A DNA stretch of 64,000 nucleotides, taken from Cephalotus follicularis (Eukaryota; Streptophyta; Magnoliopsida; Oxalidales; Cephalotaceae). Within the stretch, counting starts at the first letter, position 1. Each line of letters begins with the position of its first letter. The DNA lies in the NCBI GenBank assembly GCA_001972305.1, contig BDDD01002138.1, positions 67,555 to 131,554 on the forward strand, given 5' to 3'. Under the pieces are notes generated by a model that did not search any database, was not told the DNA's origin, and saw only the letters and a list, made by a program, of their open reading frames with translations. The position numbers and the translations under genes are program-made. Below, piece after piece: positions 1 through 64,000 of the stretch.

Positions 1-992
1 AAAATTACTACTGTTTAAAGGGATTTCAAAGATTTTCAACAAAAGTACTATAGGCACAATTACTGTTTCAACTACTGTTTTCTCTACGGAGATTTACTGT
101 AATGTTATTGTTCCTCAAAATGGAACCCTACTGTATTGTTTTACTGTTCCTCAAAAATGGAACTTTACTAAAATGTTTTACTATTTTCTCAAAAGAGAGA
201 TACTTTCGTATTACATTATATAAGTAATTACTGTACTGTACTGTATTGACTATGATTGATAGTTACGATGGTCTAGTGATCAGAGTGTATCACTGACTAC
301 GGGAGTGAGCCTAAGTGTCAGGAGTTGGCTAGAGCTTATACACCAAACTTATCTGCAATGCAGACCGTGATTGTTAATTGCCCACCAAGTGCCGGCAATA
401 CTGTTGACCTTTTCTATCATCATCGGAATGTATGGTGGTAGTTAGGTGGTGCATCGTTGGGGCTAGGAGGTAGCGACAGATGACACCCACTATTAGTCTT
501 CGGACACCCACTGGATTGATTGATTGTACCCTTTGTGGTATTCTTGATAACTGATTGATTGTAGCCACTTGGTATGATTGCTTATATATATATATACTGT
601 TCTCAAAATATAAACTGTCATGCATGATTACATACATATATTCATCTTCATGCATAATTTCTACTTAGCCGAGTGAGGACAAAGGCTAATACCTACAATT
701 TCAGATTGACAAGCAAGGGATCGAAACAAGTGTTGCTGAAGCTATTTCATGAAGGTTTTATTTAAGGTTGTTATTTATAATAAGTCATACTCCATTATTG
801 TTATATTTGCATTTCCAATATGTAATATATAACTTGTATTGTACTAGTTAAGCATGTAGTATGGGCTGAATGTGATTACTTTTAAATAATCCAGTATATT
901 GAATGCTTTCGCGAATGTTAAGAATTTGTTTAATTGGTAAATACTGGATTAATTACTTAACCATGCGTTAATTTTGAAAACGGGGTGTGACA
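1..992 (+). mobile_element. TE-H: right part of a long Ty3/gypsy LTR, cut by the window edge
   Basis: The block ends with CGGGGTGTGACA, a gypsy LTR terminus. It is related in reverse complement to the LTR at 56575-59018: both hold TTAGCCGAGTGAGGACAAAG (here near 665-684) and both end in AACGGGGTGTGACA. No tRNA primer site follows position 992, so this is a solo LTR or a 3' LTR rather than a 5' LTR. The left end lies outside the window. No protein-coding region is visible in it; the short open frame at 374-655 looks like chance. Confidence 0.65.
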
Positions 993-1849
993 CACACACA
1001 TACTGTCTCTTTCTCTCTCTCTCTCTCTCTCTCTCAAGTTCTTCTTCATCCTTTCTTGTAAAAACTCCATTGTTGGAGCTTGAAAATCTTAGAGCTTAGA
1101 AAGGAATATCGCACTATTCTTCTCTCATCCTCCTTTTGAGCATTATAGGTGGAGGAGATACATTATACCTTGTAGTGTATCTTTACTTCTCTTGATCACT
1201 AGTATAGGTGTTGGAGCTCACCATACAACAAAGGTTCCTTGGAGATCATCTTGACCTTAGAACCTTGCATGGTATGAGATTGTAAGTCCCAACTTATAGT
1301 ATGTTGAGAGAAAAATTTTGGCCACTTAGAGGAACCCTTGGACACGTGAGTTTTGCTACCTTGGAGCACAAAGCTTGGAGCTTGGAGAAGGAACTAAGAA
1401 CCTTAAAGTGTAAAGGGAGCATTCTTGAAGGAATGAGCCATCACTTTGGGTAATGAATCCTCTTCTCCTTCTTCCTTTTCTTTCTCCTTTTAGTTTTGGC
1501 CTTGCTAGGGTTTAATGTTGGAAACCTAGCAATTTATGTGTTTGTATCTTGGAGGTACCCTAATCGAAACCCCAAGGGTTTTATGGCTTGGAACCCACGG
1601 GTTCACTAGGGATTGCTTGGCAAACCCTAGTTTTTAGTTTGGTTGGATCCATATTGTTGCTTACTTGACCCATGAGTTCCCTGGACATTCTATGTGATGT
1701 GGTTCAATTGGAAGTTAATTAGAGATCCTTGGACATGGTATGGACATTCATGGACATAGATATTTAGAGTGTTCCTTGGCTTGGAGCAACTTTGATTGAA
1801 AAATCAAAGTTAAGCACTATTTGTACCTATCACCTAAAATGGACCATAA
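993..1849. other. Unclassified stretch with CT microsatellite, LTR-like
   Basis: The stretch starts with CA repeats and a pure CT tract (about 1011-1036). AT-rich, T-rich text with 'ttggagc' words follows. The CT-rich leader resembles the transcribed part of a plant LTR, such as that at about 2600-2690 in solo LTR G, so it may be a truncated LTR into which TE-H inserted. I see no coding region. Confidence 0.35.
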
Positions 1850-2338
1850 CCTTCAAAATATCTTCCAAAAACGAATCGGACCAAATTTTTCCTTGTACAG
1901 TTGAGCTTCCACTACATTAGTATTTACCATAAATGGTCTGTTATTAGCAAGAACAATCTCAACTTCGCCATCTTTATTCCACATAACAAGTTATTGGTGT
2001 AAAGAAGACGAGATAAATGTATTACAATGGATCCAGTCACAACCAAGCAAAGCATCATATAAACTTGGACCATCCACCACAAAAAATGCTACTAGAGACG
2101 ATGTACTACCAATGTTTAACTCCACCAGAAGAACTCCTTTTGTTTTTGAAATGCTTCCATCAAAACCAATGACTAAATATCAGTCTCAATACGATTTGCT
2201 TTGGTTTTGGTGATCTTTTTTAAGATATTCAATGGTAGTATACTGACTGCAGCATCATTATTGATGAAGTCTTTAGATATTGGAACTCCATCCAAAAGTG
2301 CTTTGATATATAACGCCCTTAAATGTTGGGTCATCTCA
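1850..2338 (-). pseudogene. TE-F: decayed gypsy aspartic protease region
   Basis: Read on the minus strand this matches the retroviral-type aspartic protease of Tat-like gypsy elements. There is an 'ALYIKALLDGVPISK' lead-in, a degenerate active site (INNDAAVSILP where the family has VDNGAAVNILP) and a downstream 'YDALLGCDWIH' flap-side motif. Both active-site changes are of the G-to-A type expected from cytosine deamination. Several stops interrupt it. It is separated from its upstream part (4864-6540) by solo LTR G. Confidence 0.6.
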
Positions 2339-4863
2339 TGTAACAATCGAATTATGTACTGTATTTTATAGTATACATTGTACCATATTGTATTATATTG
2401 TTATTGACTAGATTGAAGTATTTTATACTTGTCCCTATATTATTAATTTATGCATAAACATCTCTATTATTATTCAAGGTAGTTTAATCTGAGTTTCGGA
2501 GTGTAGGGATGTTGTTAACTGTGACCACATGAATTATATCAATTGTGGCCACACATTAACTTATATAAGCAGCCTTTAGCCTTTAACACATCACATTCAC
2601 TAGCTCTCTCTTCTCCCACTCTTGAGCTCCTTCTCCCCCTCTCTTCTTCACCTAACTTCATACCACACACACACACATATCTTCTTCTCCTCAATCTGTC
2701 ACCACAAACCAGTGACCATTGAAGAGAATATTGATCATCATCTTTCCGTCTGCATCACCATTGTTGAAGCTCACAAGATTTTGGGGATTTTAGACTTGGG
2801 ACTAACCTACAGTCTCTTCTAAATAATCAACAAACAAGTTCCAAAGCATTTGGTAGATACTTTTCACCTAAAATGCTTAAAATTATACACATATAAATGT
2901 TATTGATTGATTATATTGACTGAAATTGATTGCTATTGATTAAGATTGAGCTTTAAGGTTTATAATGATTTCTTGACCTAGAATTGGATCTGAGGTAAAA
3001 TCATTGAAACAAATGATTGTAAACTAATTTACAACCCTAAAATAATCTTTATGAACCTTTAGATTTAAAGGGATTTGATTCACCAAAAGATTGGATTGAA
3101 TAAATGGTACTTTGACATGAACAGATCATGTTTCTGATCTGTTTAAGCGTCGTCGCCTTGCCCATGGGCATTGCCGCTTAGACCAGTTTCACATCGATAT
3201 TGGCTCGATTGCCCAACCAAAGCGTTGACTCTTAAGCTATGGGCGTTTCTGCTTAATACTAGGACATTCCCAGTGTTGATAGCTGATACTAAGCACTGAC
3301 ACATAAGCCAAGGCGTCGCCACTTAGTATCTGTTTTACAAAACTGAGCTAGGATGCCAGGCGTCGATGCTTGGATTGAAGGCATCAATTTGAGATCACTC
3401 AAGCCTTTTTAAACCAATTTTCTATCTTCGTTAGGCAGGTATTGATCTTTTGGTAGATCAATTGATTATACTACACTATCAATTGACATGCTTGACCGAT
3501 TGATTCATTGACCGATATATTGATTAACTGACTGTTTCGACTATGATCTATTTACTGACCGACCCATCGTATTGAACGATTGAGTAGCCATGTCGATTGA
3601 TTGATTACAACCATAGGCGCTTTAGCGATCTCTAGTTAGACATGCTAGGAGATGGTTAAATGTTCATCTGTTGCCTTTTGTTAGACACTCACCGCCTATT
3701 GGCTATTGTCATTGATTGATTGATTGCATTGCATTGCATTGTACCATTCCTATTAGAGTGACTTCATGACTCTATTCAGGCATGCTAGGCAATGGTTAAA
3801 TATCCATTTGTTACCTCTGATTAGATCATCACCGTCATTCGACTATTGATTGAGCTGCCAATGGGCAAAGATACTATGTTCCAATGACTCTCACTGTCCA
3901 GTATATGCTCCAGTGACTCTTACTGTCAAGTGTGCACCATGGTGACCCTCACCATTCAGTATGCTCTTTGGTTACCCTCACCATTGAGTATGCACTTGGA
4001 TGGAAATAACCACTAGGTATGCGCATAGATGGTACTTACCATTGTGTACGCGCTCAGATGGCTTTTATTACTGAGTATTTGCTTAGATGATACCAACCAC
4101 TAAGTAGGACTAGTTGATTGGGATTTGGCCAATCCAAGTCCGCTAAACCCATCTATCCACCTTTTTCGAAGGACTACCTTTCGTGGTTAAGCTATCGATA
4201 TCGATATTGACATTGATATTAATATTGACATTGTACACATTGGAGGTCACATGCTCTAAAGGAACTAATTAGGTGTATTTATACGCCACCATTGACTGTC
4301 TGATAGATGATTGATAGGACCGATTGATTAGATCTCAAATCTATACACCGATATGGGAAGATGGTATACGAATGGTATATCACAACTGGCATTCATGCAT
4401 TCAAATGACATAAATTGATATTGACATTGTAAATGTATATCATATTGATATGATAGAGCATGACTGTACATAGCATAATCCACGCATGGGGATATATCTG
4501 TTTGGCCATTTTGGCTAACACATCCTTCGGGATTGGGCATCTATTTTGGTACAGGTAACACAACGGTGACCAGAAGTCATGGAGACTTCTAGTTGCAGCT
4601 GTATGTTGAAGATTGAAGACTTTGGATCTTACTACTTTATATCTAGCATGTATAAGTACTGTATTATTTTGGATGATGTTGTACTTTAATTAGGGCTTGT
4701 AACAACTAACATGTTTAGCTATTGTTACATTCAAGCTTGATGCATGCTTTGTATTAAAGTTTTAAATTATCCTACATTTTGATACATTACCAAGGCTCAA
4801 CTATTGAATGTTTTACATTGTAAGTAACGCATCGGGTTTGTAACCCAGACTTAGGGTGTTACA
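2339..4863 (+). mobile_element. TE-G: solo long LTR inserted in TE-F
   Basis: It starts TGTAACAATCGAATTATGTA and ends TTAGGGTGTTACA. The 2525 bp length and layout match the LTRs at 14998-17449 and 59572-61995, including GAGTTTCGGAG near 2490, 'GAAGGACTACCTT' near 4170 and 'CATCCTTCGGG' near 4520. Flanks are tctca (2334-2338) and tcaca (4864-4868), an imperfect 5-bp target duplication. No internal region or second LTR is present, so it is a solo LTR left by LTR-LTR recombination. It splits the protease/gag remnant of TE-F. Confidence 0.8.
3881..4107. repeat. Irregular tandem repeat, about 29 bp per unit, inside LTR G
   Basis: About seven diverged units follow one another, each containing a variant of 'tacttaccattgtgtacgcgctcagatgg'-type text split as tggtacttaccattgtg + tacgcgctcaga. 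The three best-kept units (about 3990-4090) are each 29 bp. It sits in the part of the LTR that in A and B lies downstream of the promoter. Confidence 0.6.
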
Positions 4864-6540
4864 TCACATACGATGGGAGTTGAAAAGCAAATTCAACTTT
4901 CTCATGCAGTGTTGTGGTACGATTGTTGAAGAAGGCCCAACTTCAAAAGTATAATGACTGTTATCTAGAGTATTGAAATATTTGAATTTGAAATTTTGAA
5001 TTTCGGCTGCTGGAACGGTCTTGTATTCAACCACATCTCTATCCATGCCCCCAAGCTAGTCAACTTTTGGACCAAACATAAGTGGAAGGAGATAGTTGAT
5101 TGACACTTGAGAAGGATTACTTTCCGATCTAGAATTTTCTTCCATGTCATCAACTGACTTCTACTGGTATGATTGCTCCCGTTCTAGTCAGTCTTTGCCT
5201 CGGAGAAAATTTTTACCATGACTTTGATGTGATTGTGATTGTACTTTAGTATCACCTGACTTTCGATCGTTCTCACTTGACTTTCGATCTTTCTCAATTA
5301 AAGAAGGAAATTATACTTTTGACTATAGTTTGGATTTAATCACATCTCCCCTTAGTGATTGACTATCATCAATTTTACAAAACCATTCATTTGACTGTAA
5401 TGGAAATCAGTCTTCATCAATTAAACCTTTACGATATTGATTAAATCGTTACCATCTATGCCTTTATGCTTTAGACATCATATGATAAGGTGGCAACCTG
5501 AAATGTTCTGGTGGTTGATACGAATGCTCATACCACTGATTATCTTTGACCTGAGGAACTTTGAATGACTATGGATTCTTATGAAAATCTTATTGATTAG
5601 TCTTCATTATACTTAATCTTTGTTCCGGTAGAACATTGAACCTATTAGTTTTGAAAGAAGGAGTTTCAGAGATACCTTGTTTAGTACCAGCCTCCCATGT
5701 CTCCATCAATTCAACTAGTACTCTGTCTGTCAATTTCAAACGGTTGTGAATCCGGTTTGGGCCTTCAGAGTAACTAGAGGACACTTGCTGAATTATCTGA
5801 CCTTCATTGTTCTCTCATTTCATTTGTTTGGCTATTACTCTAAAGGAACTCCAGGGACTACAACAATCACCACAACAATCCATTGACGTCTTTCACACAA
5901 CACTTCTGGATCAACTAACACCTTATCCGAAAAAGTTGTTTTTGCTTTCCCTTTTTGGTCATGAGTAATTTGATCAGATATATCAACTTTGACTCATGGT
6001 TTTGAAAGTTTTTTCAGATTGGCAAAAATAACATTTGTTTGAGCAGATTTTGGAAAAGGATTTTAATCTAGAAGCATTTGATCTTTTTGTTTCTCATGAA
6101 ATACTAGATGGCCATTTGCAATAGCCTCCTATCAATAATACGGTTGGTCTCTCATTCTACACATTGTGCCAAGTTTTAATACTCTTTTTCTATTTGACAC
6201 CAAAATGCAGCAATAATTTAGCCCTAACCAGAAGGAGAAACATCTCCATTCCTCAATCGTGATGCTCCCGGATTAAAAGGGTGAGAATAACTTTCATCAC
6301 CAAGAGGCTGGCTTTCCGTATTGATAGGTAATGGATTGGAATCCACATTGACCAAATTGTTGGGCTAACCAGAAGATTTCTCCTTTTCAATCGTACCAGG
6401 GTTGGTTTCTATCTCTGTATGTTTGTGCACATTTCCTAGTGAATGTTCTGATGGTACTCCTTATGAGGAGTGTCCGTATCTACATTCTGATCTGACATAG
6501 ATCGATAGGTAATGGTTACCATAATGACACCAAATTCCCA
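4864..6540 (-). pseudogene. TE-F: decayed gag region of a Tat-like gypsy element
   Basis: Short minus-strand open stretches (4864-5046, 4965-5153, 5590-5784) separated by stops and frameshifts lie between a primer site at 6549-6566 and the protease at 1850-2338. Position and strand make this the gag and gag-pro linker of TE-F, though similarity to known gag proteins is weak by eye. It is not expected to make protein. Confidence 0.45.
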
Positions 6541-6548
6541 AATGTTGT

Positions 6549-6566
6549 CCCACCGGGTGTGCCAAA
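6549..6566 (-). other. TE-F primer binding site
   Basis: On the minus strand the text directly after the LTR is TTTGGCACACCCGGTGGGAC, the form used as a tRNA primer site next to the 5' LTR of several plant gypsy elements. It fixes the orientation of TE-F as minus. Confidence 0.6.
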
Positions 6567-6567
6567 T

Positions 6568-7229
6568 TGTTTTCTAGCAAAATTTGCTCCTAGATACAGT
6601 CTAGGAATAAAGGTGTGCCAAGGAGAAATCCCCCAATTCGTAAGTGTGTTAATCAAGAGAAGTGAAGAAGACCATAACCTTCTCTAGGTTCAAAACCCCT
6701 GATACTCAATAACAATAGGTAGGAATTGTTGTGATAAAATGGAAGGATGTTTAAATGGATTTGATGGAAATCGAAGTGGAAATATACTTGATGAAAATTT
6801 TAACAATTAAGAACTACTCCTAAGAAAAAGTAAGTGCAAGACAAAAATTGAAAAAAGATAAGGAAATTGCAATAATCACATTAGTGATGTTGGTCAGGGA
6901 CCTTTTACAAACACTGTTTACAGACAAATTTATAGGTTTACAAGAAGAGTACTAGATAACCTTATCTATTTGAATTTGAATAATTCAAATCAAACACATA
7001 ACTGATCAATTTGAATTTAATAACATAATCGTTCCCTTCAGATCTTGAAGTAACCATATCTAATTCGAAATGAGTCATCGGTCTTCATGAATAACTCAGT
7101 CATCATATTTGGATTATTTTACGTAAATACTAATTATAATACCTGAATTCACAATTATGAAACAGTCAAGATACCTATAATATTTTACGATCTTGTCAAA
7201 ATTGCAAGTGTATAATTCAGGCGTCAACA
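6568..7229 (-). mobile_element. TE-F: probable 5' LTR
   Basis: The block abuts the primer site. On the minus strand it would begin TGTTGACGCCTGAATTATAC and end GCTAGAAAACA, giving TG...CA ends and 662 bp. No second copy is present in the window, so the far boundary is inferred from the TGTT/AACA ends only. Confidence 0.5.
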
Positions 7230-8453
7230 ATAAAATATCAAATCCAATAATTAGATTTGAAACATATTAATCTCAAGTCACTTAAATAAAATAACTAAGT
7301 AATGTGCTTTGAGAACATATATATAAACCATTTGCCTTTCTTGTGGGTCAAACCAATCCATTTTTTGTACATACTATATGTATTTTCAACAAGTAATACT
7401 AGATTCTTATGGTATTGAAAATTTTATATTTAGGTTTTTTTTTTAGGAATATAGTTTAATATTTTTAAATTAGTCTCAAAACCCAATAATCAAATTCTTG
7501 ACTCTGCCTGTATGTCTAATCAATATTTGTTTTATGATGTCGGAGTTTGATTTGTCATAGATACGTGTAATAATCAAGCTAATCAATGAAAGAATTCCTT
7601 AAGTCTCTTTCCCACATGTCACATCTAAAACTTCAAAAAAGAATTCCACCTCTCTAACTATAATGTGTATATATATGGTAGAAATTAAAGCAACAAGCAT
7701 TTCTTTACATATAAAGTGTTGATTAATTTGGATTATACCTACCTATCCAAATCGATCCCAATTGCATCTCCTTTAGCAAGGAAAAAGGCGAAAAACTATA
7801 TACAAGCCATTTTCCTGTGAGAAATATATTCCTTTTAAAGGATATGAATTCCATTAAAGAGTCGAGCCATAAGACCATGTATCATTGTCTGACCATACTT
7901 TGGGTTCTTATTCTTCGAACATTTGAAGAATTGTACAGTAAAAATGCAAATCCAAACAATAAAGTTATATGAAGCTTATGATTTGAGCAACAAAAGATTA
8001 TTTCAATCCACAAATAAAGAATCTCCTTTATTTTTGTGTTTAAGTTTAAAAGCAACATCAAAAGATCAAGTGAGTATGTTGGCAACTAGCAATTTACCTG
8101 GCTAACGTGAATACGTAGACGATTAAAAATATTTCACGTGTACATCAAAAGTTACGTCCAATTCAAAATATTATAATACTAAAAATGGTTATAAAATTAA
8201 GTAAACGTTAACTAATTTACTTTAACTAAAGGTTGATTGTTTCAAGAAATTTAGTCATGCACTGATGTATCATTAGAATATATATACATATAAAGTAATA
8301 AACCTTTAGGAAAAAATCTGTAACTGTCTATGATTCCATTCAAAGGCGAGCAAAGACGCACAAAGCGATTAAATGGAAGAATAAAGGTAGCGGAGAACGA
8401 TAGATACACCACAAAGAAAGTCCATTTGGTTGATCGAGACTTTCACATAAGAA
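7230..8453. other. AT-rich stretch without recognisable genes
   Basis: No supported gene is seen. Two overlapping open frames of 60-67 codons on opposite strands (7882-8105) have no recognisable motif and look like chance. The right part (about 8110-8453) may be the decayed continuation of the Harbinger transposase gene that ends at 8454, because that protein stops before its DDE core. Confidence 0.4.
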
Positions 8454-8906
8454 TCACTTCGTGAAGTTAGGATATAGTAGTTTGATTATATCAATGGTCA
8501 TAAGACATATTTTTTCTAATACCTTTTTAAAGTTCCAATTTCTTGTTTCACATGAGTGTTGAAACCGCTCTTGTACAAACCTATTAACACAACCATGTCC
8601 CAAAATATACACCGACATCCCAACAATATCTTTCAGGCCTAAATTTTTAGAACCTTTCATGCCATACTTGATTTCCAAGTCTTTGCACAAACTTAAAAAT
8701 ACATTTTTCTCCATTCTAAACATATTCATGCATCTTCTTTCAATACCTTCAAAAATTTCTAACAGCCTCATATTCCCTGTATGACTTGATGTCATGCATG
8801 GCTCCTTGTAGATATATTTCACATAATACATTTGAATAAAAACAACAATGACAGACACGATTGTATAAAATTCTTCATCATCAAACTCATGACAGTAAAT
8901 ATCCAT
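8454..8906 (-). pseudogene. TE-J: PIF/Harbinger transposase, N-terminal fragment
   Basis: The 150-residue frame carries the N-terminal helical region of plant Harbinger transposases. In order: RMEKNVFLSLC, a 'YGMKGSKNL' segment, a 'VGMSVYILGHG' helix and the very characteristic 'RFVQERFQHSCET' motif (about residues 109-121; usual form RxxQERFQHSGET). The DDE nuclease core that should follow is absent, so the gene is truncated and cannot supply catalysis. Known members cut and paste DNA with help from a Myb/SANT partner protein. That partner, ORF1, lies just upstream on the same strand (9105-10426). Confidence 0.8.
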
Positions 8907-9104
8907 AGTTTAAGATCACCTGAAAAATAATTACGTAAAAAAATATTTATATCAATAAAGTTCAATATTTAAAAAAATAATTACAATCCACAAATACTTC
9001 AAATATCTAAACATTCTTAAATAATAATATCATAAACAACAAAAAAAAGACCTAACAAGATATTCAATCTATATTCCTGTGACGACTATATACTCATAGT
9101 GAAG

Positions 9105-9360
9105 CTAAGAAACCTTTAAACTTAGTGATTTTAAAGTTACAAACATCTCTCTTTCCATTTTCACCATAAAAAGTTGAGTTGCAAACAAATATATATCTCC
9201 ACTCCCCTCAATCTCGGACATGTTATCTAATGCATCAATCACCTCAAAAATACTACAGCCAGATAAATCTTGATTAATCGAAATAGGATTATTCCTTTTT
9301 TCTAATACTTCATTCAAGTGATCTATTTGATTTGAAAGTTTTGAAGCACCACCAATTTTG
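9105..9360 (-). pseudogene. TE-J: Harbinger ORF1, C-terminal part
   Basis: The frame reads 'NEVLEKRNNPISI...CSIFEVIDALDNMSEIEGSGDIYLFATQLFMVKMEREMF'. This has the ending typical of Harbinger ORF1 proteins: a short 'LDxMxEI' segment followed by 'LYLFAxxLFxxKxxREMF'. In-frame text continues upstream on the minus strand to about 9360 (GGASKLSNQIDHL) after a frame change. It is separated from the Myb/SANT part (10121-10426) by an inserted proline-rich segment ending in poly(A). ORF1 is known to help bring the transposase to DNA. Confidence 0.6.
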
Positions 9361-9448
9361 TTGCTTCATACTTTAACCTTTTTTCCTTGAATTCCTTGTA
9401 CATTATGGTCTTTAACTATTCTTTTCTTCTTATCTTGAAGAGATTAAA

Positions 9449-9790
9449 TTTTTTTTTTTTTTTTAGTTTCTCTTACAAAGAAGAGCAAGGGAGAACAACA
9501 CGAACATATATAGTGAGTTACACAGGAAAGGATGATATCAATGGAAGCTCTTATTTTTACAATAGCTAATATATTAACCCAGGTAGGCAGTCAGTTGGAT
9601 GATGGAGGCTTGTGGGGAGGCTTGTATGGAGGGGTTTCTGGTTTCTTCCCAGGAGTTGGTTGCTTCATCTTCCTTGGTAGCTTGTGTGAGCCCTCAAAAT
9701 CCTCAACCAAAATGTGTCCTGGGTGATGCTCATGTGGTGGCTTCTCACCCTTACCCTTTGGTGGCTTATGATTAGTACTTATTCCAAGAC
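9449..9790 (-). pseudogene. Probable retroposed fragment of a proline-rich protein gene
   Basis: On the minus strand a Lys/Pro/His-rich stretch (KPPKGKGEKPPHEHHPGH, then ...PPYKPPHKPPSSN and a stop at 9591) resembles plant proline-rich cell-wall or nodulin-like proteins and not Harbinger ORF1. About 125 bp of 3' UTR-like text follows, then 16 uninterrupted A residues (seen as T at 9449-9464). ORF1 coding text lies on both sides. A truncated mRNA copied into ORF1 is the simplest explanation. I could not identify a clear target duplication, and the 5' edge near 9790 is approximate. Confidence 0.5.
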
Positions 9791-10120
9791 CAACATCATC
9801 CAATCTGTGATTTTGATCATCCTCTTCTAAATCATCGCTACATAAAAAAAAATAGCTTTTTTATTAGATACGTCTCTGATATGATTTGGGAATATGCCGG
9901 GTGACGGTAACTATGCATGCTATATCACGAAACATCTTATCTAGTTTATCCTATATATACCTTTTTTTTAAAACTTTTCAAAGACCTTTTCCAAATACAT
10001 TGAAAAAAGTAATTAATATAAGATGATTATCTAAAATTCTGCATAACTAAAATTAAATGCTTATAAATAATATAATCCTTTCCTCCCACCAGACATTCAT
10101 AGAATAAACTGTTTGTTTCT

Positions 10121-10426
10121 TCATATTTCACCCAAAACCAATTTTTTGCCAATTAATTTTTTCCAATTTTTCCAACCCTTCTTTAATCCATCCCATTTAT
10201 TTTTCATCTGGGATTTATCAAGCTCTCTTCCAGTTGTATCGTTAAAATTATCAATCAAATTTTTCCATCCTTTCAAGTTAAAATGCATCCCATGACGATT
10301 TTCAGCGTCAATTTCTTTTATGTACAAGTACTGAAGTTGGATTCCATTGTGCAACAGTTTTTGTACAATTAATCTTATTCTTTCCCATATATAATGAAAT
10401 ATAAAAGTAACAAAATAAAAACACAA
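10121..10426 (-). pseudogene. TE-J: Harbinger ORF1, Myb/SANT-like DNA-binding domain
   Basis: Residues about 50-95 read 'GWKNLIDNFNDTTGRELDKSQMKNKWDGLKKGWKNWKKL' (shown here in shorter pieces: GWKNLIDNFNDTTGR; KNKWDGLKKGWKNWKKL). This is the Myb/SANT-like domain of plant Harbinger ORF1 proteins, with its spaced tryptophans. It binds the element's DNA in known family members. Upstream of it, J is interrupted by TE-D at 10619/10620. The downstream text continues with an 'MFRDIAC' segment near 9900-9940 before the proline-rich insertion. Confidence 0.75.
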
Positions 10427-10619
10427 AAAATGACTATTATTTACTAACCAGTTACAACAGCATTTTTGTATATTAACAAAATCTATAGTTGATGTATAGG
10501 AAAATACTAACTTAGTTGAGAATTAACAATTACGTTTTAATAGTTTCATTATAATACTATCTCTATATACTGCAGCAGTGAATTTTTTAATAGTTTCTCT
10601 ATGCACATAATATGATATG
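10427..10619 (-). mobile_element. TE-J segment between ORF1 and the TE-D insertion
   Basis: AT-rich sequence upstream of the ORF1 Myb/SANT domain. It ends with atatg (10615-10619), the left target duplication of TE-D. The same element resumes at 31449 after D. No coding motif is seen. Confidence 0.55.
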
Positions 10620-10897
10620 TGTTGATGTAGAAATCCCTTTTTCAACAGTGTCTTACGTGAAAATTTTTGATTTTTAGAGGAAACGCTAGGAAATACCCGA
10701 GAAGAAAGTTTAGTGGAGTGTTCCTGCATAAGTAGAACAAAAAAACTACGGAGGTCAAGGAGCTTGATCTCCCGGGGACACTTTGACGCTCAAATTAGAT
10801 AATGTACAGGAAGATTTAGGTTCTGTAAAAATGGCTGACCTGTTTAAAGTAGATGTTTTATTTTTTTTATAGGTCTGGATTGTAACTGTTGAGCGTG
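10620..10897 (-). mobile_element. TE-D 3' LTR, part 1 (ends with C target duplication)
   Basis: Matches 30906-31190 of the 5' LTR closely, for example 'gatctcccggggacac' in both. It is cut at gcgtg (10893-10897), where TE-C inserted, and resumes at 20998. Confidence 0.9.
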
Positions 10898-12379
10898 TGT
10901 TCACGTAAAAAGAATGTTTTAAAATTTATAGCCGCAAGTGCACGGATCATGCAGTAACGGGTCGAACACGGGGAAACATTAAACTAATTATAATTTATTC
11001 AACCTAGGCGAAATATACCAAATTTGAGATAAATTATCAAAAACTACTCCTAATTATGCAAAAATAATAAAACAATTGAAAACATGCAAGAAATAAATAA
11101 AATAACATAACATAACACGTGTAAATTAAAACTAATTAAAATAAAAAATAAAACTAAAAAATATATATAATGAAAAATTGTTTTTAGGGTATAGAAACTC
11201 ACTATAGATTGTATTGAACAATTCACTTTAATTAAACGATCATACCTTAATAACCAAGGGCAGCTATGTCGATACGTAATGCGACTGTGATGACAAATCA
11301 TATGAGTAGTCATGCTATGAGTAGTCATGCTAGGTTTATACGGAGTGTGTTTGACGTGACAAACCGTATGAGTAGACTTCATTGATCGCATTAAACACCG
11401 TTCATTCAGCAACTTTCATATTCACTGACAAGATATTTGTGGATTTTAATCAGACAGACAAAGTGTGTGTGAAGATACAGAATTGAAGAACAAATAAAAT
11501 ATTCAAAGATTTTTATTGATAGAATTGAAACAATAACAATCTAGGGTTTGTTCTAACTCAAAAACTTTAAGAAACTAGCTACAAAACATTAGGAAAAACT
11601 AAACTTACAAACTGACAAAGAAAAGAACAGGAAAATCGGCTGCTGTGTCTTTTGTTTGTGACGCCCTTGACTTTCTGCTGCTCTCTTTGCTTTATATATA
11701 TTGCCCACTGAAAACCTAAAGCTAATGTAATAAAAAACCGGAAATTTTTCCGTGTCTTTGGCACACGCAAAAAATTGACTGCATATGGACTTTGGCGCTT
11801 TTGGTGCATGTTCTCGTGGTGCATGGATTTGTTGGAGGCTGGGCGTTTGATGCTTTGATGCATGGCAGGCGCATGAATGGATGCAAGGCTTCGTGGCGTT
11901 GACTGATTTGTTTGCAGGATGGGCTTATGTATTGCATGGCGATGATGGATGATGTGCATGGGCTTAGTGGGGCGCACATGGATGCGTTGTTGGCGTGAGA
12001 ATGCATGCAATTTGCTTGATGTAATAGTAATGACATAATGGTAATATGTCATGTAATCCAAATGTGTCTTTTAACTATATCTCTTCATTTGGATCTCAGA
12101 ATATATCGACCCAAGAATTAAAAGTGCACCAAATAATTTTATGAACGCAATAAGTCCAATATTTGATATGTTTTGGTAACTTCAAAAGGTTTCATAATTA
12201 CCATTATGCCATTATCACTTATTTTGATTCCGAAATTAGCTTATTAGCTCCGTTTATTTCTCTTTCACAGAATTAAACCGAAAACTTGAAAATACAACAA
12301 AACATACCCGAATAATCTAATTCAAGCATAAAAATATAAGAAATGTATCATTAAGAATAACACATTTTTATGCTAAACA
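10898..12379 (-). mobile_element. TE-C 3' LTR
   Basis: 1482 bp. Positions 11272-12379 align with 19881-20992. On the minus strand it begins TGTTTAGCATAAAAATGTG. A TATA box (TATATATAAA, 11691-11700 on the minus strand) separates U3 from R/U5. U3 holds a cluster of TGCATG words. Open frames of 100-160 codons within it are discussed under rejected items. Confidence 0.85.
11805..12009. promoter_or_regulatory. Cluster of six TGCATG (RY-type) words in the U3 of TE-C
   Basis: TGCATG occurs at 11805, 11820, 11859, 11933, 11955 and 12002; the last is within ATGCATGCAA, a full RY repeat. The same cluster recurs in the other LTR copy (about 20388-20625). RY words (CATGCA) are bound by B3-domain seed regulators in plants. 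A role in transcription of C is inference. Confidence 0.45.
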
Positions 12380-12380
12380 A

Positions 12381-12395
12381 ATACCTCCATACTTG
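12381..12395 (-). other. TE-C polypurine tract
   Basis: On the minus strand, CTTGAGGACAAACAACG is followed by CAAGTATGGAGGTATT directly before the LTR start. This is the conserved 'GAGGACAA...CAAGTNTGGGGG' signature that precedes the 3' LTR of many plant gypsy elements, and it primes plus-strand DNA synthesis. Confidence 0.75.
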
Positions 12396-12871
12396 AACGT
12401 TGTTTGTCCTCAAGCAAACCAAATGGAAAGCTAAAACAAAAACACAAAAGCAAAAACTAAAATAAAAGCAGAAAACATAATAAAAAACCTAACTCACTTT
12501 CGTAGGAATTACGATTGCATTTAGCTTATGCAACAAGCCATTAAACCCCTAGGTGGCCCTAGTGGACGAGTTTTGTCTCGTGAGTGTTTTCCAGTGAATA
12601 AACACACAAAATTCAGTTAATCAAAACTTTGAAAATAGGTAAAATGTATCAATACTTAAAAATTCATAGAACACACCCATACTTGAATTTTATTATCTCG
12701 TTCCAAGTTCTAGAATTAAAACACATCTCAATTAAGGAACTTTTAGCAAATTATATTATTAATCCACCATTAATGATCAATCAAGATATGCATTCACAAT
12801 ACCATAAAATCCTACTTCGGAGTCAGACAAAAGAACTTCATCATTAGAACAAGAATATTTGAATGCATCAC
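12396..12871. other. TE-C: non-coding stretch between protease and polypurine tract
   Basis: About 475 bp where an autonomous gypsy element would carry several kilobases of RT, RNase H and integrase. I see no RT or integrase motif in any frame. The short open frames here (12629-12847, 12777-12998) have no recognised motif. Confidence 0.6.
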
Positions 12872-14997
12872 CTAAACCAATCTTAGCAACCTTACACACA
12901 CAATGGGAGAAAACAAATTTAACAATATAAGAGCAATCCCAACAAGATCTCCACCAATAGAAACCATCAAGAGAATCACAAAAATTGTGGCCAACCAACT
13001 ATCCGAAAAAAAATCGATGATCCTATCGTCTAACCAACTCAATATCTCCTTTTGCGTAACCTCTAATTCCTCAAATTCTTGCAAACATTCCATGAAGCTG
13101 TTCTCAAAATCTACGTCAAAGTACGTTTGGTCAGGCGTGGTGAGTTTGTGTGTGTAATGGGATAGATAATCCCATTCACTATTCGAATTTGGCTCATTGA
13201 GCTTATTTTCCAACCACATTAACGCTTCCTCATTTTCTAGCCACGTCAATCTATCCTTTTGGTTAGCTTTCTCTACCTCAAATTCTCTCCTAAAATTGCG
13301 ATCAAAGTCGATATTAAAATATGAATCTATGGTATCAGGAATTGAGCGAATCACGTAGACATCATCAAAGTCAAATTGATGCTTTCCCAATCGGAAAATG
13401 TTAAAGTCCATCGACGACTTTCCAAAACTCAACTTCATGAGACCATTTCGACAATCGATCAACGCATTACTTGTGGCCAAGAATGGTCTACCAAGGATAA
13501 CTGGGATTTGGTCTTTTATATTCACAACAGGCTAGGTATCTAATACGACAAAGTCGACAGAAAAGAAAAACTCACCAACCTTTATCAAAACATTCTCAAT
13601 TTTCCCTTTTGGTAATTTTACCGACCTATCAGCTAATTGCAAAGTCGTATTGGTCGGGCGCAACTCTCCTAAATTAAGTTGCTCAAAAACAGAAGAAGGC
13701 AACAAATTCACACTTGCTCATAGATCAAGCAAAGCATGTTCGATTTTGGTGCTGCCAATCACACAAGAGATTGTCGGGCAGTCAGGATCTTTGTATTTTG
13801 GAATCTTTGGTTACGAGATAATCGCAGTGATATTGGATGCCAAGAAAGCCTTTTTCGGAGTCTGAAGGATCCTCTTTTTCTTGCATAAGGCTTTTAGGAC
13901 TTTTGCGTAAAAGGGCACCTGCTCAATGGCTTCAAGCAATGGGATATTGATTTGAACTTGTTTAAACATATTGATGATCTTTTCAATTGCGGGGGCTTTT
14001 GCATTTTGCAATCTCCTTGGATAGGGAGCTGGTGGGTCAAATGAACATTCGGGCGCCTCCACTGGCTGTTTCTTCTTCTCGTCCTCTTTCTCCTTCCTCA
14101 ATTCATCTTGCACATTTAATTGCGTTGGTTGCTCCGATGGGTCAACCAATGGTTCTTGTGAATTTTCTTACGCCAAGGATTCCTCCATTTGCTCGCTCAC
14201 GTTCTCCGTTTGATCCGCTGGATGGTATTCATTTCCACTCCTTAGGGCAAAAACTTGTTTTGATGGACCTGAGGAGGAAGCTGAATTTTGTAGATTTAAT
14301 GGTTGTTGAGTTTGAGATGAATGGTTTAAGGCAGTCCTAGGATTCTGGTCAGGTTGGGAAGGCATTTTTCCTTGTTCTCTTTCGTGTAGAGTATATGCTA
14401 GTTGTGAAATTTTTTTTTTCATGTTATGCTGACTAGTCATCACAGTGCTCATAAGAAGTTCCATGCTCTTTTCTAGCGACGAAATCTTAGATGGATCCTC
14501 CCTTTGGTTTGATAAATCTGATGTTTGTTGATTTGAGAATTGATTTTGTGGTGGAAAGGATGGTCGAATATTATTCAAATTTTGGGAGAACCTTGGAAAG
14601 GTCTGCTGTGGTGTAGACTGGCTAGGGAAGCTCGAAGGTTGTCCCAAAAAGTGTGAAGGTGGGGCACCAACGCTGGAAGGCTGCCCCGAAAAGCTTGATT
14701 GTCCTTGCATGTTTTGCCCTTGACTCCATCAGAAGTTTGGATGATTTCACCAACCCGGATTATAAGTGTTACTATACGGGTTGTATTGATTCATAGCAGA
14801 CACATTCTCAGGAAAATATTGATTGTCCATATAAATTTGGCATTCTTCAAAAACATGATTTGGGGACTGGCACCAAGAACACATAGGGGTGTTTTGATCG
14901 ATTTGATTGACTTGAGGGGAACCCCTAAGTAGCGACTCTAGTCTAGTAAGGCGACTTTCTAGCTGTGCCTCCTTAGCAACTACTCCTTCTATAACGC
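12872..14997 (-). pseudogene. TE-C gag-protease region, N-terminus lost
   Basis: In translation order there is a zinc knuckle CSWCQSPNHVFEEC (C-X2-C-X4-H-X4-C, about 14840-14882), 'YNPGW' and a Gln/Ser/Pro-rich linker. Next is 'IPLLEAIEQVPFYAKVLK' (about 13885-13940), then the aspartic protease with 'NIKDQIPVILGRPFLAT' (about 13475-13525). These match Athila-like gypsy gag-pro. Stops split it: the 'NPGW*NHPNF*WS' stops fit CGA-to-TGA and TGG-to-TGA decay, and the expected Asp-Ser/Thr-Gly is not clean. Downstream of the protease is an acidic segment with 'WLENEEALMWLENK' and a hydrophobic C-terminus (about 12880-12985). The gag start was removed by the TE-A insertion and deletion. Confidence 0.75.
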
Positions 14998-17449
14998 TGT
15001 CACGATCCGAATTCCCTTTTATATTGTTCATGCATACATCGTACCGTATTGGACCGTATTGGACCATACTGAACTGTATTGAATTGAGGTATTCTTATAC
15101 CTATTGATATTGTATTGATCATATGCATGTATAGTCGGGATTTTTGGGCCGAGTTTCGGAGAGTTGATCGAATCAACTATTTAAGTCAATTATTTCTCTC
15201 CTTTCTCTCCTTTCTCTCATATTTCTCATTCTTATTCTCTCTCTATCCTTCTCCATCTCTCTCTCTAGCTGAGTAGCCTCCATCTTCCACAATTGCAGTC
15301 CCGGATTGCATCTCCATCGACAAGGACAACGATTGCAAGTAGTGGATTGGTGTTTGAACGACATAGCAGCCGATTGAGAGATTGGAAGCTCAACTTTGAA
15401 GCTTCAGTGATAGGTAAGACGTCTTGCTTGAATTGCATGCCTCTTGTATTGATTGAATGATTGATTGTATTGATTGAATGACTGATTAAATGATTGAATT
15501 GAGTGAATTGGGGTTTTTACGGTTTTTAGCAAACCCTTGACCTAATTGTTAATTAAAGGATTGAAATTGAATTTGGAAGGTTGTAACTAGTCTTACTAAC
15601 CTCAAATGATTGATTGTAAACTTTGGTTTTCAAAGAATGGCTTTAAATTGGATTTTGACTTGAGATTGACCCTATTTTCTGCATAAAATCGACTTTGCCC
15701 AGAAAAGACATCGACCCTTAGCCCAAAGACGTCGATGTCTTTCTCATCTTTGTGCTTTATCCTTGTTTCTGCAGCAAAGACCTCGACATCCTTCAAAGGC
15801 GTCGACGTCTTTGCCTCGAGATGTCTCTCCCCTGGAAAGACATCGATGCCGAACATCGATGTGCATTCTCAGACTATTTTCATTGAAAAGCGTCGATGCC
15901 TTTCTCCAAGGACATCGACGTCTTCGGCCAGATCTCTACACAAATAGGGAAAGACATCGATGTCTTTCAAAGACATCGACGTCTTTCAAAGACATCGACG
16001 TCTTTCCACCGTTTAAAGAGGAGTCGATGTCTTTCACCAAAGACATCGACGTCTAATATACTAAAAGGAGTTTTTAACTGTTTTAAAGCTGGTTTTCAAC
16101 TTGTTTTCACATTGCCACTTGACTAGAGCCTCACTTGAGGTGTCCAAGTGTTTGAAAATAGTTTTAATGATTGTATTGATTAATTGATTGCTTGAGTCCT
16201 GAGTATTGTTGTGAGTCTAAGTCGGTAAAATGGATACATGTTCCCATCCCTCCATTAGGCACCACCACTTATCGGCCTTGCTTCGACGTTGTATTGATAC
16301 ATTGATCGATTGCTTGAGTCATGAGTGTTGTTGTGAGCCTAAGTCAGTACGATGGACGCACGTTCCCATTTCTCCATTAGACACCACCACTCATTGACTT
16401 TACTCAATATTGTATTGACTCGATTGATTGATTGATTGTATTGTATGGATCCTATAGAGCGACCTTATGATTCGTGTCAGCAGGTTAGGTTGTTGACTTT
16501 GTCCACCTATTCCGTCGATCGTTTCATTAATTGTATTGTATTGACCAGCTGACGAGCGGTACCGATTGATTATCGATTGATGATCCCTTGAGGGCCGTAG
16601 ATCCCTAATGATATCAGTAGCTCCCTGGGTTGTAGCTTATCGAGATTGTATTGACCCAGCCATAGGTTGGAAGATCTATGAGTCCCAGACCTGATCAATC
16701 TGAGAACCGTAGATAGATTTTCCACCCTTTTTGAAGGACTACATTCTGTGAGATTGATCATTGCTAACTTATTGACATTGTATTGACACCGGTCTCATGC
16801 TCTATAGGATATTGATTGATTGATTGGGTGTTTCATAAACCACCATTGAGTGTCTGCCATTGATTGATTATTATAGATCCTATCCGTATGCTCTATTATG
16901 GGCCACTGTCATACGGGTAGTCTGATCGCCAATTGTACAAGTACATTTGCCATGTCATGCATTGATATTGTACACCGCACATTGATATTGTATAGATTGT
17001 CACCGATATTACACATTGTACATGCATACATGTTGCATGGGGTTTCTGCTTAGCCAGTGTGGCTAACTCCATCCTTCGGGGTGGGGCTGTGTTGTACCTT
17101 TGTGTGCGGCATAGGTAGGGCAGCAAGTAGCAGTGGACTGAAGGACTGAAGACTCGTTGACCGCATGACTTCTTGGGTATCGTGAAGCTGATAGAGATAT
17201 TGTAGTGAAAGATGGAAATGTACTGCATTGTAATACTGTTTAAAGGATTGATAATGTATTGAAAAGACTAATAGTGTAAAGGATTTGTATTGTATTGTAT
17301 GGATGGATTTGTATTGTATCTTCCGCAACTGATGTGTATTGCAAAGTTTTAAAGTTTTCCGCATTTTTATATTGCTAGTCCCGACCATTGTATTGTGTAT
17401 TAGATTGAGAGTAATGCCACGTGTCGCCCTGCGGGCGCGGGGTGTTACA
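14998..17449 (+). mobile_element. TE-A 5' LTR
   Basis: TG...CA ends, with the same organisation as the LTR of TE-B. A weak TATA-like ctatttaag lies near 15177, a CT-rich leader near 15190-15265, a palindrome array at 15704-16055, and 'CATCCTTCGGGGT' near 17073 close to the end. Confidence 0.9.
15704..16055. repeat. Array of about twelve palindromes, consensus AAAGACRTCGAYGTCTTT, in LTR A
   Basis: Copies start near 15704, 15725, 15776, 15796, 15836, 15885, 15909, 15950, 15969, 15988, 16021 and 16039. Three (15950-16006) are in strict tandem with a 19-bp period. Each unit is a full or near-full inverted repeat around TCGA. Some copies contain GACGTC, a plant bZIP-type core; a regulatory role is inference. 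Shifts in frame across the array create several spurious overlapping open frames. Confidence 0.8.
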
Positions 17450-17452
17450 GTA

Positions 17453-17465
17453 TGGTATCAGAGAC
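17453..17465 (+). other. TE-A primer binding site (initiator Met tRNA type)
   Basis: TGGTATCAGAGAC starts four bases after the LTR end. TGGTATCAGAGC is the complement of the 3' end of plant initiator methionine tRNA, the usual primer of this gypsy group. Confidence 0.85.
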
Positions 17466-17634
17466 ATTGGTCGACCGGCTAGCTAATTATATATAAATAC
17501 GTTGATTCAGATTGACTGAATGGATTTGCATGATATGTGTTCTTGCTTATTCATGCCAATTTTATTGGAAAGGAGATTGATATTGGAATTGAAAGTGATT
17601 TCATCTTATCATCCCATTGTTGTCTCTTATAGCT

Positions 17635-18660
17635 ATGGAAAACAGAGGAAGGCGTGGCCGACGGGGTGGAAGGAATGCTCCTGCCCTTGCTCCTACCCCT
17701 GCTCCTGTTGACGATGAACCGGCTCCTTGTAATGCTTTTCCAGAGTATGATCCTAATGCTCCACCAGCGGGTGCTGACCCTGAGGTTTGGAGACAATTGT
17801 GTGCCACATGGCACAGGTGCATACTCTGATGGGACTCCAACAGGCTAGAGTTGAACGTAGACCAAGGAGGGAAGACATGTTGAGCCATTTCTTAAAGTTG
17901 TAGCCTCTAGCATTTGTAGGACTCCCTGATCCTACCCTTGCTGAGTCTTGGATAATCCATATGGAAAAGATCTTTGAGGTCGTGGGATGTGATGAACAGA
18001 GATTGGTATTGGTAGTGTATATGCTCCAAGGAGAAGCTGAGCACTGTTGGGCTATGGTTAACACCGATTGGACAAGGAATGGTACAGTCCGCTCTTAGGA
18101 AGCCTTCAAAAGAGAATTCAATGCAAGGTACTACCCTCAGGTAGAGATAGACAGAAGTGAGATTGAATTTGCTAACTTGGTACAAGGAAGCATGACAGTT
18201 GCTGAGTATGAGGCGAGGTTCACGCAGCTAGCCCGATCCGCCTCGTACTTAGTGGAAAGCCAAGAGCGTAGAGCAAAGAAGTTCCTTCGGGGACTGAGAT
18301 TGGATTTGAGGAGGCAACTGACCCCCTTCAGGTTGACCTCCATATCGGATATTTCTTCCCGAGCAATGCAGCTTGAGGATATTGCAACTGAGGTTAAACA
18401 GATGAGAAATATAGCCCGTACCAGGCCTACTCCTTCTTCTTGGCAGAGTGGTAGTGACAGTGGCAGTGCTATGAGGAGACCGATCTTCAGCACCTAGTCA
18501 GGGTACACCCTCCAGACTTTCTGGGAGCGGTAATCATAGTGCTACGGTTTCTTATGTGCATTGTCAGAAGACCAACCATACTTCTGAGAATTGTAGATGG
18601 TTCTTGAGCCATTGCTTGGTTTTTGGTGGTTCCGACCACATTGCTAGAGATTGTCCTCGG
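17635..18660 (+). pseudogene. TE-A gag
   Basis: It starts with a basic, Gly/Arg-rich leader (MENRGRRGRRGGRN), then a Pro/Ala-rich segment and the capsid-like retrotransposon gag domain ('MLQGEAEHCWAMV', 'FNARYYPQ', 'LVQGSMTVAEYEARF', 'RAKKFLRGLR'). The usual EAEHWW is EAEHCW here. Stops and frame changes break it near 17820, 17900, 18100 and 18497. A deletion of roughly 120 bp relative to TE-B lies near 18470. The CCHC knuckle reads CLVFGGSDHIARDC, so its second cysteine is Phe. Gag would form the virus-like particle; this copy cannot. Confidence 0.8.
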
Positions 18661-18779
18661 AGTTCTCGTCCTAGTGGATTTGATCAGACACAGCGGGCAC
18701 CGCCCCCACAGGGACCGACAGCTAGTGTACCGTCTTCTTCCCGTGGGACTTCGCAGTCCAGGGGGAAGCATCCTATGAG

Positions 18780-19642
18780 TTCTGCTCCGACAGTCCAGGC
18801 TAGAGTGTTTGCTATGGAACCGAGTGCTGCAGCAGGGTCAGATGTTGTGATTGGAGGTACCATTCGACTCTTTCAGCTTCCAGCACAGGTTCATGCCATT
18901 CATTCATTGCATTGCATTTTGTCTCCCATGTTGGTTTGAGGCCTGAGTACCTTCCTTTCTCGATGGAGGTATCCACACCTCTCGGTGAGTCAGCGACCAT
19001 CGATCGAGTGTGTAGAGATTGTATTGTTAAGATTGATGATCGTTGCTTGTTAGCCGATCTTATTGTTTTACCGATGGATTGCCTAGATGTGATTCTTAGC
19101 ATGGATTGGTTGTCTGCTAGCTTTGCTCAGGTGGATTGTCATCGGAAAGTAGTGGTTTTCAGTCCTCCGGGATGACCACCTTTTCGTTTTCTTGGCACCT
19201 TAGAGCCATTGTTTGTTCCGATGATTTCGGCTTTGCATGCGAACAGATTGTTACGACAGGGATGCCAGGGGTTTCTGACACATGTGCTCAATACAGACAG
19301 ATGGCGGCCGAAACTGGAGGATATTCCAGTGGTTTACGAGTTTGGAGATGTTTTTCCTCGGGATTTGACGTCTTTGCCGCCAGACAGAGAGATTGAGTTT
19401 GTGATTGATCTGATACCAGGAACTGCACCGATTTCTCGAGAACCGTACCGAATGACACCAATAGAATTCAAAGAGTTGAAGATAGAGTTACAGAATCTTC
19501 TGGACAAAGGCTTTATAAGACCTAGTGCTTCACCCTGGGGAGCACCTATCCTTTTTGTCAAGAAGAAAGATGGATCGTTCCGTATGTGTATTGATTACCG
19601 ACAGCTCAACAAAGTTACAGTGAAGAATAAGTACCCTCTACC
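18780..19642 (+). pseudogene. TE-A protease and start of reverse transcriptase
   Basis: Protease-side text ('VQARVFAMEPS', 'GGTIRLFQLPAQV', then 'CLDVILSMDWLSA') flanks a small deletion at 18892/18893 that removes the active-site Asp (compare 63541-63556 in TE-B). After a frame change the RT begins with '[20 protein letters not shown]', '[20 protein letters not shown]' and '[20 protein letters not shown]', the conserved first RT blocks of Tekay/Del chromoviruses. The sequence then ends at the deletion junction near 19642. Confidence 0.85.
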
Positions 19643-19880
19643 GCCATTGGTCTTGGTTGATTAATTCTTTCTATGTGATGGTTTGGACCACTCACCCAAT
19701 CGGTCATAAACTAAGACTAGGCCAGAGAACCTATGCTAAAGCAGCGAACACAAGGTCAAGACAGGGAACCTAATTTATCTAAGTTAGAAAATTGTTAAAG
19801 TTTATGCAAATGAAGTTAAAATGTTGTTAAAAGTTATGCTGAACCTAATTATCTAAGTTAGAATTTGTTAAAGATTATGC
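19643..19880. other. Deletion junction segment between TE-A and TE-C 5' LTR, with a short internal repeat
   Basis: About 238 bp match neither TE-A (compare TE-B) nor the corresponding part of the TE-C 3' LTR (10898-11271). It contains two diverged copies of a stretch of about 55 bp around 'tatctaagttagaa' (19768-19830 and 19832-19879). It may be a diverged part of the C LTR or leader, or filler DNA at the breakpoint. Confidence 0.4.
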
Positions 19881-20992
19881 AATGATGTTAGAACCGTATG
19901 AGTAGTCATACTAGGTCTATACGGAGTGTGTTCGGCGTGACAAACCGTATGAGTAGACTCCATTGATCGCATTAAACACCGTTCATTCAGCAACTTTCAT
20001 ATTCACTGACAAGATGTTTGTGGATTTTAATAAGACAGACAAAGTGTGTGTGAAGGTAGAAAATTAAAGAATAAATAAAATATTCAAGGATTTTTATTGA
20101 TAGAATTGAAACAATAATAATTTAGGGTTTGTTCTAACCCAAAAACCTTAAGAAACTAACTACAAAAGATTAGGAAAACTAAACTTAAAAAGTGACAAAG
20201 AAAAGAAGTGGAAAATCGGCTGCTGTGTCTTTTGCTTGTGCTGCCCTTGACTTTCTGCTGCTCTCTTTGCTTTATATATATTGCCCACCAAAAACCTAAA
20301 GCTAATGTAATAAAAAAACCGGCAATTTTTCATTGTCTTTGGCACACGTGAAAAATTGACTGCATATGGACTTTGGCGCTTTTGGTGCGTGTTCTCGTGG
20401 TGCATGGATTTGCTAGAGCCTGGGCGTTTGATGCTTTGATGCATGGTAGGCGCATGAATGGATGCAGGGCTTCGTGGCGCTGACTGATTTGTTTGCAGGA
20501 TGGGATTATGTATTGCATGGCGATGATGGATGATGTGCATTGGCTTGGTGGCGCGCACATGGATGCGTTGTTGCATGGGCTGAATCTGCCGTGAATGGTT
20601 GATTGCTGGAGAATGCATGCAATTTGCATTGATGTAATAGTAATGGCATAATGGTAATATGTCATGTACTCCAAATGTGTCTTTTAACTATATCTCTTCA
20701 CTTGGATCTCAGAATATGTCGACCTAAGAATTAACAGTGCACCAAATAATTTTATGAACGCAATAAGTCTAATATTTGATATGTTTCGGTAACTTCAAAA
20801 GGTTTCATAATTATCATTATGTCATTATCTCGTATTTTGACTCCGAAATTAGCTTATTAGCTCCGTTTATTTCTCTTTCAAAGAATTAAACCGAAAACCT
20901 GAAAATACAACAAAACATGCCTGAGTAATCTGATCCAAGCATAAAAATATAACAAATAGATCATTAAAAATAACACATTTTTATGCTAAACA
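19881..20992 (-). mobile_element. TE-C 5' LTR, partial
   Basis: Aligns with 11272-12379 throughout, including the TATA box (20271-20280), the CT-poor leader and the TGCATG cluster. It carries an insertion of about 34 bp near 20571-20605. The terminal CA at 20991-20992 is followed by gcgtg, the right target duplication. The primer-site side of the LTR is missing. Confidence 0.85.
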
Positions 20993-20997
20993 GCGTG

Positions 20998-21248
20998 AAA
21001 TTCGGGGCTGAAGGGTATCCCTTAAGGAAATGCCGAGGATCTCGGGCATTTCCCCTAATCTCCTCCGGATTTGGTGCTATTGTCCTTATTAGACGTGATG
21101 TCGTGGGTTGGCATCGCTTGGGAGTTATGGCGCATTAATGATTTGATTTTGTAACACTCGACCACGCGTCCATGCCTTAGGAAGACATTTGGCGTCTTCT
21201 CCCGAGGACGCATGGCATCATACTTTAGAGGGGATTTTTCCCATATCA
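20998..21248 (-). mobile_element. TE-D 3' LTR, part 2
   Basis: Continues the D LTR after the TE-C insertion and matches 31191-31443 ('gggtatcccttaa', 'ctcctccggatttggtgcta', 'ttctcccgaggacg'). It ends ccatatca at 21248. Confidence 0.9.
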
Positions 21249-21264
21249 TATGCCCCCATGGTCC
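21249..21264 (-). other. TE-D polypurine tract
   Basis: On the minus strand GGACCATGGGGGCATA abuts the LTR start TGATATGGG. The equivalent in TE-E is ACCACGGGGGCATA directly before its 3' LTR. Confidence 0.8.
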
Positions 21265-21665
21265 TTCTTTTCTGACCTTGGCAGAGGAGGAGGAGCAGAG
21301 CTGGGAGCTGTTGCCCGGGCATAGCTTCATCCAGAGCTGAATTTCAACTAGCTGAGGAGGAGGAACAAGAGGCACACGTGGCTTCGAGTAGACTTTGCCC
21401 TCCATAGATAAGTCAAACCCAATCCTCAAGTAGGCCCAATCTTATAGCCCAAATCGAGTGCTGAAGAGTCATGATATGACAAGTAAACTCCTTGGGCCAT
21501 GCCCCTTTAATTAATATCCATCGTTGCGCCGTAATTTAAGAATTTTTCACGACTGACGCTTCGGTGCCCATGCATAATCCCTTTGTTTCCCACTCCTGAT
21601 TTGACAAGGCGATTTCCACCGTTAAGATCAAAAGAGATCTATGGTTTGGATGCATTCCCAGACTC
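21265..21665. other. Upstream region of the antisense gene in TE-D
   Basis: No coding motif is seen. The 124-codon minus-strand frame at 21055-21429 runs across the LTR boundary and has no recognisable domain. Parts resemble the matching region of TE-E, for example ccaccgttaagatc here and 'gaccgttcaatctt' on the minus strand of E. Confidence 0.45.
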
Positions 21666-21673
21666 TTTAAATA
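21666..21673 (+). promoter_or_regulatory. TATA-like box of the TE-D antisense gene
   Basis: TTTAAATA lies 237 bp upstream of the ATG at 21903. In TE-E a TTTAAAT on the coding strand lies 240 bp upstream of the equivalent ATG. The shared spacing supports a real core promoter, with the start site not determined. Confidence 0.5.
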
Positions 21674-21902
21674 CTTCTCTCATTTGATGAGGATTTTTTT
21701 ACGCTTTCTCACTTTCTAGAATCCCCAAAATCTTCTGGAAATCTCTTGCTCTCATAACCTTCAAGTTCAACCTTTTCGTTTCTTCCTTCACCCAGATTCT
21801 TAGGTGAATAACTTCCCTCAGTCTGTTCTCATTTTCTGTTTGAAATCCCTAAGGTTTCATATGTCAACTGCATCTTCGTCTTCCTCTCTCTCTGAAAGCT
21901 CC

Positions 21903-24614
21903 ATGGCCAGAAATAAACAAACCAGGAGGATCATTAGAAGGCCCGAGGATGTAGCCCAAGCATCAACGGGGGTTACGATTGCTGAGCGCCCCCTCAATAT
22001 AGAAGTGGAGATTGAGGCCTCGGCTGCCGGGGTTTCCAACGTAGCAGCGACAAAGGCTGGGTCCAAATTTTCAGGACCTACTTTGGCCAAACCACGATAC
22101 TCCCGAGGAAGCTGGCTGAGTTAGTCAAAGAGTACTCCATCCCTGGTAGCCTACACTTGGAGATCCGTGCTGATTCCATGACGGTCACGGGCTAAGGCTT
22201 CCCCTGCCCCTCTTTGCCAAGATCATCCTCGAGCATTACCAAATCCACCCCTCGATGCTCCAGGCACAGTCCTGAGGATTTATCATTAGATTTCTAGTGA
22301 GGTGCTTGGAGTCCGGGGTGACTGGCATGGTGAGCCTGTTCAAGGAGTTCCACATCTTGAATGCTTCCCCAAAAAAGCGCGATTTCTACTTGAAATCCCG
22401 TGCAAAGATGATCAGGTTGTTGGCCGAGAACACTAAGATGGTTAAGAACTAGAGGGAGAAATATTTCATGGTCATGAACCTCCCAGGCTTCATGCCCAGT
22501 CCTTGGAGTGATACCCTGGACACAGTTGGCCTAAACCAGAGGATGACCTTGACCACGGCCAGGAAGACTGATCTGGGGAAGCTTCTGGTTCTTACCCCCG
22601 AGGAGGTGCTCGTGGTGGTCTCTGAGATCCGGCTGCGGAGACTTGGGCTAAGCGTGTCCCCGGGCCGTAGGGATAGCCTAGAACTGGATGCAGAGGAGGT
22701 TCCCATGGAGATTGAGAGAGGAAGGGACCAGGATATCCGAGGTGAAATTGCATCCTCGGATACCGTTGAAGAGGAGAGTCGTACTTTGCTTTCCTCTAAA
22801 GTCTTTTATTTATTTTTGCTTCATTATTTGTTGTTGATGTGTTACTGATTACTTCTTTGTGATCTTCTGCAGAGATGACAAATCGAGAAATGACCATGGA
22901 CGTCGTCAAGGCTACACGACAGCAAGCCAGGGTGATAAACCCTGAGGAGCAGAGGTAAGAGGCTGCCAGGAAGAAAAAGGCCTTTGAAAGAAGAAAAGCC
23001 CTCCAGAAGACCACTATTGGGGCGCGAAAGGGGGCGGCCAAGTAGCTGCTGAAAAGTCCAGGGCCGAGGAGCATGCCCGGAAGAGGGACAAGGAGGCCAG
23101 GGCCAGGGATGAGGTGGACAATGAGACCAGGACCAGAGACGTGGCCGATGAGTCCAGGGCTAGGGCCGAGGGGGCCATGGATACCCTGGTCAGGGTTACT
23201 AAGGTAGCAAAGGACCAATGTGGCCGTGGGGGCCAGGACTGAGGAAATAAGGGCCGAGATTGCTCGAGGCAAACGGCTCTGTTCTTATGTGCTTGACCAT
23301 CCTTCGAGGAGGCACAGGACAGAGGAGATAGATGCTTCTTAGGATCTGCCCACCTAGGAGGGCTCCCAGGACCATGCCCTCGCTTATCCTGCCAAGGAGA
23401 TGGAGAAGATCAGCAAGGTCCTCAACGCTCTTGGTGGGTTAGGGGTGAACTTGAAAATGCCGGGGGTCACCGTTACACTGGGCTAGACTGGTCTCTTTCT
23501 CCACGAGTTGGAAACGAGGAAGGACTGGGACGCTTGCCACCTTTGGACTCACCTCTTCCAGAGTTGCTTCAGGGTTAGTAAGATTTTTCTAACCTTTTGA
23601 TATCAGTGGATCCTTTATTTTCCTTTAACTGTACATTCTTTTTTTCAGCTCATGAACGATGCCCAACTTGCAATGGAGAGGATTGACCAGGAGAGGGCCC
23701 TGCTTGAGCAACTTGGGACTGAAAACGTTGAGCTTAGGAGGTAGCAGGTCGTGCTATGGGCCCAACTTGATGATGTGATTGGGGTCCAGGAGATCATTAC
23801 TGCTGAAAAGGATAAAGCCCTCAAAGATCTGGCGAGGGAGAAAAAGAAAAGGCTAGCTGCAGCCAACAAAATCGACCTCCTTGAAAAGAAACTGAAGGAC
23901 TACGGCGAGAGGCTCGACAAGCATCAGGAACTCGAGCGGGGCCGGACCAGAGCTACCGCGGAGAGGGCCGTTCTTGACTTCAAGGATTCCACGGAGTTTC
24001 GAGATGCTGAGGACAGAGCCGTGGAGAACTTCAAAGCTTCCATGGAGTTTCAGGATGCTATGGCCCAGGTCGTGAACAACTTCAAGGCCTCTGGGGATTT
24101 TAACAAAGAGGTCTTTAAGAAGTCCTCGGTCTTCTTTCGTCGAGGATTTTACTCCTGTCGAAATATGGTCGAATATCATCATGAGCTTCCACTGGATTCC
24201 ATCATTTGCGGGCCTTCGGTGACTGAGTATGACTTCATTCCTAACGGGGTTGATGGTGCTGAGGAAAGAGCTTTTTGAGCCTTTGACGAGGATCAGAGTC
24301 ATGCTTGGGATCTTGAGTGGATACCTGAGGGTCGCGACATGCTCTTATTCCTTGATACTGCTGAGGAGCCTGGGGCTGAGCCTTCGGCCGCGGAGCCCAT
24401 CTCTCCTATCCTCGATGAGGATCCCACTGTTGATGCCCCCGCTGAAGATCCTGTTCTTGATCCCCTGGCTGAGGGTTCTTTGCCTGGACTCGTGACTGAG
24501 GATTCTCTTAACAAGCGCATGGCTGAAGATCCTCCTCCTCTTCCTGCTGAACCAACTCTTGTGGATCCTCCTCCTCCCATGGCGCATGCCATCCCATCAG
24601 GGAATGAAGATTAG
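21903..24614 (+). pseudogene. TE-D additional gene, antisense to gag-pol, spliced
   Basis: Chosen start: MARNKQTRRIIRRPEDV at 21903, because the equivalent frame in TE-E begins MARVKQTARQ at the same place; an in-frame upstream ATG at 21804 exists. The first exon resembles the Pfam 'putative gypsy type transposon' domain (about 22080-22600; 'GWVQIFRTYF', 'MVMNLPGFMPSPWSD'). An acceptor at 22872 and a 75-nt intron at 23574-23648 separate three exons. The last exon is a long coiled coil (23650-24000), then repeats of 'FKxSxEFxDA', 'YSCRNMVEYHHELPLDSI' and an acidic Pro-rich tail ending HAIPSGNED. Frameshifts near 22080 and stops (22124, 23744, 24276) disrupt it. Function unknown. Confidence 0.75.
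23574..23648 (+). other. Conserved 75-nt intron of the TE-D antisense gene
   Basis: Donor CAGG/GTTAGTAAG, pyrimidine-rich run and acceptor TTTTTTTCAG/CTCATG. The TE-E antisense gene has an intron of exactly the same length at the matching place (51572-51646). An earlier acceptor, GATCTTCTGCAG, ends at 22872; its donor is uncertain. Confidence 0.65.
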
Positions 24615-25218
24615 AATATATTTTTATCTTGTTTTGCCTTGTAATTTTTCTGTTTTTGCAATGTACACACTTCTTTTTTATCAATGAAGCCATACTTTTA
24701 CACCTCGGGTGTCTTTTACTTTCTGCTTTATTTATGTGGTGCGCTTTGAACGCTCAAGCTTTAATTCATATTCGTAATCTCCTTGGGATAATTGAACATG
24801 AGTAATAAAAACTGAACACCCAAATGCATCGTTGTTCCCCTTGGGGATTTTGTCATAGTCTAACTGATAGACTTTGTAGTTTGGCCTTACAATTTTCAGG
24901 CCTGATTACCTAATCTACGTAGCCCCCTTAGGACACCTTATTTCAAAGGCGCGTAGATAAAAAGACTTAGTCTTTATGAGTTCTAGTGTGTTCGTAGACC
25001 AAGTTTTAGGTCTGATCGGGCAAGTTCTCATGGGTTTTCCAAGCAGGGTCTCGTCTGGTCCGTTATAGTTGAGTTGATCGGCGGCTGTTCACAGGTTTAA
25101 GGACATGAACATTGGGCCTCTGGTCCCTTGCGAACTTGGAACTATGATCTTTGCACACATGTTTTGAAGAAAAATTCAACTTTATTGACATTTCAAATTT
25201 TGTACAACTTACAAAGAA
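24615..25218. other. TE-D spacer between the converging antisense gene and integrase
   Basis: Non-coding. The antisense gene (plus strand) and gag-pol (minus strand) converge here, so both 3' UTRs and terminators should lie in it. It contains near-palindromic words such as ccccttgggga (24837) and cccccttagga (24924). The TE-E spacer has many similar CCTAAGGG words. Confidence 0.5.
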
Positions 25219-26146
25219 TCATTGGTAGTACTTCCTCAGGTGCCCGGCATTCCAAGCTCTGGGAATTTCCTTGCCCCCAAGAGTTTCAAGTTTGAATGTT
25301 CCCGGGCAGAGCACTCTCTTCACCTTGTATGGCCCTTCCCAGGTAGGGGCTAGCTTTCCTCTGGTACTAGTTGGATCAGCGATAGTTGAGTTGTGTATGA
25401 CTAGGTCTCCTTCCCTTAGTGGTTGGGGGCTTACCCTCTTGTTATAGAAACGGCTCACGCTCCGTCAGTAGGCAGCAACTTTGATGGCGACTTTATTCCT
25501 GAGCTCTTCTACTAGGTCAAGGAGGTATCTAAGTCCTTCTTCATTGTTCTCTTCGCTGAAATATACAACCCTTGGTGACTGTACACCAATCTCCACTGGT
25601 ATCATAGCTTCAGCTCCAAAACAAAGGTTGTATGGGGACTCCCCAGTTGTGGTCCAATGAGTGGTTCTATATGCCCATAGTACACTTGGTATCTCTTCTG
25701 TATATCTTCCTTTGCTGCCTTTAAGGCGCTTCTTCAAGACTGAGATAATTTCTCTATTGATCACCTCGGCTTGACCATTACTCTGGGGGTAGGCTACTGA
25801 AGCAAGCCTATGCTCTATCCTCCACTCTTTGCAAAAGTCACAAAACGCTTGGCAATCAAACTGTTTACCATTATCTAAGAGTGTTGTCCTCGGGACTCCG
25901 AATCTACAGATAATTGATTTCCATACAAAGCTCTCTGTGTTCTGTTCTGTGATCATGGCTAAAGGTTATGCTTCTACCCACTTGGTGAATTAATCTACAA
26001 CCACAATAAGAAACTTCCTCTGGCCTGTTGCCACGGGCAGTGGTCCGACGAAGTCCATCCCCCACTGCGCAAAAGGCCAAGGTGCTGTGATAGATGTCAA
26101 GGGCTGAGAAGGTCTTTTGCTTATATTGGCGTTCCTCTGACACTTA
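25219..26146 (-). pseudogene. TE-D integrase
   Basis: DDE integrase of a Tat-type gypsy element. It has 'WGMDFVGPLP' near the first catalytic Asp, 'DNGKQFD' with the second Asp (about 25850-25870) and 'NGQAEVINRE' with the catalytic Glu (about 25760-25790). A C-terminal segment follows, with 'SRFYNKRVSPQPLREGDLV' and 'GKLAPTWEGPYKVKRV', ending 'WNAGHLRKYYQ'. Stops at 25459-25464, about 25958 and about 25990 interrupt it, several of the TGG/CAG-to-TAG kind. The active protein would insert the element cDNA. Confidence 0.88.
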
Positions 26147-26872
26147 TCATATTTTCTTACAAAGTCTATGAGTTATTGGTGCATGGTTGGCCAAAAGTAG
26201 CCCTGCCTCAATAGTTTGTAGGACAAGGTTATGCCCCCCGTGTGGTTGCCACAAATTCCTTCGTGGACTTCCCTTAGAGAATAATCGGCCTCTAAGGGAG
26301 CCAAGCATCTTAGCCAGGGAAAGCAAAAGACCTTTTGTAGAGGATCCATCTCGAAGCTGATATTTGTTTGCTCTGTACACAAGTTTCCTTGCCTCCGAGG
26401 GGTCCTCGGGCAAAATCCCGTTCCTTAGCCAATTGATAAATGAGGTCATCCAGTTTGGCTCTTGTGGTAGGTCTATGTCCATCACATCTACTTCAGAGAT
26501 GGTGAGCCTATCCAGGTAGTCTACAAGCACTGTTTTATTTTTTTGCAGCTCCTCCGCCGTGGCTAGTTTTGATAACTGGTTTGCTCGGGCGTTTTTTGAT
26601 CTGGGTACTTTCAAAACTCTTAGAACTTCGAAGGCTGACTTCAAACTCTGGAAATGTGATAAGTACTTGGCCATTGAGTCTTCTCGGGTTTCGTACTCTC
26701 CACTTGCCAGGCCAACCACTAGCTGAGAATCACTGGAAGCTTCTATCTTTTGCACCTCCAAGAGCTTTGCAATTTTCAGCCCGGCTATCAGAGCTTCCCA
26801 GTCAACTTCGTTGTTTGTAGGTTTAAATCCAAACCTCAGAGCATACTCCAACGCCAAACCATATGGACTCAT
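26147..26872 (-). pseudogene. TE-D second (archaeal-like) RNase H and linker
   Basis: The text 'NNEVDWEALIAGLKIAKLLEVQKIEASSDSQLVVG' (read in two parts: NNEVDWEALIAGLKIAK; SSDSQLVVGLASGEYE) is the RVT_3-type RNase H that Tat/Ogre elements carry in addition to the usual RT-linked RNase H. The Glu and Asp of the active site are visible. The C-terminal part runs into the integrase zinc-binding region, with a frame change near 26330. Confidence 0.82.
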
Positions 26873-27241
26873 TTATACCAGCCCTGCTCCACTGCCAGTG
26901 ATGCAGGAAGAGCCATCCATGGACAACTTCCATAACCCCCTCTCACTTTCGGAGGGGTCCTTCTCAGTACACTCCGTGGGAGTATTATCTCCAACAAAGT
27001 CGGTCATGACCTGTGATTTGATTCCTGGCCTGGCTTCGAACATCACATCATACTCGCCTAGTTCAACTGACCATTTGATTAATCTTCCTGAGGTGTCAGG
27101 CTTTGCTAGAACTTGTTTGAGTGGTTTGTTAGTCAGAACCTTGATTGTATGGGCTTGAAAATATGGTGTTAATTTCCTGGCCGCTATGATCAGAGCATAG
27201 GTGAATTTCTCTACCTCTGGGTATCTCCCCTCTACATCATT

Positions 27242-28330
27242 TTAGGCCTTGCTTACGTAGTACACCGGCCTTTGTACTCTCTCCTCCTCCCTGACTAGCA
27301 CTGCACTCACTGCGCCCGAGGAGGCCGTAAGGTACAAATACAAGTCTTCCCTACCCTTAGGTTTTGAGATTAGAGGAGGAGAAGCCAGGTATTCCTTCAA
27401 CTTATTGAAGGCTTCTTGACATTCGTCGGACCGGGAAAATCCCTTGGGATCCCTGAGCACCTTGAAGAATGGGAGGCACTTCTCTGTTGATTTTGAAACA
27501 AACGTGCTCAGGGCTGCTATCTTTCCGTTCAGCTTTTGAACATCCCTGATGGTCTGGGGAGGCCTCATATTATGAATTGCTGATATCTTCTCCGGGTTGG
27601 TCTCTATTCCTCTGCTTGAGACCATGAACTCGAGGAACTTACCAGAGGTGGCCCCAAAAGTACACTTAGAAGGATTGAGTTTCATTTTGTATTTTCTTAG
27701 TACCTAAAATGTTTCCTCTAAGTCTTTAATGTGGGGGCTCCTGGCTGGCGTTTTCACGAGCATGTCATCAATGTAAACCTCCATGTTTCTCCCGATCTGA
27801 GGCTCAAAGATCTTGTTGACCAATCATTGGTAGGTTGCCCTTGCATTCTACAACCTAAAGGGCATGACCTTGTAGCAATACATCCCCCGGTCTGTGATGA
27901 AAGTTGTCTTGCTCTCGTCGGGCCCATACATGGGGATTTGATTGTACCCCGAGTATGCGTCCAAGAAACTTAACATTATGTACCCTGAGGTTGTATCCAC
28001 CAACTAATCGATTTTGGGGAGAGGGAAGTGATCCTTGGGACAAGCTTTGTTGAGGTCTGTGAAGTCAATACACATCCTCCACTTGCCATTTGATTTTTTG
28101 ACAAGGACTGGATTTGCCAGCCAGTCTGAGTAATGCACCTCCCTAATGAACTCCACTAGTAATAGCTTGCTCACCTCCTCGGCTATCGCCTGCTGCCTCT
28201 CAGGAGCGAAGTTCCTCTTCTTTTGCCTGGTCAGAGGCCTTATTGGATCCATACTTAGCTTGTGAACCATTACATTTGGGCTGATCCCAGGGACCTCCTC
28301 TGCTGACCAGGAAAATACATCTCTGTTATT
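27242..28330 (-). pseudogene. TE-D reverse transcriptase and first RNase H
   Basis: RT blocks in order: 'RQKKRNFAPERQQAI', 'GFIRE'-equivalent 'EFIREVHYSDWLANPVLVKK', 'WRMCIDFTDLNKACPKDHFPLP', 'SFLDAYSGYNQIPM', and the catalytic 'YIDDM' near 27765-27780. Then come 'LNPSKCTFG' and 'LNGKIAALSTFVSKS', followed by the degenerate first RNase H ('ASSGAVSAVLVREE', 'RPVYYVSKA'). Stops occur at about 28000, 27845 and 27705. RT copies the element RNA into cDNA. Confidence 0.9.
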
Positions 28331-28344
28331 TTAGAGGAATGTTA

Positions 28345-29046
28345 TTAATTCCCCATTCTCCATCTCTCCAAGCTGTAACCAACTTGGAAAACTCTTTCAG
28401 TATTACCCTCTTCCAGGGGCACTTGGATCACATCCTCAACAAGCCGTGGACGCTCAGGTTCCACATCCCCTCGGAGCTCCACATTCATAATAGAAAGTAC
28501 ATTTTCCTTCCCTTTATCCAATATGGCAGTCTTGTAGCACTCCCTAGCCACCTGTTGATCTCCTCTGGCTCCCCCCATTCCAAACCTTGTAGGGAATTTC
28601 ATCAACAAGTGTCTCGTGGACATTATCGCCTCCATCAGGTTCAGACCTGGCCGCCCAATTATCGCATTGTACGGGCTTAGAGTGTCCACTACCAGGAATG
28701 TCATCTGCACCTGGGTCTAGCGTGAGGCCGTGCCTGAAACCACGGACAGGTCGATGGATCCCAAAGGATGGACCATCTCCCCTGCAAATCCCACCAGTGG
28801 GGTTTTCACAGGCCTGAATTGGTCAATCAGTATCTTTAGCTGATCAAATGCATGTTTGTACAAGATATCGGCCGAGCTTCCGCTATCAATAAGAATTCTC
28901 TTCATACTGAAAAGTTCCACCAAGAGAGTTACCACCACTGGATCATCATGAGGGAGACGTACTCCCTCGTAGTCCACCTCGGAGAAGGATATCACCTCCT
29001 CATCTCTAACTGTTTTCAGCCTTTTGCTATGCTGAATTTGTTGCAC
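28345..29046 (-). pseudogene. TE-D aspartic protease region
   Basis: The active site ILIDSGSSADILY lies near 28865-28900, followed by 'FAGEMVHPLGSI', 'YNAIIGRPGLN' (flap-side motif) and 'STRHLLMKFPT'. A stop at 28717-28719 splits it. Protease would cut Gag-Pol. The matching text in TE-E (46011-46440) keeps the same residues. Confidence 0.88.
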
Positions 29047-30860
29047 AACAAGGGATTGCCTCCCATAGGCTTTTCTGGCATTTTTATGATCGCCACCAGA
29101 TGCGACTCCCCCAGAGATGGTGTGGATAACACCCCTGGGATACTGCTGCTGTTGCTCCGCTGGTTGCTGAGGAGCCTCTTCTCTTCGCTCCCTCCTTTAC
29201 TGAGGAGCATCTCTGTCCACATACTTGCGTAGGTGCCCCTTTCGAATCAGGTCCTCAATCTGATTCTTCAATTGCCTGCACTCGTCTGTATCGTGCCCGT
29301 GGTCACTATGGTACCGACAATATTTCTCTGTGTCCCTCTTCTCTACTGGGGATCTCAATGGCGCAGGCCACTGGATGAGGACCTTGTCATTTTCCACGGA
29401 AAGTATCCTAATACGTGTATCTAGGAGGGTGGGCAAAGTTGTTGTAGGCCAGGATTGGCGCCACTCCCCTGGGTGAACCATCCCTCCTGGACAGCTTATG
29501 CCTGAGGTCATCTTTGGGCAGCTCAGACCTTTCGTTCCTCTTCTTTTTCTTCTTGGGAGCATTTCGTGAATGCTCCCCTTTCTCCGCCTAATGGCCTGAC
29601 CAGGGTGTTTTTTGTTTCCTAGATACCATCTCTTCTTCGGCATTGACATACTTTTCTTCTCTCCTAGCAAGTCTGCCATATCCACCACAGGTTTCTTCAA
29701 AAGAGAGAAAGTGAAGGACGAGTTGTTCCTCAATCCGCTATTCAACGCTGCTAGGGTAAAAGATGGCTCCAGTTCTTTCACTGTGAGAGACTTCTTGTTG
29801 TATATGGTGAGGTAGTCTCTTAGTGATTCATCTCTCCCCTGCACCACGTAGATCAAATGGGTGGAATTCCTCCTCTGCGTGGTGCTGTTGAGGAACTTGG
29901 TCACGAATTGTTGCACAAATTGCTCAAAGTTCTCCACGGACCCCTTTGTCAAGGTTGAATACCACGACTGGGTAGCTCCAGTCAGTGTTGCCGGGAATCC
30001 TCGGTAAAGGGTCGCGTCCGAGGTTTGATGCACCAGCACGGCTTGAGTGTAGGTGCATACATGTTGGATGGGATCTGTGGTCCCATCATACTTATCGAGA
30101 CTCAGGAGCCAGAATCCGCTAGGGATACGCTCCTTCATGATTCCTTATGTGAATAGGTGGACGCTAATATTGCGCACCTCGGCCAGACATCCCCTTGGCA
30201 GATCGGCTCATCAGAGTCTTCTCTCCATGTCTGTGAGCCTTCTATTCATTGCTCGCTCCATGTCCTCAACGTACCTAGCCCTGCTAGAAACTCGTGACTC
30301 CCAGGCCAGTGTGGCTGGGTTCTCCAACCTGCTATCCCGCACTGTCCTAGTCCTACATGAAACATTGGAGCGCACTCGTGCCTCCTATGCACCCCTGGCA
30401 TCCCCTTGGGGATCCACCTCCATTGCTTGATGCTCAGAGTACTCTGGTCAGGGATCGTTAGGCTGATCCCGGGCAGTTGAGGACTTTGCCCTCTGAGATG
30501 CATCGATCTCGGGTCTCCTCCTCAGGGGAATATTATCCCCTGACCGCCTTGGGGGGAGCATGTCTCCCCTCGGAGGTTTCGCCTAGCACCTCTGGGGTGC
30601 TGTACCTCCACCACTGGCCTGGCAGGATCAGTTCGCCCTCGGCTGTTTGCTCGGGCAGGTCCGGCCTGGCCCCAGTTGGCTAGATTGGTTGCCAACAAAT
30701 TGGTGAGATGCTCCATTCCCTGGACGAGCTGATTGAGTTTCTCCCCAATAACGAGAGCTTGATCCTGAGCTGCAATTTGACCAGCTTCAGGAGGAAGAGG
30801 TGGAATCTCCTGTTGTCAGCTGTCAGTGGCTCCAGACTTGTTGTTTCTTCTCGGAGGCAT
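29047..30860 (-). pseudogene. TE-D gag
   Basis: The start MPPRRNNKSG at 30860 lies about 45 bp inside the primer site; TE-E gag starts MPLRRIANSE at the same position. A coiled N-terminal segment ('LVQGMEHLTNLLATNLANW') and an RG/Pro-rich linker follow. Next is the gag capsid-like domain at 29650-30138 ('WLLSLDKYDGTTDPIQHV', 'QSWYSTLTKGSVENFEQF', 'FVTKFLNST'). A basic region and the His-rich finger 'YCRYHSDHGHDTDECRQLK' (about 29255-29315) follow. Several stops and frame changes lie at 30140-30860. Confidence 0.85.
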
Positions 30861-30886
30861 GATTCTTGATGAGTTTTCGCTGCGAT

Positions 30887-30905
30887 TCCCACAGACGACA
30901 CCAAC
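30887..30905 (-). other. TE-D primer binding site
   Basis: On the minus strand GTTGGTGTCGTCTGTGGGAA follows the LTR end CATCAACA. It is a two-base variant of the TTGGCGCCGTCTGTGGGAA type used by Tat-lineage elements; TE-E has TTGGCGCCGTTTGTGGGAA. Confidence 0.75.
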
Positions 30906-31443
30906 TGTTGATGCAGGAATCCTTCATTCAACAGTATCCTACGTGGAGGACTTTGATTTGTTAGAGGAAACGCTAGGAAATGCCCCAGAAGAAAGTTTGG
31001 TGGTAGTGTTCCTGCACAAGTAGAACAAAGAAACTACGAAGGTCCAGGAGGTTGATCTCCCGGGGACACTCCGACGCTCAAGTTAGACAATGCATAGGAA
31101 GATTTAGGTTCTTTAGTATGTAAAAATGGCTGACCTCTTTAAAGTCGATGGTTTTAGTATTTATAGGCCTGGATTGTAACTGTTGAGTGTGGAATTCAGA
31201 GCTAAAGGGTATCCCTTAAAGAAATGCCGAGATTATTGGGCATTTCCCCTGATCTCCTCCGGATTTGGTGCTACCTTCCTTATTAGACGTGATTCCGTGG
31301 GTTGGCATCGTTTGGGAGTTATGGCGCATTAATGATTTGATTTTGTAATGCCAGATCTCGTGTCCATGCCTTAAGAAGACAACTGGCGTCTTCTCCCGAG
31401 GACGTGTGGCATCATACTTTAGAGGGGATTTTTTCCCATATCA
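30906..31443 (-). mobile_element. TE-D 5' LTR
   Basis: 538 bp. Plus-strand ends are TGTTGATG and CCATATCA, followed by the target duplication atatg (31444-31448). A TATA box (TATAAATA on the minus strand, about 31158-31165) is present. The other D LTR is about 529 bp when its two halves are added. Confidence 0.92.
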
Positions 31444-31448
31444 ATATG

Positions 31449-31654
31449 GAAACATGGAGCGCTTATGACAATTATAGCACAATCCGAATCTTTAATTTAA
31501 AGCAATCAATAAAGTAGTGGAAACGAGAAAAACTAAAAACATGATTAAAAATTGTCCAAAAAGGTCACCCAATATCTGCAAATAAACTGAATCAGAGGAA
31601 AATAACAAAACCGATATCATTAAAATAAACTCAACATTGCTGACGAATTTTAAC
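31449..31654 (-). mobile_element. TE-J segment between TE-D and TE-E
   Basis: 206 bp lie between the right target duplication of D and the left target duplication of E (ttaac, 31650-31654). By nesting logic this is the Harbinger element continuing from 10614, and it resumes at 54234. No coding motif is visible. Confidence 0.6.
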
Positions 31655-32164
31655 TGTTGTGAGAAAATTTTTACCCAAATAAACTATCACGTGTTCTCTG
31701 AAAATTCACCTATATGTCATCTGGAGCTACATATACGTGGTCAGACGATTCACAATTCAAAATGATAACGCACAACATAACGCTCTGGTGCAAAATAAGG
31801 GAAACGACGAGATACTCGGCCGTTTCCTATGGGTACAATAATCATCTCTGTAATGCAAGCTGATGGTGGGGAGGTGGTTATAACCAGGTGTTCCTATAAA
31901 TAACACAAAGCAACACTTTACATAGGTCAGTTAATTTGAGACTTAAAGAACCTTACTTTATCTTCTCTACCACTATCTGACTTAAGTATCGGAGAGTCCC
32001 CATGAGTAAAATCTCTTGGACCTTCGTTTAGTTTGCTTTTTGTGTGCAGGGAGGACCTCGAAACACATATCCTACATCATCATCGGAGCATACAGTGTGT
32101 TTTCCTCTACAAATCAAACCTCTACGCGTAGGGGACTGTTGTGGTGTTGATTTCGAATTCAATA
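31655..32164 (+). mobile_element. TE-E 5' LTR
   Basis: Begins TGTTGTGAGAAAATTTTTAC. Its last bases are CAATA where the other copy has CAACA. TATA box TATAAATAA at 31895-31903. A 'TTTGCTTTTTGTGTGCAGGGAGG' stretch (given here in part, about 32033-32055) is shared with the 3' copy and could be a splice acceptor. Confidence 0.92.
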
Positions 32165-32165
32165 G

Positions 32166-32184
32166 TTGGCGCCGTTTGTGGGAA
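32166..32184 (+). other. TE-E primer binding site
   Basis: TTGGCGCCGTTTGTGGGAA directly follows the LTR, the Tat-lineage form of primer site. Confidence 0.85.
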
Positions 32185-32207
32185 ACGCATCAAAAAGTTT
32201 TTGAGCC

Positions 32208-34037
32208 ATGCCTCTTAGAAGAATCGCCAACTCTGAAGTGGCTAGTGACAGCCAAGACCCTCGTTGAGTGTCAAGCTCTTGCTACTGGACAAGCTCCAGA
32301 ACAAGCTCCCATCACTGGGGAACAATTCAACCAGCTTCTCCAGGAAATGGGAAGGCTTACAACTCTGCTGGCGAATAACATGGCCAACTAAAATCAGGCT
32401 CATCCAAGCCAACCAGCCCTCCAAGATCAGGTTGGGCCGAGTAAATCAGCCACCGAAGTACAACAGCCTCAAGGGGCCAGGTGAAACAGGCCTAGGAGGG
32501 CCATGCGTCCTCCGAGGCGGTTGGAGATTAATACATCTTTGAGGGCGGATTCATCGAGTGTTAGGGATTATAGTTATAATCCCCAACAAGACCTTCCAGA
32601 GCAAGATCTGATGGAAGATGATTACATAGTGGAGGAGGAGGAGACCCAAGCATGATCCCATGCTTCGCGTAGGATTGAAACCATACCAAGGAGTAGGTCG
32701 AACTACTCGGCCACACTGGCAGGGTAGTCACAAGTTTCTAGAAAGACTAGGAACATAGAAGATATCGAGTAGACCATGAACAGAAGGTTTGCCTAGATGG
32801 AGATGAGGCTCAGGGGATTCGAGCACTCGAAGTGGTATCTGTTAGAGGTAGAAACATTAATTGTACGCCTTTCACATCTGAGATAATGAGAGAGCGTATC
32901 CCAAGAGGTTTCCGATTCCTGAATCTCAAGGAGTATGATGGGTCCATAGACCCAATCCAGCATATGCGCTATTATACCCCGATCATGCTGGTACATCAAG
33001 CTTCAGATGCTGTGCTTTGCCGAGGACTCCCGGCAGCTCTGACAAGCACAGCCCAGACATGGTATTCCACGCTTCCCCCGAACTCAGTGGCAAACTTTGA
33101 GCCGTTCACGGAGATGTTCATCACCAAGTTCCTCAACAGCACCACCCAGAGGAAAAACTTGAACCATCTGATCAACGTGGTGCAGGGGAAGGATAAGACC
33201 TTTAGAGACTACCTCACATGATTCAACAAGGGGTCTCTGATGGTTAAGGATTTGGATCCATCCTTTGCTTTGGAAGCTCTGAACAGTGGGTTGAAGGAAA
33301 ACTCACCATTTACCTTCTCCCTCATGAAGAAGTATGCTCTGGACATGACAGACCTCCTGAGAATAGCAGAGAAGTATGTCAATGCATAGGAGGCTATGGC
33401 GGCTAGGAAGATGAAGACTTCCTAGTCCGGTCAATAGGCATAGAAAGAGGAGCACTCATGAAGTGCCCCAGGGAAAAAGCATAAGAGAAAAGAGAGGTCA
33501 GAGCTGACCAAAGATGGCCTTAGGCACAAATTTTTCAAGAGAGAGAGTTACCAATAAATGCGAACACCAATCCCCAATTACAACAAATTTTCCCCTCTCT
33601 TAGAGACGCAGACCAGGATACTGGTGATGGAGAAGGACAAGGTCCCTATCCAGTGGCCAACCCCATTGAGATCTCCGACGGAGAAGAGGGACTCGAACAA
33701 GTACTGTCGGTACCACCGTGATCACGAGCATGATACGGAAGAGTGCAGGCACTTGAAGAACCAAATAGAGGACTTGATCCGCAAAGGTCATCTAAGAAAT
33801 TATGTTGATAGAGATGCTCCCTGGGGAAGAAGGGAGTGCAAAGAAGAAGCTTTGCAGCAGGAAGAGGAGTAGCAGCCCAGGGGTGTGATCCACATCATCT
33901 CTGGAGGGGTCGCATCTGGTGGCGTCCATAGCAGGGCTCCAAAAGCCTATGATAGGCAAACCTTTGTTGTGCACAATTCCCGCAAGCAAAAGGTTGAAGA
34001 CTGGTGGAGAAGAGGAGGTAATATCATTCTCAGAGGT
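32208..34037 (+). pseudogene. TE-E gag
   Basis: Starts MPLRRIANSEVASDSQ. The N-terminal helix is 'FNQLLQEMGRLTTLLANNMAN'. The gag capsid-like domain lies at 32880-33380 ('FRFLNLKEYDGSIDPIQHM', 'QTWYSTLPPNSVANFEPF', 'FITKFLNSTTQRK'). The His finger 'YCRYHRDHEHDTEECRHLK' is at about 33705-33760. A tail 'GVIHIISGGVASGG' leads toward the protease. Stops near 32265, 32391, 33221 and 33388 and a frame change near 33540 disrupt it. The reading is cut at 34037 by element I and continues at 46011. Confidence 0.87.
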
Positions 34038-34042
34038 GGACT

Positions 34043-35865
34043 TGTTGGAATTGGTTTACATAGAAACCCTAAACTAGAAATCGGCTAGCATGCTATATAG
34101 GTTTCAAAAATATTCTATGCAATCTCAATCCTTCCCCAAGGATCTTTGATGCTTAAATAAGTTATTAACAGGCATTAAAAACAATTTCTAACAATGAGAA
34201 GAACATTAAAACTTACATGATGGAGCCACTCCTTCCTTCAAGTTCCTTCAGGATCCAAGGTAGCCTCCAAGTGTAAGATGGCCTCTAAGATATCCACACC
34301 GAGAGATCTCCTTTCTTTTTCTCCTTTCTCCAAGCCTTAGGAAGCAAAAGAAACTCTTTTTCTTCTTCTCCAAGAGTCGGCTGAAGTTAGTAGAAAATAT
34401 ACAAGTCTCCTAATTACTTATGCTAGTAAGTTATATATTAAGATACATTAATGTGTAGGAAATATATTAGCTTTTGGCAACAAGTAACTTAACCATTAAG
34501 TCTTGGACTAAGTCAAAGTAAGATAAGAAGAAACTCTTTCTCTTTTTATTTCATAATTCGGCCATAAAGTAACTAAGGGACAAAGTGTTATAACACTTAC
34601 CCATTCCTTATACATGTAATTCATTATAACAAGTAACATGTCACTTAACAATTAAGTCACATGGACTATGTCATGGCCGAATTAATGTCTATTAAATCAT
34701 CCCATGACTTAATCAATTAGTGTGTAATACTAATTTATTTCCTTCACACTCGGTATTGGATATTGACACTTGTATTATGTGTGACTCTTTCGGTTCATAA
34801 TTACGTTGGCCGTAGAATTAAATTGCGATTCCTGTAATCAATCAATTAAACATTTTTCATCACATGAAAACATTTTAATTGACATTCCTAATTAAAACTC
34901 TTTTAATTCTTTTTCATCTGAGATAGGTTATCAAGTTGTCTTAGGCATTCAACTAATCAACATCGACATCTAGCAATTCATACTGACCCCTAGGTAATTT
35001 GAATTTCTTGAACCATAAAATGTAGGTTCGTGCATGATTAATCCTTCCATCGTCAATGCTCTATTCAAACCTAGGGTATAGATTATGACAAACCCTAATA
35101 GCTTAAATAATCATCACCACGATATGATGTCATTGGCCCTATCATATTGTAGATGCCCCTCTAATATGAACCAGCGATATCTGAACACTTTCTACATATC
35201 ACTGCTCATGCCCTAGCCAGGGATTTCTGCCAATTACCAATCAATATGAGCATTTGTCCCTTTTACTGGGAGTGACAGATCCAATCTTGCTCACTCACCT
35301 ATCTCTGCCATAAACCTGTCATACCCAACTACTGCCCGTATACTCCCCGTGGTTAGGAGACATATGTAAGCATTATCAAATCATAGCATCTTATGCACAA
35401 GATACAAGTGGTGGCTCATGTCTAAGGACCACTGTTGCACTGCTTCTATCAAGAATGTCCATTTGACGTACAATAAAAGTTCCATTCGGACATTCCTTAT
35501 TGTGAGTCAACTTCAGTGAACTCATTCACCCACTTGTATTGCCCTTGTCTCCACAAAATGACACAAGAAATCAGTCACCCTCTAATCGAGCTGGCATATT
35601 ACGTGCTGGTTAGAGTACTTAATCCTACGACCAGGAAGATTTAAGAATAAAGCTTACCGACGTTCCAATTCTCACTTCTTGATCTCATCAAGAATTTCGA
35701 TTCCTCCAACTTTAGTCTTAGGACATTCAAATATTAATACGCAAATTAATATAGAAAATGAACTCATAGACATTGATAACAAATTATTTATTTTATTGAA
35801 TATCATTAAAGATAAGTTTACATATCACAATATATGGCAACTACTTGCAGGACTTATCTCTAACA
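34043..35865 (-). mobile_element. TE-I 3' LTR
   Basis: 1823 bp, aligned to 41949-43039 plus 45301-46005. The other copy lacks about 60 bp near 35045-35090 and has about 20 extra bases near 45735. Non-coding. Confidence 0.9.
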
Positions 35866-35880
35866 ATCTCCCGCTAGGAC
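35866..35880 (-). other. TE-I polypurine tract
   Basis: On the minus strand GTCCTAGCGGGAGAT precedes the LTR start TGTTAGAG, the usual GGGAGATTGTTAG form in copia elements. Confidence 0.75.
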
Positions 35881-35889
35881 TGAAGCCAG

Positions 35890-37260
35890 TTGCCATTGTG
35901 TCTCAAACACATCCCTGAGAGATGATGGTCCAAGGCTCTTTGCGATAAAGCTTTAGTCAGAGAGTCTGCTATTTTATCTTCCCTTGGAACTCGTTCCATC
36001 TTTATATCCCCTTACTATACGATTTCTCATATCAGATGAAAATGCCAAAGAATATGTTTTTATCTGGCGTGTGACCTTGGTTCCTTTGCCTGAGTAATGG
36101 CTCCATTGTAATCGCAGTATCTAGATACCGAATTTTTAATGGTGGGATTGACGCCAAAATCAGAGATGAACTTCTTCATCCAAACACCTTCTTTAGCTAC
36201 TTTATATGCTACTATATATTCAGTTTACGTGATTGAATCCGCAGTGTTAGATTGCTTGGAACTCTTCCAACTCACTGCTTCGCCATTTAAGGTGAGTACA
36301 AACCCTAAGGTTGACTTTAGTCAACCTTATTTGTTTGAAAATTAGAGTTAGTAAAACTCTAAATATTCAAATCTTAACCTCCATTCACTAGGATCAAATT
36401 CTTAGTCCTGTTAATATTGTTTAGGATGTCCTTGACAACTTTCCAGTGACTCTCACCTGGATCTTATTAATATTTGCTTGTAACATTTACATCATAAGCA
36501 ATATCAAGTCTAGTGCAAAGTATCGCATACATGATGCTTCCTATTACTGAGGCCTAAGTAATATGCATCATCCTCTGCTTCTCTTTAGGTGTCTTGGGAG
36601 ACATCTGTTTAAAGAGGGAGATTCCATGACAGAGTGGCATTAAACCTCTCTTGGAATTCTCTATGCTAAACTGCTTTAGAACTTTGTTAATGTATAAAGA
36701 CTGGGACAATCCAAGTATCCTATCCTATCTATCTCTATAAACATATATCGCCATATTTATAGGAAGCTACTTCCAAGTCTTTCATAGAGAATACTGTACT
36801 TAACCATGCCTTTACGTCCGAGATCATATCTACATCATTCCCAATGAGTAATATGTCTTCGACATACAAGACAACAAATTTCACTGAGCTCCCACTAGTC
36901 TTTTTGTTTACACACGATTCATCCGGATTCTTTATGAAATCAAACTCTTTGATTGCTCCATCGAATCGGATGTTCCATCTCCTCGATGCTTGCTTTAGTC
37001 CATAAATGGATCTTTGTAGCTTGCACACTTTGTGGTCCTCACCACTGGATATGAAACCCTCAGGCTGGGTCATATAGATGTCTTTATCAATGTTTCCATT
37101 AAGGAAAGAAATCTTGACATCCATATGCCATATCTCATCATCATAGTGTGTAGCTATGGCAAGCAGAATCCTAATGGATTTAGGCATGGCTACAGAATAG
37201 AATGTTTCCTCATAGTTTATTCGCTCCCTTTGATTATAGTCCTGCTATGAAGGTTTATAC
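35890..37260 (-). pseudogene. TE-I reverse transcriptase and RNase H
   Basis: RT text at 36735-37187: 'WHMDVKISFLNGNIDKDIYMTQPEGF', read as DVKISFLNG then QPEGF; 'VCKLQRSIYGLKQASRRWN'; and 'FVVLYVEDILLIGND'. These are the copia RT blocks. The catalytic YVDD is YVED here. RNase H remnants follow at 35900-36350, ending with a degenerate 'ADSLTKALSQ'-type tail. Stops and frame changes are frequent. Confidence 0.85.
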
Positions 37261-38620
37261 CTTGCCATCATCTCCAATTTTCTTTTGAAAATTCACTTGC
37301 ACCCTACGGGTTTAACCCCTTCAGATGCATCTTCCAACCTTCAAACCATATTGGAGTACATGGATTCCATTTTAGAATTCATAGCAATAAGCCATTTTAG
37401 AGTCCTTGTCTGATAAGGGCTCTTGGTATCTCAATGGGTCATCTTTCATGAGATTTACCTCTTGAGTGCCCTCAATGAGGAAGCTACCATAATATGTGTC
37501 AGGTGTTTAAGACACTCTACTTGACTTATGAGGAGGTTCTTGTGTGATTGTGGGTTGAACCATTTGGGGTTTGGCAATTTTCCTTGGTTAAGGTATATCG
37601 TCAATTTGTGTTGCTTTAGACTCTTCATGAAGCTCTACCTAGCTCCCACTATTTCCTTCTAAAAGGAATTCCTTCACAAGCAACGCAGCATGTCTTGACA
37701 CAAAGACATTACCTTCGGGAGTATAGTAGAAATAGTACTCTTTTGTTTCTTTAGGTATCCCACAAATTTGCATTTTATTGATCTATCTTGCAATTTGTCT
37801 GCATTTGTCTACTTCACATAAGCAGAACAACCCAAATTTTTAAGAAACCAAAAATAGGGTTTCTTGCCTGTCCATATCTCATATGGTGTTTTGGGTGCAG
37901 ACTTAGTTGACACCAAGTTTAGGGTATTTACTGTTGTTTGAAAAGCATATCCCCAGAAAGATAGTGGAACATTAGTATGATTCATCATACTGCGTATCAT
38001 GTCTAACAAGGTCCGATTCCTCATTTCTGATCCACCGTTATGTTGTGGTGTTTCTAGAGGTGTCCACTATGAGACAATCACATTGTCTTTGAGATAATCT
38101 AAAAATTCTGTGGAGATGTATTCTCCACCACGATCTGATCGTAGAATTTTAAGACTTTTACCAGTCTGTTTCTCTATATCTAATCTGTAGTCTTTGAACT
38201 TTTCAAAAGCTTCAGATTTGTATCTCATTAGGTATCATTAACCACACCGCGACTGATCGTCAGTAAAGGTTATGAAGTAGAACCTCCTCTTGGTGGAACT
38301 GTCATGGGATGACAGACATCTGTATGTATGAGTCCTAGCAGTTCTGCAGATCTTTCACCCTTTCTTGTAAAGGGCAATTTGGTCATTTTACCCTTTAGGC
38401 AGGGTTCACAAGTTGGATAACTTTTGTAATGATTGATATCATAATATCCTTCATCAACCAACTTGCGAACTCTCTTTTTGCCTACATGACCTAATATGTA
38501 ATGCCATAGGTAGGTTCCATTAACATTATCTCTCTTTCTTTTATTGTCTTTTATTATATTATAAACAATCTCATCTTTATCCAATAAGTACAAGCCGAAC
38601 CCTCTATCATCATGCATATG
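37261..38620 (-). pseudogene. TE-I integrase
   Basis: At 38270-38617 there is the pre-integrase zinc-binding region ('YLWHYILGHVGKKRVRKL', 'CEPCLKGKMTKLPFTRKG') and the first core Asp ('LGLIHTDVCHPM'). At 37809-38024 are 'RNRTLLDMIRSMMNHTNVPLSFWGYAFQTTVNTLN' (read as RNRTLLDMIRSMM and PLSFWGYAFQT) and 'APKTPYEIWTGKKP', the conserved end of the copia integrase core. The middle is broken by stops. Confidence 0.85.
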
Positions 38621-38621
38621 A

Positions 38622-38790
38622 ATAGGTGATAAGACCCTTAGGTGTAGCCCAAACCGAATACAATCACTAATTCATTAGTATGTACATCTCATGTTCTATT
38701 GTTGAAAACATTCTGCTGGAATGTAGACCTTGAGTGTGCTCAACAAGTCCACACCCCATAGAATTATTCACATCAATAGTAATGGAGGAA
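38622..38790. repeat. Segmental duplication inside TE-I, copy 1
   Basis: About 170 bp aligned with 39970-40142. Shared landmarks are 'cccaaaccgaat', 'atcactaattca', 'accttgagtgtgctcaacaa' and 'acatcaatagtaatggagga'-type text. Copy 1 lies in the protease-integrase part. Confidence 0.75.
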
Positions 38791-38929
38791 ACATTGTGTA
38801 TACATCATATCATCAAACATAACAGTGCAACACTTGTTCTTTATGTTTATTATAAAACCATCGACATCTAATGTCGTAATAGATATAATGTTTGACAAAA
38901 TATAAGGAGAATATATATACAATTTTTTA

Positions 38930-39560
38930 GTTCAAAACTTATGCCCAAAGGCAACATCATACTATCTTTTCCTATAGCTATGGCTTCAACCGTTGAGCCA
39001 TCTGCCATCTGTAGGTTTCATTCTCCTTTTTCAAGATCTCTTCTTTCCTGCAACGCTTGTATATTAGAACATATATGAGTATCACAGTCACTGTCTAATA
39101 TCCAAGAAGAAGAATTAGGTAAGTACATTTTAATCTCAATAAAAGACAAGTATCTCATACATTTGCCAATTGATTTGAGATATAGAGGACAATTCCTTTC
39201 CCATTATCCCAATTGGTCACAATCATAAAAAGGTCCCTTTTCAGGGTTCTTGACTGTAGTGTTGCACCTCCTTACTGTTGTCTTTTTCTTGGTCTGGCTC
39301 TATTATCCCGTACTGTATCATGCTGCAGTTGGATGTCATTAGATATAGATGCCATCAAATAGCATCCGGTCTTTATATCATCCTCCAACCATTTCTTGTA
39401 AATGGATTGTACCTCAGGTGAGGCATCTTCTACAGGTAATGCAGGTATAGGAGATTCAAGAACATAATCTATGTTATCCAAATCGAGAACAATTCTCAGG
39501 GTCCTGAGCCATTCCACAAAGTTAGAATCAGTGTGCACATCCTTCTCAAGAATAAGATCT
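38930..39560 (-). pseudogene. TE-I gag and protease remnant
   Basis: At 39272-39538 a copia-type gag N-terminal segment is visible: 'NFVEWLRTLRIVLDLDNIDYVL', read as FVEWLRTLRIVL, then 'SPIPALP' and 'CYLMASISNDIQLQHD'. Protease-like text ('DSDCDTHICSN', usual form DSGCSTHICN) lies at 39060-39110. Most of gag after this point is missing, so the region is internally deleted. Confidence 0.65.
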
Positions 39561-40830
39561 AATAGGTTTGTTATTGCGGCATCTTTAGATATAAAATATG
39601 AAAAAAATTAATAAAGCATAAATTAATTCAATAAATATAAGCATGAAGTTTTGGTATTTAAACATTATGATACCCCACTGTTTTTCGAGAATCCCATAAC
39701 CCTCAAAGTATGAGAGACTAGAATTAGCAATCCATCTCATAGACTCTAATCCTGAGTGGATGATCGATGCCCTGCAACCTTATTATCATAACCTTGAGTG
39801 TGCTCAACAAGTTATGATAATCTTTACAATTAGGCAAAGCTCTTCGCCGATTGTGCAACAACTTGTACAACCCTCGACCTTTTTTTTTGCCTCTAGATGC
39901 AAACTGACCTTGATTGTGCTCAACAAATCAAATGCACCCTATTCAAGCATGGCCCTTCATTAACACACATGTGAATAAATGATAAAACCCTTGGGTGAGG
40001 CCCAAACCGAATCCGATCACTAATTCACTTGTATGCACATTATATGTTCGATTGATGTGGATACCCTGCTATAATGCAAACCTTGAGTGTGCTCAACAAA
40101 TTTACACCCCACATAATCATCCACATTAATAGTAATGAAGGAAGGCGACGACCTAAAACTATTTAGTTTCGTCATTTGCTTGATATTTATTATTTGCGGG
40201 TTTGTAAGGTCACCTTTTAATTATTATGCCAAACCTTTATTAATCTCATTACAGGTATGTGCCATAATGTTTAGAGGCCATTAGAACCTCTAGCATAAAA
40301 TAGGCATGCATTTCATACATTCTAACACCCTAATGATAAATCACGGACTTCTACTACTGTGACTTGCTTGAGCTCAAAGCAAGCCACTGGTCTTATTCCT
40401 AGGTGTGACTATTACAACAAGCATTCATATCCCATACATGCCATGGGTCTTGTAATATTCTTCAGTCTTCATTCTTCTCAACCTCTTGCTTCTGCTGCAC
40501 TCTCGTACTTTAATTTCAATTTTCTTTCTATAACTTAAGAAACCTTGATTCTCAATCAAGGGGAGTTACAAGGATAAAGAAGGAATTTACAAAGAGAAAT
40601 TAAAGAGGGAGAAGATGCATGCAAGCCCCAATGAAAAATATTATATACATTCTCATCTTTGTAAAATAATCACACCATTCAATATTTGAAAATAAAACCC
40701 TAAACTAGGTCAAGTCCGTGAAGTATCATCATGTATATTAATTCAATCTCATGAAGTAATATAAAACGTGATCGAATCACCACTATTATCATAGTATATT
40801 GATTAAGTTCTAATGTATGTTCAAAACATA
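39561..40830. repeat. TE-I leader with duplication copy 2 and repeated 'ccttgagtgtgctcaacaa'
   Basis: Copy 2 of the 170-bp duplication is at 39970-40142. The 19-base word occurs at about 38716, 39793 and 40081, with a variant near 39912. The plus-strand frame 39760-39963 has no known domain. This is the 5' side of the copia internal region, where gag should be; I see no further coding match. Confidence 0.6.
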
Positions 40831-40837
40831 CCCTAAG

Positions 40838-41295
40838 GGTTGGAAACCCTAAGGTTTAGGGTTTCTCTAAGCTTTGGTGTTTAGGTTTAGGGTTTCTAAA
40901 ACCCTAAGGCTTATTTCTTAGATTAGGGTTTCTAAAACCCAAAAAGTATATGCCTAGGGTTGGATACCTTAAGGATTAGGGTTTGAGAAAACCCTAGGAC
41001 ATCATTGTTTAAGGTTTTTAAAACCCTAAAGAAAGCCTTAAAATTCGGGTTTAGGGTTTCATAAACCCTGAAGGTCAAGTACCTTAAATTAGAGTTTCTA
41101 AAACTCTAAACTTTGTGCCTTCAGTTTAGGGTTTGGGAAAACCCTAAGGGTTTAAACCCTAGAATTTTATGATATAGGGTTTGGGTAATACTAGAGAATT
41201 AGGGTTTGGAAAACCCTAAGGGTTTAAACCCTAAAGTTTAAACCTTAAAGGTTTAGGATTTTGGGTTTCTAAAACACTAAAACAACAACCCTAAG
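40838..41295. repeat. Telo-box cluster (AAACCCTAA / TTTAGGGTTT) in the TE-I leader
   Basis: About eighteen copies of AACCCTA or its complement TAGGGTT occur within some 460 bp, about half in each orientation. Many are arranged as inverted pairs such as TTAGGGTTTCTAAAACCCTAA (20-base core shown in parts: TTAGGGTTTC, TAAAACCCTAA). This is not a tandem telomere array. Plant telo-boxes are bound by TRB-type Myb proteins. Confidence 0.8.
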
Positions 41296-41559
41296 TCATA
41301 CCCTAATGCCACATGTCATCACATGACATTTCCACCTCATCAATTTTCAACCCTTGCCTTCTTCTTTGACTCATCAAAGGGTCAGATTTATTGTCCCCCA
41401 GGGCAAGATATTAGTGAGACAAACAATTCAACTTATATCCATATAGTCAAAAGTTACATTAAAAAATCATTTTACAAAACTATGACCTAATCATCGCATG
41501 ATTAAGTCATCTTCCTTGACCACACTTAAGAGCTTCACATCTCCATTAATGGAGTCAGC

Positions 41560-41612
41560 CATGGAGGTGGAGGTGGTGGTCGGTTGTGGTTGGTGGTGGT
41601 GGTGGTGGTGGA
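41560..41612. repeat. GGT-rich microsatellite
   Basis: Runs of ggaggtggtggtcgg and ggtggtggtggtggtggtgg inside the 5' leader of TE-I. Confidence 0.8.
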
Positions 41613-41934
41613 AAAAAGTTCCAAGGTAAAAAATGTTCCTTTTGACCTTTTAAACCCTTTTAATGAAATCAATTTTTGTAAAACCAACCCTAGCACCACT
41701 TTCTCCACCATTAAACCCGAAATACTAGGAGAACTCAGGGAGGAGATATGGTGATCAAATGGTCATACCATTAGAGGATAAATTGATCCAAATCAATTTT
41801 CAAACAACTTTGAACAATAAATTTTGCCATAGTTTCCTTGTAATCCTAAGTACCAAATCAGCCCATAAACACCATAAAAACTCAATCAATACAGCAATAT
41901 AAGATCATAATAACAACTTAAAAGCATCAATTAA

Positions 41935-41946
41935 GCTCTAATACCA
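41935..41946 (-). other. TE-I primer binding site
   Basis: On the minus strand TGGTATTAGAGC follows the 5' LTR, one base from the initiator Met tRNA complement TGGTATCAGAGC. Confidence 0.85.
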
Positions 41947-41948
41947 TT

Positions 41949-43039
41949 TGTTTGAATTGGTTTACATAGAAACCCTAAACTAGAAATCGGTTAGCATGCT
42001 ATATAGGTTTCAAAAATTTTCTATCCAATTCCAATCCTTCCCCAAGGATCTTTGATGCTTAAATAAGTTATTAACATGCGTTAAAAAAAATTCTAACAAT
42101 TAGAAGAAGATTAGAACTTACACGATGGAGCCACTCCTTCCTTCAAGTTCCTTTAGGATCCAAGGTAGCCTCCAAGAGTAGGATTGCCTCTAAGATATCC
42201 ACACCAAGAGATCTCCTTTTTTTCACCTTTCTCCAAGCCTTAGGAAGCAAAAGAAACTCTTTTTCTTCTTTTCCAAGAGTCAGCCGAAGTTAGGACAAAA
42301 TGTCCAAGTCTCCTAATTACTTATGCTAGTAAGTTATATATTATGATGTATTAATGTGTAGGAAATATCTTAGCCTTTGGCAACAAGCAACTTAACCATT
42401 AAGTGTTGGACTAAGTCAAAGTAAGACAAGAAGAAACTCTTTCTCTTTCTCTTTCTTCAATTTCGGCCATAAAGGAATTGAGGGACAAAGTGTTATAACA
42501 CTTACCCATTCCTTATACATGCAATTCATTATAACAAGTAACATGTCACTTAACAATTAAGTCACATGGACTATGTCATGGCCGAATTAATGTCCATTAA
42601 ATCATCCCATGACTTAATCAATTAGTGTGTAATACTAATTTATTTCCTTCACACGCGGTATCGGAGATCGATACTTGTATTGTGTGTGACTCTTTAGGTT
42701 CAAAATTACGTGGGTCGTACAATTAAATTGCGATTCCTGTAATCAATCAATCAACATTTTTCATAATATGAAAACATTTTAATTGACATTCCTAATTAAA
42801 ACTCTTTTCATTCTTTTTCATCCGAGATAGGTTATCAAGTTGTCTCATGCATTCTACTGATTAACATCGACATCTAGCAATGCATACTGACCCCCGGGTA
42901 ATAAGAATTTCCTTGAACCATTAAATGCAGGTTCGTGCATGATTATGTCAAACCCTAATAGCTTAATAGTCGGCACCATGATATGATGTCATTGGCCCTA
43001 TCATATTAGAGATGCCCCTCTAATATGAACCAGCGATAT
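41949..43039 (-). mobile_element. TE-I 5' LTR, part 1
   Basis: Aligned to 34043-35175 of the 3' LTR. It is interrupted after gatat (43035-43039) by solo LTR K and continues at 45301. Confidence 0.9.
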
Positions 43040-43620
43040 TGTTGGGAATTGTAAAACCTTCCCGGAGCCGGATTCAGACCAAAGGGTGTTAGAATTTCAA
43101 ACAAAATTTTTTGAACATCATGGCAGCAAAAGTTAAAACATTTTAACACCAACATACAGGTCCAATTCAGCAAAGCAGGTCACAAGGGATCACCACAACA
43201 TAATCATAATCGAATTGGCATCACCAATTCATGCAATGGTGACACACAAACATGGTAAGATAGAGAGAGACAAGGAGTTTATACCGTACGGTGATGGCTC
43301 CTTCATTCTTTGCCTATTCAAGCTTGAGTAGACTCCCGCCAAGCTTTAAGTTCCTCTAAGTCACCAGGTTCCAAAGCCACTAGCCACTGGTGTGTGAAAA
43401 ACAATGTCACTGTTTTCTCTTTCTCACACAATGCTCACAAAGAGAAGATTGTGATTGACAAATGTCATCAATAGCAATCCACCCTAGGTAAGCTTCAAAT
43501 TCTGGTGAAGAAATCTCAGAAGGGATTAACCTAAAGTGTGTATGTTTTTCTTCTGTCTTGCCCAGCAAAAACCCACTCAACAACTCACCAGGTTCACCCG
43601 TTTTTATGCCAACACCGTTT

Positions 43621-43657
<37 letters not shown>

Positions 43658-45295
43658 GTTTCCACTACCACACTCTTGCACACATATTGGATCACGGTGC
43701 TACCTCTAAGGAAGCATGTATCCATGATTCCAATATGCTTCATTTCCATTTTCTAAGATGTGAAAATGGCCGGGAATGGGAGAAAGATCGTGCGCGTATA
43801 GCACGTCCGCAGTAGGCACCCACGTTTGGTGCTTTAAGCGTTGACGCTTTTTCAAAAGCGCTGACGCTTAGACGGGCTAAGCGTCGACGCCTTTCCACAA
43901 GGTATTGATGCTTAGACGTGGCTTAAGCGTCGACGCTTTTCCAAAAGGCGTTGACGCTTTAAAGGCTGATCAAAACAAACAAATATAGTCCAACTCTTAC
44001 TTAAATGAGTCCAACTCATTTTAGTGTTGTATTCCTTCGAATATTGATTTAGTAGGATCAAGTAAATGTGTTTCCACAAATCGCAAAATCCACTTAACCG
44101 ATATTTGATTTTATAAATTTCACCAAGACTTAATATGTCCAACATATTTATGAAGAAATCATTATCGGGTAGGGAGCCTGTAAAATCTCGGTTAGAATCG
44201 GTGATGTTCATAAATTACCAAAATGCCCTAGGGTTCGGTTAAGCCATTCTAAATAGTCCCAGACCTATTTAAATGCTTCCGGACTAATATCCAATATTAT
44301 CCATATGAAAAATTAATCTAATTAATTTTCTCATAATTTATTTCACACTGCCGTCACGCGAGACTTTCTAAGTTGTCAGTTCGCGCGTACTATAATCCAT
44401 TGTCATACTTGGCCCCGATTGAGGTTAAGGGTAAGGATACGTGCCAACCCTAGATAATACCTCAATGCCTAAAATATCTGATCATCACTAGGATCTTTGG
44501 TAGACTCTCTAGAAATTAATTTCCAGTCCACTTCAACCTTGGCCAAGGATTTCATAAGTCCATACTACAATCAGACCATGATAGGGCCGATCACGTTCGC
44601 TCAGGTGTGACAATTCCTTATTGCGCACTCGCTTACATTCATATAGATTCAATCATACCCAAAGACCATCCGATTACCCGCCTAGTGCAAGAACTGGGTA
44701 AGGTGGAGATCAAAGTATAACCGTCTCCATACAATGTAGAGTAGTCGCTCAGGTATAAAGATCAGATGAGTTCAAAAACTCGTCTCTAAGTAACTAGCAC
44801 TTATACCCAACCGCAACAAGTAGGAGTCACTACTGACACGAGAATAACGACTATCCAAATAGTGTCTCCTACGTGGGTCCAGTTCAGTGTACACGCTCCC
44901 AGCGCGCATCCCGTATTTTCCCTAGTGTCCCAACACAGATGGTAGTGAGAGAATCCATCCTCCAATTCCAAAAGCAGGAAACATACGCGCAAGTCTATCC
45001 AGTTCACTAATGCCCACAAAGTGAACCTATGACTTGGAACTAATTCAACATAAGGGATCATGTTGTCAATCTCACTGCCTCCATGCTTGGCATCCAACCT
45101 TATATCAGGGCATCACAAGCGTAAGTAGATTTATAATAACTACTTTGATTATATGATAAAACACAAGTGGTTTTGCCGTATAAAATTATAAACAAAATAG
45201 CACGTGTCATATATCAGAAATAAGATTGTTTATATACATGGATATATGCAATACGAAAACTCATCCAATGGCTTGTCAAGTCATCCTATCTAACA
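43040..45295 (+). mobile_element. TE-K: solo LTR inserted in the TE-I LTR
   Basis: Starts TGTTGGGAATTGTAAAACC and ends CCTATCTAACA. The flanks gatat (43035-43039) and gattt (45296-45300) form an imperfect target duplication, and the uninterrupted site is seen at about 35177 in the other LTR. At 2256 bp and with no internal region it is a solo LTR, by its ends probably copia. A CT tract lies at 43627-43656 and a palindrome array at 43833-43963. The element strand cannot be fixed without internal sequence; plus is given for convenience. Confidence 0.85.
43833..43963. repeat. Six palindromes, consensus AAGCGTCGACGCTT, in solo LTR K
   Basis: Units near 43833, 43854, 43876, 43901, 43922 and 43945: aagcgttgacgctt, aagcgctgacgctta, aagcgtcgacgcctt, aaggtattgatgctt, aagcgtcgacgctttt, aaggcgttgacgcttt. 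Each is an inverted repeat around TCGA or TTGA. TTGAC (W-box) and TGACG (TGA/as-1) words arise within the units. Confidence 0.8.
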
Positions 45296-45300
45296 GATTT

Positions 45301-46005
45301 ATGAACACTTCTTACATATCACTACTTTTGCCCTGGCCAGGGATTTCTACCAATGACCAATCAATATGAGCATCTGTTCCTTTTACTGGGAGCGACAGAT
45401 CCAATTTTACTCACTCACCTATCTCTGCCATAAACCGGCCATACCCAACTAATGCCCGTATACTCCCCGTGGTTAGGAGACATATGTAAGCATTATCAAA
45501 GCATAGCATCTTATGCACAGGATACAAGTGGTGGCTCATGTCTAAGGAGCACTGTTGCACTGCTGCTATCAGGAATGTCCGTTTGACGTACAGTAAAAGT
45601 TCCATTCGGACATTCCTTATTGTGAGTCAACTTTAGTGAACTCATTCACCCACGTGTATTTCCCTTGTCTCCACAAAATGACACTTGAGATTAGTCACCC
45701 TCTAATCGAGCTAGCATATTATGTGCTGGTCTTAGTGGATTAAGCATGCCCTGAGTACTTAATCCTACAACCAGGAAGATTTAAGAATAAAGCTTACCGA
45801 GGTTCTAATTCTCACTTCTTGATCGCATCAAGAATTTCGGTTCCTCCAACTTTAGTCTTAGGGCATTAAAATATTGATACGCAGATTAACATAGAAAATG
45901 AACTCATAGCCATTTATAACAAATTATACATTTTATTGAATATCATTAAAGATGAGTTTACATATCACAACATATGGAAACTACTTGCAGGACTTGTCTC
46001 TAACA
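45301..46005 (-). mobile_element. TE-I 5' LTR, part 2
   Basis: Aligned to about 35182-35865 and ending TCTCTAACA at 46005, followed by the target duplication agact. Confidence 0.9.
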
Positions 46006-46010
46006 AGACT

Positions 46011-46440
46011 ATGAGGGAGTACGTCTCCCTTACGATGATTTTGTGGCAATGACTCTTCAAGTGGAATTATTCACCATGAAGAAAATTCTTATTGATAGTG
46101 GGAGCTCGGCAGATATCCTTTACAAGCATGCTTTTGATCAGTTAAGGATTCTGGCTGACCAGCTAAGGCCTGTGAAGATTCCTCTAGCAAGTTTTACGGG
46201 AGAGATGGTCCATCCTCTGGGATCCATCAATTTGTCGGTATTTGCAGGCACAGCTCGACGTCAGACCCAAGTACAGATGACATTCTCGGTGGCTGACACA
46301 CCAAGCTTGTATAATGCTATAATTGGGCTACCAAGATTGAACTCAATGGAGGCAATAATGTCGACAAGGCACTTATTGGTAAAATTCCTGACCAGGTTTG
46401 GTGTGGGGGAAGTCCGAGGAGATCAGCAGGTTGCTAGGTA
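46011..46440 (+). pseudogene. TE-E aspartic protease
   Basis: Continues gag text after the copia insertion. It has 'ILIDSGSSADILYKHAF' with the active-site Asp at about 46094, 'FTGEMVHPLGSI', 'YNAIIGLPRLN' and 'STRHLLVKF'. The usual IIGRP is IIGLP. It ends at a stop at 46439-46441 (CAG-like to TAG). Confidence 0.9.
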
Positions 46441-46498
46441 GTGCTATCAAACTGCCATAAAGGACAAGGGGAAGGGAAAAGCCCTTCCCATAGCAAAT

Positions 46499-47785
46499 GT
46501 GGATATTAGAGAAGAAGTGGAGCCTGAGCGCCCACATCCCATGGAGGAGGTCGTGCAAGTGCCTTTGGAGGAAGGAGATGCAGAGAAATTGTTCCAAGTT
46601 GGCTCCCAACTTGGAGAGGTGGAGAAAGAGGAACTAATAACGTTCCTAAAAAATAATAGAGTTGTATTTTCCTGGTCGGCAGAGGAAGTCCCTAGGATCA
46701 GTCCAAAAGTAATGGTGCATAGGCTAAGTGTGGATCCAATGCGGCCTCCGACCAGGCAAAAGAAGAGAAACTTCGCCCCCGAGAGGCAACAGGTGATAGA
46801 AGATGAAGTTAATAAGCTATTGCAAACAGGGTTTATAAGGGAAGTGCAATACTCTGACTGGCTGGCGAACCTGGTCCTAGTCAAGAAGGCCAATGGCAAG
46901 TGGAGGATGTGCATAGACTTTACAGATATCAACAAAGCTTGTCCGAAAGACCACTTCCTCCTCCCGAATATTGATCAATTAGTGGATGCAACATCCGGTT
47001 ATAGAATGCTGAGCTTCTTGGATACTTACTCTGGCTACAATCAGATCCCTATGTACGAGCCATATGAGAACAAGACAGTCTTCATCACTGATAAGTATAT
47101 GTATTGCTACAAAGTTATGCCCTTCGGATTAAAAAATGCTGGAGCGACCTACCAACGGTTGGTCAATAAAATTTTTGAATCTCAAATAGGGAGGAATGTG
47201 GAGGTTTATATTGATGATATGCTCATCAAGACACCGGCAAGAAATCCACATATCAGGGACTTGGATGAGACTTTTGAGGTATTGAGAAGATACTAGATGC
47301 ACCTCAACCCTTCCAAGTGTACTTTTGGGGTCACTTCTGGTAAGTTTCTTGGGTTCATGGTCTCCAGCAGGAGAATAGAGGCTAACCCAGAGAAGATCTC
47401 AACGATTCAGAGCATGAAGCCTCCTCAATATATTAGGGATGTGCAGAGATTAAATGGTAAAATCACACTACTTAGTAGATTTGTTTCCAAGTCAGCAGAG
47501 AAGTGTCTTCCCTTCTTCAAGGTGTTAAAAGACTGCAAGAGGTTTCTCTGGTAGGAAGAATGTCAAGTAGCCTTCAAGAAATTGAAGGAATAATTGGCTT
47601 CCTCTCCTTTGATATCAAAACCAAAAGACAGGGAAAACTTGTATTTGTATATTGCGGTAACACAAGGTGCAGTGAGTGAAGTGCTAGTGAGAGAAGAGGA
47701 CAAAGTTCAAAGGCCGGTGTATTATGTGAGTAAGGCCTTGAATGATGCTGATGGGAGGTATCCAGAGGTAGAGAATCATGCCTAG
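46499..47785 (+). pseudogene. TE-E reverse transcriptase and first RNase H
   Basis: A long open stretch carries 'RQKKRNFAPERQQVI', 'GFIREVQYSDWLANLVLVKK', 'WRMCIDFTDINKACPKDHF', 'SFLDTYSGYNQIPM' and 'VMPFGLKNAGATYQRLV'. The catalytic YIDDM is at 47207-47221. 'LNPSKCTFGVTSGKFLGFMVS' and the first RNase H ('GAVSEVLVREE', 'RPVYYVSKALNDADGRYP') follow. Single stops lie at 47294, about 47552 and about 47590. It is the best preserved RT in the window. Confidence 0.93.
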
Positions 47786-48880
47786 GCTCTGATCATTGTG
47801 GCGAGAAAGCTGAGGTCGTATTTTCAAGCCCATACTATCAAAGTTTTAATCGACAAGCCACTTAGACAAGTGCTATCAAAGGCATACATGTAAGGCAGGT
47901 TGGTCAAGTGGTCTATCGAATTGGGCAAATACGATGTGAAGCACGAAGCTGACCAGCAATAAATCATAGGTCTTGACCGATTTTGTAAGAGGTGATACAC
48001 CTACGGAGTGTATGGAAGAAGACTCCTCTGAAAATGAGAAGGGGTTATGGAAACTATCAGTTGATGGGTTATCCTGCGTATCCGAAAGTGCAGCAGGATT
48101 GGTGCTAACTAGCTCAGATGGGTTGACCTTGGAGTACTCTCTGAGATTTGGATTCAAAGCAACAAATAATGAAGGGGAATGGGAAGCTCTAATTGCCGGA
48201 TTGACAATTGCAAAGCACTTAGAGGTTAAAAAAATAAAAGCCTCTAGTGATTCTTAGTTGGTGGTTGGTCTGGTGAGTGGAGAGTATGAAGCTAGAGAAG
48301 AATCCATGGCTAAACACTTAGCCCATGTTCAGAGTTTGAAGTCAGCTTTCCAAGTATTCTGAGTTTTGAAAGTTCCCATATCAGAAAATGCCAGAGCAGA
48401 CCAGTTATCAAAGATAGCTACTACGAGGGAATTAGAAAGAAACCAAGCAGTACTAGTACACTATCAAGACAGGCACACCATCTTGGAGGCGGATGTGATG
48501 GACATCGATTATCAATAGGAGCCAAATTGGATGACTCCATTCATTAATTGGCTAAAGGATGAAATTTTGCCAGAGGACCCAGAGGAGGCGAGAAGGTTGG
48601 TCTACATATCCAAAAGATACTAATTCAGAGAAGGGATCCTCTACAAAAGGTCATTATCTTTCCCTTTGTAGAGATGTCTAGATCCCTCATAGGCCGACTA
48701 CACCCTAAGGGAGGTCCATGAAGGAGTGTGTGAAAATCACACAAGGGGTAGAACCTTGTCCAATAAATTGTTGAGGCAAGGATATTTCTTTCTGACCATG
48801 CACCAAACTGCCATCGATTTTGTGCGAAAATGTGATAAATGTAAGAGGAATGCCAACATAAGCAGAAGACCATCAGAGCC
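47786..48880 (+). pseudogene. TE-E RNase H connection and second (archaeal-like) RNase H
   Basis: The rest of the first RNase H ('ALIIVARKLRSYFQAH') is followed by the Tat-type second RNase H, with 'LSVDGLSCVSESAAGLVL', 'NNEGEWEALIAGLTIAK' and 'ASSDS*LVVGL' (a stop falls in the S-Q position). An integrase zinc-binding remnant lies at 48780-48860. Many stops interrupt it. Confidence 0.82.
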
Positions 48881-48886
48881 CCCTTT

Positions 48887-49736
48887 GTGAAATGGAGAAT
48901 GGACTTTGTCGGATCATTACTCGTGGCAACAGGGCAGAGAAAGTACCTAATCATGGCAGTGGACTATTTCACTAAATGGGTGGAAGCAGAGCCCATGGCC
49001 ATAATAACGGAGAGCAAGACGGAGAGCTTCGTCTGGAAGTCAATCATTTGCATATTTGGGGTCACCAGAGTAATAGTCTCTGATAATGGGAATAAATTTG
49101 ATTGTGATGCTTTCCGAAACTTTTGCAAGGAGTGAAGAATTGAGTATAGGCTTGCCTCCGTAGCCCACCCCAGAGCAATGGCCAAGCAGAGGTCATTAAC
49201 AGAGAAATAATCTTAGGGTTGAAAAAAAGCCTCGAAGATAGCAAAGGAAGATGGCAGAGGAACTACCAAGTGTATTATGGGCTTATAGAACCACTCCTCG
49301 AACCAAAACTGGTGAGTCCCCATTTAACATTTGTTTTGTATCAGAAGCTATGATACCGGTGGGGATTGGGGTGCACTATCCTAAAGTTGTGCATTTCAAT
49401 GAAACTAATAATGAAGAAGGGTTGAGGAATCTCCTCGACTTAGTGGAAGAGCTCAGAGATAAAGCGACAATCAGAATAACAGCCTACCAACAGAGGGTGA
49501 GCCGCTATTACAACAAAAGGGTAAACCCCAGACCACTAAAGGACGAAGATTTAGTCCTCTGCAATGCTGTAATTACTGATCCTACTGGCACCAGAGGAAA
49601 ATTGGCTCCTAATTGGGAGGGACCTTACAATGTGAAGAAAGTGCTCCGACCTGGAACATTCACCCTTGAAACTCTGGGGAGCATGGAGATTCCTAGGATT
49701 TGGAATGTCGAGCATCTAAGGAAGTATTACCAATGA
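48887..49736 (+). pseudogene. TE-E integrase
   Basis: Core: 'WRMDFVGSLLVATGQRKYLI', 'DYFTKWVEAEPMA' and 'VSDNGNKFDCDAF'. A stop at 49133-49135 (TGG to TGA) and a single-base deletion near 49165 then break the block with the catalytic Glu. From 49251 the frame is open again: 'ELPSVLWAYRTTPRTKTGESPF', 'SRYYNKRVNPRPLKDEDLV', 'GKLAPNWEGPYNVKKV', ending 'WNVEHLRKYYQ'. Confidence 0.9.
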
Positions 49737-50830
49737 AGATTGTAAAAATGTACAAATGTTCAAGAACATCAATAAAGAGAAATTTTTCTTCAAAAGATAC
49801 GTTTCAAGATTGTAGTTCCAAGTTTGCAAGGGACAGGAGGTCCAATGTTCACGTCCTTAAACCTCTGACAGCCTCCAACAAGTTCCCTCAATAGAAGCTT
49901 TAATACAAGCTTGTCAGACCACACCCCTAAGGGGGATGGCAAAGAAGATTCCCAAGGGAGTGATCAGAGCAGGCATTAATACAAGATCAGAGCTCTCCAA
50001 GTCTCGAATAGACTAAGCACTAAAGTAAACTAATGTCTTGAACAAACTAAAGTTTACAATCCAAGAAGACACCCACCAGAGGAGCACCTAAGACTCCAGT
50101 CAGAGGAGCACCTAAGACTCCAGTCAGAGGAGCGCCTAAAGATTTAATACGAGCTCTTCCTAAAAGACTCCTAAGGGAAAAATATTAAAATATTCCTAAG
50201 GGAATGACTAAAAAACTTCTAAGGAAGCAATAAATAAAGACTCCCAAGGGAGAAAATGATGATCGGCAAACTCATGAGAACTTGTCCGACCAGATCTACA
50301 TCGTAACTTGAGAGGCGAACACATAAGAACTCGCAATGATCAAGTTTGTTGGACTGAGCGCTTTGATACAAATGTCCCTAAGGGGACTATAAAGCTCAGA
50401 CGACCTGGTCTGAAAAATATCAAACCAAACAAGATCCTGGTCTGCAAATCCATAAGAACTTATCAGACCAGACATAAAACTTGGTCTGCAAACACTTAAG
50501 AACTCGCAAAGGCCAAGTCTCTTTGCCTAAGCGCTTTGAATCAAAGTGTCCTACGGGGGCTAGAAAGCTTAGGTAACCTAGTCTGAAAAATATCAGACCA
50601 TTATAAAAGAAGTCTACAAAGAAGATAGACTAAATAAAAATTCCTAAGGGAATTACAAAAGCTCGAATGAAGCAGAAATTAAGTTCTATTACTTATATTA
50701 AATTTTCCTAAGGGAAACATAAATGCTCAAACAAAGTTGAAGAAGACAAATTTTATTTATCAAAGAAGAAATTACATTACAAGAGCAAGTTGCTGCAAAA
50801 AGTACAAGGCAAAAAAGAAAAAGTTCTAGC
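49737..50830. repeat. TE-E spacer between integrase and antisense gene, rich in short repeats
   Basis: Non-coding. There is a three-unit tandem repeat of 24 bp (cagaggagcacctaagac..., starting at 50077, 50101 and 50125). A segment of about 115 bp is repeated once at a spacing of about 168 bp (50316-50425 and 50484-50600; 'gaactcgcaa', 'gcgctttga', 'gtctgaaaaatatca'). CCTAAGGG or CCCAAGGG words recur at least nine times. Gag-pol and the antisense gene converge here. Confidence 0.7.
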
Positions 50831-53167
50831 CTAAGCATCATCCCCTGAAGGGATGCTATGTACAAGAGGAGAAACAGGCTCTTGAAAATTCACAGGCTCA
50901 GGAGATAAGATATCCTCGACAGCATGACCAAAGTAGGGGACAATTGCGCGTGATTGCTCTGCCCTTTGCACCTCTTCATTTTTCTCGGAGGTGAGGAGAG
51001 CTTCCGCTTCCTTTGTGTCAATGTTCTCAGGGAAAAAATCAAGCTGCTCCATAGACGGACAACAAACGATATAATCCAGAGGAGTCTCTGGATGGTGAGC
51101 GACCCAGTTGCGGCAGGTATAAAAGCCCATGTGGTAGAGTATCGTAGATTCCTTAAGAACTTCCTCTTCGAAATCTTTGGAAGCCCTAAAGTCATCCATG
51201 GCCCTAGACATAGCATCCTGGAACTTAGCTGAAGCTTTAAACTTCGCAAGGGCTTTGTCAACCGCCGCTTGAATCCAAGCAGTTTCTGTCTCCTGGATCC
51301 TTGAGATCTTTTCCTCCACGACCATTAGCACTTCACCAAGATGCTTATTAGTCTGTACGAGTTTCTTTCCATCCTCCTTCGCCTTGTCAAGAGCATCTAG
51401 AGCCTACCTCTTTTCATCCAAGATGGACTCCTGAGCCCCAACAACGTCCTCCAGCTGGGTACGAGCCGCATCAGTCGACTTCTTGAGCTCGGTAACCTCG
51501 GCGCAAAGCTAGTTGATGAGCTCACAGTCTTCCTTGGCACTTCCCAACAGTATATAGGCGTTATTCAAAGCCTGGAAAAGAAAGACCAAAGTTAAGGGAA
51601 GAGTAGATAGTTCACTTAAAAAGAAAAATAAGATGAAGTTACATACCCTAATGTTGCTCTGAAGGCAGTGGATCCAAAGTTGGTTGACAAACCAACCCTT
51701 TCTTGCATCCATCTCAGCAGGAAGGAGGCACAACCTGCTGAGCACAATGGGTACCCCTGGATTGTTCAATCCAACATCCGAGTTATTGAGCACTTCGAGC
51801 TCCTCTCCTACTCGGCCAATGTCCACAGGCACACCAAGGCCGGCAGGGTCCCTAGAATTCACCCCATGGGGCACACTAGATCGCCCCTAAGAAGAGACTC
51901 CCCTATATCTTCTCTTCTTTTTCTTTTTATATGGAGGGGGCAGGTCATCCGCAACACTTTTGTCATGGGCAGACCTTGCCCTAGTGGCTTCGGCAGCAGC
52001 AGCCTCTGCAGCAGCAACAATAGCAACAACAGCTTCCTTCTCTGCTCTCCTCTTGGTCACCACAGCCACTTTATCCAGAGCTTTCTGCTTCTCCTCAGCA
52101 ACAATCTTAGCTTTCTCATTAGCAGCCCTCAAGATATCAGCTGAAGATCACCAAGAAGCCATTGCTACAAAGAACCACAAGAAATACTTAGTCAAAAGCA
52201 TGAATGGCAAAAGGTGTTAGAAGCAAAAGAGGTAAGGAAGGCTTAATACAGCTTTCCTCCTCCTTAACAGGCGAGGTCATGGGTTCTTCTCTACTATTTT
52301 GATCTCTATCCCCACAGGGATCTCCTCTTCCTCATCCAAGGCATATCGCTGACCAAGGGACATGTTCAGCCCGACACAGCACAAACGATCCTCGAATATG
52401 GTAGAGTTCACTTCCTCTAGCTCCAAAGCAGAGAGCTTCTCCAGGTCTGCCTTCTTTGCTGCAGTCAAAATTTTCCTCTGATTGAGACGTTTGGTATCCA
52501 ACGAGTCGCACCAGTGGCAGGGAGTGAAGCTGGGGAGATTCCTAACAAGGAAGTACCTCCCCCTCCAGTCTTTGACAGATTTTGTAGGGTCCACCAACAG
52601 ATTTTTGGTCTGACCAATGCGCGACTTGAAATAGTATCTGTGCTTTCCAGGAGATGCATTGAGGGAGTGAAACTCCTTGAATAGCCCAATCATTGTTGTT
52701 ACCCTCGTCTCCAAACACCTCATTAGGAAGCCTATGATGAAGGCCTAGGATTATGCTTGAAGCAGCGAAGGGTGAATCTGAAAGTGCCTCAAAATTGCTA
52801 TGGCAAAAGATGATATGGGAAGTCGCAGTCCGTGCGATAGAGCATCCTCAAACACCACAAAGAGACCAGGTTTGCTCTACGTGGACTCCTTGGCATATCG
52901 GGGGAGAAAGAACTCCAAGCTCCTTAGGAAACAGTATTTTTTGCATAATTCTTTCACTTTTTCATGGCGGAGCACAATCCTATCAAAGTGAGTTCTAAAG
53001 ACTTGGACCCCAACCTCGGTAGAGATAACATTAGGAGCGCCCGCAGCGGCGGCATCCATGGCCTCCTCTGCACCAAGAGGACGCTCGGTGACATTCACCT
53101 CCCCTATCACATGACGCACCTCTGTACGGGTAGTGATTTGTCTGGCGGTTTGTTTAACCCTAGCCAT
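50831..53167 (-). pseudogene. TE-E additional gene, antisense to gag-pol, spliced
   Basis: Start chosen at MARVKQTARQITTRTEV (53167), supported by the TE-D counterpart; an in-frame ATG at 53275 lies upstream. Exon 1 (53167 to about 52280) holds a domain resembling the Pfam 'putative gypsy type transposon' family ('VFRTHFDRIVLR', 'MRCLETRVTTMIGLFKEFHSL', 'YYFKSRIGQ', 'WRGRYFLVRNLPSF'), with breaks near 52877 and 52725. A Lys/Ala-rich coiled segment (51887-52132) follows, then a 75-nt intron. The last exon is coiled coil with 'AKFKASAKFQDAMSRAMDDFRASKDF', 'YTCRNWVAHHPETPLDYI' and a tail ending HSIPSGDDA. It contains stops and frame changes. Function unknown. Confidence 0.78.
51572..51646 (-). 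other. Conserved 75-nt intron of the TE-E antisense gene
   Basis: Minus-strand donor ACATTAGG/GTATGTAACT and acceptor TCTTTTCCAG/GCTTTG with a pyrimidine-rich stretch before it. Same length and place as 23574-23648 in TE-D. An earlier acceptor GATCTTCAG ends at 52141, matching GATCTTCTGCAG in D. Confidence 0.7.
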
Positions 53168-53275
53168 TTGGATATTCGGGAAGAGGAGAGAGAGAGGGAG
53201 TGAAGATGAGAAGCCAAGAAAAGCCCTAGAGATTTCCAAATAGTTTTGCAAAATAAACGGAGTAAGACGGCTCAC

Positions 53276-53707
53276 CTGAGATTCTCACAAATAAAAATTT
53301 GAAGAATTTGGTTGAAAGTTTGGGAGTTCGAAAGAAGTGGGAGAGCAAAAGTTTTCAAATCCGAAGAGACGTAAAGAAACTTCTCAAAGAAGAAGAAGCA
53401 ATTTAAAGGGCTCTAGATTGAATTCAGACTATGCGATCTCTGCAAGATTGAACGGTCGAGATCAACCCATCAAATCAGGTGCAGGAAACGAAGAAGCTAT
53501 GCGCGGCAAGTGAAAAGACACAAACGGAAAAAATGCTTACTCTGTCAAGCCATAATTAATGCCAGACTTGGGCCAAATAGCAAGGCCCAAAAGACAAAGT
53601 AGTCCACATTATACATTACAGGCTTAGTTACGCACTAAAGCCCTGCTCAAAGCCAAGACAGGCCACTAGTGCTCTTCCTCCTCTGTCAAGCCCAGAAAAT
53701 GAAGACC
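53276..53707. other. TE-E upstream region of the antisense gene
   Basis: No coding motif. Contains the antisense promoter region and the 3' UTR side of the element's own transcript. GACCGTTCAATCTT on the minus strand (about 53440-53455) resembles ccaccgttaagatc in TE-D. Confidence 0.45.
53401..53407 (-). promoter_or_regulatory. TATA-like box of the TE-E antisense gene
   Basis: On the minus strand CCTTTAAATTG lies 240 bp upstream of the ATG at 53167, nearly the same spacing as in TE-D (237 bp). Confidence 0.5.
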
Positions 53708-53718
53708 ACGGGGGCATA
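53708..53718 (+). other. TE-E polypurine tract
   Basis: ACGGGGGCATA abuts the 3' LTR start TGTTATGGG, the same form as in TE-D. Confidence 0.85.
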
Positions 53719-54228
53719 TGTTATGGGAAAATTTCTACCCAAATAAACTGCCACATGTCCTCTAGAAATTCAGCCATGTGTCATCTGGAGCTACAGACAC
53801 GCGGTCGGACAATTCACAATTCAAAATGGTAACGCACAACATAACACTTCGATGCCAAATAAGGGAAATGGCTAGATACTCGACCGTTTCCTAGGGGTAC
53901 AATAATTATCTCCGTTATGCAAGCTGATGGTAGGGAGGCAATTACAACCAGGTTATCCTATAAATATCACAAAACAACACTTTACACAGGTCGGTCAATC
54001 TGAGACTTAAAGAACCTTACTTTATTTTCTATGCCACTATCTGACTTAAGTATCGGAGAGTCCTTGGGAGTAAAACATCATGAACCTTCGTTTAGTTTGC
54101 TTTTTGTGTGCAGGGAGGACCTCGAAACACATATCTTACATCATCCTCGTAGCGTACGGTACATTTTCCTCTACAAATCAAACATCTACATGTAGAAGAC
54201 TGTTGTGGTGTTGATTTTGACATCAACA
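53719..54228 (+). mobile_element. TE-E 3' LTR
   Basis: 510 bp, the same length as the 5' copy. TATA box TATAAATAT at 53959-53967. Ends CATCAACA, then the target duplication ttaac. Confidence 0.93.
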
Positions 54229-54233
54229 TTAAC

Positions 54234-54690
54234 AATAAACAAAGATGATCACAATACAAGTATTATCACAATACAATTTTTAACTATTTTGTTTCGTAAA
54301 TCTTATTAGTTTTTACCTATAATAAATATTATATATTAAACAATAAACCAGAAAAAATTCTAATTAAATTTAATCACCATACAAATATTTTAACTACCTA
54401 AAATTAGATAAAAAAGAATTAATAATGATAAAAACTTACTTGAATATTAATAGGAGGAGAAGGAGAATGTACTACAATTTTTTTAAGTTCACTGAGTTAA
54501 AAACACTTGTATATCAAGGTAAGGATAAAATAGGTTTTTAAAAAGAAAGTTGATAAATTATATTTAATTTAAGATACATAAGCTCAAAAAGCTACTTTAG
54601 AGATGTTTTTGAGCATTTGCTTTTTCAAAGCTAAAAAATAGGTGTTGTGCGTCACGTTTTAGAGACTACAATTTACTAAATACTCTAAAG
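54234..54690 (-). mobile_element. TE-J outer segment, inverted copy of 59193-59500
   Basis: About 54385-54690 is a diverged reverse complement of 59193-59500. Both contain 'aaattaaatataatttatca' in opposite sense, 'gacgca' and a CTCCTTCTC-rich stretch. By nesting it is the upstream end of the Harbinger element opened by TE-E and TE-D. No coding motif is visible. Confidence 0.55.
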
Positions 54691-55197
54691 CTCTGTTTGG
54701 TAATACTGTGAGATAAAGTACTGCGAGAAAAAATGTTATAGGATGGTGATGTGGATAAAAGTGTTGTGGGAGAAAATTGTGCTGTGGCTAAAGCTGTTTG
54801 GTAATGTTGTACGAGAAAGTGCTTTCTGACAAAATGTGTATTATTTATATATTTGATAAATATTTTTATGACATTGTTGTAAATGCATAAATTTATTAAA
54901 ATATACATAATAATGATAGTATTTATAATTTGATTATTTATTTGTTTGTTTATTTTTTTTACATATTTATATAATGTAACATTTTGTTTGTTATGCTTAA
55001 ATAAAAATACTCAAGAATTGTAATTATATTAAAAAATACAAATTAACATGAACTTAATTGTACTAATTATATTAATAAATAGTCAAGAAATGAAATAACT
55101 AATCTCTATATTCAAAAACACATTACAATGCGATACATTTAACTGATCTCAGTTTAATTAAAAATAGGCAAGATATAAAATAACTAACGAAATGCCA
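54691..55197 (-). mobile_element. Harbinger-type end with GCT(C)TGTTTGGTAA repeats
   Basis: GCTCTGTTTGGTAATACTGTGAG at 54690 recurs in diverged form as GCTGTTTGGTAATGTTGTACGAG at about 54800. CTGTTTGGTAA words are common at the ends of plant Harbinger and related DNA transposons. AT-rich non-coding text fills the rest up to the transposase end. Confidence 0.45.
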
Positions 55198-55830
55198 TTA
55201 TACTACGAGTAGCCTTTCTGATATACGGGTAGCCTCACTTTGAACATCTTGGATTTCATCTGCATCTTCAGGGTCATGAGTATCAGATGTTTCAAAGTTT
55301 GTATCGTGTATGTTATTCCTCTTAGTAAAATTATGTAATACCATCGTTGCCGCTACAATTTTCACTTGTTTGTTGTATGGGTATGAAGGCATTGATTTTA
55401 TAATCTTCAATTTTTTTTCCATACCCCAAAACTTCTTTCAATTACACTCCTGATGGATGAATGAGCATGATTCAAAATCTCTTCAAGACCTAAAGGTAAT
55501 CTCCCTCTTTGAAACTCAGGTAGATGGTATCTCTCTTCTTTATATGGTCCTATGTAGCCTTTCCTCGAAAGATATCTAGAATCTACCAAATAATATTTAC
55601 CTACAACATATTACACATATCGAATTTAAAAAGACAAAAAGAAACCACTTAAATAAGAAAAAATTCAATATTTTTAGCATAAAAAATTTTAGTATCATGT
55701 GATGTGCCTTCCCAACCTGCCCAACAAAATGTAAATTGCATGTCGAAACCACATGCCTCCATCAAATTTTGTGTTCGAATCCTTTTTTATCCAATGAATG
55801 GAATGGAATCGGCAAGACATGCAGCATTCT
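55198..55830 (-). pseudogene. PIF/Harbinger transposase, DDE core and C-terminus
   Basis: In order on the minus strand: 'RIRTQNLMEACGFDMQFTFC', then 'AGWEGTSHDTKIF' with a core Asp (about 55690-55740), 'YYLVDSRYLSRKGYIGPYKEERYHLPEF' (read as YLVDSRYLSRKGYIGPY) with a second acidic residue, and 'HAHSSIRSVIERSFGVWKKN' with the catalytic Glu (about 55410-55460). The end is 'VAATMVLHNFTKRN'. These are the hallmarks of the Harbinger DDE nuclease. A stop near 55795 and a gap near 55600-55680 break it. The N-terminus is cut by TE-H' gag at about 55840. It is not simply the missing half of the 8454-8906 fragment by position. Confidence 0.8.
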
Positions 55831-55839
55831 ATAAATTAA

Positions 55840-56450
55840 TACTTCAATTCGGAATGGAAAATGAAAGTACAATCAAATTGGCCAAATACCTTGTAAAAAG
55901 ACGTAAAATCTCAACATGTACCTTTGGCGTTGAGTAAGCATACAACCTAAAATTTGTTTCCCACCAGTGAGTGGCCTTACCACATAATCGGTACACAGCA
56001 AATCTCAGTTTATGTCTATCAGTGCATTCCATCACCTCGAAGATCTTCTCTAGATCCTGTAACCACCTCTCAACAATAGTGGCATCAAACTCCACTTTAA
56101 AACAAGGAGGATTATGTCTCATGAACCTCTCAAGGTTCCTTCCAAACCGACTAACGTCATCCTATATACCGTAAGCAGGAGCCATCTACTGAGGCTGAGC
56201 TTGAGCATACAATCTCCGCATCTCCTCCATGTTCGCTGCATTGGCAGCCATATGCTGCTGGAAGTAGTCAACGATACGGTCCATCGGATCTCTCACATTA
56301 GGTGCCGCCTCCGGAACATTCATGTTGGCAGCCTCCTGAGGAACATTATTCATTGGATCTCCCCCAAAATTTACCTCCTCGGGAACATCCTCGTCATCAA
56401 TCCTACGCCTTCCGCGTCTTCTCCGACCGCCATTTTGGTCCTATGATAAA
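55840..56450 (-). pseudogene. TE-H' gag, N-terminal part
   Basis: The retrotransposon gag domain is recognisable: 'FDATIVERWLQDLEKIFEVMECTDRHKLRFAVYRLCGKATHWWE', read as VERWLQDLEKIFEVMECTD and YRLCGKATHWWE. The upstream part (56130-56450) is a Pro/Asn-rich leader with an acidic 'DDEDVPEEVNFGGD' and a basic 'RRRGRR' start. The element stops at about 55840, where Harbinger transposase text begins. Clade assignment beyond gypsy is uncertain. Confidence 0.75.
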
Positions 56451-56558
56451 ATAGCATTAACCATCAGGAACAATCTTAAATTATCAATAAACTTTCCTTA
56501 TAGGAACACTTATTTAATTGCCAAGGATAGTATCCTAGCTAAGCATATATGGATATAT

Positions 56559-56570
56559 GCTCTGATACCA
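56559..56570 (-). other. TE-H' primer binding site
   Basis: On the minus strand TGGTATCAGAGC, an exact complement of the initiator Met tRNA end, lies four bases (atag) after the LTR. Confidence 0.88.
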
Positions 56571-56574
56571 CTAT

Positions 56575-59018
56575 TGTCACACCCCGTTTCCATTAAAGAC
56601 ATTTAGGTCATGGCAATAAACATAAATCCAGCTTATACGAAAATACGATAATTTTAAAACTTTGATTCCAATAACATCTTGCAGAAGCATTTAATAATAA
56701 GCTGAACAAGTAAACCGAATCATGCGTCCCATACCACATGATTCCATCATTTAACATTATTAAGACATTGTCAACTGACCACAAACAGAGCGTGATCAAA
56801 ATAGATCAACATCATTAATACATTAAAACAGTAATCTAAAATAAAACATATTTTAATACATTGTTTTAACATTTATTCAAGCAGATAAAGCTCCATCTCC
56901 CCTCTAATTCGGCCGCGCACGGTCGATATTCATATCACTGCATCAATCTGTAATAGTAGGGGGTTAGCCTTTGTCCTCACTCGGCTAAATCATAAGTGTA
57001 ATTCAGGGTCAATGATAATGAATGTCATGTAATGAATGCATTCATGATGCAATATATAATATATTGCAATACGTACATATATATGTATATATACATATGT
57101 ATCTATGCCAATAGGTACAACCATGCCAAATGGCTACAACCACCAAATCATCAATCATGTCTCAAAGGACAAATCAAATCAAATCGAATCGGTACGAAAA
57201 GCGCCGCCATCTCCTGGCCCTGACGTCGTACTCTTACTCCGGCCCCCGACTCCCGGGTCACGAAGCAAGGCAACAAATCAAACTAATTATGCTCGCACTC
57301 TGTATTTAGCAATCATGGTAACCCGTGTTACTTGCACTCAGTGTTTAGTAACATTGTATTTGGGCATCCCTAGCCATCTCCTGGCCCCTAGGAGAACATC
57401 TGGCCACCAGCCATCGGCGACACTCCGTCACCCCAGCCAGTACGGCATCAATCACAATCAACAAATCAATTCAAATCTAATCGTTTCCAAGTAATTTATA
57501 AAATATTGGAAATAATACATTCATTTTAAAATGTATTGCATCTTTGAAACCATGTTTCAATCCGTCAAAAACATCCATTTATCAAAATATACATTTTCGT
57601 ATCAAATAATGATTTGTATAAAATCATTTACACATTTCTAAAATGAATAAAACACTTTAGAATCATTCATATTCCAATCATCAATTCATTTCATATCAAA
57701 ATGCAATGCAAAACATATGCTCAAAGTGCAGGTCAGTCCCTACCAGTCGGCTGTCTCCCCCTTCGTAGTCAGTTGTTTTCTTTAAACAGTCGGTTGTCTC
57801 CTCTTGGCAGTCATCTGTTTCCTTCAACAGTCGGCTGTCCCATGTTTGGCAGTCGGTTGCCCCCTTAACAGTCGGCTATCTCCTTTTTTTGACAGTCGAC
57901 TGCCCCTTTAACAGTCGGTTGTTTTGTGAACAATACGCATTTTCTACATCTTCACTCACCCCAGCATTGCCATCTCAGCAAATCCGGGTAAAGTGACACG
58001 TGAACAGTCGACTGTCATCCCAAACAGTCGGCTGTGCCATCTACAGTCGGCTGCCCTCACTCGGCAGTCGACTACACAACCAGTAGGAGGTGACCTCCAT
58101 TAAAACGCATGAACAATTGACTGGCTCCTTAGCACAGTCGGCTATTTCCCTCCAGTCGTCGTCAGTTTGCACTGAACAGTCGGCTGGTACCCTCGAACAG
58201 TCAGTTGTCCTCCTGGGACAGTCGACTGCTCCTACGAGTAGTGCACAAAAACATCAGAAAATACATGCAATTCCCAATCCAATCCACTCAAAACAGAGCA
58301 TTCATCAATAGCAACACACATTCATGCTATATCACAGTCTATTGCATGCATTTCATCTATGTTGAACTTAAACCACAATTATAAAATCCCCTACCTTTGA
58401 ATTCCAAGTTAGGAATTGCAATCCGCCTCTTTAAGTCCCGGATCCGAGGCTCTCAAAGCTCCCTGGTCCGTCCAATGGCTCCAACAAGCTTGGTTCTTCC
58501 ACTGGTTTGAGCCTCCAAGCTCCCAGTTCGAGTATGGAGCATTTGAGTCTAACCTCTCTCTCACTTTTCCTCTCATTCTTCCACACAATATCTTTGTTTC
58601 TTTTCTCTTTTCTCTGTGAAATGCCGAATAATGGAGGAGAAGAAAACGTGTTTTTATGGAGAAAACGTGTTTCTCTTTCTCTCCCTGCCGACACAGTCCC
58701 CAAAATCACTCTCCCTCTGTCTTGCCAGGTCTGGCAGGACGTTTTGTTGTTTTCCTTGGCAGTTGGCTGTCCCTGCCGACAACTCCAGCCAGCTGTTTCT
58801 CCCAATAGTCGGCTGGTTCCACCCAAAGGGGTCCAGTCGACTGTCTCTCTCTGACAGTCGGCTGCCTGCCCTACTTCCACACTTACCACAATTTCTTTTA
58901 CCTCTTTTTGCAAGCTTTAACATCACAAAGTGGGAAAATCAATAATTTTCATTAATTCAAAGCATAGATTATATCGGGAAATACAATATTACATTTAATG
59001 AAAATCTCAGGCATGACA
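56575..59018 (-). mobile_element. TE-H' 5' LTR
   Basis: On the minus strand it begins TGTCATGCCTGAGATTTTC and ends AACGGGGTGTGACA, 2444 bp. It is related to the LTR end at 1-992, and it holds a large array of CAGTCGACTG-type palindromes (57745-58240 and 58750-58865). The several long open frames at 58430-58945 on both strands have no recognisable domain. Confidence 0.85.
57745..58865. repeat. Scattered palindromes, consensus ACAGTCGRCTGT, in LTR H'
   Basis: Around twenty copies of cagtcggctgt, cagtcgactgt, cagtcggttgt and close variants lie at 57745-58240, with a second group at 58750-58865. Spacing is irregular, roughly 20-40 bp. Full palindromes such as acagtcgactgc occur near 57892, 58003 and 58220. 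Its place within the LTR corresponds to the arrays in LTRs A and B. Confidence 0.8.
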
Positions 59019-59192
59019 GATGGGTGGCCTTAGGGTCTATGTATTTCTATCATTACTTCGCCTTTTTGTAAGCAAGTAATCTTTTGTAAGAAACTCTCTT
59101 TTTAGAAATATACACACAACTTATCCAAAAAAAAAATACCCTACTTAGTTTGGCTGTTCTTACGCACAACAGCTTCAAAAAGCAGTTTTTAC
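59019..59192. other. Short linker with Harbinger-like end
   Basis: No gene. TTAGTTTGGCTGTTCTTACG near 59146 may be the outer end of the inverted Harbinger copy J', comparable to CTCTGTTTGGTAA at 54692. Confidence 0.35.
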
Positions 59193-59571
59193 GTCTATTA
59201 GTATTTGGTAAAAATTGGTTTCTAAACCATGACGCAAAAGCACCTATTTTTTAGTGTTAAAAAAACAAAAGCTCAAAAGCATATTTAAGTAGTTCTTTGA
59301 GTTTATGTATTTTAAATTAAATATAATTTATCAACTATTTTTTTTAAAACATATTTTACCTTTAATGAAATTTATTGACTATTTATTTCTTATATAAGGA
59401 TTTTTAACTCAACTAACCTAAAAAAGAAGCAGTTCCTTCTTCTTCTCTTCCTCTTAAGTATGTTTTTATCATCGTTAATTTTTTTTATCTAGGGCTCGGC
59501 AAAGCTCTAGCACAAACAAACACACCACAACATCAAAAGAAGAAAAGGTGAAGAAGAAAGTTATTACCAAT
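59193..59571 (+). mobile_element. TE-J': Harbinger-like end, inverted relative to 54385-54690
   Basis: Aligned in reverse complement with the J end over about 300 bp with many small differences, so the two belong to the same family but are not recent copies. It is cut at 59571 by TE-B. No coding motif. Confidence 0.55.
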
Positions 59572-61995
59572 TGTAACGACCCGAATTTCCCTTGTACTGT
59601 TCATGCATACTTTGCACCATATTGTACTGTACGGATTTGTATTGAACCGTATCACACTGTATTGAATTGAGGTGTTCATATACCTATTGCTATTGTATTG
59701 ATCACATGCATGTATAGTCGGGATGTTTGGGCTGAGTTTCGGAGAGTTGGCGGAATCGGCTATATAAGACAATTCCTTAGCCATTTCTCTCTTTTTTTTT
59801 TCTCATTCTTCTCCATCTCACTCTATCCCTCCCCTTCTCTCTCTTGCTGAGCAGCATCCATCTTCCTCCCTAGCAGCCCCAAATGGCATCTCCATCAATA
59901 AGGATAGTGAAGTTGAAGGTTGTCGTTTGAGTGAGATAGTAGCTGATTATTGGGGGTTTTCAGCCGATTAATTGATTGGAAGCTCAACTGTTGAAGCTTC
60001 GGTTATATGTAGGACTTCCCTACTTGAATTGCCTGTTGCTTAATTGCATGATTGATTGTATTGTATAGAATTGAAAAACTATGGTTTTTAATGATATCCT
60101 CGATCTAACAGATCTAGAAGGATTAAATTGAAATTAGGAGGTTGTAACAAGTTTTACTAACCTTAAATGAGTGATTTTAACCCTTCGTTTTCAAAGAATG
60201 GTTTTAAATTAGATTTTGACTTGAGATTGGACACTTTTTTAGCACAAAAACCTACCTTGCCCAGCAAAGACATCGACCCTAGCCCATGGATGTCGATGTC
60301 TTCCGCTTTAGAATGATGTATCCTTGATTCCGTAGCAAAGAAATCGACGTCTTTCAAAAACATCGACGTCTTTGCCTTGAGATGTCATCTCCCCAGGAAA
60401 GACATCGATGCTGAACATCGATGCGCATTCCCAAGCTACTTTTATTGAATCGCGTCGACGTCTTTGTTCAAGGACATCGACATCCTTCGGCCAGATCTCT
60501 ATACAAATAGAGAAAGACATCAATGTCTTTCAAAGACGTCGATGTCCTTCTACCATTTTGAAGGAATGCCCTGATACGCATTGATGTCTTTGGCCAAGGA
60601 CATTGACACCTTTCAGGCTGAAGGGAATTTTTAACTGTTTTAAAGCTAGTTTTCAGCTCCTTTTCACATTGCCGCTTGACCGGAGCCTCACTTGAGGTAT
60701 TCAACCATTTGAAACACAGTTTTCTACAATTTTCAAAGATTGAATCGATAAATTGATAGGGTGACAGCTTGAGCCATAGGCGACGATCCAGTGACTTTCA
60801 CCAACCAGATAGATACTTCTTTTTATCTCGTTGATTCGATTGTCACCGTCTATCGGCTATTAACTGGTTGATTGATTGATTGATTGAGCCATAAGTGTTG
60901 TGAGTCTAAGTTCGGAACGTTGGACACATATTCCCATTTCTCCATTAGACATCACCACTTATTGGCATTGTATTGACAGATTGATTGTATTGTATGAATC
61001 CTATAGAGAGACCTTATGATTCGTGTCGGCATGTTAGGTTGTTGACTCTGTCTACCTATTCTGTCGATCGTATCATTTATTGAATTGTATTGACCTGCTG
61101 ATGAGCAGTATTGTACTAATTGACGATTGATGCTCCCTTAAGGTCCGTAGCTCCCTAACGATAACAGTATCTCCCTCAGTTGTAGCTCATCGATATTGTA
61201 TTGACCCAGCTATAGGCTGGAAGATCTACGAGTTCCAGACCTGATCAGTCTAAGAACAGTAGATAGATCTCCCACCTTTTTTGAAGGACTACCTTCCGTG
61301 GGATTGATCATTACTATTGATTGACATTGTACTGACCCGAGGTCGCATGCTCTATAGGATATGATTGTTTGATTGGGTGTTTTATACACCATCATTGAGT
61401 GTCCATCATTGATTGATTGTTATAGATCCTATCCATATGCTCTATTATGGGCCAGTGTCATACGGATAGTCTGATCGCCAATTGTACACATGCATTTGCC
61501 ATATCATGCATTTATATTGTACACCGCACATTTATATTGCATAGACTGTCACTGATATTGCACATTGTACATGCATACATGCTGCATTGGGTTTCTGCTT
61601 AGCCTTGTCGCTAACCCCATCCTTCGGGGTAGGGCTGTGTTGTACTTTTTATGTGCGGCATAGGTAGGGCAGCAGGTAGCAGCGGGTAGAAGGATTGAAG
61701 ATTCGGTGCGACCGCGTGACCATTTTATGTGACTGAGCTTGGATTGTAAATGTACCAACGAGTATTGTATTCAAATGTAATGTGTATTGAAATGAAATGA
61801 CCGGCATAGTATTGTAACTAAATAGTATTGTATGGAATCGTAGGGATGGAATATCGTATTGTATCTTCCGCACAATGACACGTTTTATAAAGTTTTTATT
61901 TTTCCGCACTTTTATATTACTAGTCCCAACCATTGTATTGTATATTGGATTTAGAGTAATGCCACGTATCCATCCTCTGGGCGGGGGGTGTTACA
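59572..61995 (+). mobile_element. TE-B 5' LTR
   Basis: 2424 bp, TGTAACGACCCG...GGTGTTACA. TATA-like ctatataag at about 59759-59767, followed by a CT-rich leader at 59780-59850. It is aligned along its length with 14998-17449. The palindrome array is at 60268-60610. Confidence 0.92.
60268..60610. repeat. Palindrome array, consensus AAAGACRTCGAYGTCTTT, in LTR B
   Basis: About ten copies, for example aaagacatcgaccc (60266), aaaaacatcgacgtcttt (60356), aaagacatcgatgctg (60398), aaagacatcaatgtctttc (60514) and aaagacgtcgatgtcctt (60533). The three-unit 19-bp tandem of LTR A is reduced to two here. Confidence 0.78.
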
Positions 61996-61998
61996 GAA

Positions 61999-62011
61999 TG
62001 GTATCAGAGAC
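61999..62011 (+). other. TE-B primer binding site (initiator Met tRNA type)
   Basis: TGGTATCAGAGAC three bases after the LTR, as in TE-A. Confidence 0.87.
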
Positions 62012-62177
62012 ATTGGTTGGCCTGTTAGTGAAATATATTAATGCAGTGATTGAGATTGACTGAATGGATTTACGTGATATATGTTTTTGCTTATTCATTC
62101 CATTGTTATTGGAAAAGAGATTGATATTGGAATTGAAGAGATTGTATCTAATCATCCCATTGTTTCCTTTTTTAGCA

Positions 62178-63430
62178 ATGAACAATTGGGGAAGGCGTGG
62201 CCATCGATGTGGAAGGAATGCTCCTGCTCCTGCCCCCGCTCCTGTTGTTAATGAACCGGTACCCGATAATGTTTTTCCAGAGTATGATCCCAATGGTCCA
62301 CCAGCCGGTGCTGACCCGGAGGTTTGGAGATAGCTATGTGTCACCATGGCACAGATGCATACTCTGATGGGACGCCAACATGCTCAAGTTGAACGTAGAC
62401 CAAGGAGGGAAGACATGTTGAGCCATTTCCTAAAGTTGCAGCCTCCAGCGATTGTAGGACTCCCCGATCCTACTCTTGCTGAGTCTTGGCTAGCTCAATT
62501 GGAACAGATCTTTGAGGCCATGGGATGTGATGATGAACAGAAATTGGTAATGGCAGTGTATATGCTCCAAGGAGAAGCTGAGCACTGGTGGGCTATGGTT
62601 GACATAGATTGGACAAGGAATGGTACAGCCCACTCCAGGGATGCCTTCAAAAGAGAATTAAATGCAAGGTACTACCCTCAAGTGGAGACAGACAGAAGAG
62701 AGATTGAGTTTGCTAACCTGGTTCAGGGAAGCATGACAGTTGCTGAGTATGAGGCGAGATTCATGCAGTTAGCCTGATATGCCCCATACTTAGTGGAAGG
62801 CCAAGAGCGTAGAGCAAAGAAGTTCCTTCGGGGACTAAGATTGGATTTGAGGAGGCACTTGACTCCCTTGGCATTGACCTCCATATCGGATATTTCTTCC
62901 CGAGCTATGCAGCTTGAGGATATTGCAGCTGAATCTAAACTGATGAGAGATATAGCCCGCACCAGGCCTACTCTTTCTTCTTGGCAGAGTGGTAGTGACA
63001 TTGGCAGTGCTAAATTGCATAGGACTGATAGTAGCCCCTCACCTAGTTCTCATGGTAGCAATCAGGATAGCGGGAACCCGTCCCGTTCTCGGAGGAGAGG
63101 CAGATCGAGGAACCCACGTCAAGGAGACCGATCTTCAGTACCTAGTCAGGGTACACCCTCTAGATTTTCTGGGAGCGGTAATCAGAGTGCTACGGTTCCT
63201 TGTGTGCATTGTTAGAAAACCAACCATACTTCTGAGAATTGTAGATAGTTTCTGGGCCATTGCTTGGTTTGTGGTGGTTCCGACTACATTGCTAGAGACT
63301 GTCGTCGGAGTTCTCGTCCTAGAGGATTGGATCAGACACAGTGGTCACCGCCTCCACAGGCACCGACTACCAGTGTACCGTCTTCTTCCCTTGGGACTTC
63401 GTGGCCCAGAGGGAAACAGCCTATGGGTTC
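62178..63430 (+). pseudogene. TE-B gag
   Basis: Starts MNNWGRRGHRCGRN, followed by a Pro/Ala-rich leader. A TAG at about 62331 interrupts it, and the capsid-like gag domain resumes at 62346 ('LAESWLAQLEQIFEAMG', 'MLQGEAEHWWAMV', 'LVQGSMTVAEYEARF'). A TGA near 62775 follows, then 'RAKKFLRGLRLDLRR' and a Ser/Arg-rich segment. The knuckle is CLVCGGSDYIARDC; the histidine expected at the Tyr is lost. Stops at 63213 and 63246 fit CAG/TGG-to-TAG change. Confidence 0.85.
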
Positions 63431-64000
63431 TGCTTCGACAGTTCAGGCTAGAGTGTTTTCTATGGAACCGAGTGCTATAGTAGGGTCTGATGTTGTGATC
63501 AGAGGTACCATTCGACTATTTCAACTTCCGATATAGGTTCTTATTGATCCGGGTTCATCCCATTCATTCATTGTATTGCATTTTGTCTCCCATGTTGGTT
63601 TGAGGCATGCGTACCTTCCTTTTCTTATGGAGGTTATCTACACCTCTCGGTGAGTCAGCGACCACCGATCGAGTGTGTAGAGATTGTATTGTAGAGATTG
63701 ACGATCGCTTCTTGTTAGCCGATCTTATTGTTTTATTGATGGATAGCCTAGATGTGATTCTTGGCATGGATTGGTTGTCTGCTAGCTTTGCTCAGGTGGA
63801 TTATCATCGGAAAGTAGTGGTTTTCAATCCTCCGGGACGAGTACCTTTCCGATTCCTTGTCACCTTAGAGCCATTGTTTGTTCCAATGATCTCGGCTTTG
63901 CATATGGACAGATTGTTACGACAGGGATGCCAGGGGTTTCTCGCACATATGCTCGATACAGATAGATGGCGGCCGGCACTGAAAGATATCCCAGTGGTTT
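63431..64000 (+). pseudogene. TE-B protease and linker to RT, cut by the window edge
   Basis: Text 'QARVFSMEPSA', 'IRGTIRLFQL', then the active site 'VLIDPGSSHSFI' (63538-63573; the usual D-[ST]-G is D-P-G). 'MDSLDVILGMDWLSA', 'VVFNPPGRVPFRFL' and '[15 protein letters not shown]' lead toward RT, as at 19200-19330 in TE-A. A stop precedes the active site at 63533 and a frame change lies near 63640. Confidence 0.8.

What the first reader, a model, noticed from the sequence alone, without database searches (positions are those of the whole stretch)
53129..53167. Histone H3 tail-like N-terminus, MARxKQTxR, on the antisense proteins of both elements
Seen: E begins MARVKQTARQ and D begins MARNKQTRRI. 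Histone H3 begins MARTKQTARKS. E matches seven of the first eight residues after Met, including the lysine equivalent to H3K4 and the QTAR context; D keeps six. The motif is at the very N-terminus, as needed for recognition by H3-tail readers, which bind a free Ala1-Arg2. Established: N-terminal H3 mimics exist in other proteins and can bind readers such as PHD fingers. Inference: the protein could recruit or saturate H3K4 readers or modifiers to help the element against silencing or in targeting.
Basis: partly seen in the sequence, partly recalled or inferred. Interest (0 to 1): 0.85.

Follow-up and report, generated by a model that had tools for sequence, protein, structure and literature searches.

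The report
H3-tail-like motif in retrotransposon antisense protein
Two decayed plant retrotransposons carry a backwards-facing gene whose protein contains a short stretch resembling the tip of histone H3; the stretch is real and kept by selection, but in related elements it seems to lie inside the protein rather than at its free end, so true histone mimicry is possible only for some copies and is unproven.

Summary
The letters are as reported: E begins MARVKQTARQ (53167, minus); D reads MARNKQTRR (21903, plus). Both are the known antisense ORF of Tat/Retand-type Ty3/gypsy elements; E carries Transposase_28 (PF04195/TRP28). In further copies of the same 1.58-Gb genome, 40 of 56 D-type and 16 of 30 E-type rows keep MARxKQTxR in full. 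Codons there change mostly synonymously (pN/pS 0.09 in codons 2-9, 0.38 in 10-60, D-type against window-D type). Three E-type copies match H3 at all eight residues.
By sequence, the free-N-terminus reading holds only for E-type (29 of 30 copies have no in-frame upstream ATG before a stop or within 60 codons). In D-type, 49 of 52 rows have an in-frame upstream ATG. In a related group (F-type) the motif lies about 60 residues inside, behind a conserved acidic serine-rich block. C-type lacks it (0 of 12 read starts). The free end thus looks like a late state of one branch. Most likely this is a short basic contact motif that E-type exposed; H3 mimicry in E-type is possible but untested. My searches reached no other plant.

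The parts
53138..53167 (-). H3-tail-like start of the E antisense protein, MARVKQTARQ
50831..53167 (-). E antisense ORF (TRP28 aORF), broken by several stops and intron-like stretches
52658..52858 (-). Transposase_28 (PF04195) domain of E, residues 104-170
   Evidence: 37.1 bits, cut-off 26.2, E 3.6e-9
53401..53407 (-). TATA-like TTTAAAT about 240 nt upstream of the E start; one of eight TATA-like words lies 222-244 nt upstream in 24 of 28 E-type rows (no shuffle control made)
53271..53277 (-). splice-donor-like AGGTGAG about 110 nt upstream of the E start; AGGTRAG at 95-112 nt in 20 of 28 E-type rows.
53719..54226 (+). 3' LTR of element E, 86% identical to 31655-32162
31655..32162 (+). 5' LTR of element E; E seems split by other repeats between about 34042 and 46006
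46541..49736 (+). remains of E pol (ORFs 46541-47296 with the YIDDM reverse-transcriptase motif and 49251-49736), opposite in sense to the antisense ORF
   Evidence: motif name recalled
21903..21929 (+). H3-tail-like motif of the D antisense protein, MARNKQTRR
21861..21902 (+). in-frame upstream ATG and 14-codon serine-rich stretch (MSTASSSSSLSESS) ahead of the D motif
21903..24614 (+). D antisense ORF region, heavily broken (frameshifts and stops)
21666..21672 (+). TATA-like TTTAAAT upstream of the D antisense ORF
20992..21252 (-). LTR of element D beside the antisense ORF (3' LTR of the minus-strand element), 88% identical to 31186-31448
31186..31448 (-). other LTR of element D (5' LTR of the minus-strand element)

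Best explanation
MARxKQTxR is a lineage-conserved short basic motif of the TRP28 antisense protein of Tat/Retand-type retrotransposons, not primarily an N-terminal histone mimic. Shown by sequence: it recurs in the D, window-D (D2), E and F subfamilies, its codons change mostly synonymously at the residues A-R-K-Q-T-R, and in F-type it follows an acidic serine-rich block inside a longer open frame. In D-type 14 serine-rich codons behind a weak AUG precede it. In E-type no coding sequence was found ahead of it and it becomes the N-terminus. Inferred: the motif works as a contact arm (nuclear entry, nucleic acid, or a chromatin partner) of a nuclear protein that regulates the element. The acidic block and the basic motif probably act as one module in the ancestral form. 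The likeness to H3 residues 1-8 is then mostly convergence on A-R-T-K-x-T-A-R, which E-type happens to expose at a free end.
For: Motif kept: Lys5 in 55 of 55 D-type and 27 of 28 E-type rows, Arg3 in 54 of 55 and 28 of 28. pN/pS in codons 2-9 against 10-60: D-D2 0.087 vs 0.38, E-E 0.31 vs 0.51, D-D 0.31 vs 0.33. D-E identity 0.68 at residues 2-9 vs 0.35 after, rank 4 of 93 windows. F-type, 20 copies: motif-start Met in 17, Lys in 17, full MARxK[QRK]T in 10, all preceded by a NLFTVSSSESEDEEDRIPLSSV-like block with pN/pS 0.47, against 1.34 before the block and 1.11 after the motif. Frame open to a Met 59-63 residues upstream in 3 of 6 copies whose upstream was read. Tree: C apart, D+E a clade (97/90) apart from F, window-D type and E together (100/99). 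Nuclear localisation of the maize Grande aORF protein is reported (PMC7264820, passages), and predicted DNA binding of TRP28 (PMC11963269).
Against: E-type and F3 motifs are weakly basic, so a plain nuclear-localisation role fits them poorly. The non-basic residues A, T, Q, T are largely kept too, which a purely electrostatic arm would not need. E-type copies (top 30 of 150) and F-type copies were found with queries that contained the motif, which favours copies that keep it. Within D-type the pN/pS contrast is slight. The F group itself is weakly supported (84/68). No experiment and no usable structure model is at hand (pLDDT 37).
Confidence: 0.55

Rival explanations
1. True N-terminal H3 mimic: in E-type (and in D-type by leaky scanning past the weak first AUG) Met is removed and the free ARTK/ARVK end occupies H3K4 readers or demethylases of the host, helping the element against silencing, as SNAG domains do with LSD1.
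For: E-type: in 29 of 30 copies no in-frame ATG lies upstream before a stop or within 60 codons (loci, read), and from the TATA-like word to the motif start no ATG of any frame occurs in 19 of the 24 rows with such a word. MARTKQTAR in 3 E-type copies (L036, L042, L058). The D first AUG is in a poor context, CTTCCTATGA. Precedents: SNAG as H3-mimicking motif for LSD1 (PMC8080763, passages); VANC anti-silencing proteins of a plant transposon (PMC10398659, passages).
Against: The same kind of motif is kept where it is internal (F-type) and behind a conserved upstream AUG (D-type). 0 of 7 annotated relatives start at it (P0001-P0007). H3 Lys9-Ser10 is not matched.
Confidence: 0.17
2. Writer-substrate mimic that does not need a free end: the lysine in ARTK(Q)TAR is modified by host H3 methyltransferases, or the residues beside it by host kinases, wherever the motif lies.
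For: Lys and the flanking residues are kept also in internal copies (17 of 20 F-type; D and E).
Against: The Gln after the lysine changes to R or K in some F-type copies (MARTKRTARQ, MARTKKTARQ) and the third H3 residue varies (T, V, A, L, N). Nothing tested.
Confidence: 0.1
3. No function tied to H3 or to contacts: slow decay of a shared N-terminal sequence in old copies, with the H3 likeness by chance.
For: Single origin, so only one coincidence is needed. With 1e5 families about 0.17 would match 6 or more of 8 N-terminal residues by chance (recalled frequencies). pN/pS within D-type hardly differs between motif and following codons (0.31 vs 0.33).
Against: Synonymous sites near or beyond saturation between D and E (pS 1.2) while six residues mostly stay. 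About 0.003 families expected for 7 or more of 8.
Confidence: 0.13

Closest known systems
TRP28 / Transposase_28 (PF04195) antisense ORF of Retand/Tat LTR retrotransposons (Silene Retand ORF4, maize Grande gene23, rice RIRE2)
   Same: Antisense between pol and 3' LTR; E carries PF04195 above the curated cut-off; unknown function.
   Different: The word 'histone' occurs 0 times in the main texts of the two papers looked into (PMC11963269, PMC7264820; term counts); 'N-terminal' also 0 times in both.
SNAG-domain H3-tail mimics (SNAIL/GFI1 with LSD1)
   Same: E-type puts an H3-like peptide at the very N-terminus of a presumed nuclear protein.
   Different: No binding shown; unrelated protein; the motif appears internal in F-type.
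Histone H3 N-terminal tail
   Same: 7 of 8 first residues in window E, 8 of 8 in 3 E-type copies.
   Different: Only Transposase_28 matched in E residues 1-297; Lys9-Ser10 absent.
VANC anti-silencing proteins of VANDAL transposons
   Same: A plant element-encoded accessory protein that could act on silencing.
   Different: Different elements (that VANDALs are DNA transposons is recalled) and a different protein; no anti-silencing test here.

Membership tests
TRP28 antisense ORF of Retand/Tat elements | PF04195 domain | tested here: met
   E: 37.1 bits, cut-off 26.2. The D domain stretch was not scored by Pfam (the three D pieces given lay outside it and gave no Transposase_28); D groups with TRP28 relatives by tblastn and tree
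TRP28 antisense ORF of Retand/Tat elements | antisense ORF between pol and 3' LTR | tested here: met
   E: pol remains 46541-49736 plus, aORF minus, LTR 53719-54226. D: mirror arrangement
TRP28 antisense ORF of Retand/Tat elements | reverse transcriptase falls in the Retand/Tat lineage | not tested
   no RT tree was made; lineage inferred from the aORF
N-terminal H3 mimic (SNAG type) | H3-like residues at the translated N-terminus | tested here: inconclusive
   sequence supports it for E-type (29 of 30), speaks against it for D-type (49 of 52 with an in-frame upstream ATG) and F-type; no transcript or protein data
N-terminal H3 mimic (SNAG type) | binds an H3 reader, writer or eraser in the H3 pocket | not testable with these tools
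   no binding data
N-terminal H3 mimic (SNAG type) | free, unacetylated Ala after Met removal | not testable with these tools
   Ala at position 2 in 22 of 28 E-type rows and 48 of 55 D-type rows; processing not known
Histone H3 | histone fold | tested here: not met
   only Transposase_28 found in E residues 1-297 at E up to 1

The most novel reading that the evidence does not exclude
A clade of plant Ty3/gypsy retrotransposons encodes, on its antisense strand, a nuclear TRP28 protein whose free N-terminus (ARTKQTAR in the closest copies) is a true histone H3 tail decoy that occupies H3K4 readers or demethylases, evolved by stripping an upstream acidic block from an older internal H3-like module.
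Probability: 0.14. Interest if true: 0.82.

Novelty: new variant of a known kind. Interest (0 to 1): 0.4.

Why it matters
[quoted passage not shown] A selected, H3-like linear motif, next to an acidic serine-rich block in F-type, is a concrete, testable handle on that function. If E-type proteins really are H3 decoys, it would be a new way for a plant retroelement to meet host silencing.

Tried and rejected
Cross-plant test: protein search with the whole E read-through (0 hits at E 0.001), with E 1-296 (2 hits at E 10) and with an alignment (7 hits at E 1, the same 2 among them); all 7 are named Cephalotus follicularis. Scans of viral contigs and genome contigs gave none. So no statement about other plants is made; these searches need shared words and do not show absence.

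Structure: AlphaFold of P0001 with 7 rows gave pLDDT 37; no fold search was made on it.

Genome-wide count of the codon pattern: asked, never answered. Domain-only E query, subfamily of P0005 and locus of P0001: not completed. So the E-type sample rests on a query that contained the motif; N-termini were then read by extension from a match that left out the first 15 residues.

Considered and rejected: capture from a host H3 gene. Most E-type and D-type copies read use AGR for the first Arg; that host H3 genes mostly use CGN is recalled, and no host H3 gene was fetched, so this is weak. Plain NLS: not favoured, since E and F3 are weakly basic.

Literature: listings of searches (20 of 4,359 papers shown; 15 of 76; 15 of 262; 0 found; 9 of 9; 15 of 61) showed, by title and start of abstract, nothing on an H3-like motif in a transposon-encoded plant protein; open-licence library only.

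Full report
WHAT IS THERE. The window lies in an unnamed 1.58-Gb genome. All seven protein relatives found are named Cephalotus follicularis, so that plant or a near relative is the likely source; this is inferred, since the best relative of E is only 65% identical. Element E runs plus-strand between LTRs 31655-32162 and 53719-54226 (86% identical) and seems split by other repeats. Element D runs minus-strand between LTRs 31186-31448 and 20992-21252 (88%). Each has, between pol and the 3' LTR and in the opposite sense, a broken ORF. The E product carries Transposase_28, PF04195 (37.1 bits, cut-off 26.2). [quoted passage not shown] function unknown; PMC11963269: first of five parts, passages and Discussion read; PMC7264820: passages).

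THE OBSERVATION. E starts MARVKQTARQ and D reads MARNKQTRR, at the stated places. The codon pattern occurs twice in the window and in none of 100 shuffles. There is no ATG at 21804 or 53275. D has an in-frame upstream ATG at 21861.

MORE COPIES. Of the 150 scored PF04195 matches (9,886 candidates) I had 8 loci from the search, 80 stretches afterwards and one more. Sixty of them were chosen as likely D-like by profile coverage and open frame, not by the motif; 55 proved D-like. Of 150 scored matches to E residues 1-96 (8,153 candidates) I had the top 30; that query contains the motif, so this sample leans towards copies that keep it. N-termini were read by extending upstream from a tblastn match that excluded the first 13 (D) or 15 (E) residues. 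D-type, 56 rows including window D: 19 MARTKQTRR, 18 MARTKQTKR, 19 others; 40 keep MARxKQTxR in full. E-type, 30 rows, of which window E and L029 are the same locus: 11 MARVKQTAR (that pair counted twice), 3 MARTKQTAR, 16 others; 16 keep MARxKQTxR in full. One D row (L009) is frameshifted and one E row (L034) has a deletion at the start; these and the duplicate were left out of the later counts of 55 and 28. Fourteen of the 100 sequences then held gave no such match: C-type and F-type loci, and L050, which is E-type and was read.

SELECTION. Between D-like copies (53) and the window-D type (D_win, L093), pN/pS is 0.087 in codons 2-9 and 0.38 in codons 10-60. Within E it is 0.31 vs 0.51, within D 0.31 vs 0.33; the last shows little contrast. 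Between E and D, pS in codons 2-9 exceeds 1, while amino-acid change falls mainly on the T/V position and the A/R position. Mean D-E identity is 0.68 over residues 2-9 and 0.35 beyond; this block ranks 4 of 93 windows, behind a GVQVFR block near residues 50-58. So the motif is one of two or three islands that are kept.

WHERE DOES THE PROTEIN START? E-type: in 29 of 30 copies the frame upstream meets a stop, or the 60-codon limit I set (L032, L048, L051), before any ATG; L050 is the exception. In L040 the motif Met itself reads Ile. One of eight TATA-like words lies 222-244 nt upstream in 24 of 28 rows, and in 19 of those 24 no ATG of any frame lies between it and the motif start (no shuffle control). 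A donor-like AGGTRAG lies 95-112 nt upstream in 20 of 28, and 23 of 28 rows have AG directly before the ATG, so a short leader intron ending at the start codon is possible; it would not change the first AUG. Window E itself lacks that AG. D-type: 49 of 52 rows have an in-frame ATG upstream, 48 of them exactly 14 codons away, in a poor context (CTTCCTATGA); the motif ATG mostly has G at +4 but no purine at -3. The 13 linker codons have pN/pS 0.61 in 48 copies: weakly constrained, so both starts remain possible.

THE OTHER GROUPS. C-type TRP28 genes begin with a serine-rich stretch of the MASxSTSSEES kind in 12 copies whose start I read, and 0 of 12 have the motif. One search sorted 30 loci as C-type; for the other 18 no start was read. 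F-type copies (found through L063) read MARAKQTSEH, MARLKQTSEH, MARTKQTSEH, MARTKRTARQ or MARTKKTARQ, among others. Twenty copies were examined: L063 and L084, already held, and 18 of the 151 listed matches, chosen among those that matched from the start of a query containing the motif, so they lean towards keeping it. Met is present in 17 of 20, Lys in 17 of 20, and MARxK[QRK]T in full in 10 of 20. In all 20 the motif follows a block like NLFTVSSSESEDEEDRIPLSSV. That block has pN/pS 0.47 and codons 2-9 have 0.33, against 1.34 before the block and 1.11 after the motif. For six copies I could read further up: in three (L063; L138 with L126; L139 with L131) the frame is open to a Met 59-63 residues before the motif. 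In one (L141 with L121) the frame is open but the matching place reads Ile. In two (L084; L140 with L127) stops interrupt it. Of the three open copies L131 has Thr in place of the motif Lys. No such upstream segment was found in the D-type and E-type loci (best E 0.57).

ORDER OF EVENTS. A TRP28 tree (31 rows, 124 columns, 5 of 27 inner branches well supported, root at the midpoint) puts C apart (100/99), unites D and E apart from F (97/90), and joins window-D type, P0005 and E (100/99); the F group itself is weak (84/68) and the D-type rows are unresolved at their base. The simplest story: a serine-rich acidic block plus basic motif was inside the protein; D-type and window D keep a serine-rich stretch behind an upstream AUG; E lost it and now starts at the motif. 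The free H3-like end is thus probably a late state of one branch.

HOW IT MOST LIKELY WORKS. Shown by sequence: antisense TRP28 ORF, conserved motif, possible start positions. Inferred: a basic contact arm of a nuclear regulator of the element. Whether E-type also fools H3K4 readers is open: such mimics exist (SNAG with LSD1, PMC8080763 passages), and plant transposons do encode anti-silencing proteins (VANC, PMC10398659 passages). Against it: the motif is kept where no free end seems to exist, and none of the seven annotated relatives starts at it. Those relatives start at later Mets, and it was not checked whether their upstream frames are intact.

NOVELTY. Listings of six literature searches of an open-licence library showed no report of an H3-like motif in a transposon-encoded plant protein; four of them showed only the top 15-20 papers. 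The system is a known kind (Retand aORF); the motif and its apparent shift from internal to terminal are a new detail of it.

Noticed in passing
53271-53277 and 53401-53407 (minus); loci: TATA-like word (E 24 of 28 rows at 222-244 nt, D 54 of 55 at 209-237 nt) and AGGTRAG donor-like site (E 20 of 28, D 50 of 55) ahead of the antisense ORF: the antisense gene may have its own promoter and perhaps a leader intron.
   Followed up: partly
L063, L084, L120-L141: F-type TRP28 proteins share an acidic serine-rich block (NLFTVSSSESEDEEDRIPLSSV-like) directly before the basic motif; it might be a kinase target or a histone-chaperone-like acidic stretch.
   Followed up: partly
P0001-P0007: All seven annotated Cephalotus TRP28 proteins found start at Met residues downstream of the motif; annotation may truncate this family.
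   Followed up: no
window 34042-46006: Element E seems split here by other repeats (34042-35180 pairs with 41948-43039 at 89%, 35176-35866 with 45296-46006 at 90%).
   Followed up: no
window 14998-18471 and 59572-63012: A 3.5-kb repeat pair, 79% identical, not related to the finding.
   Followed up: no
window 50305-50427 and 50478-50600: Imperfect direct repeat (76%, spacing 173 nt) between pol and the antisense ORF of E, the region where Retand elements are reported to carry tandem repeats.
   Followed up: no
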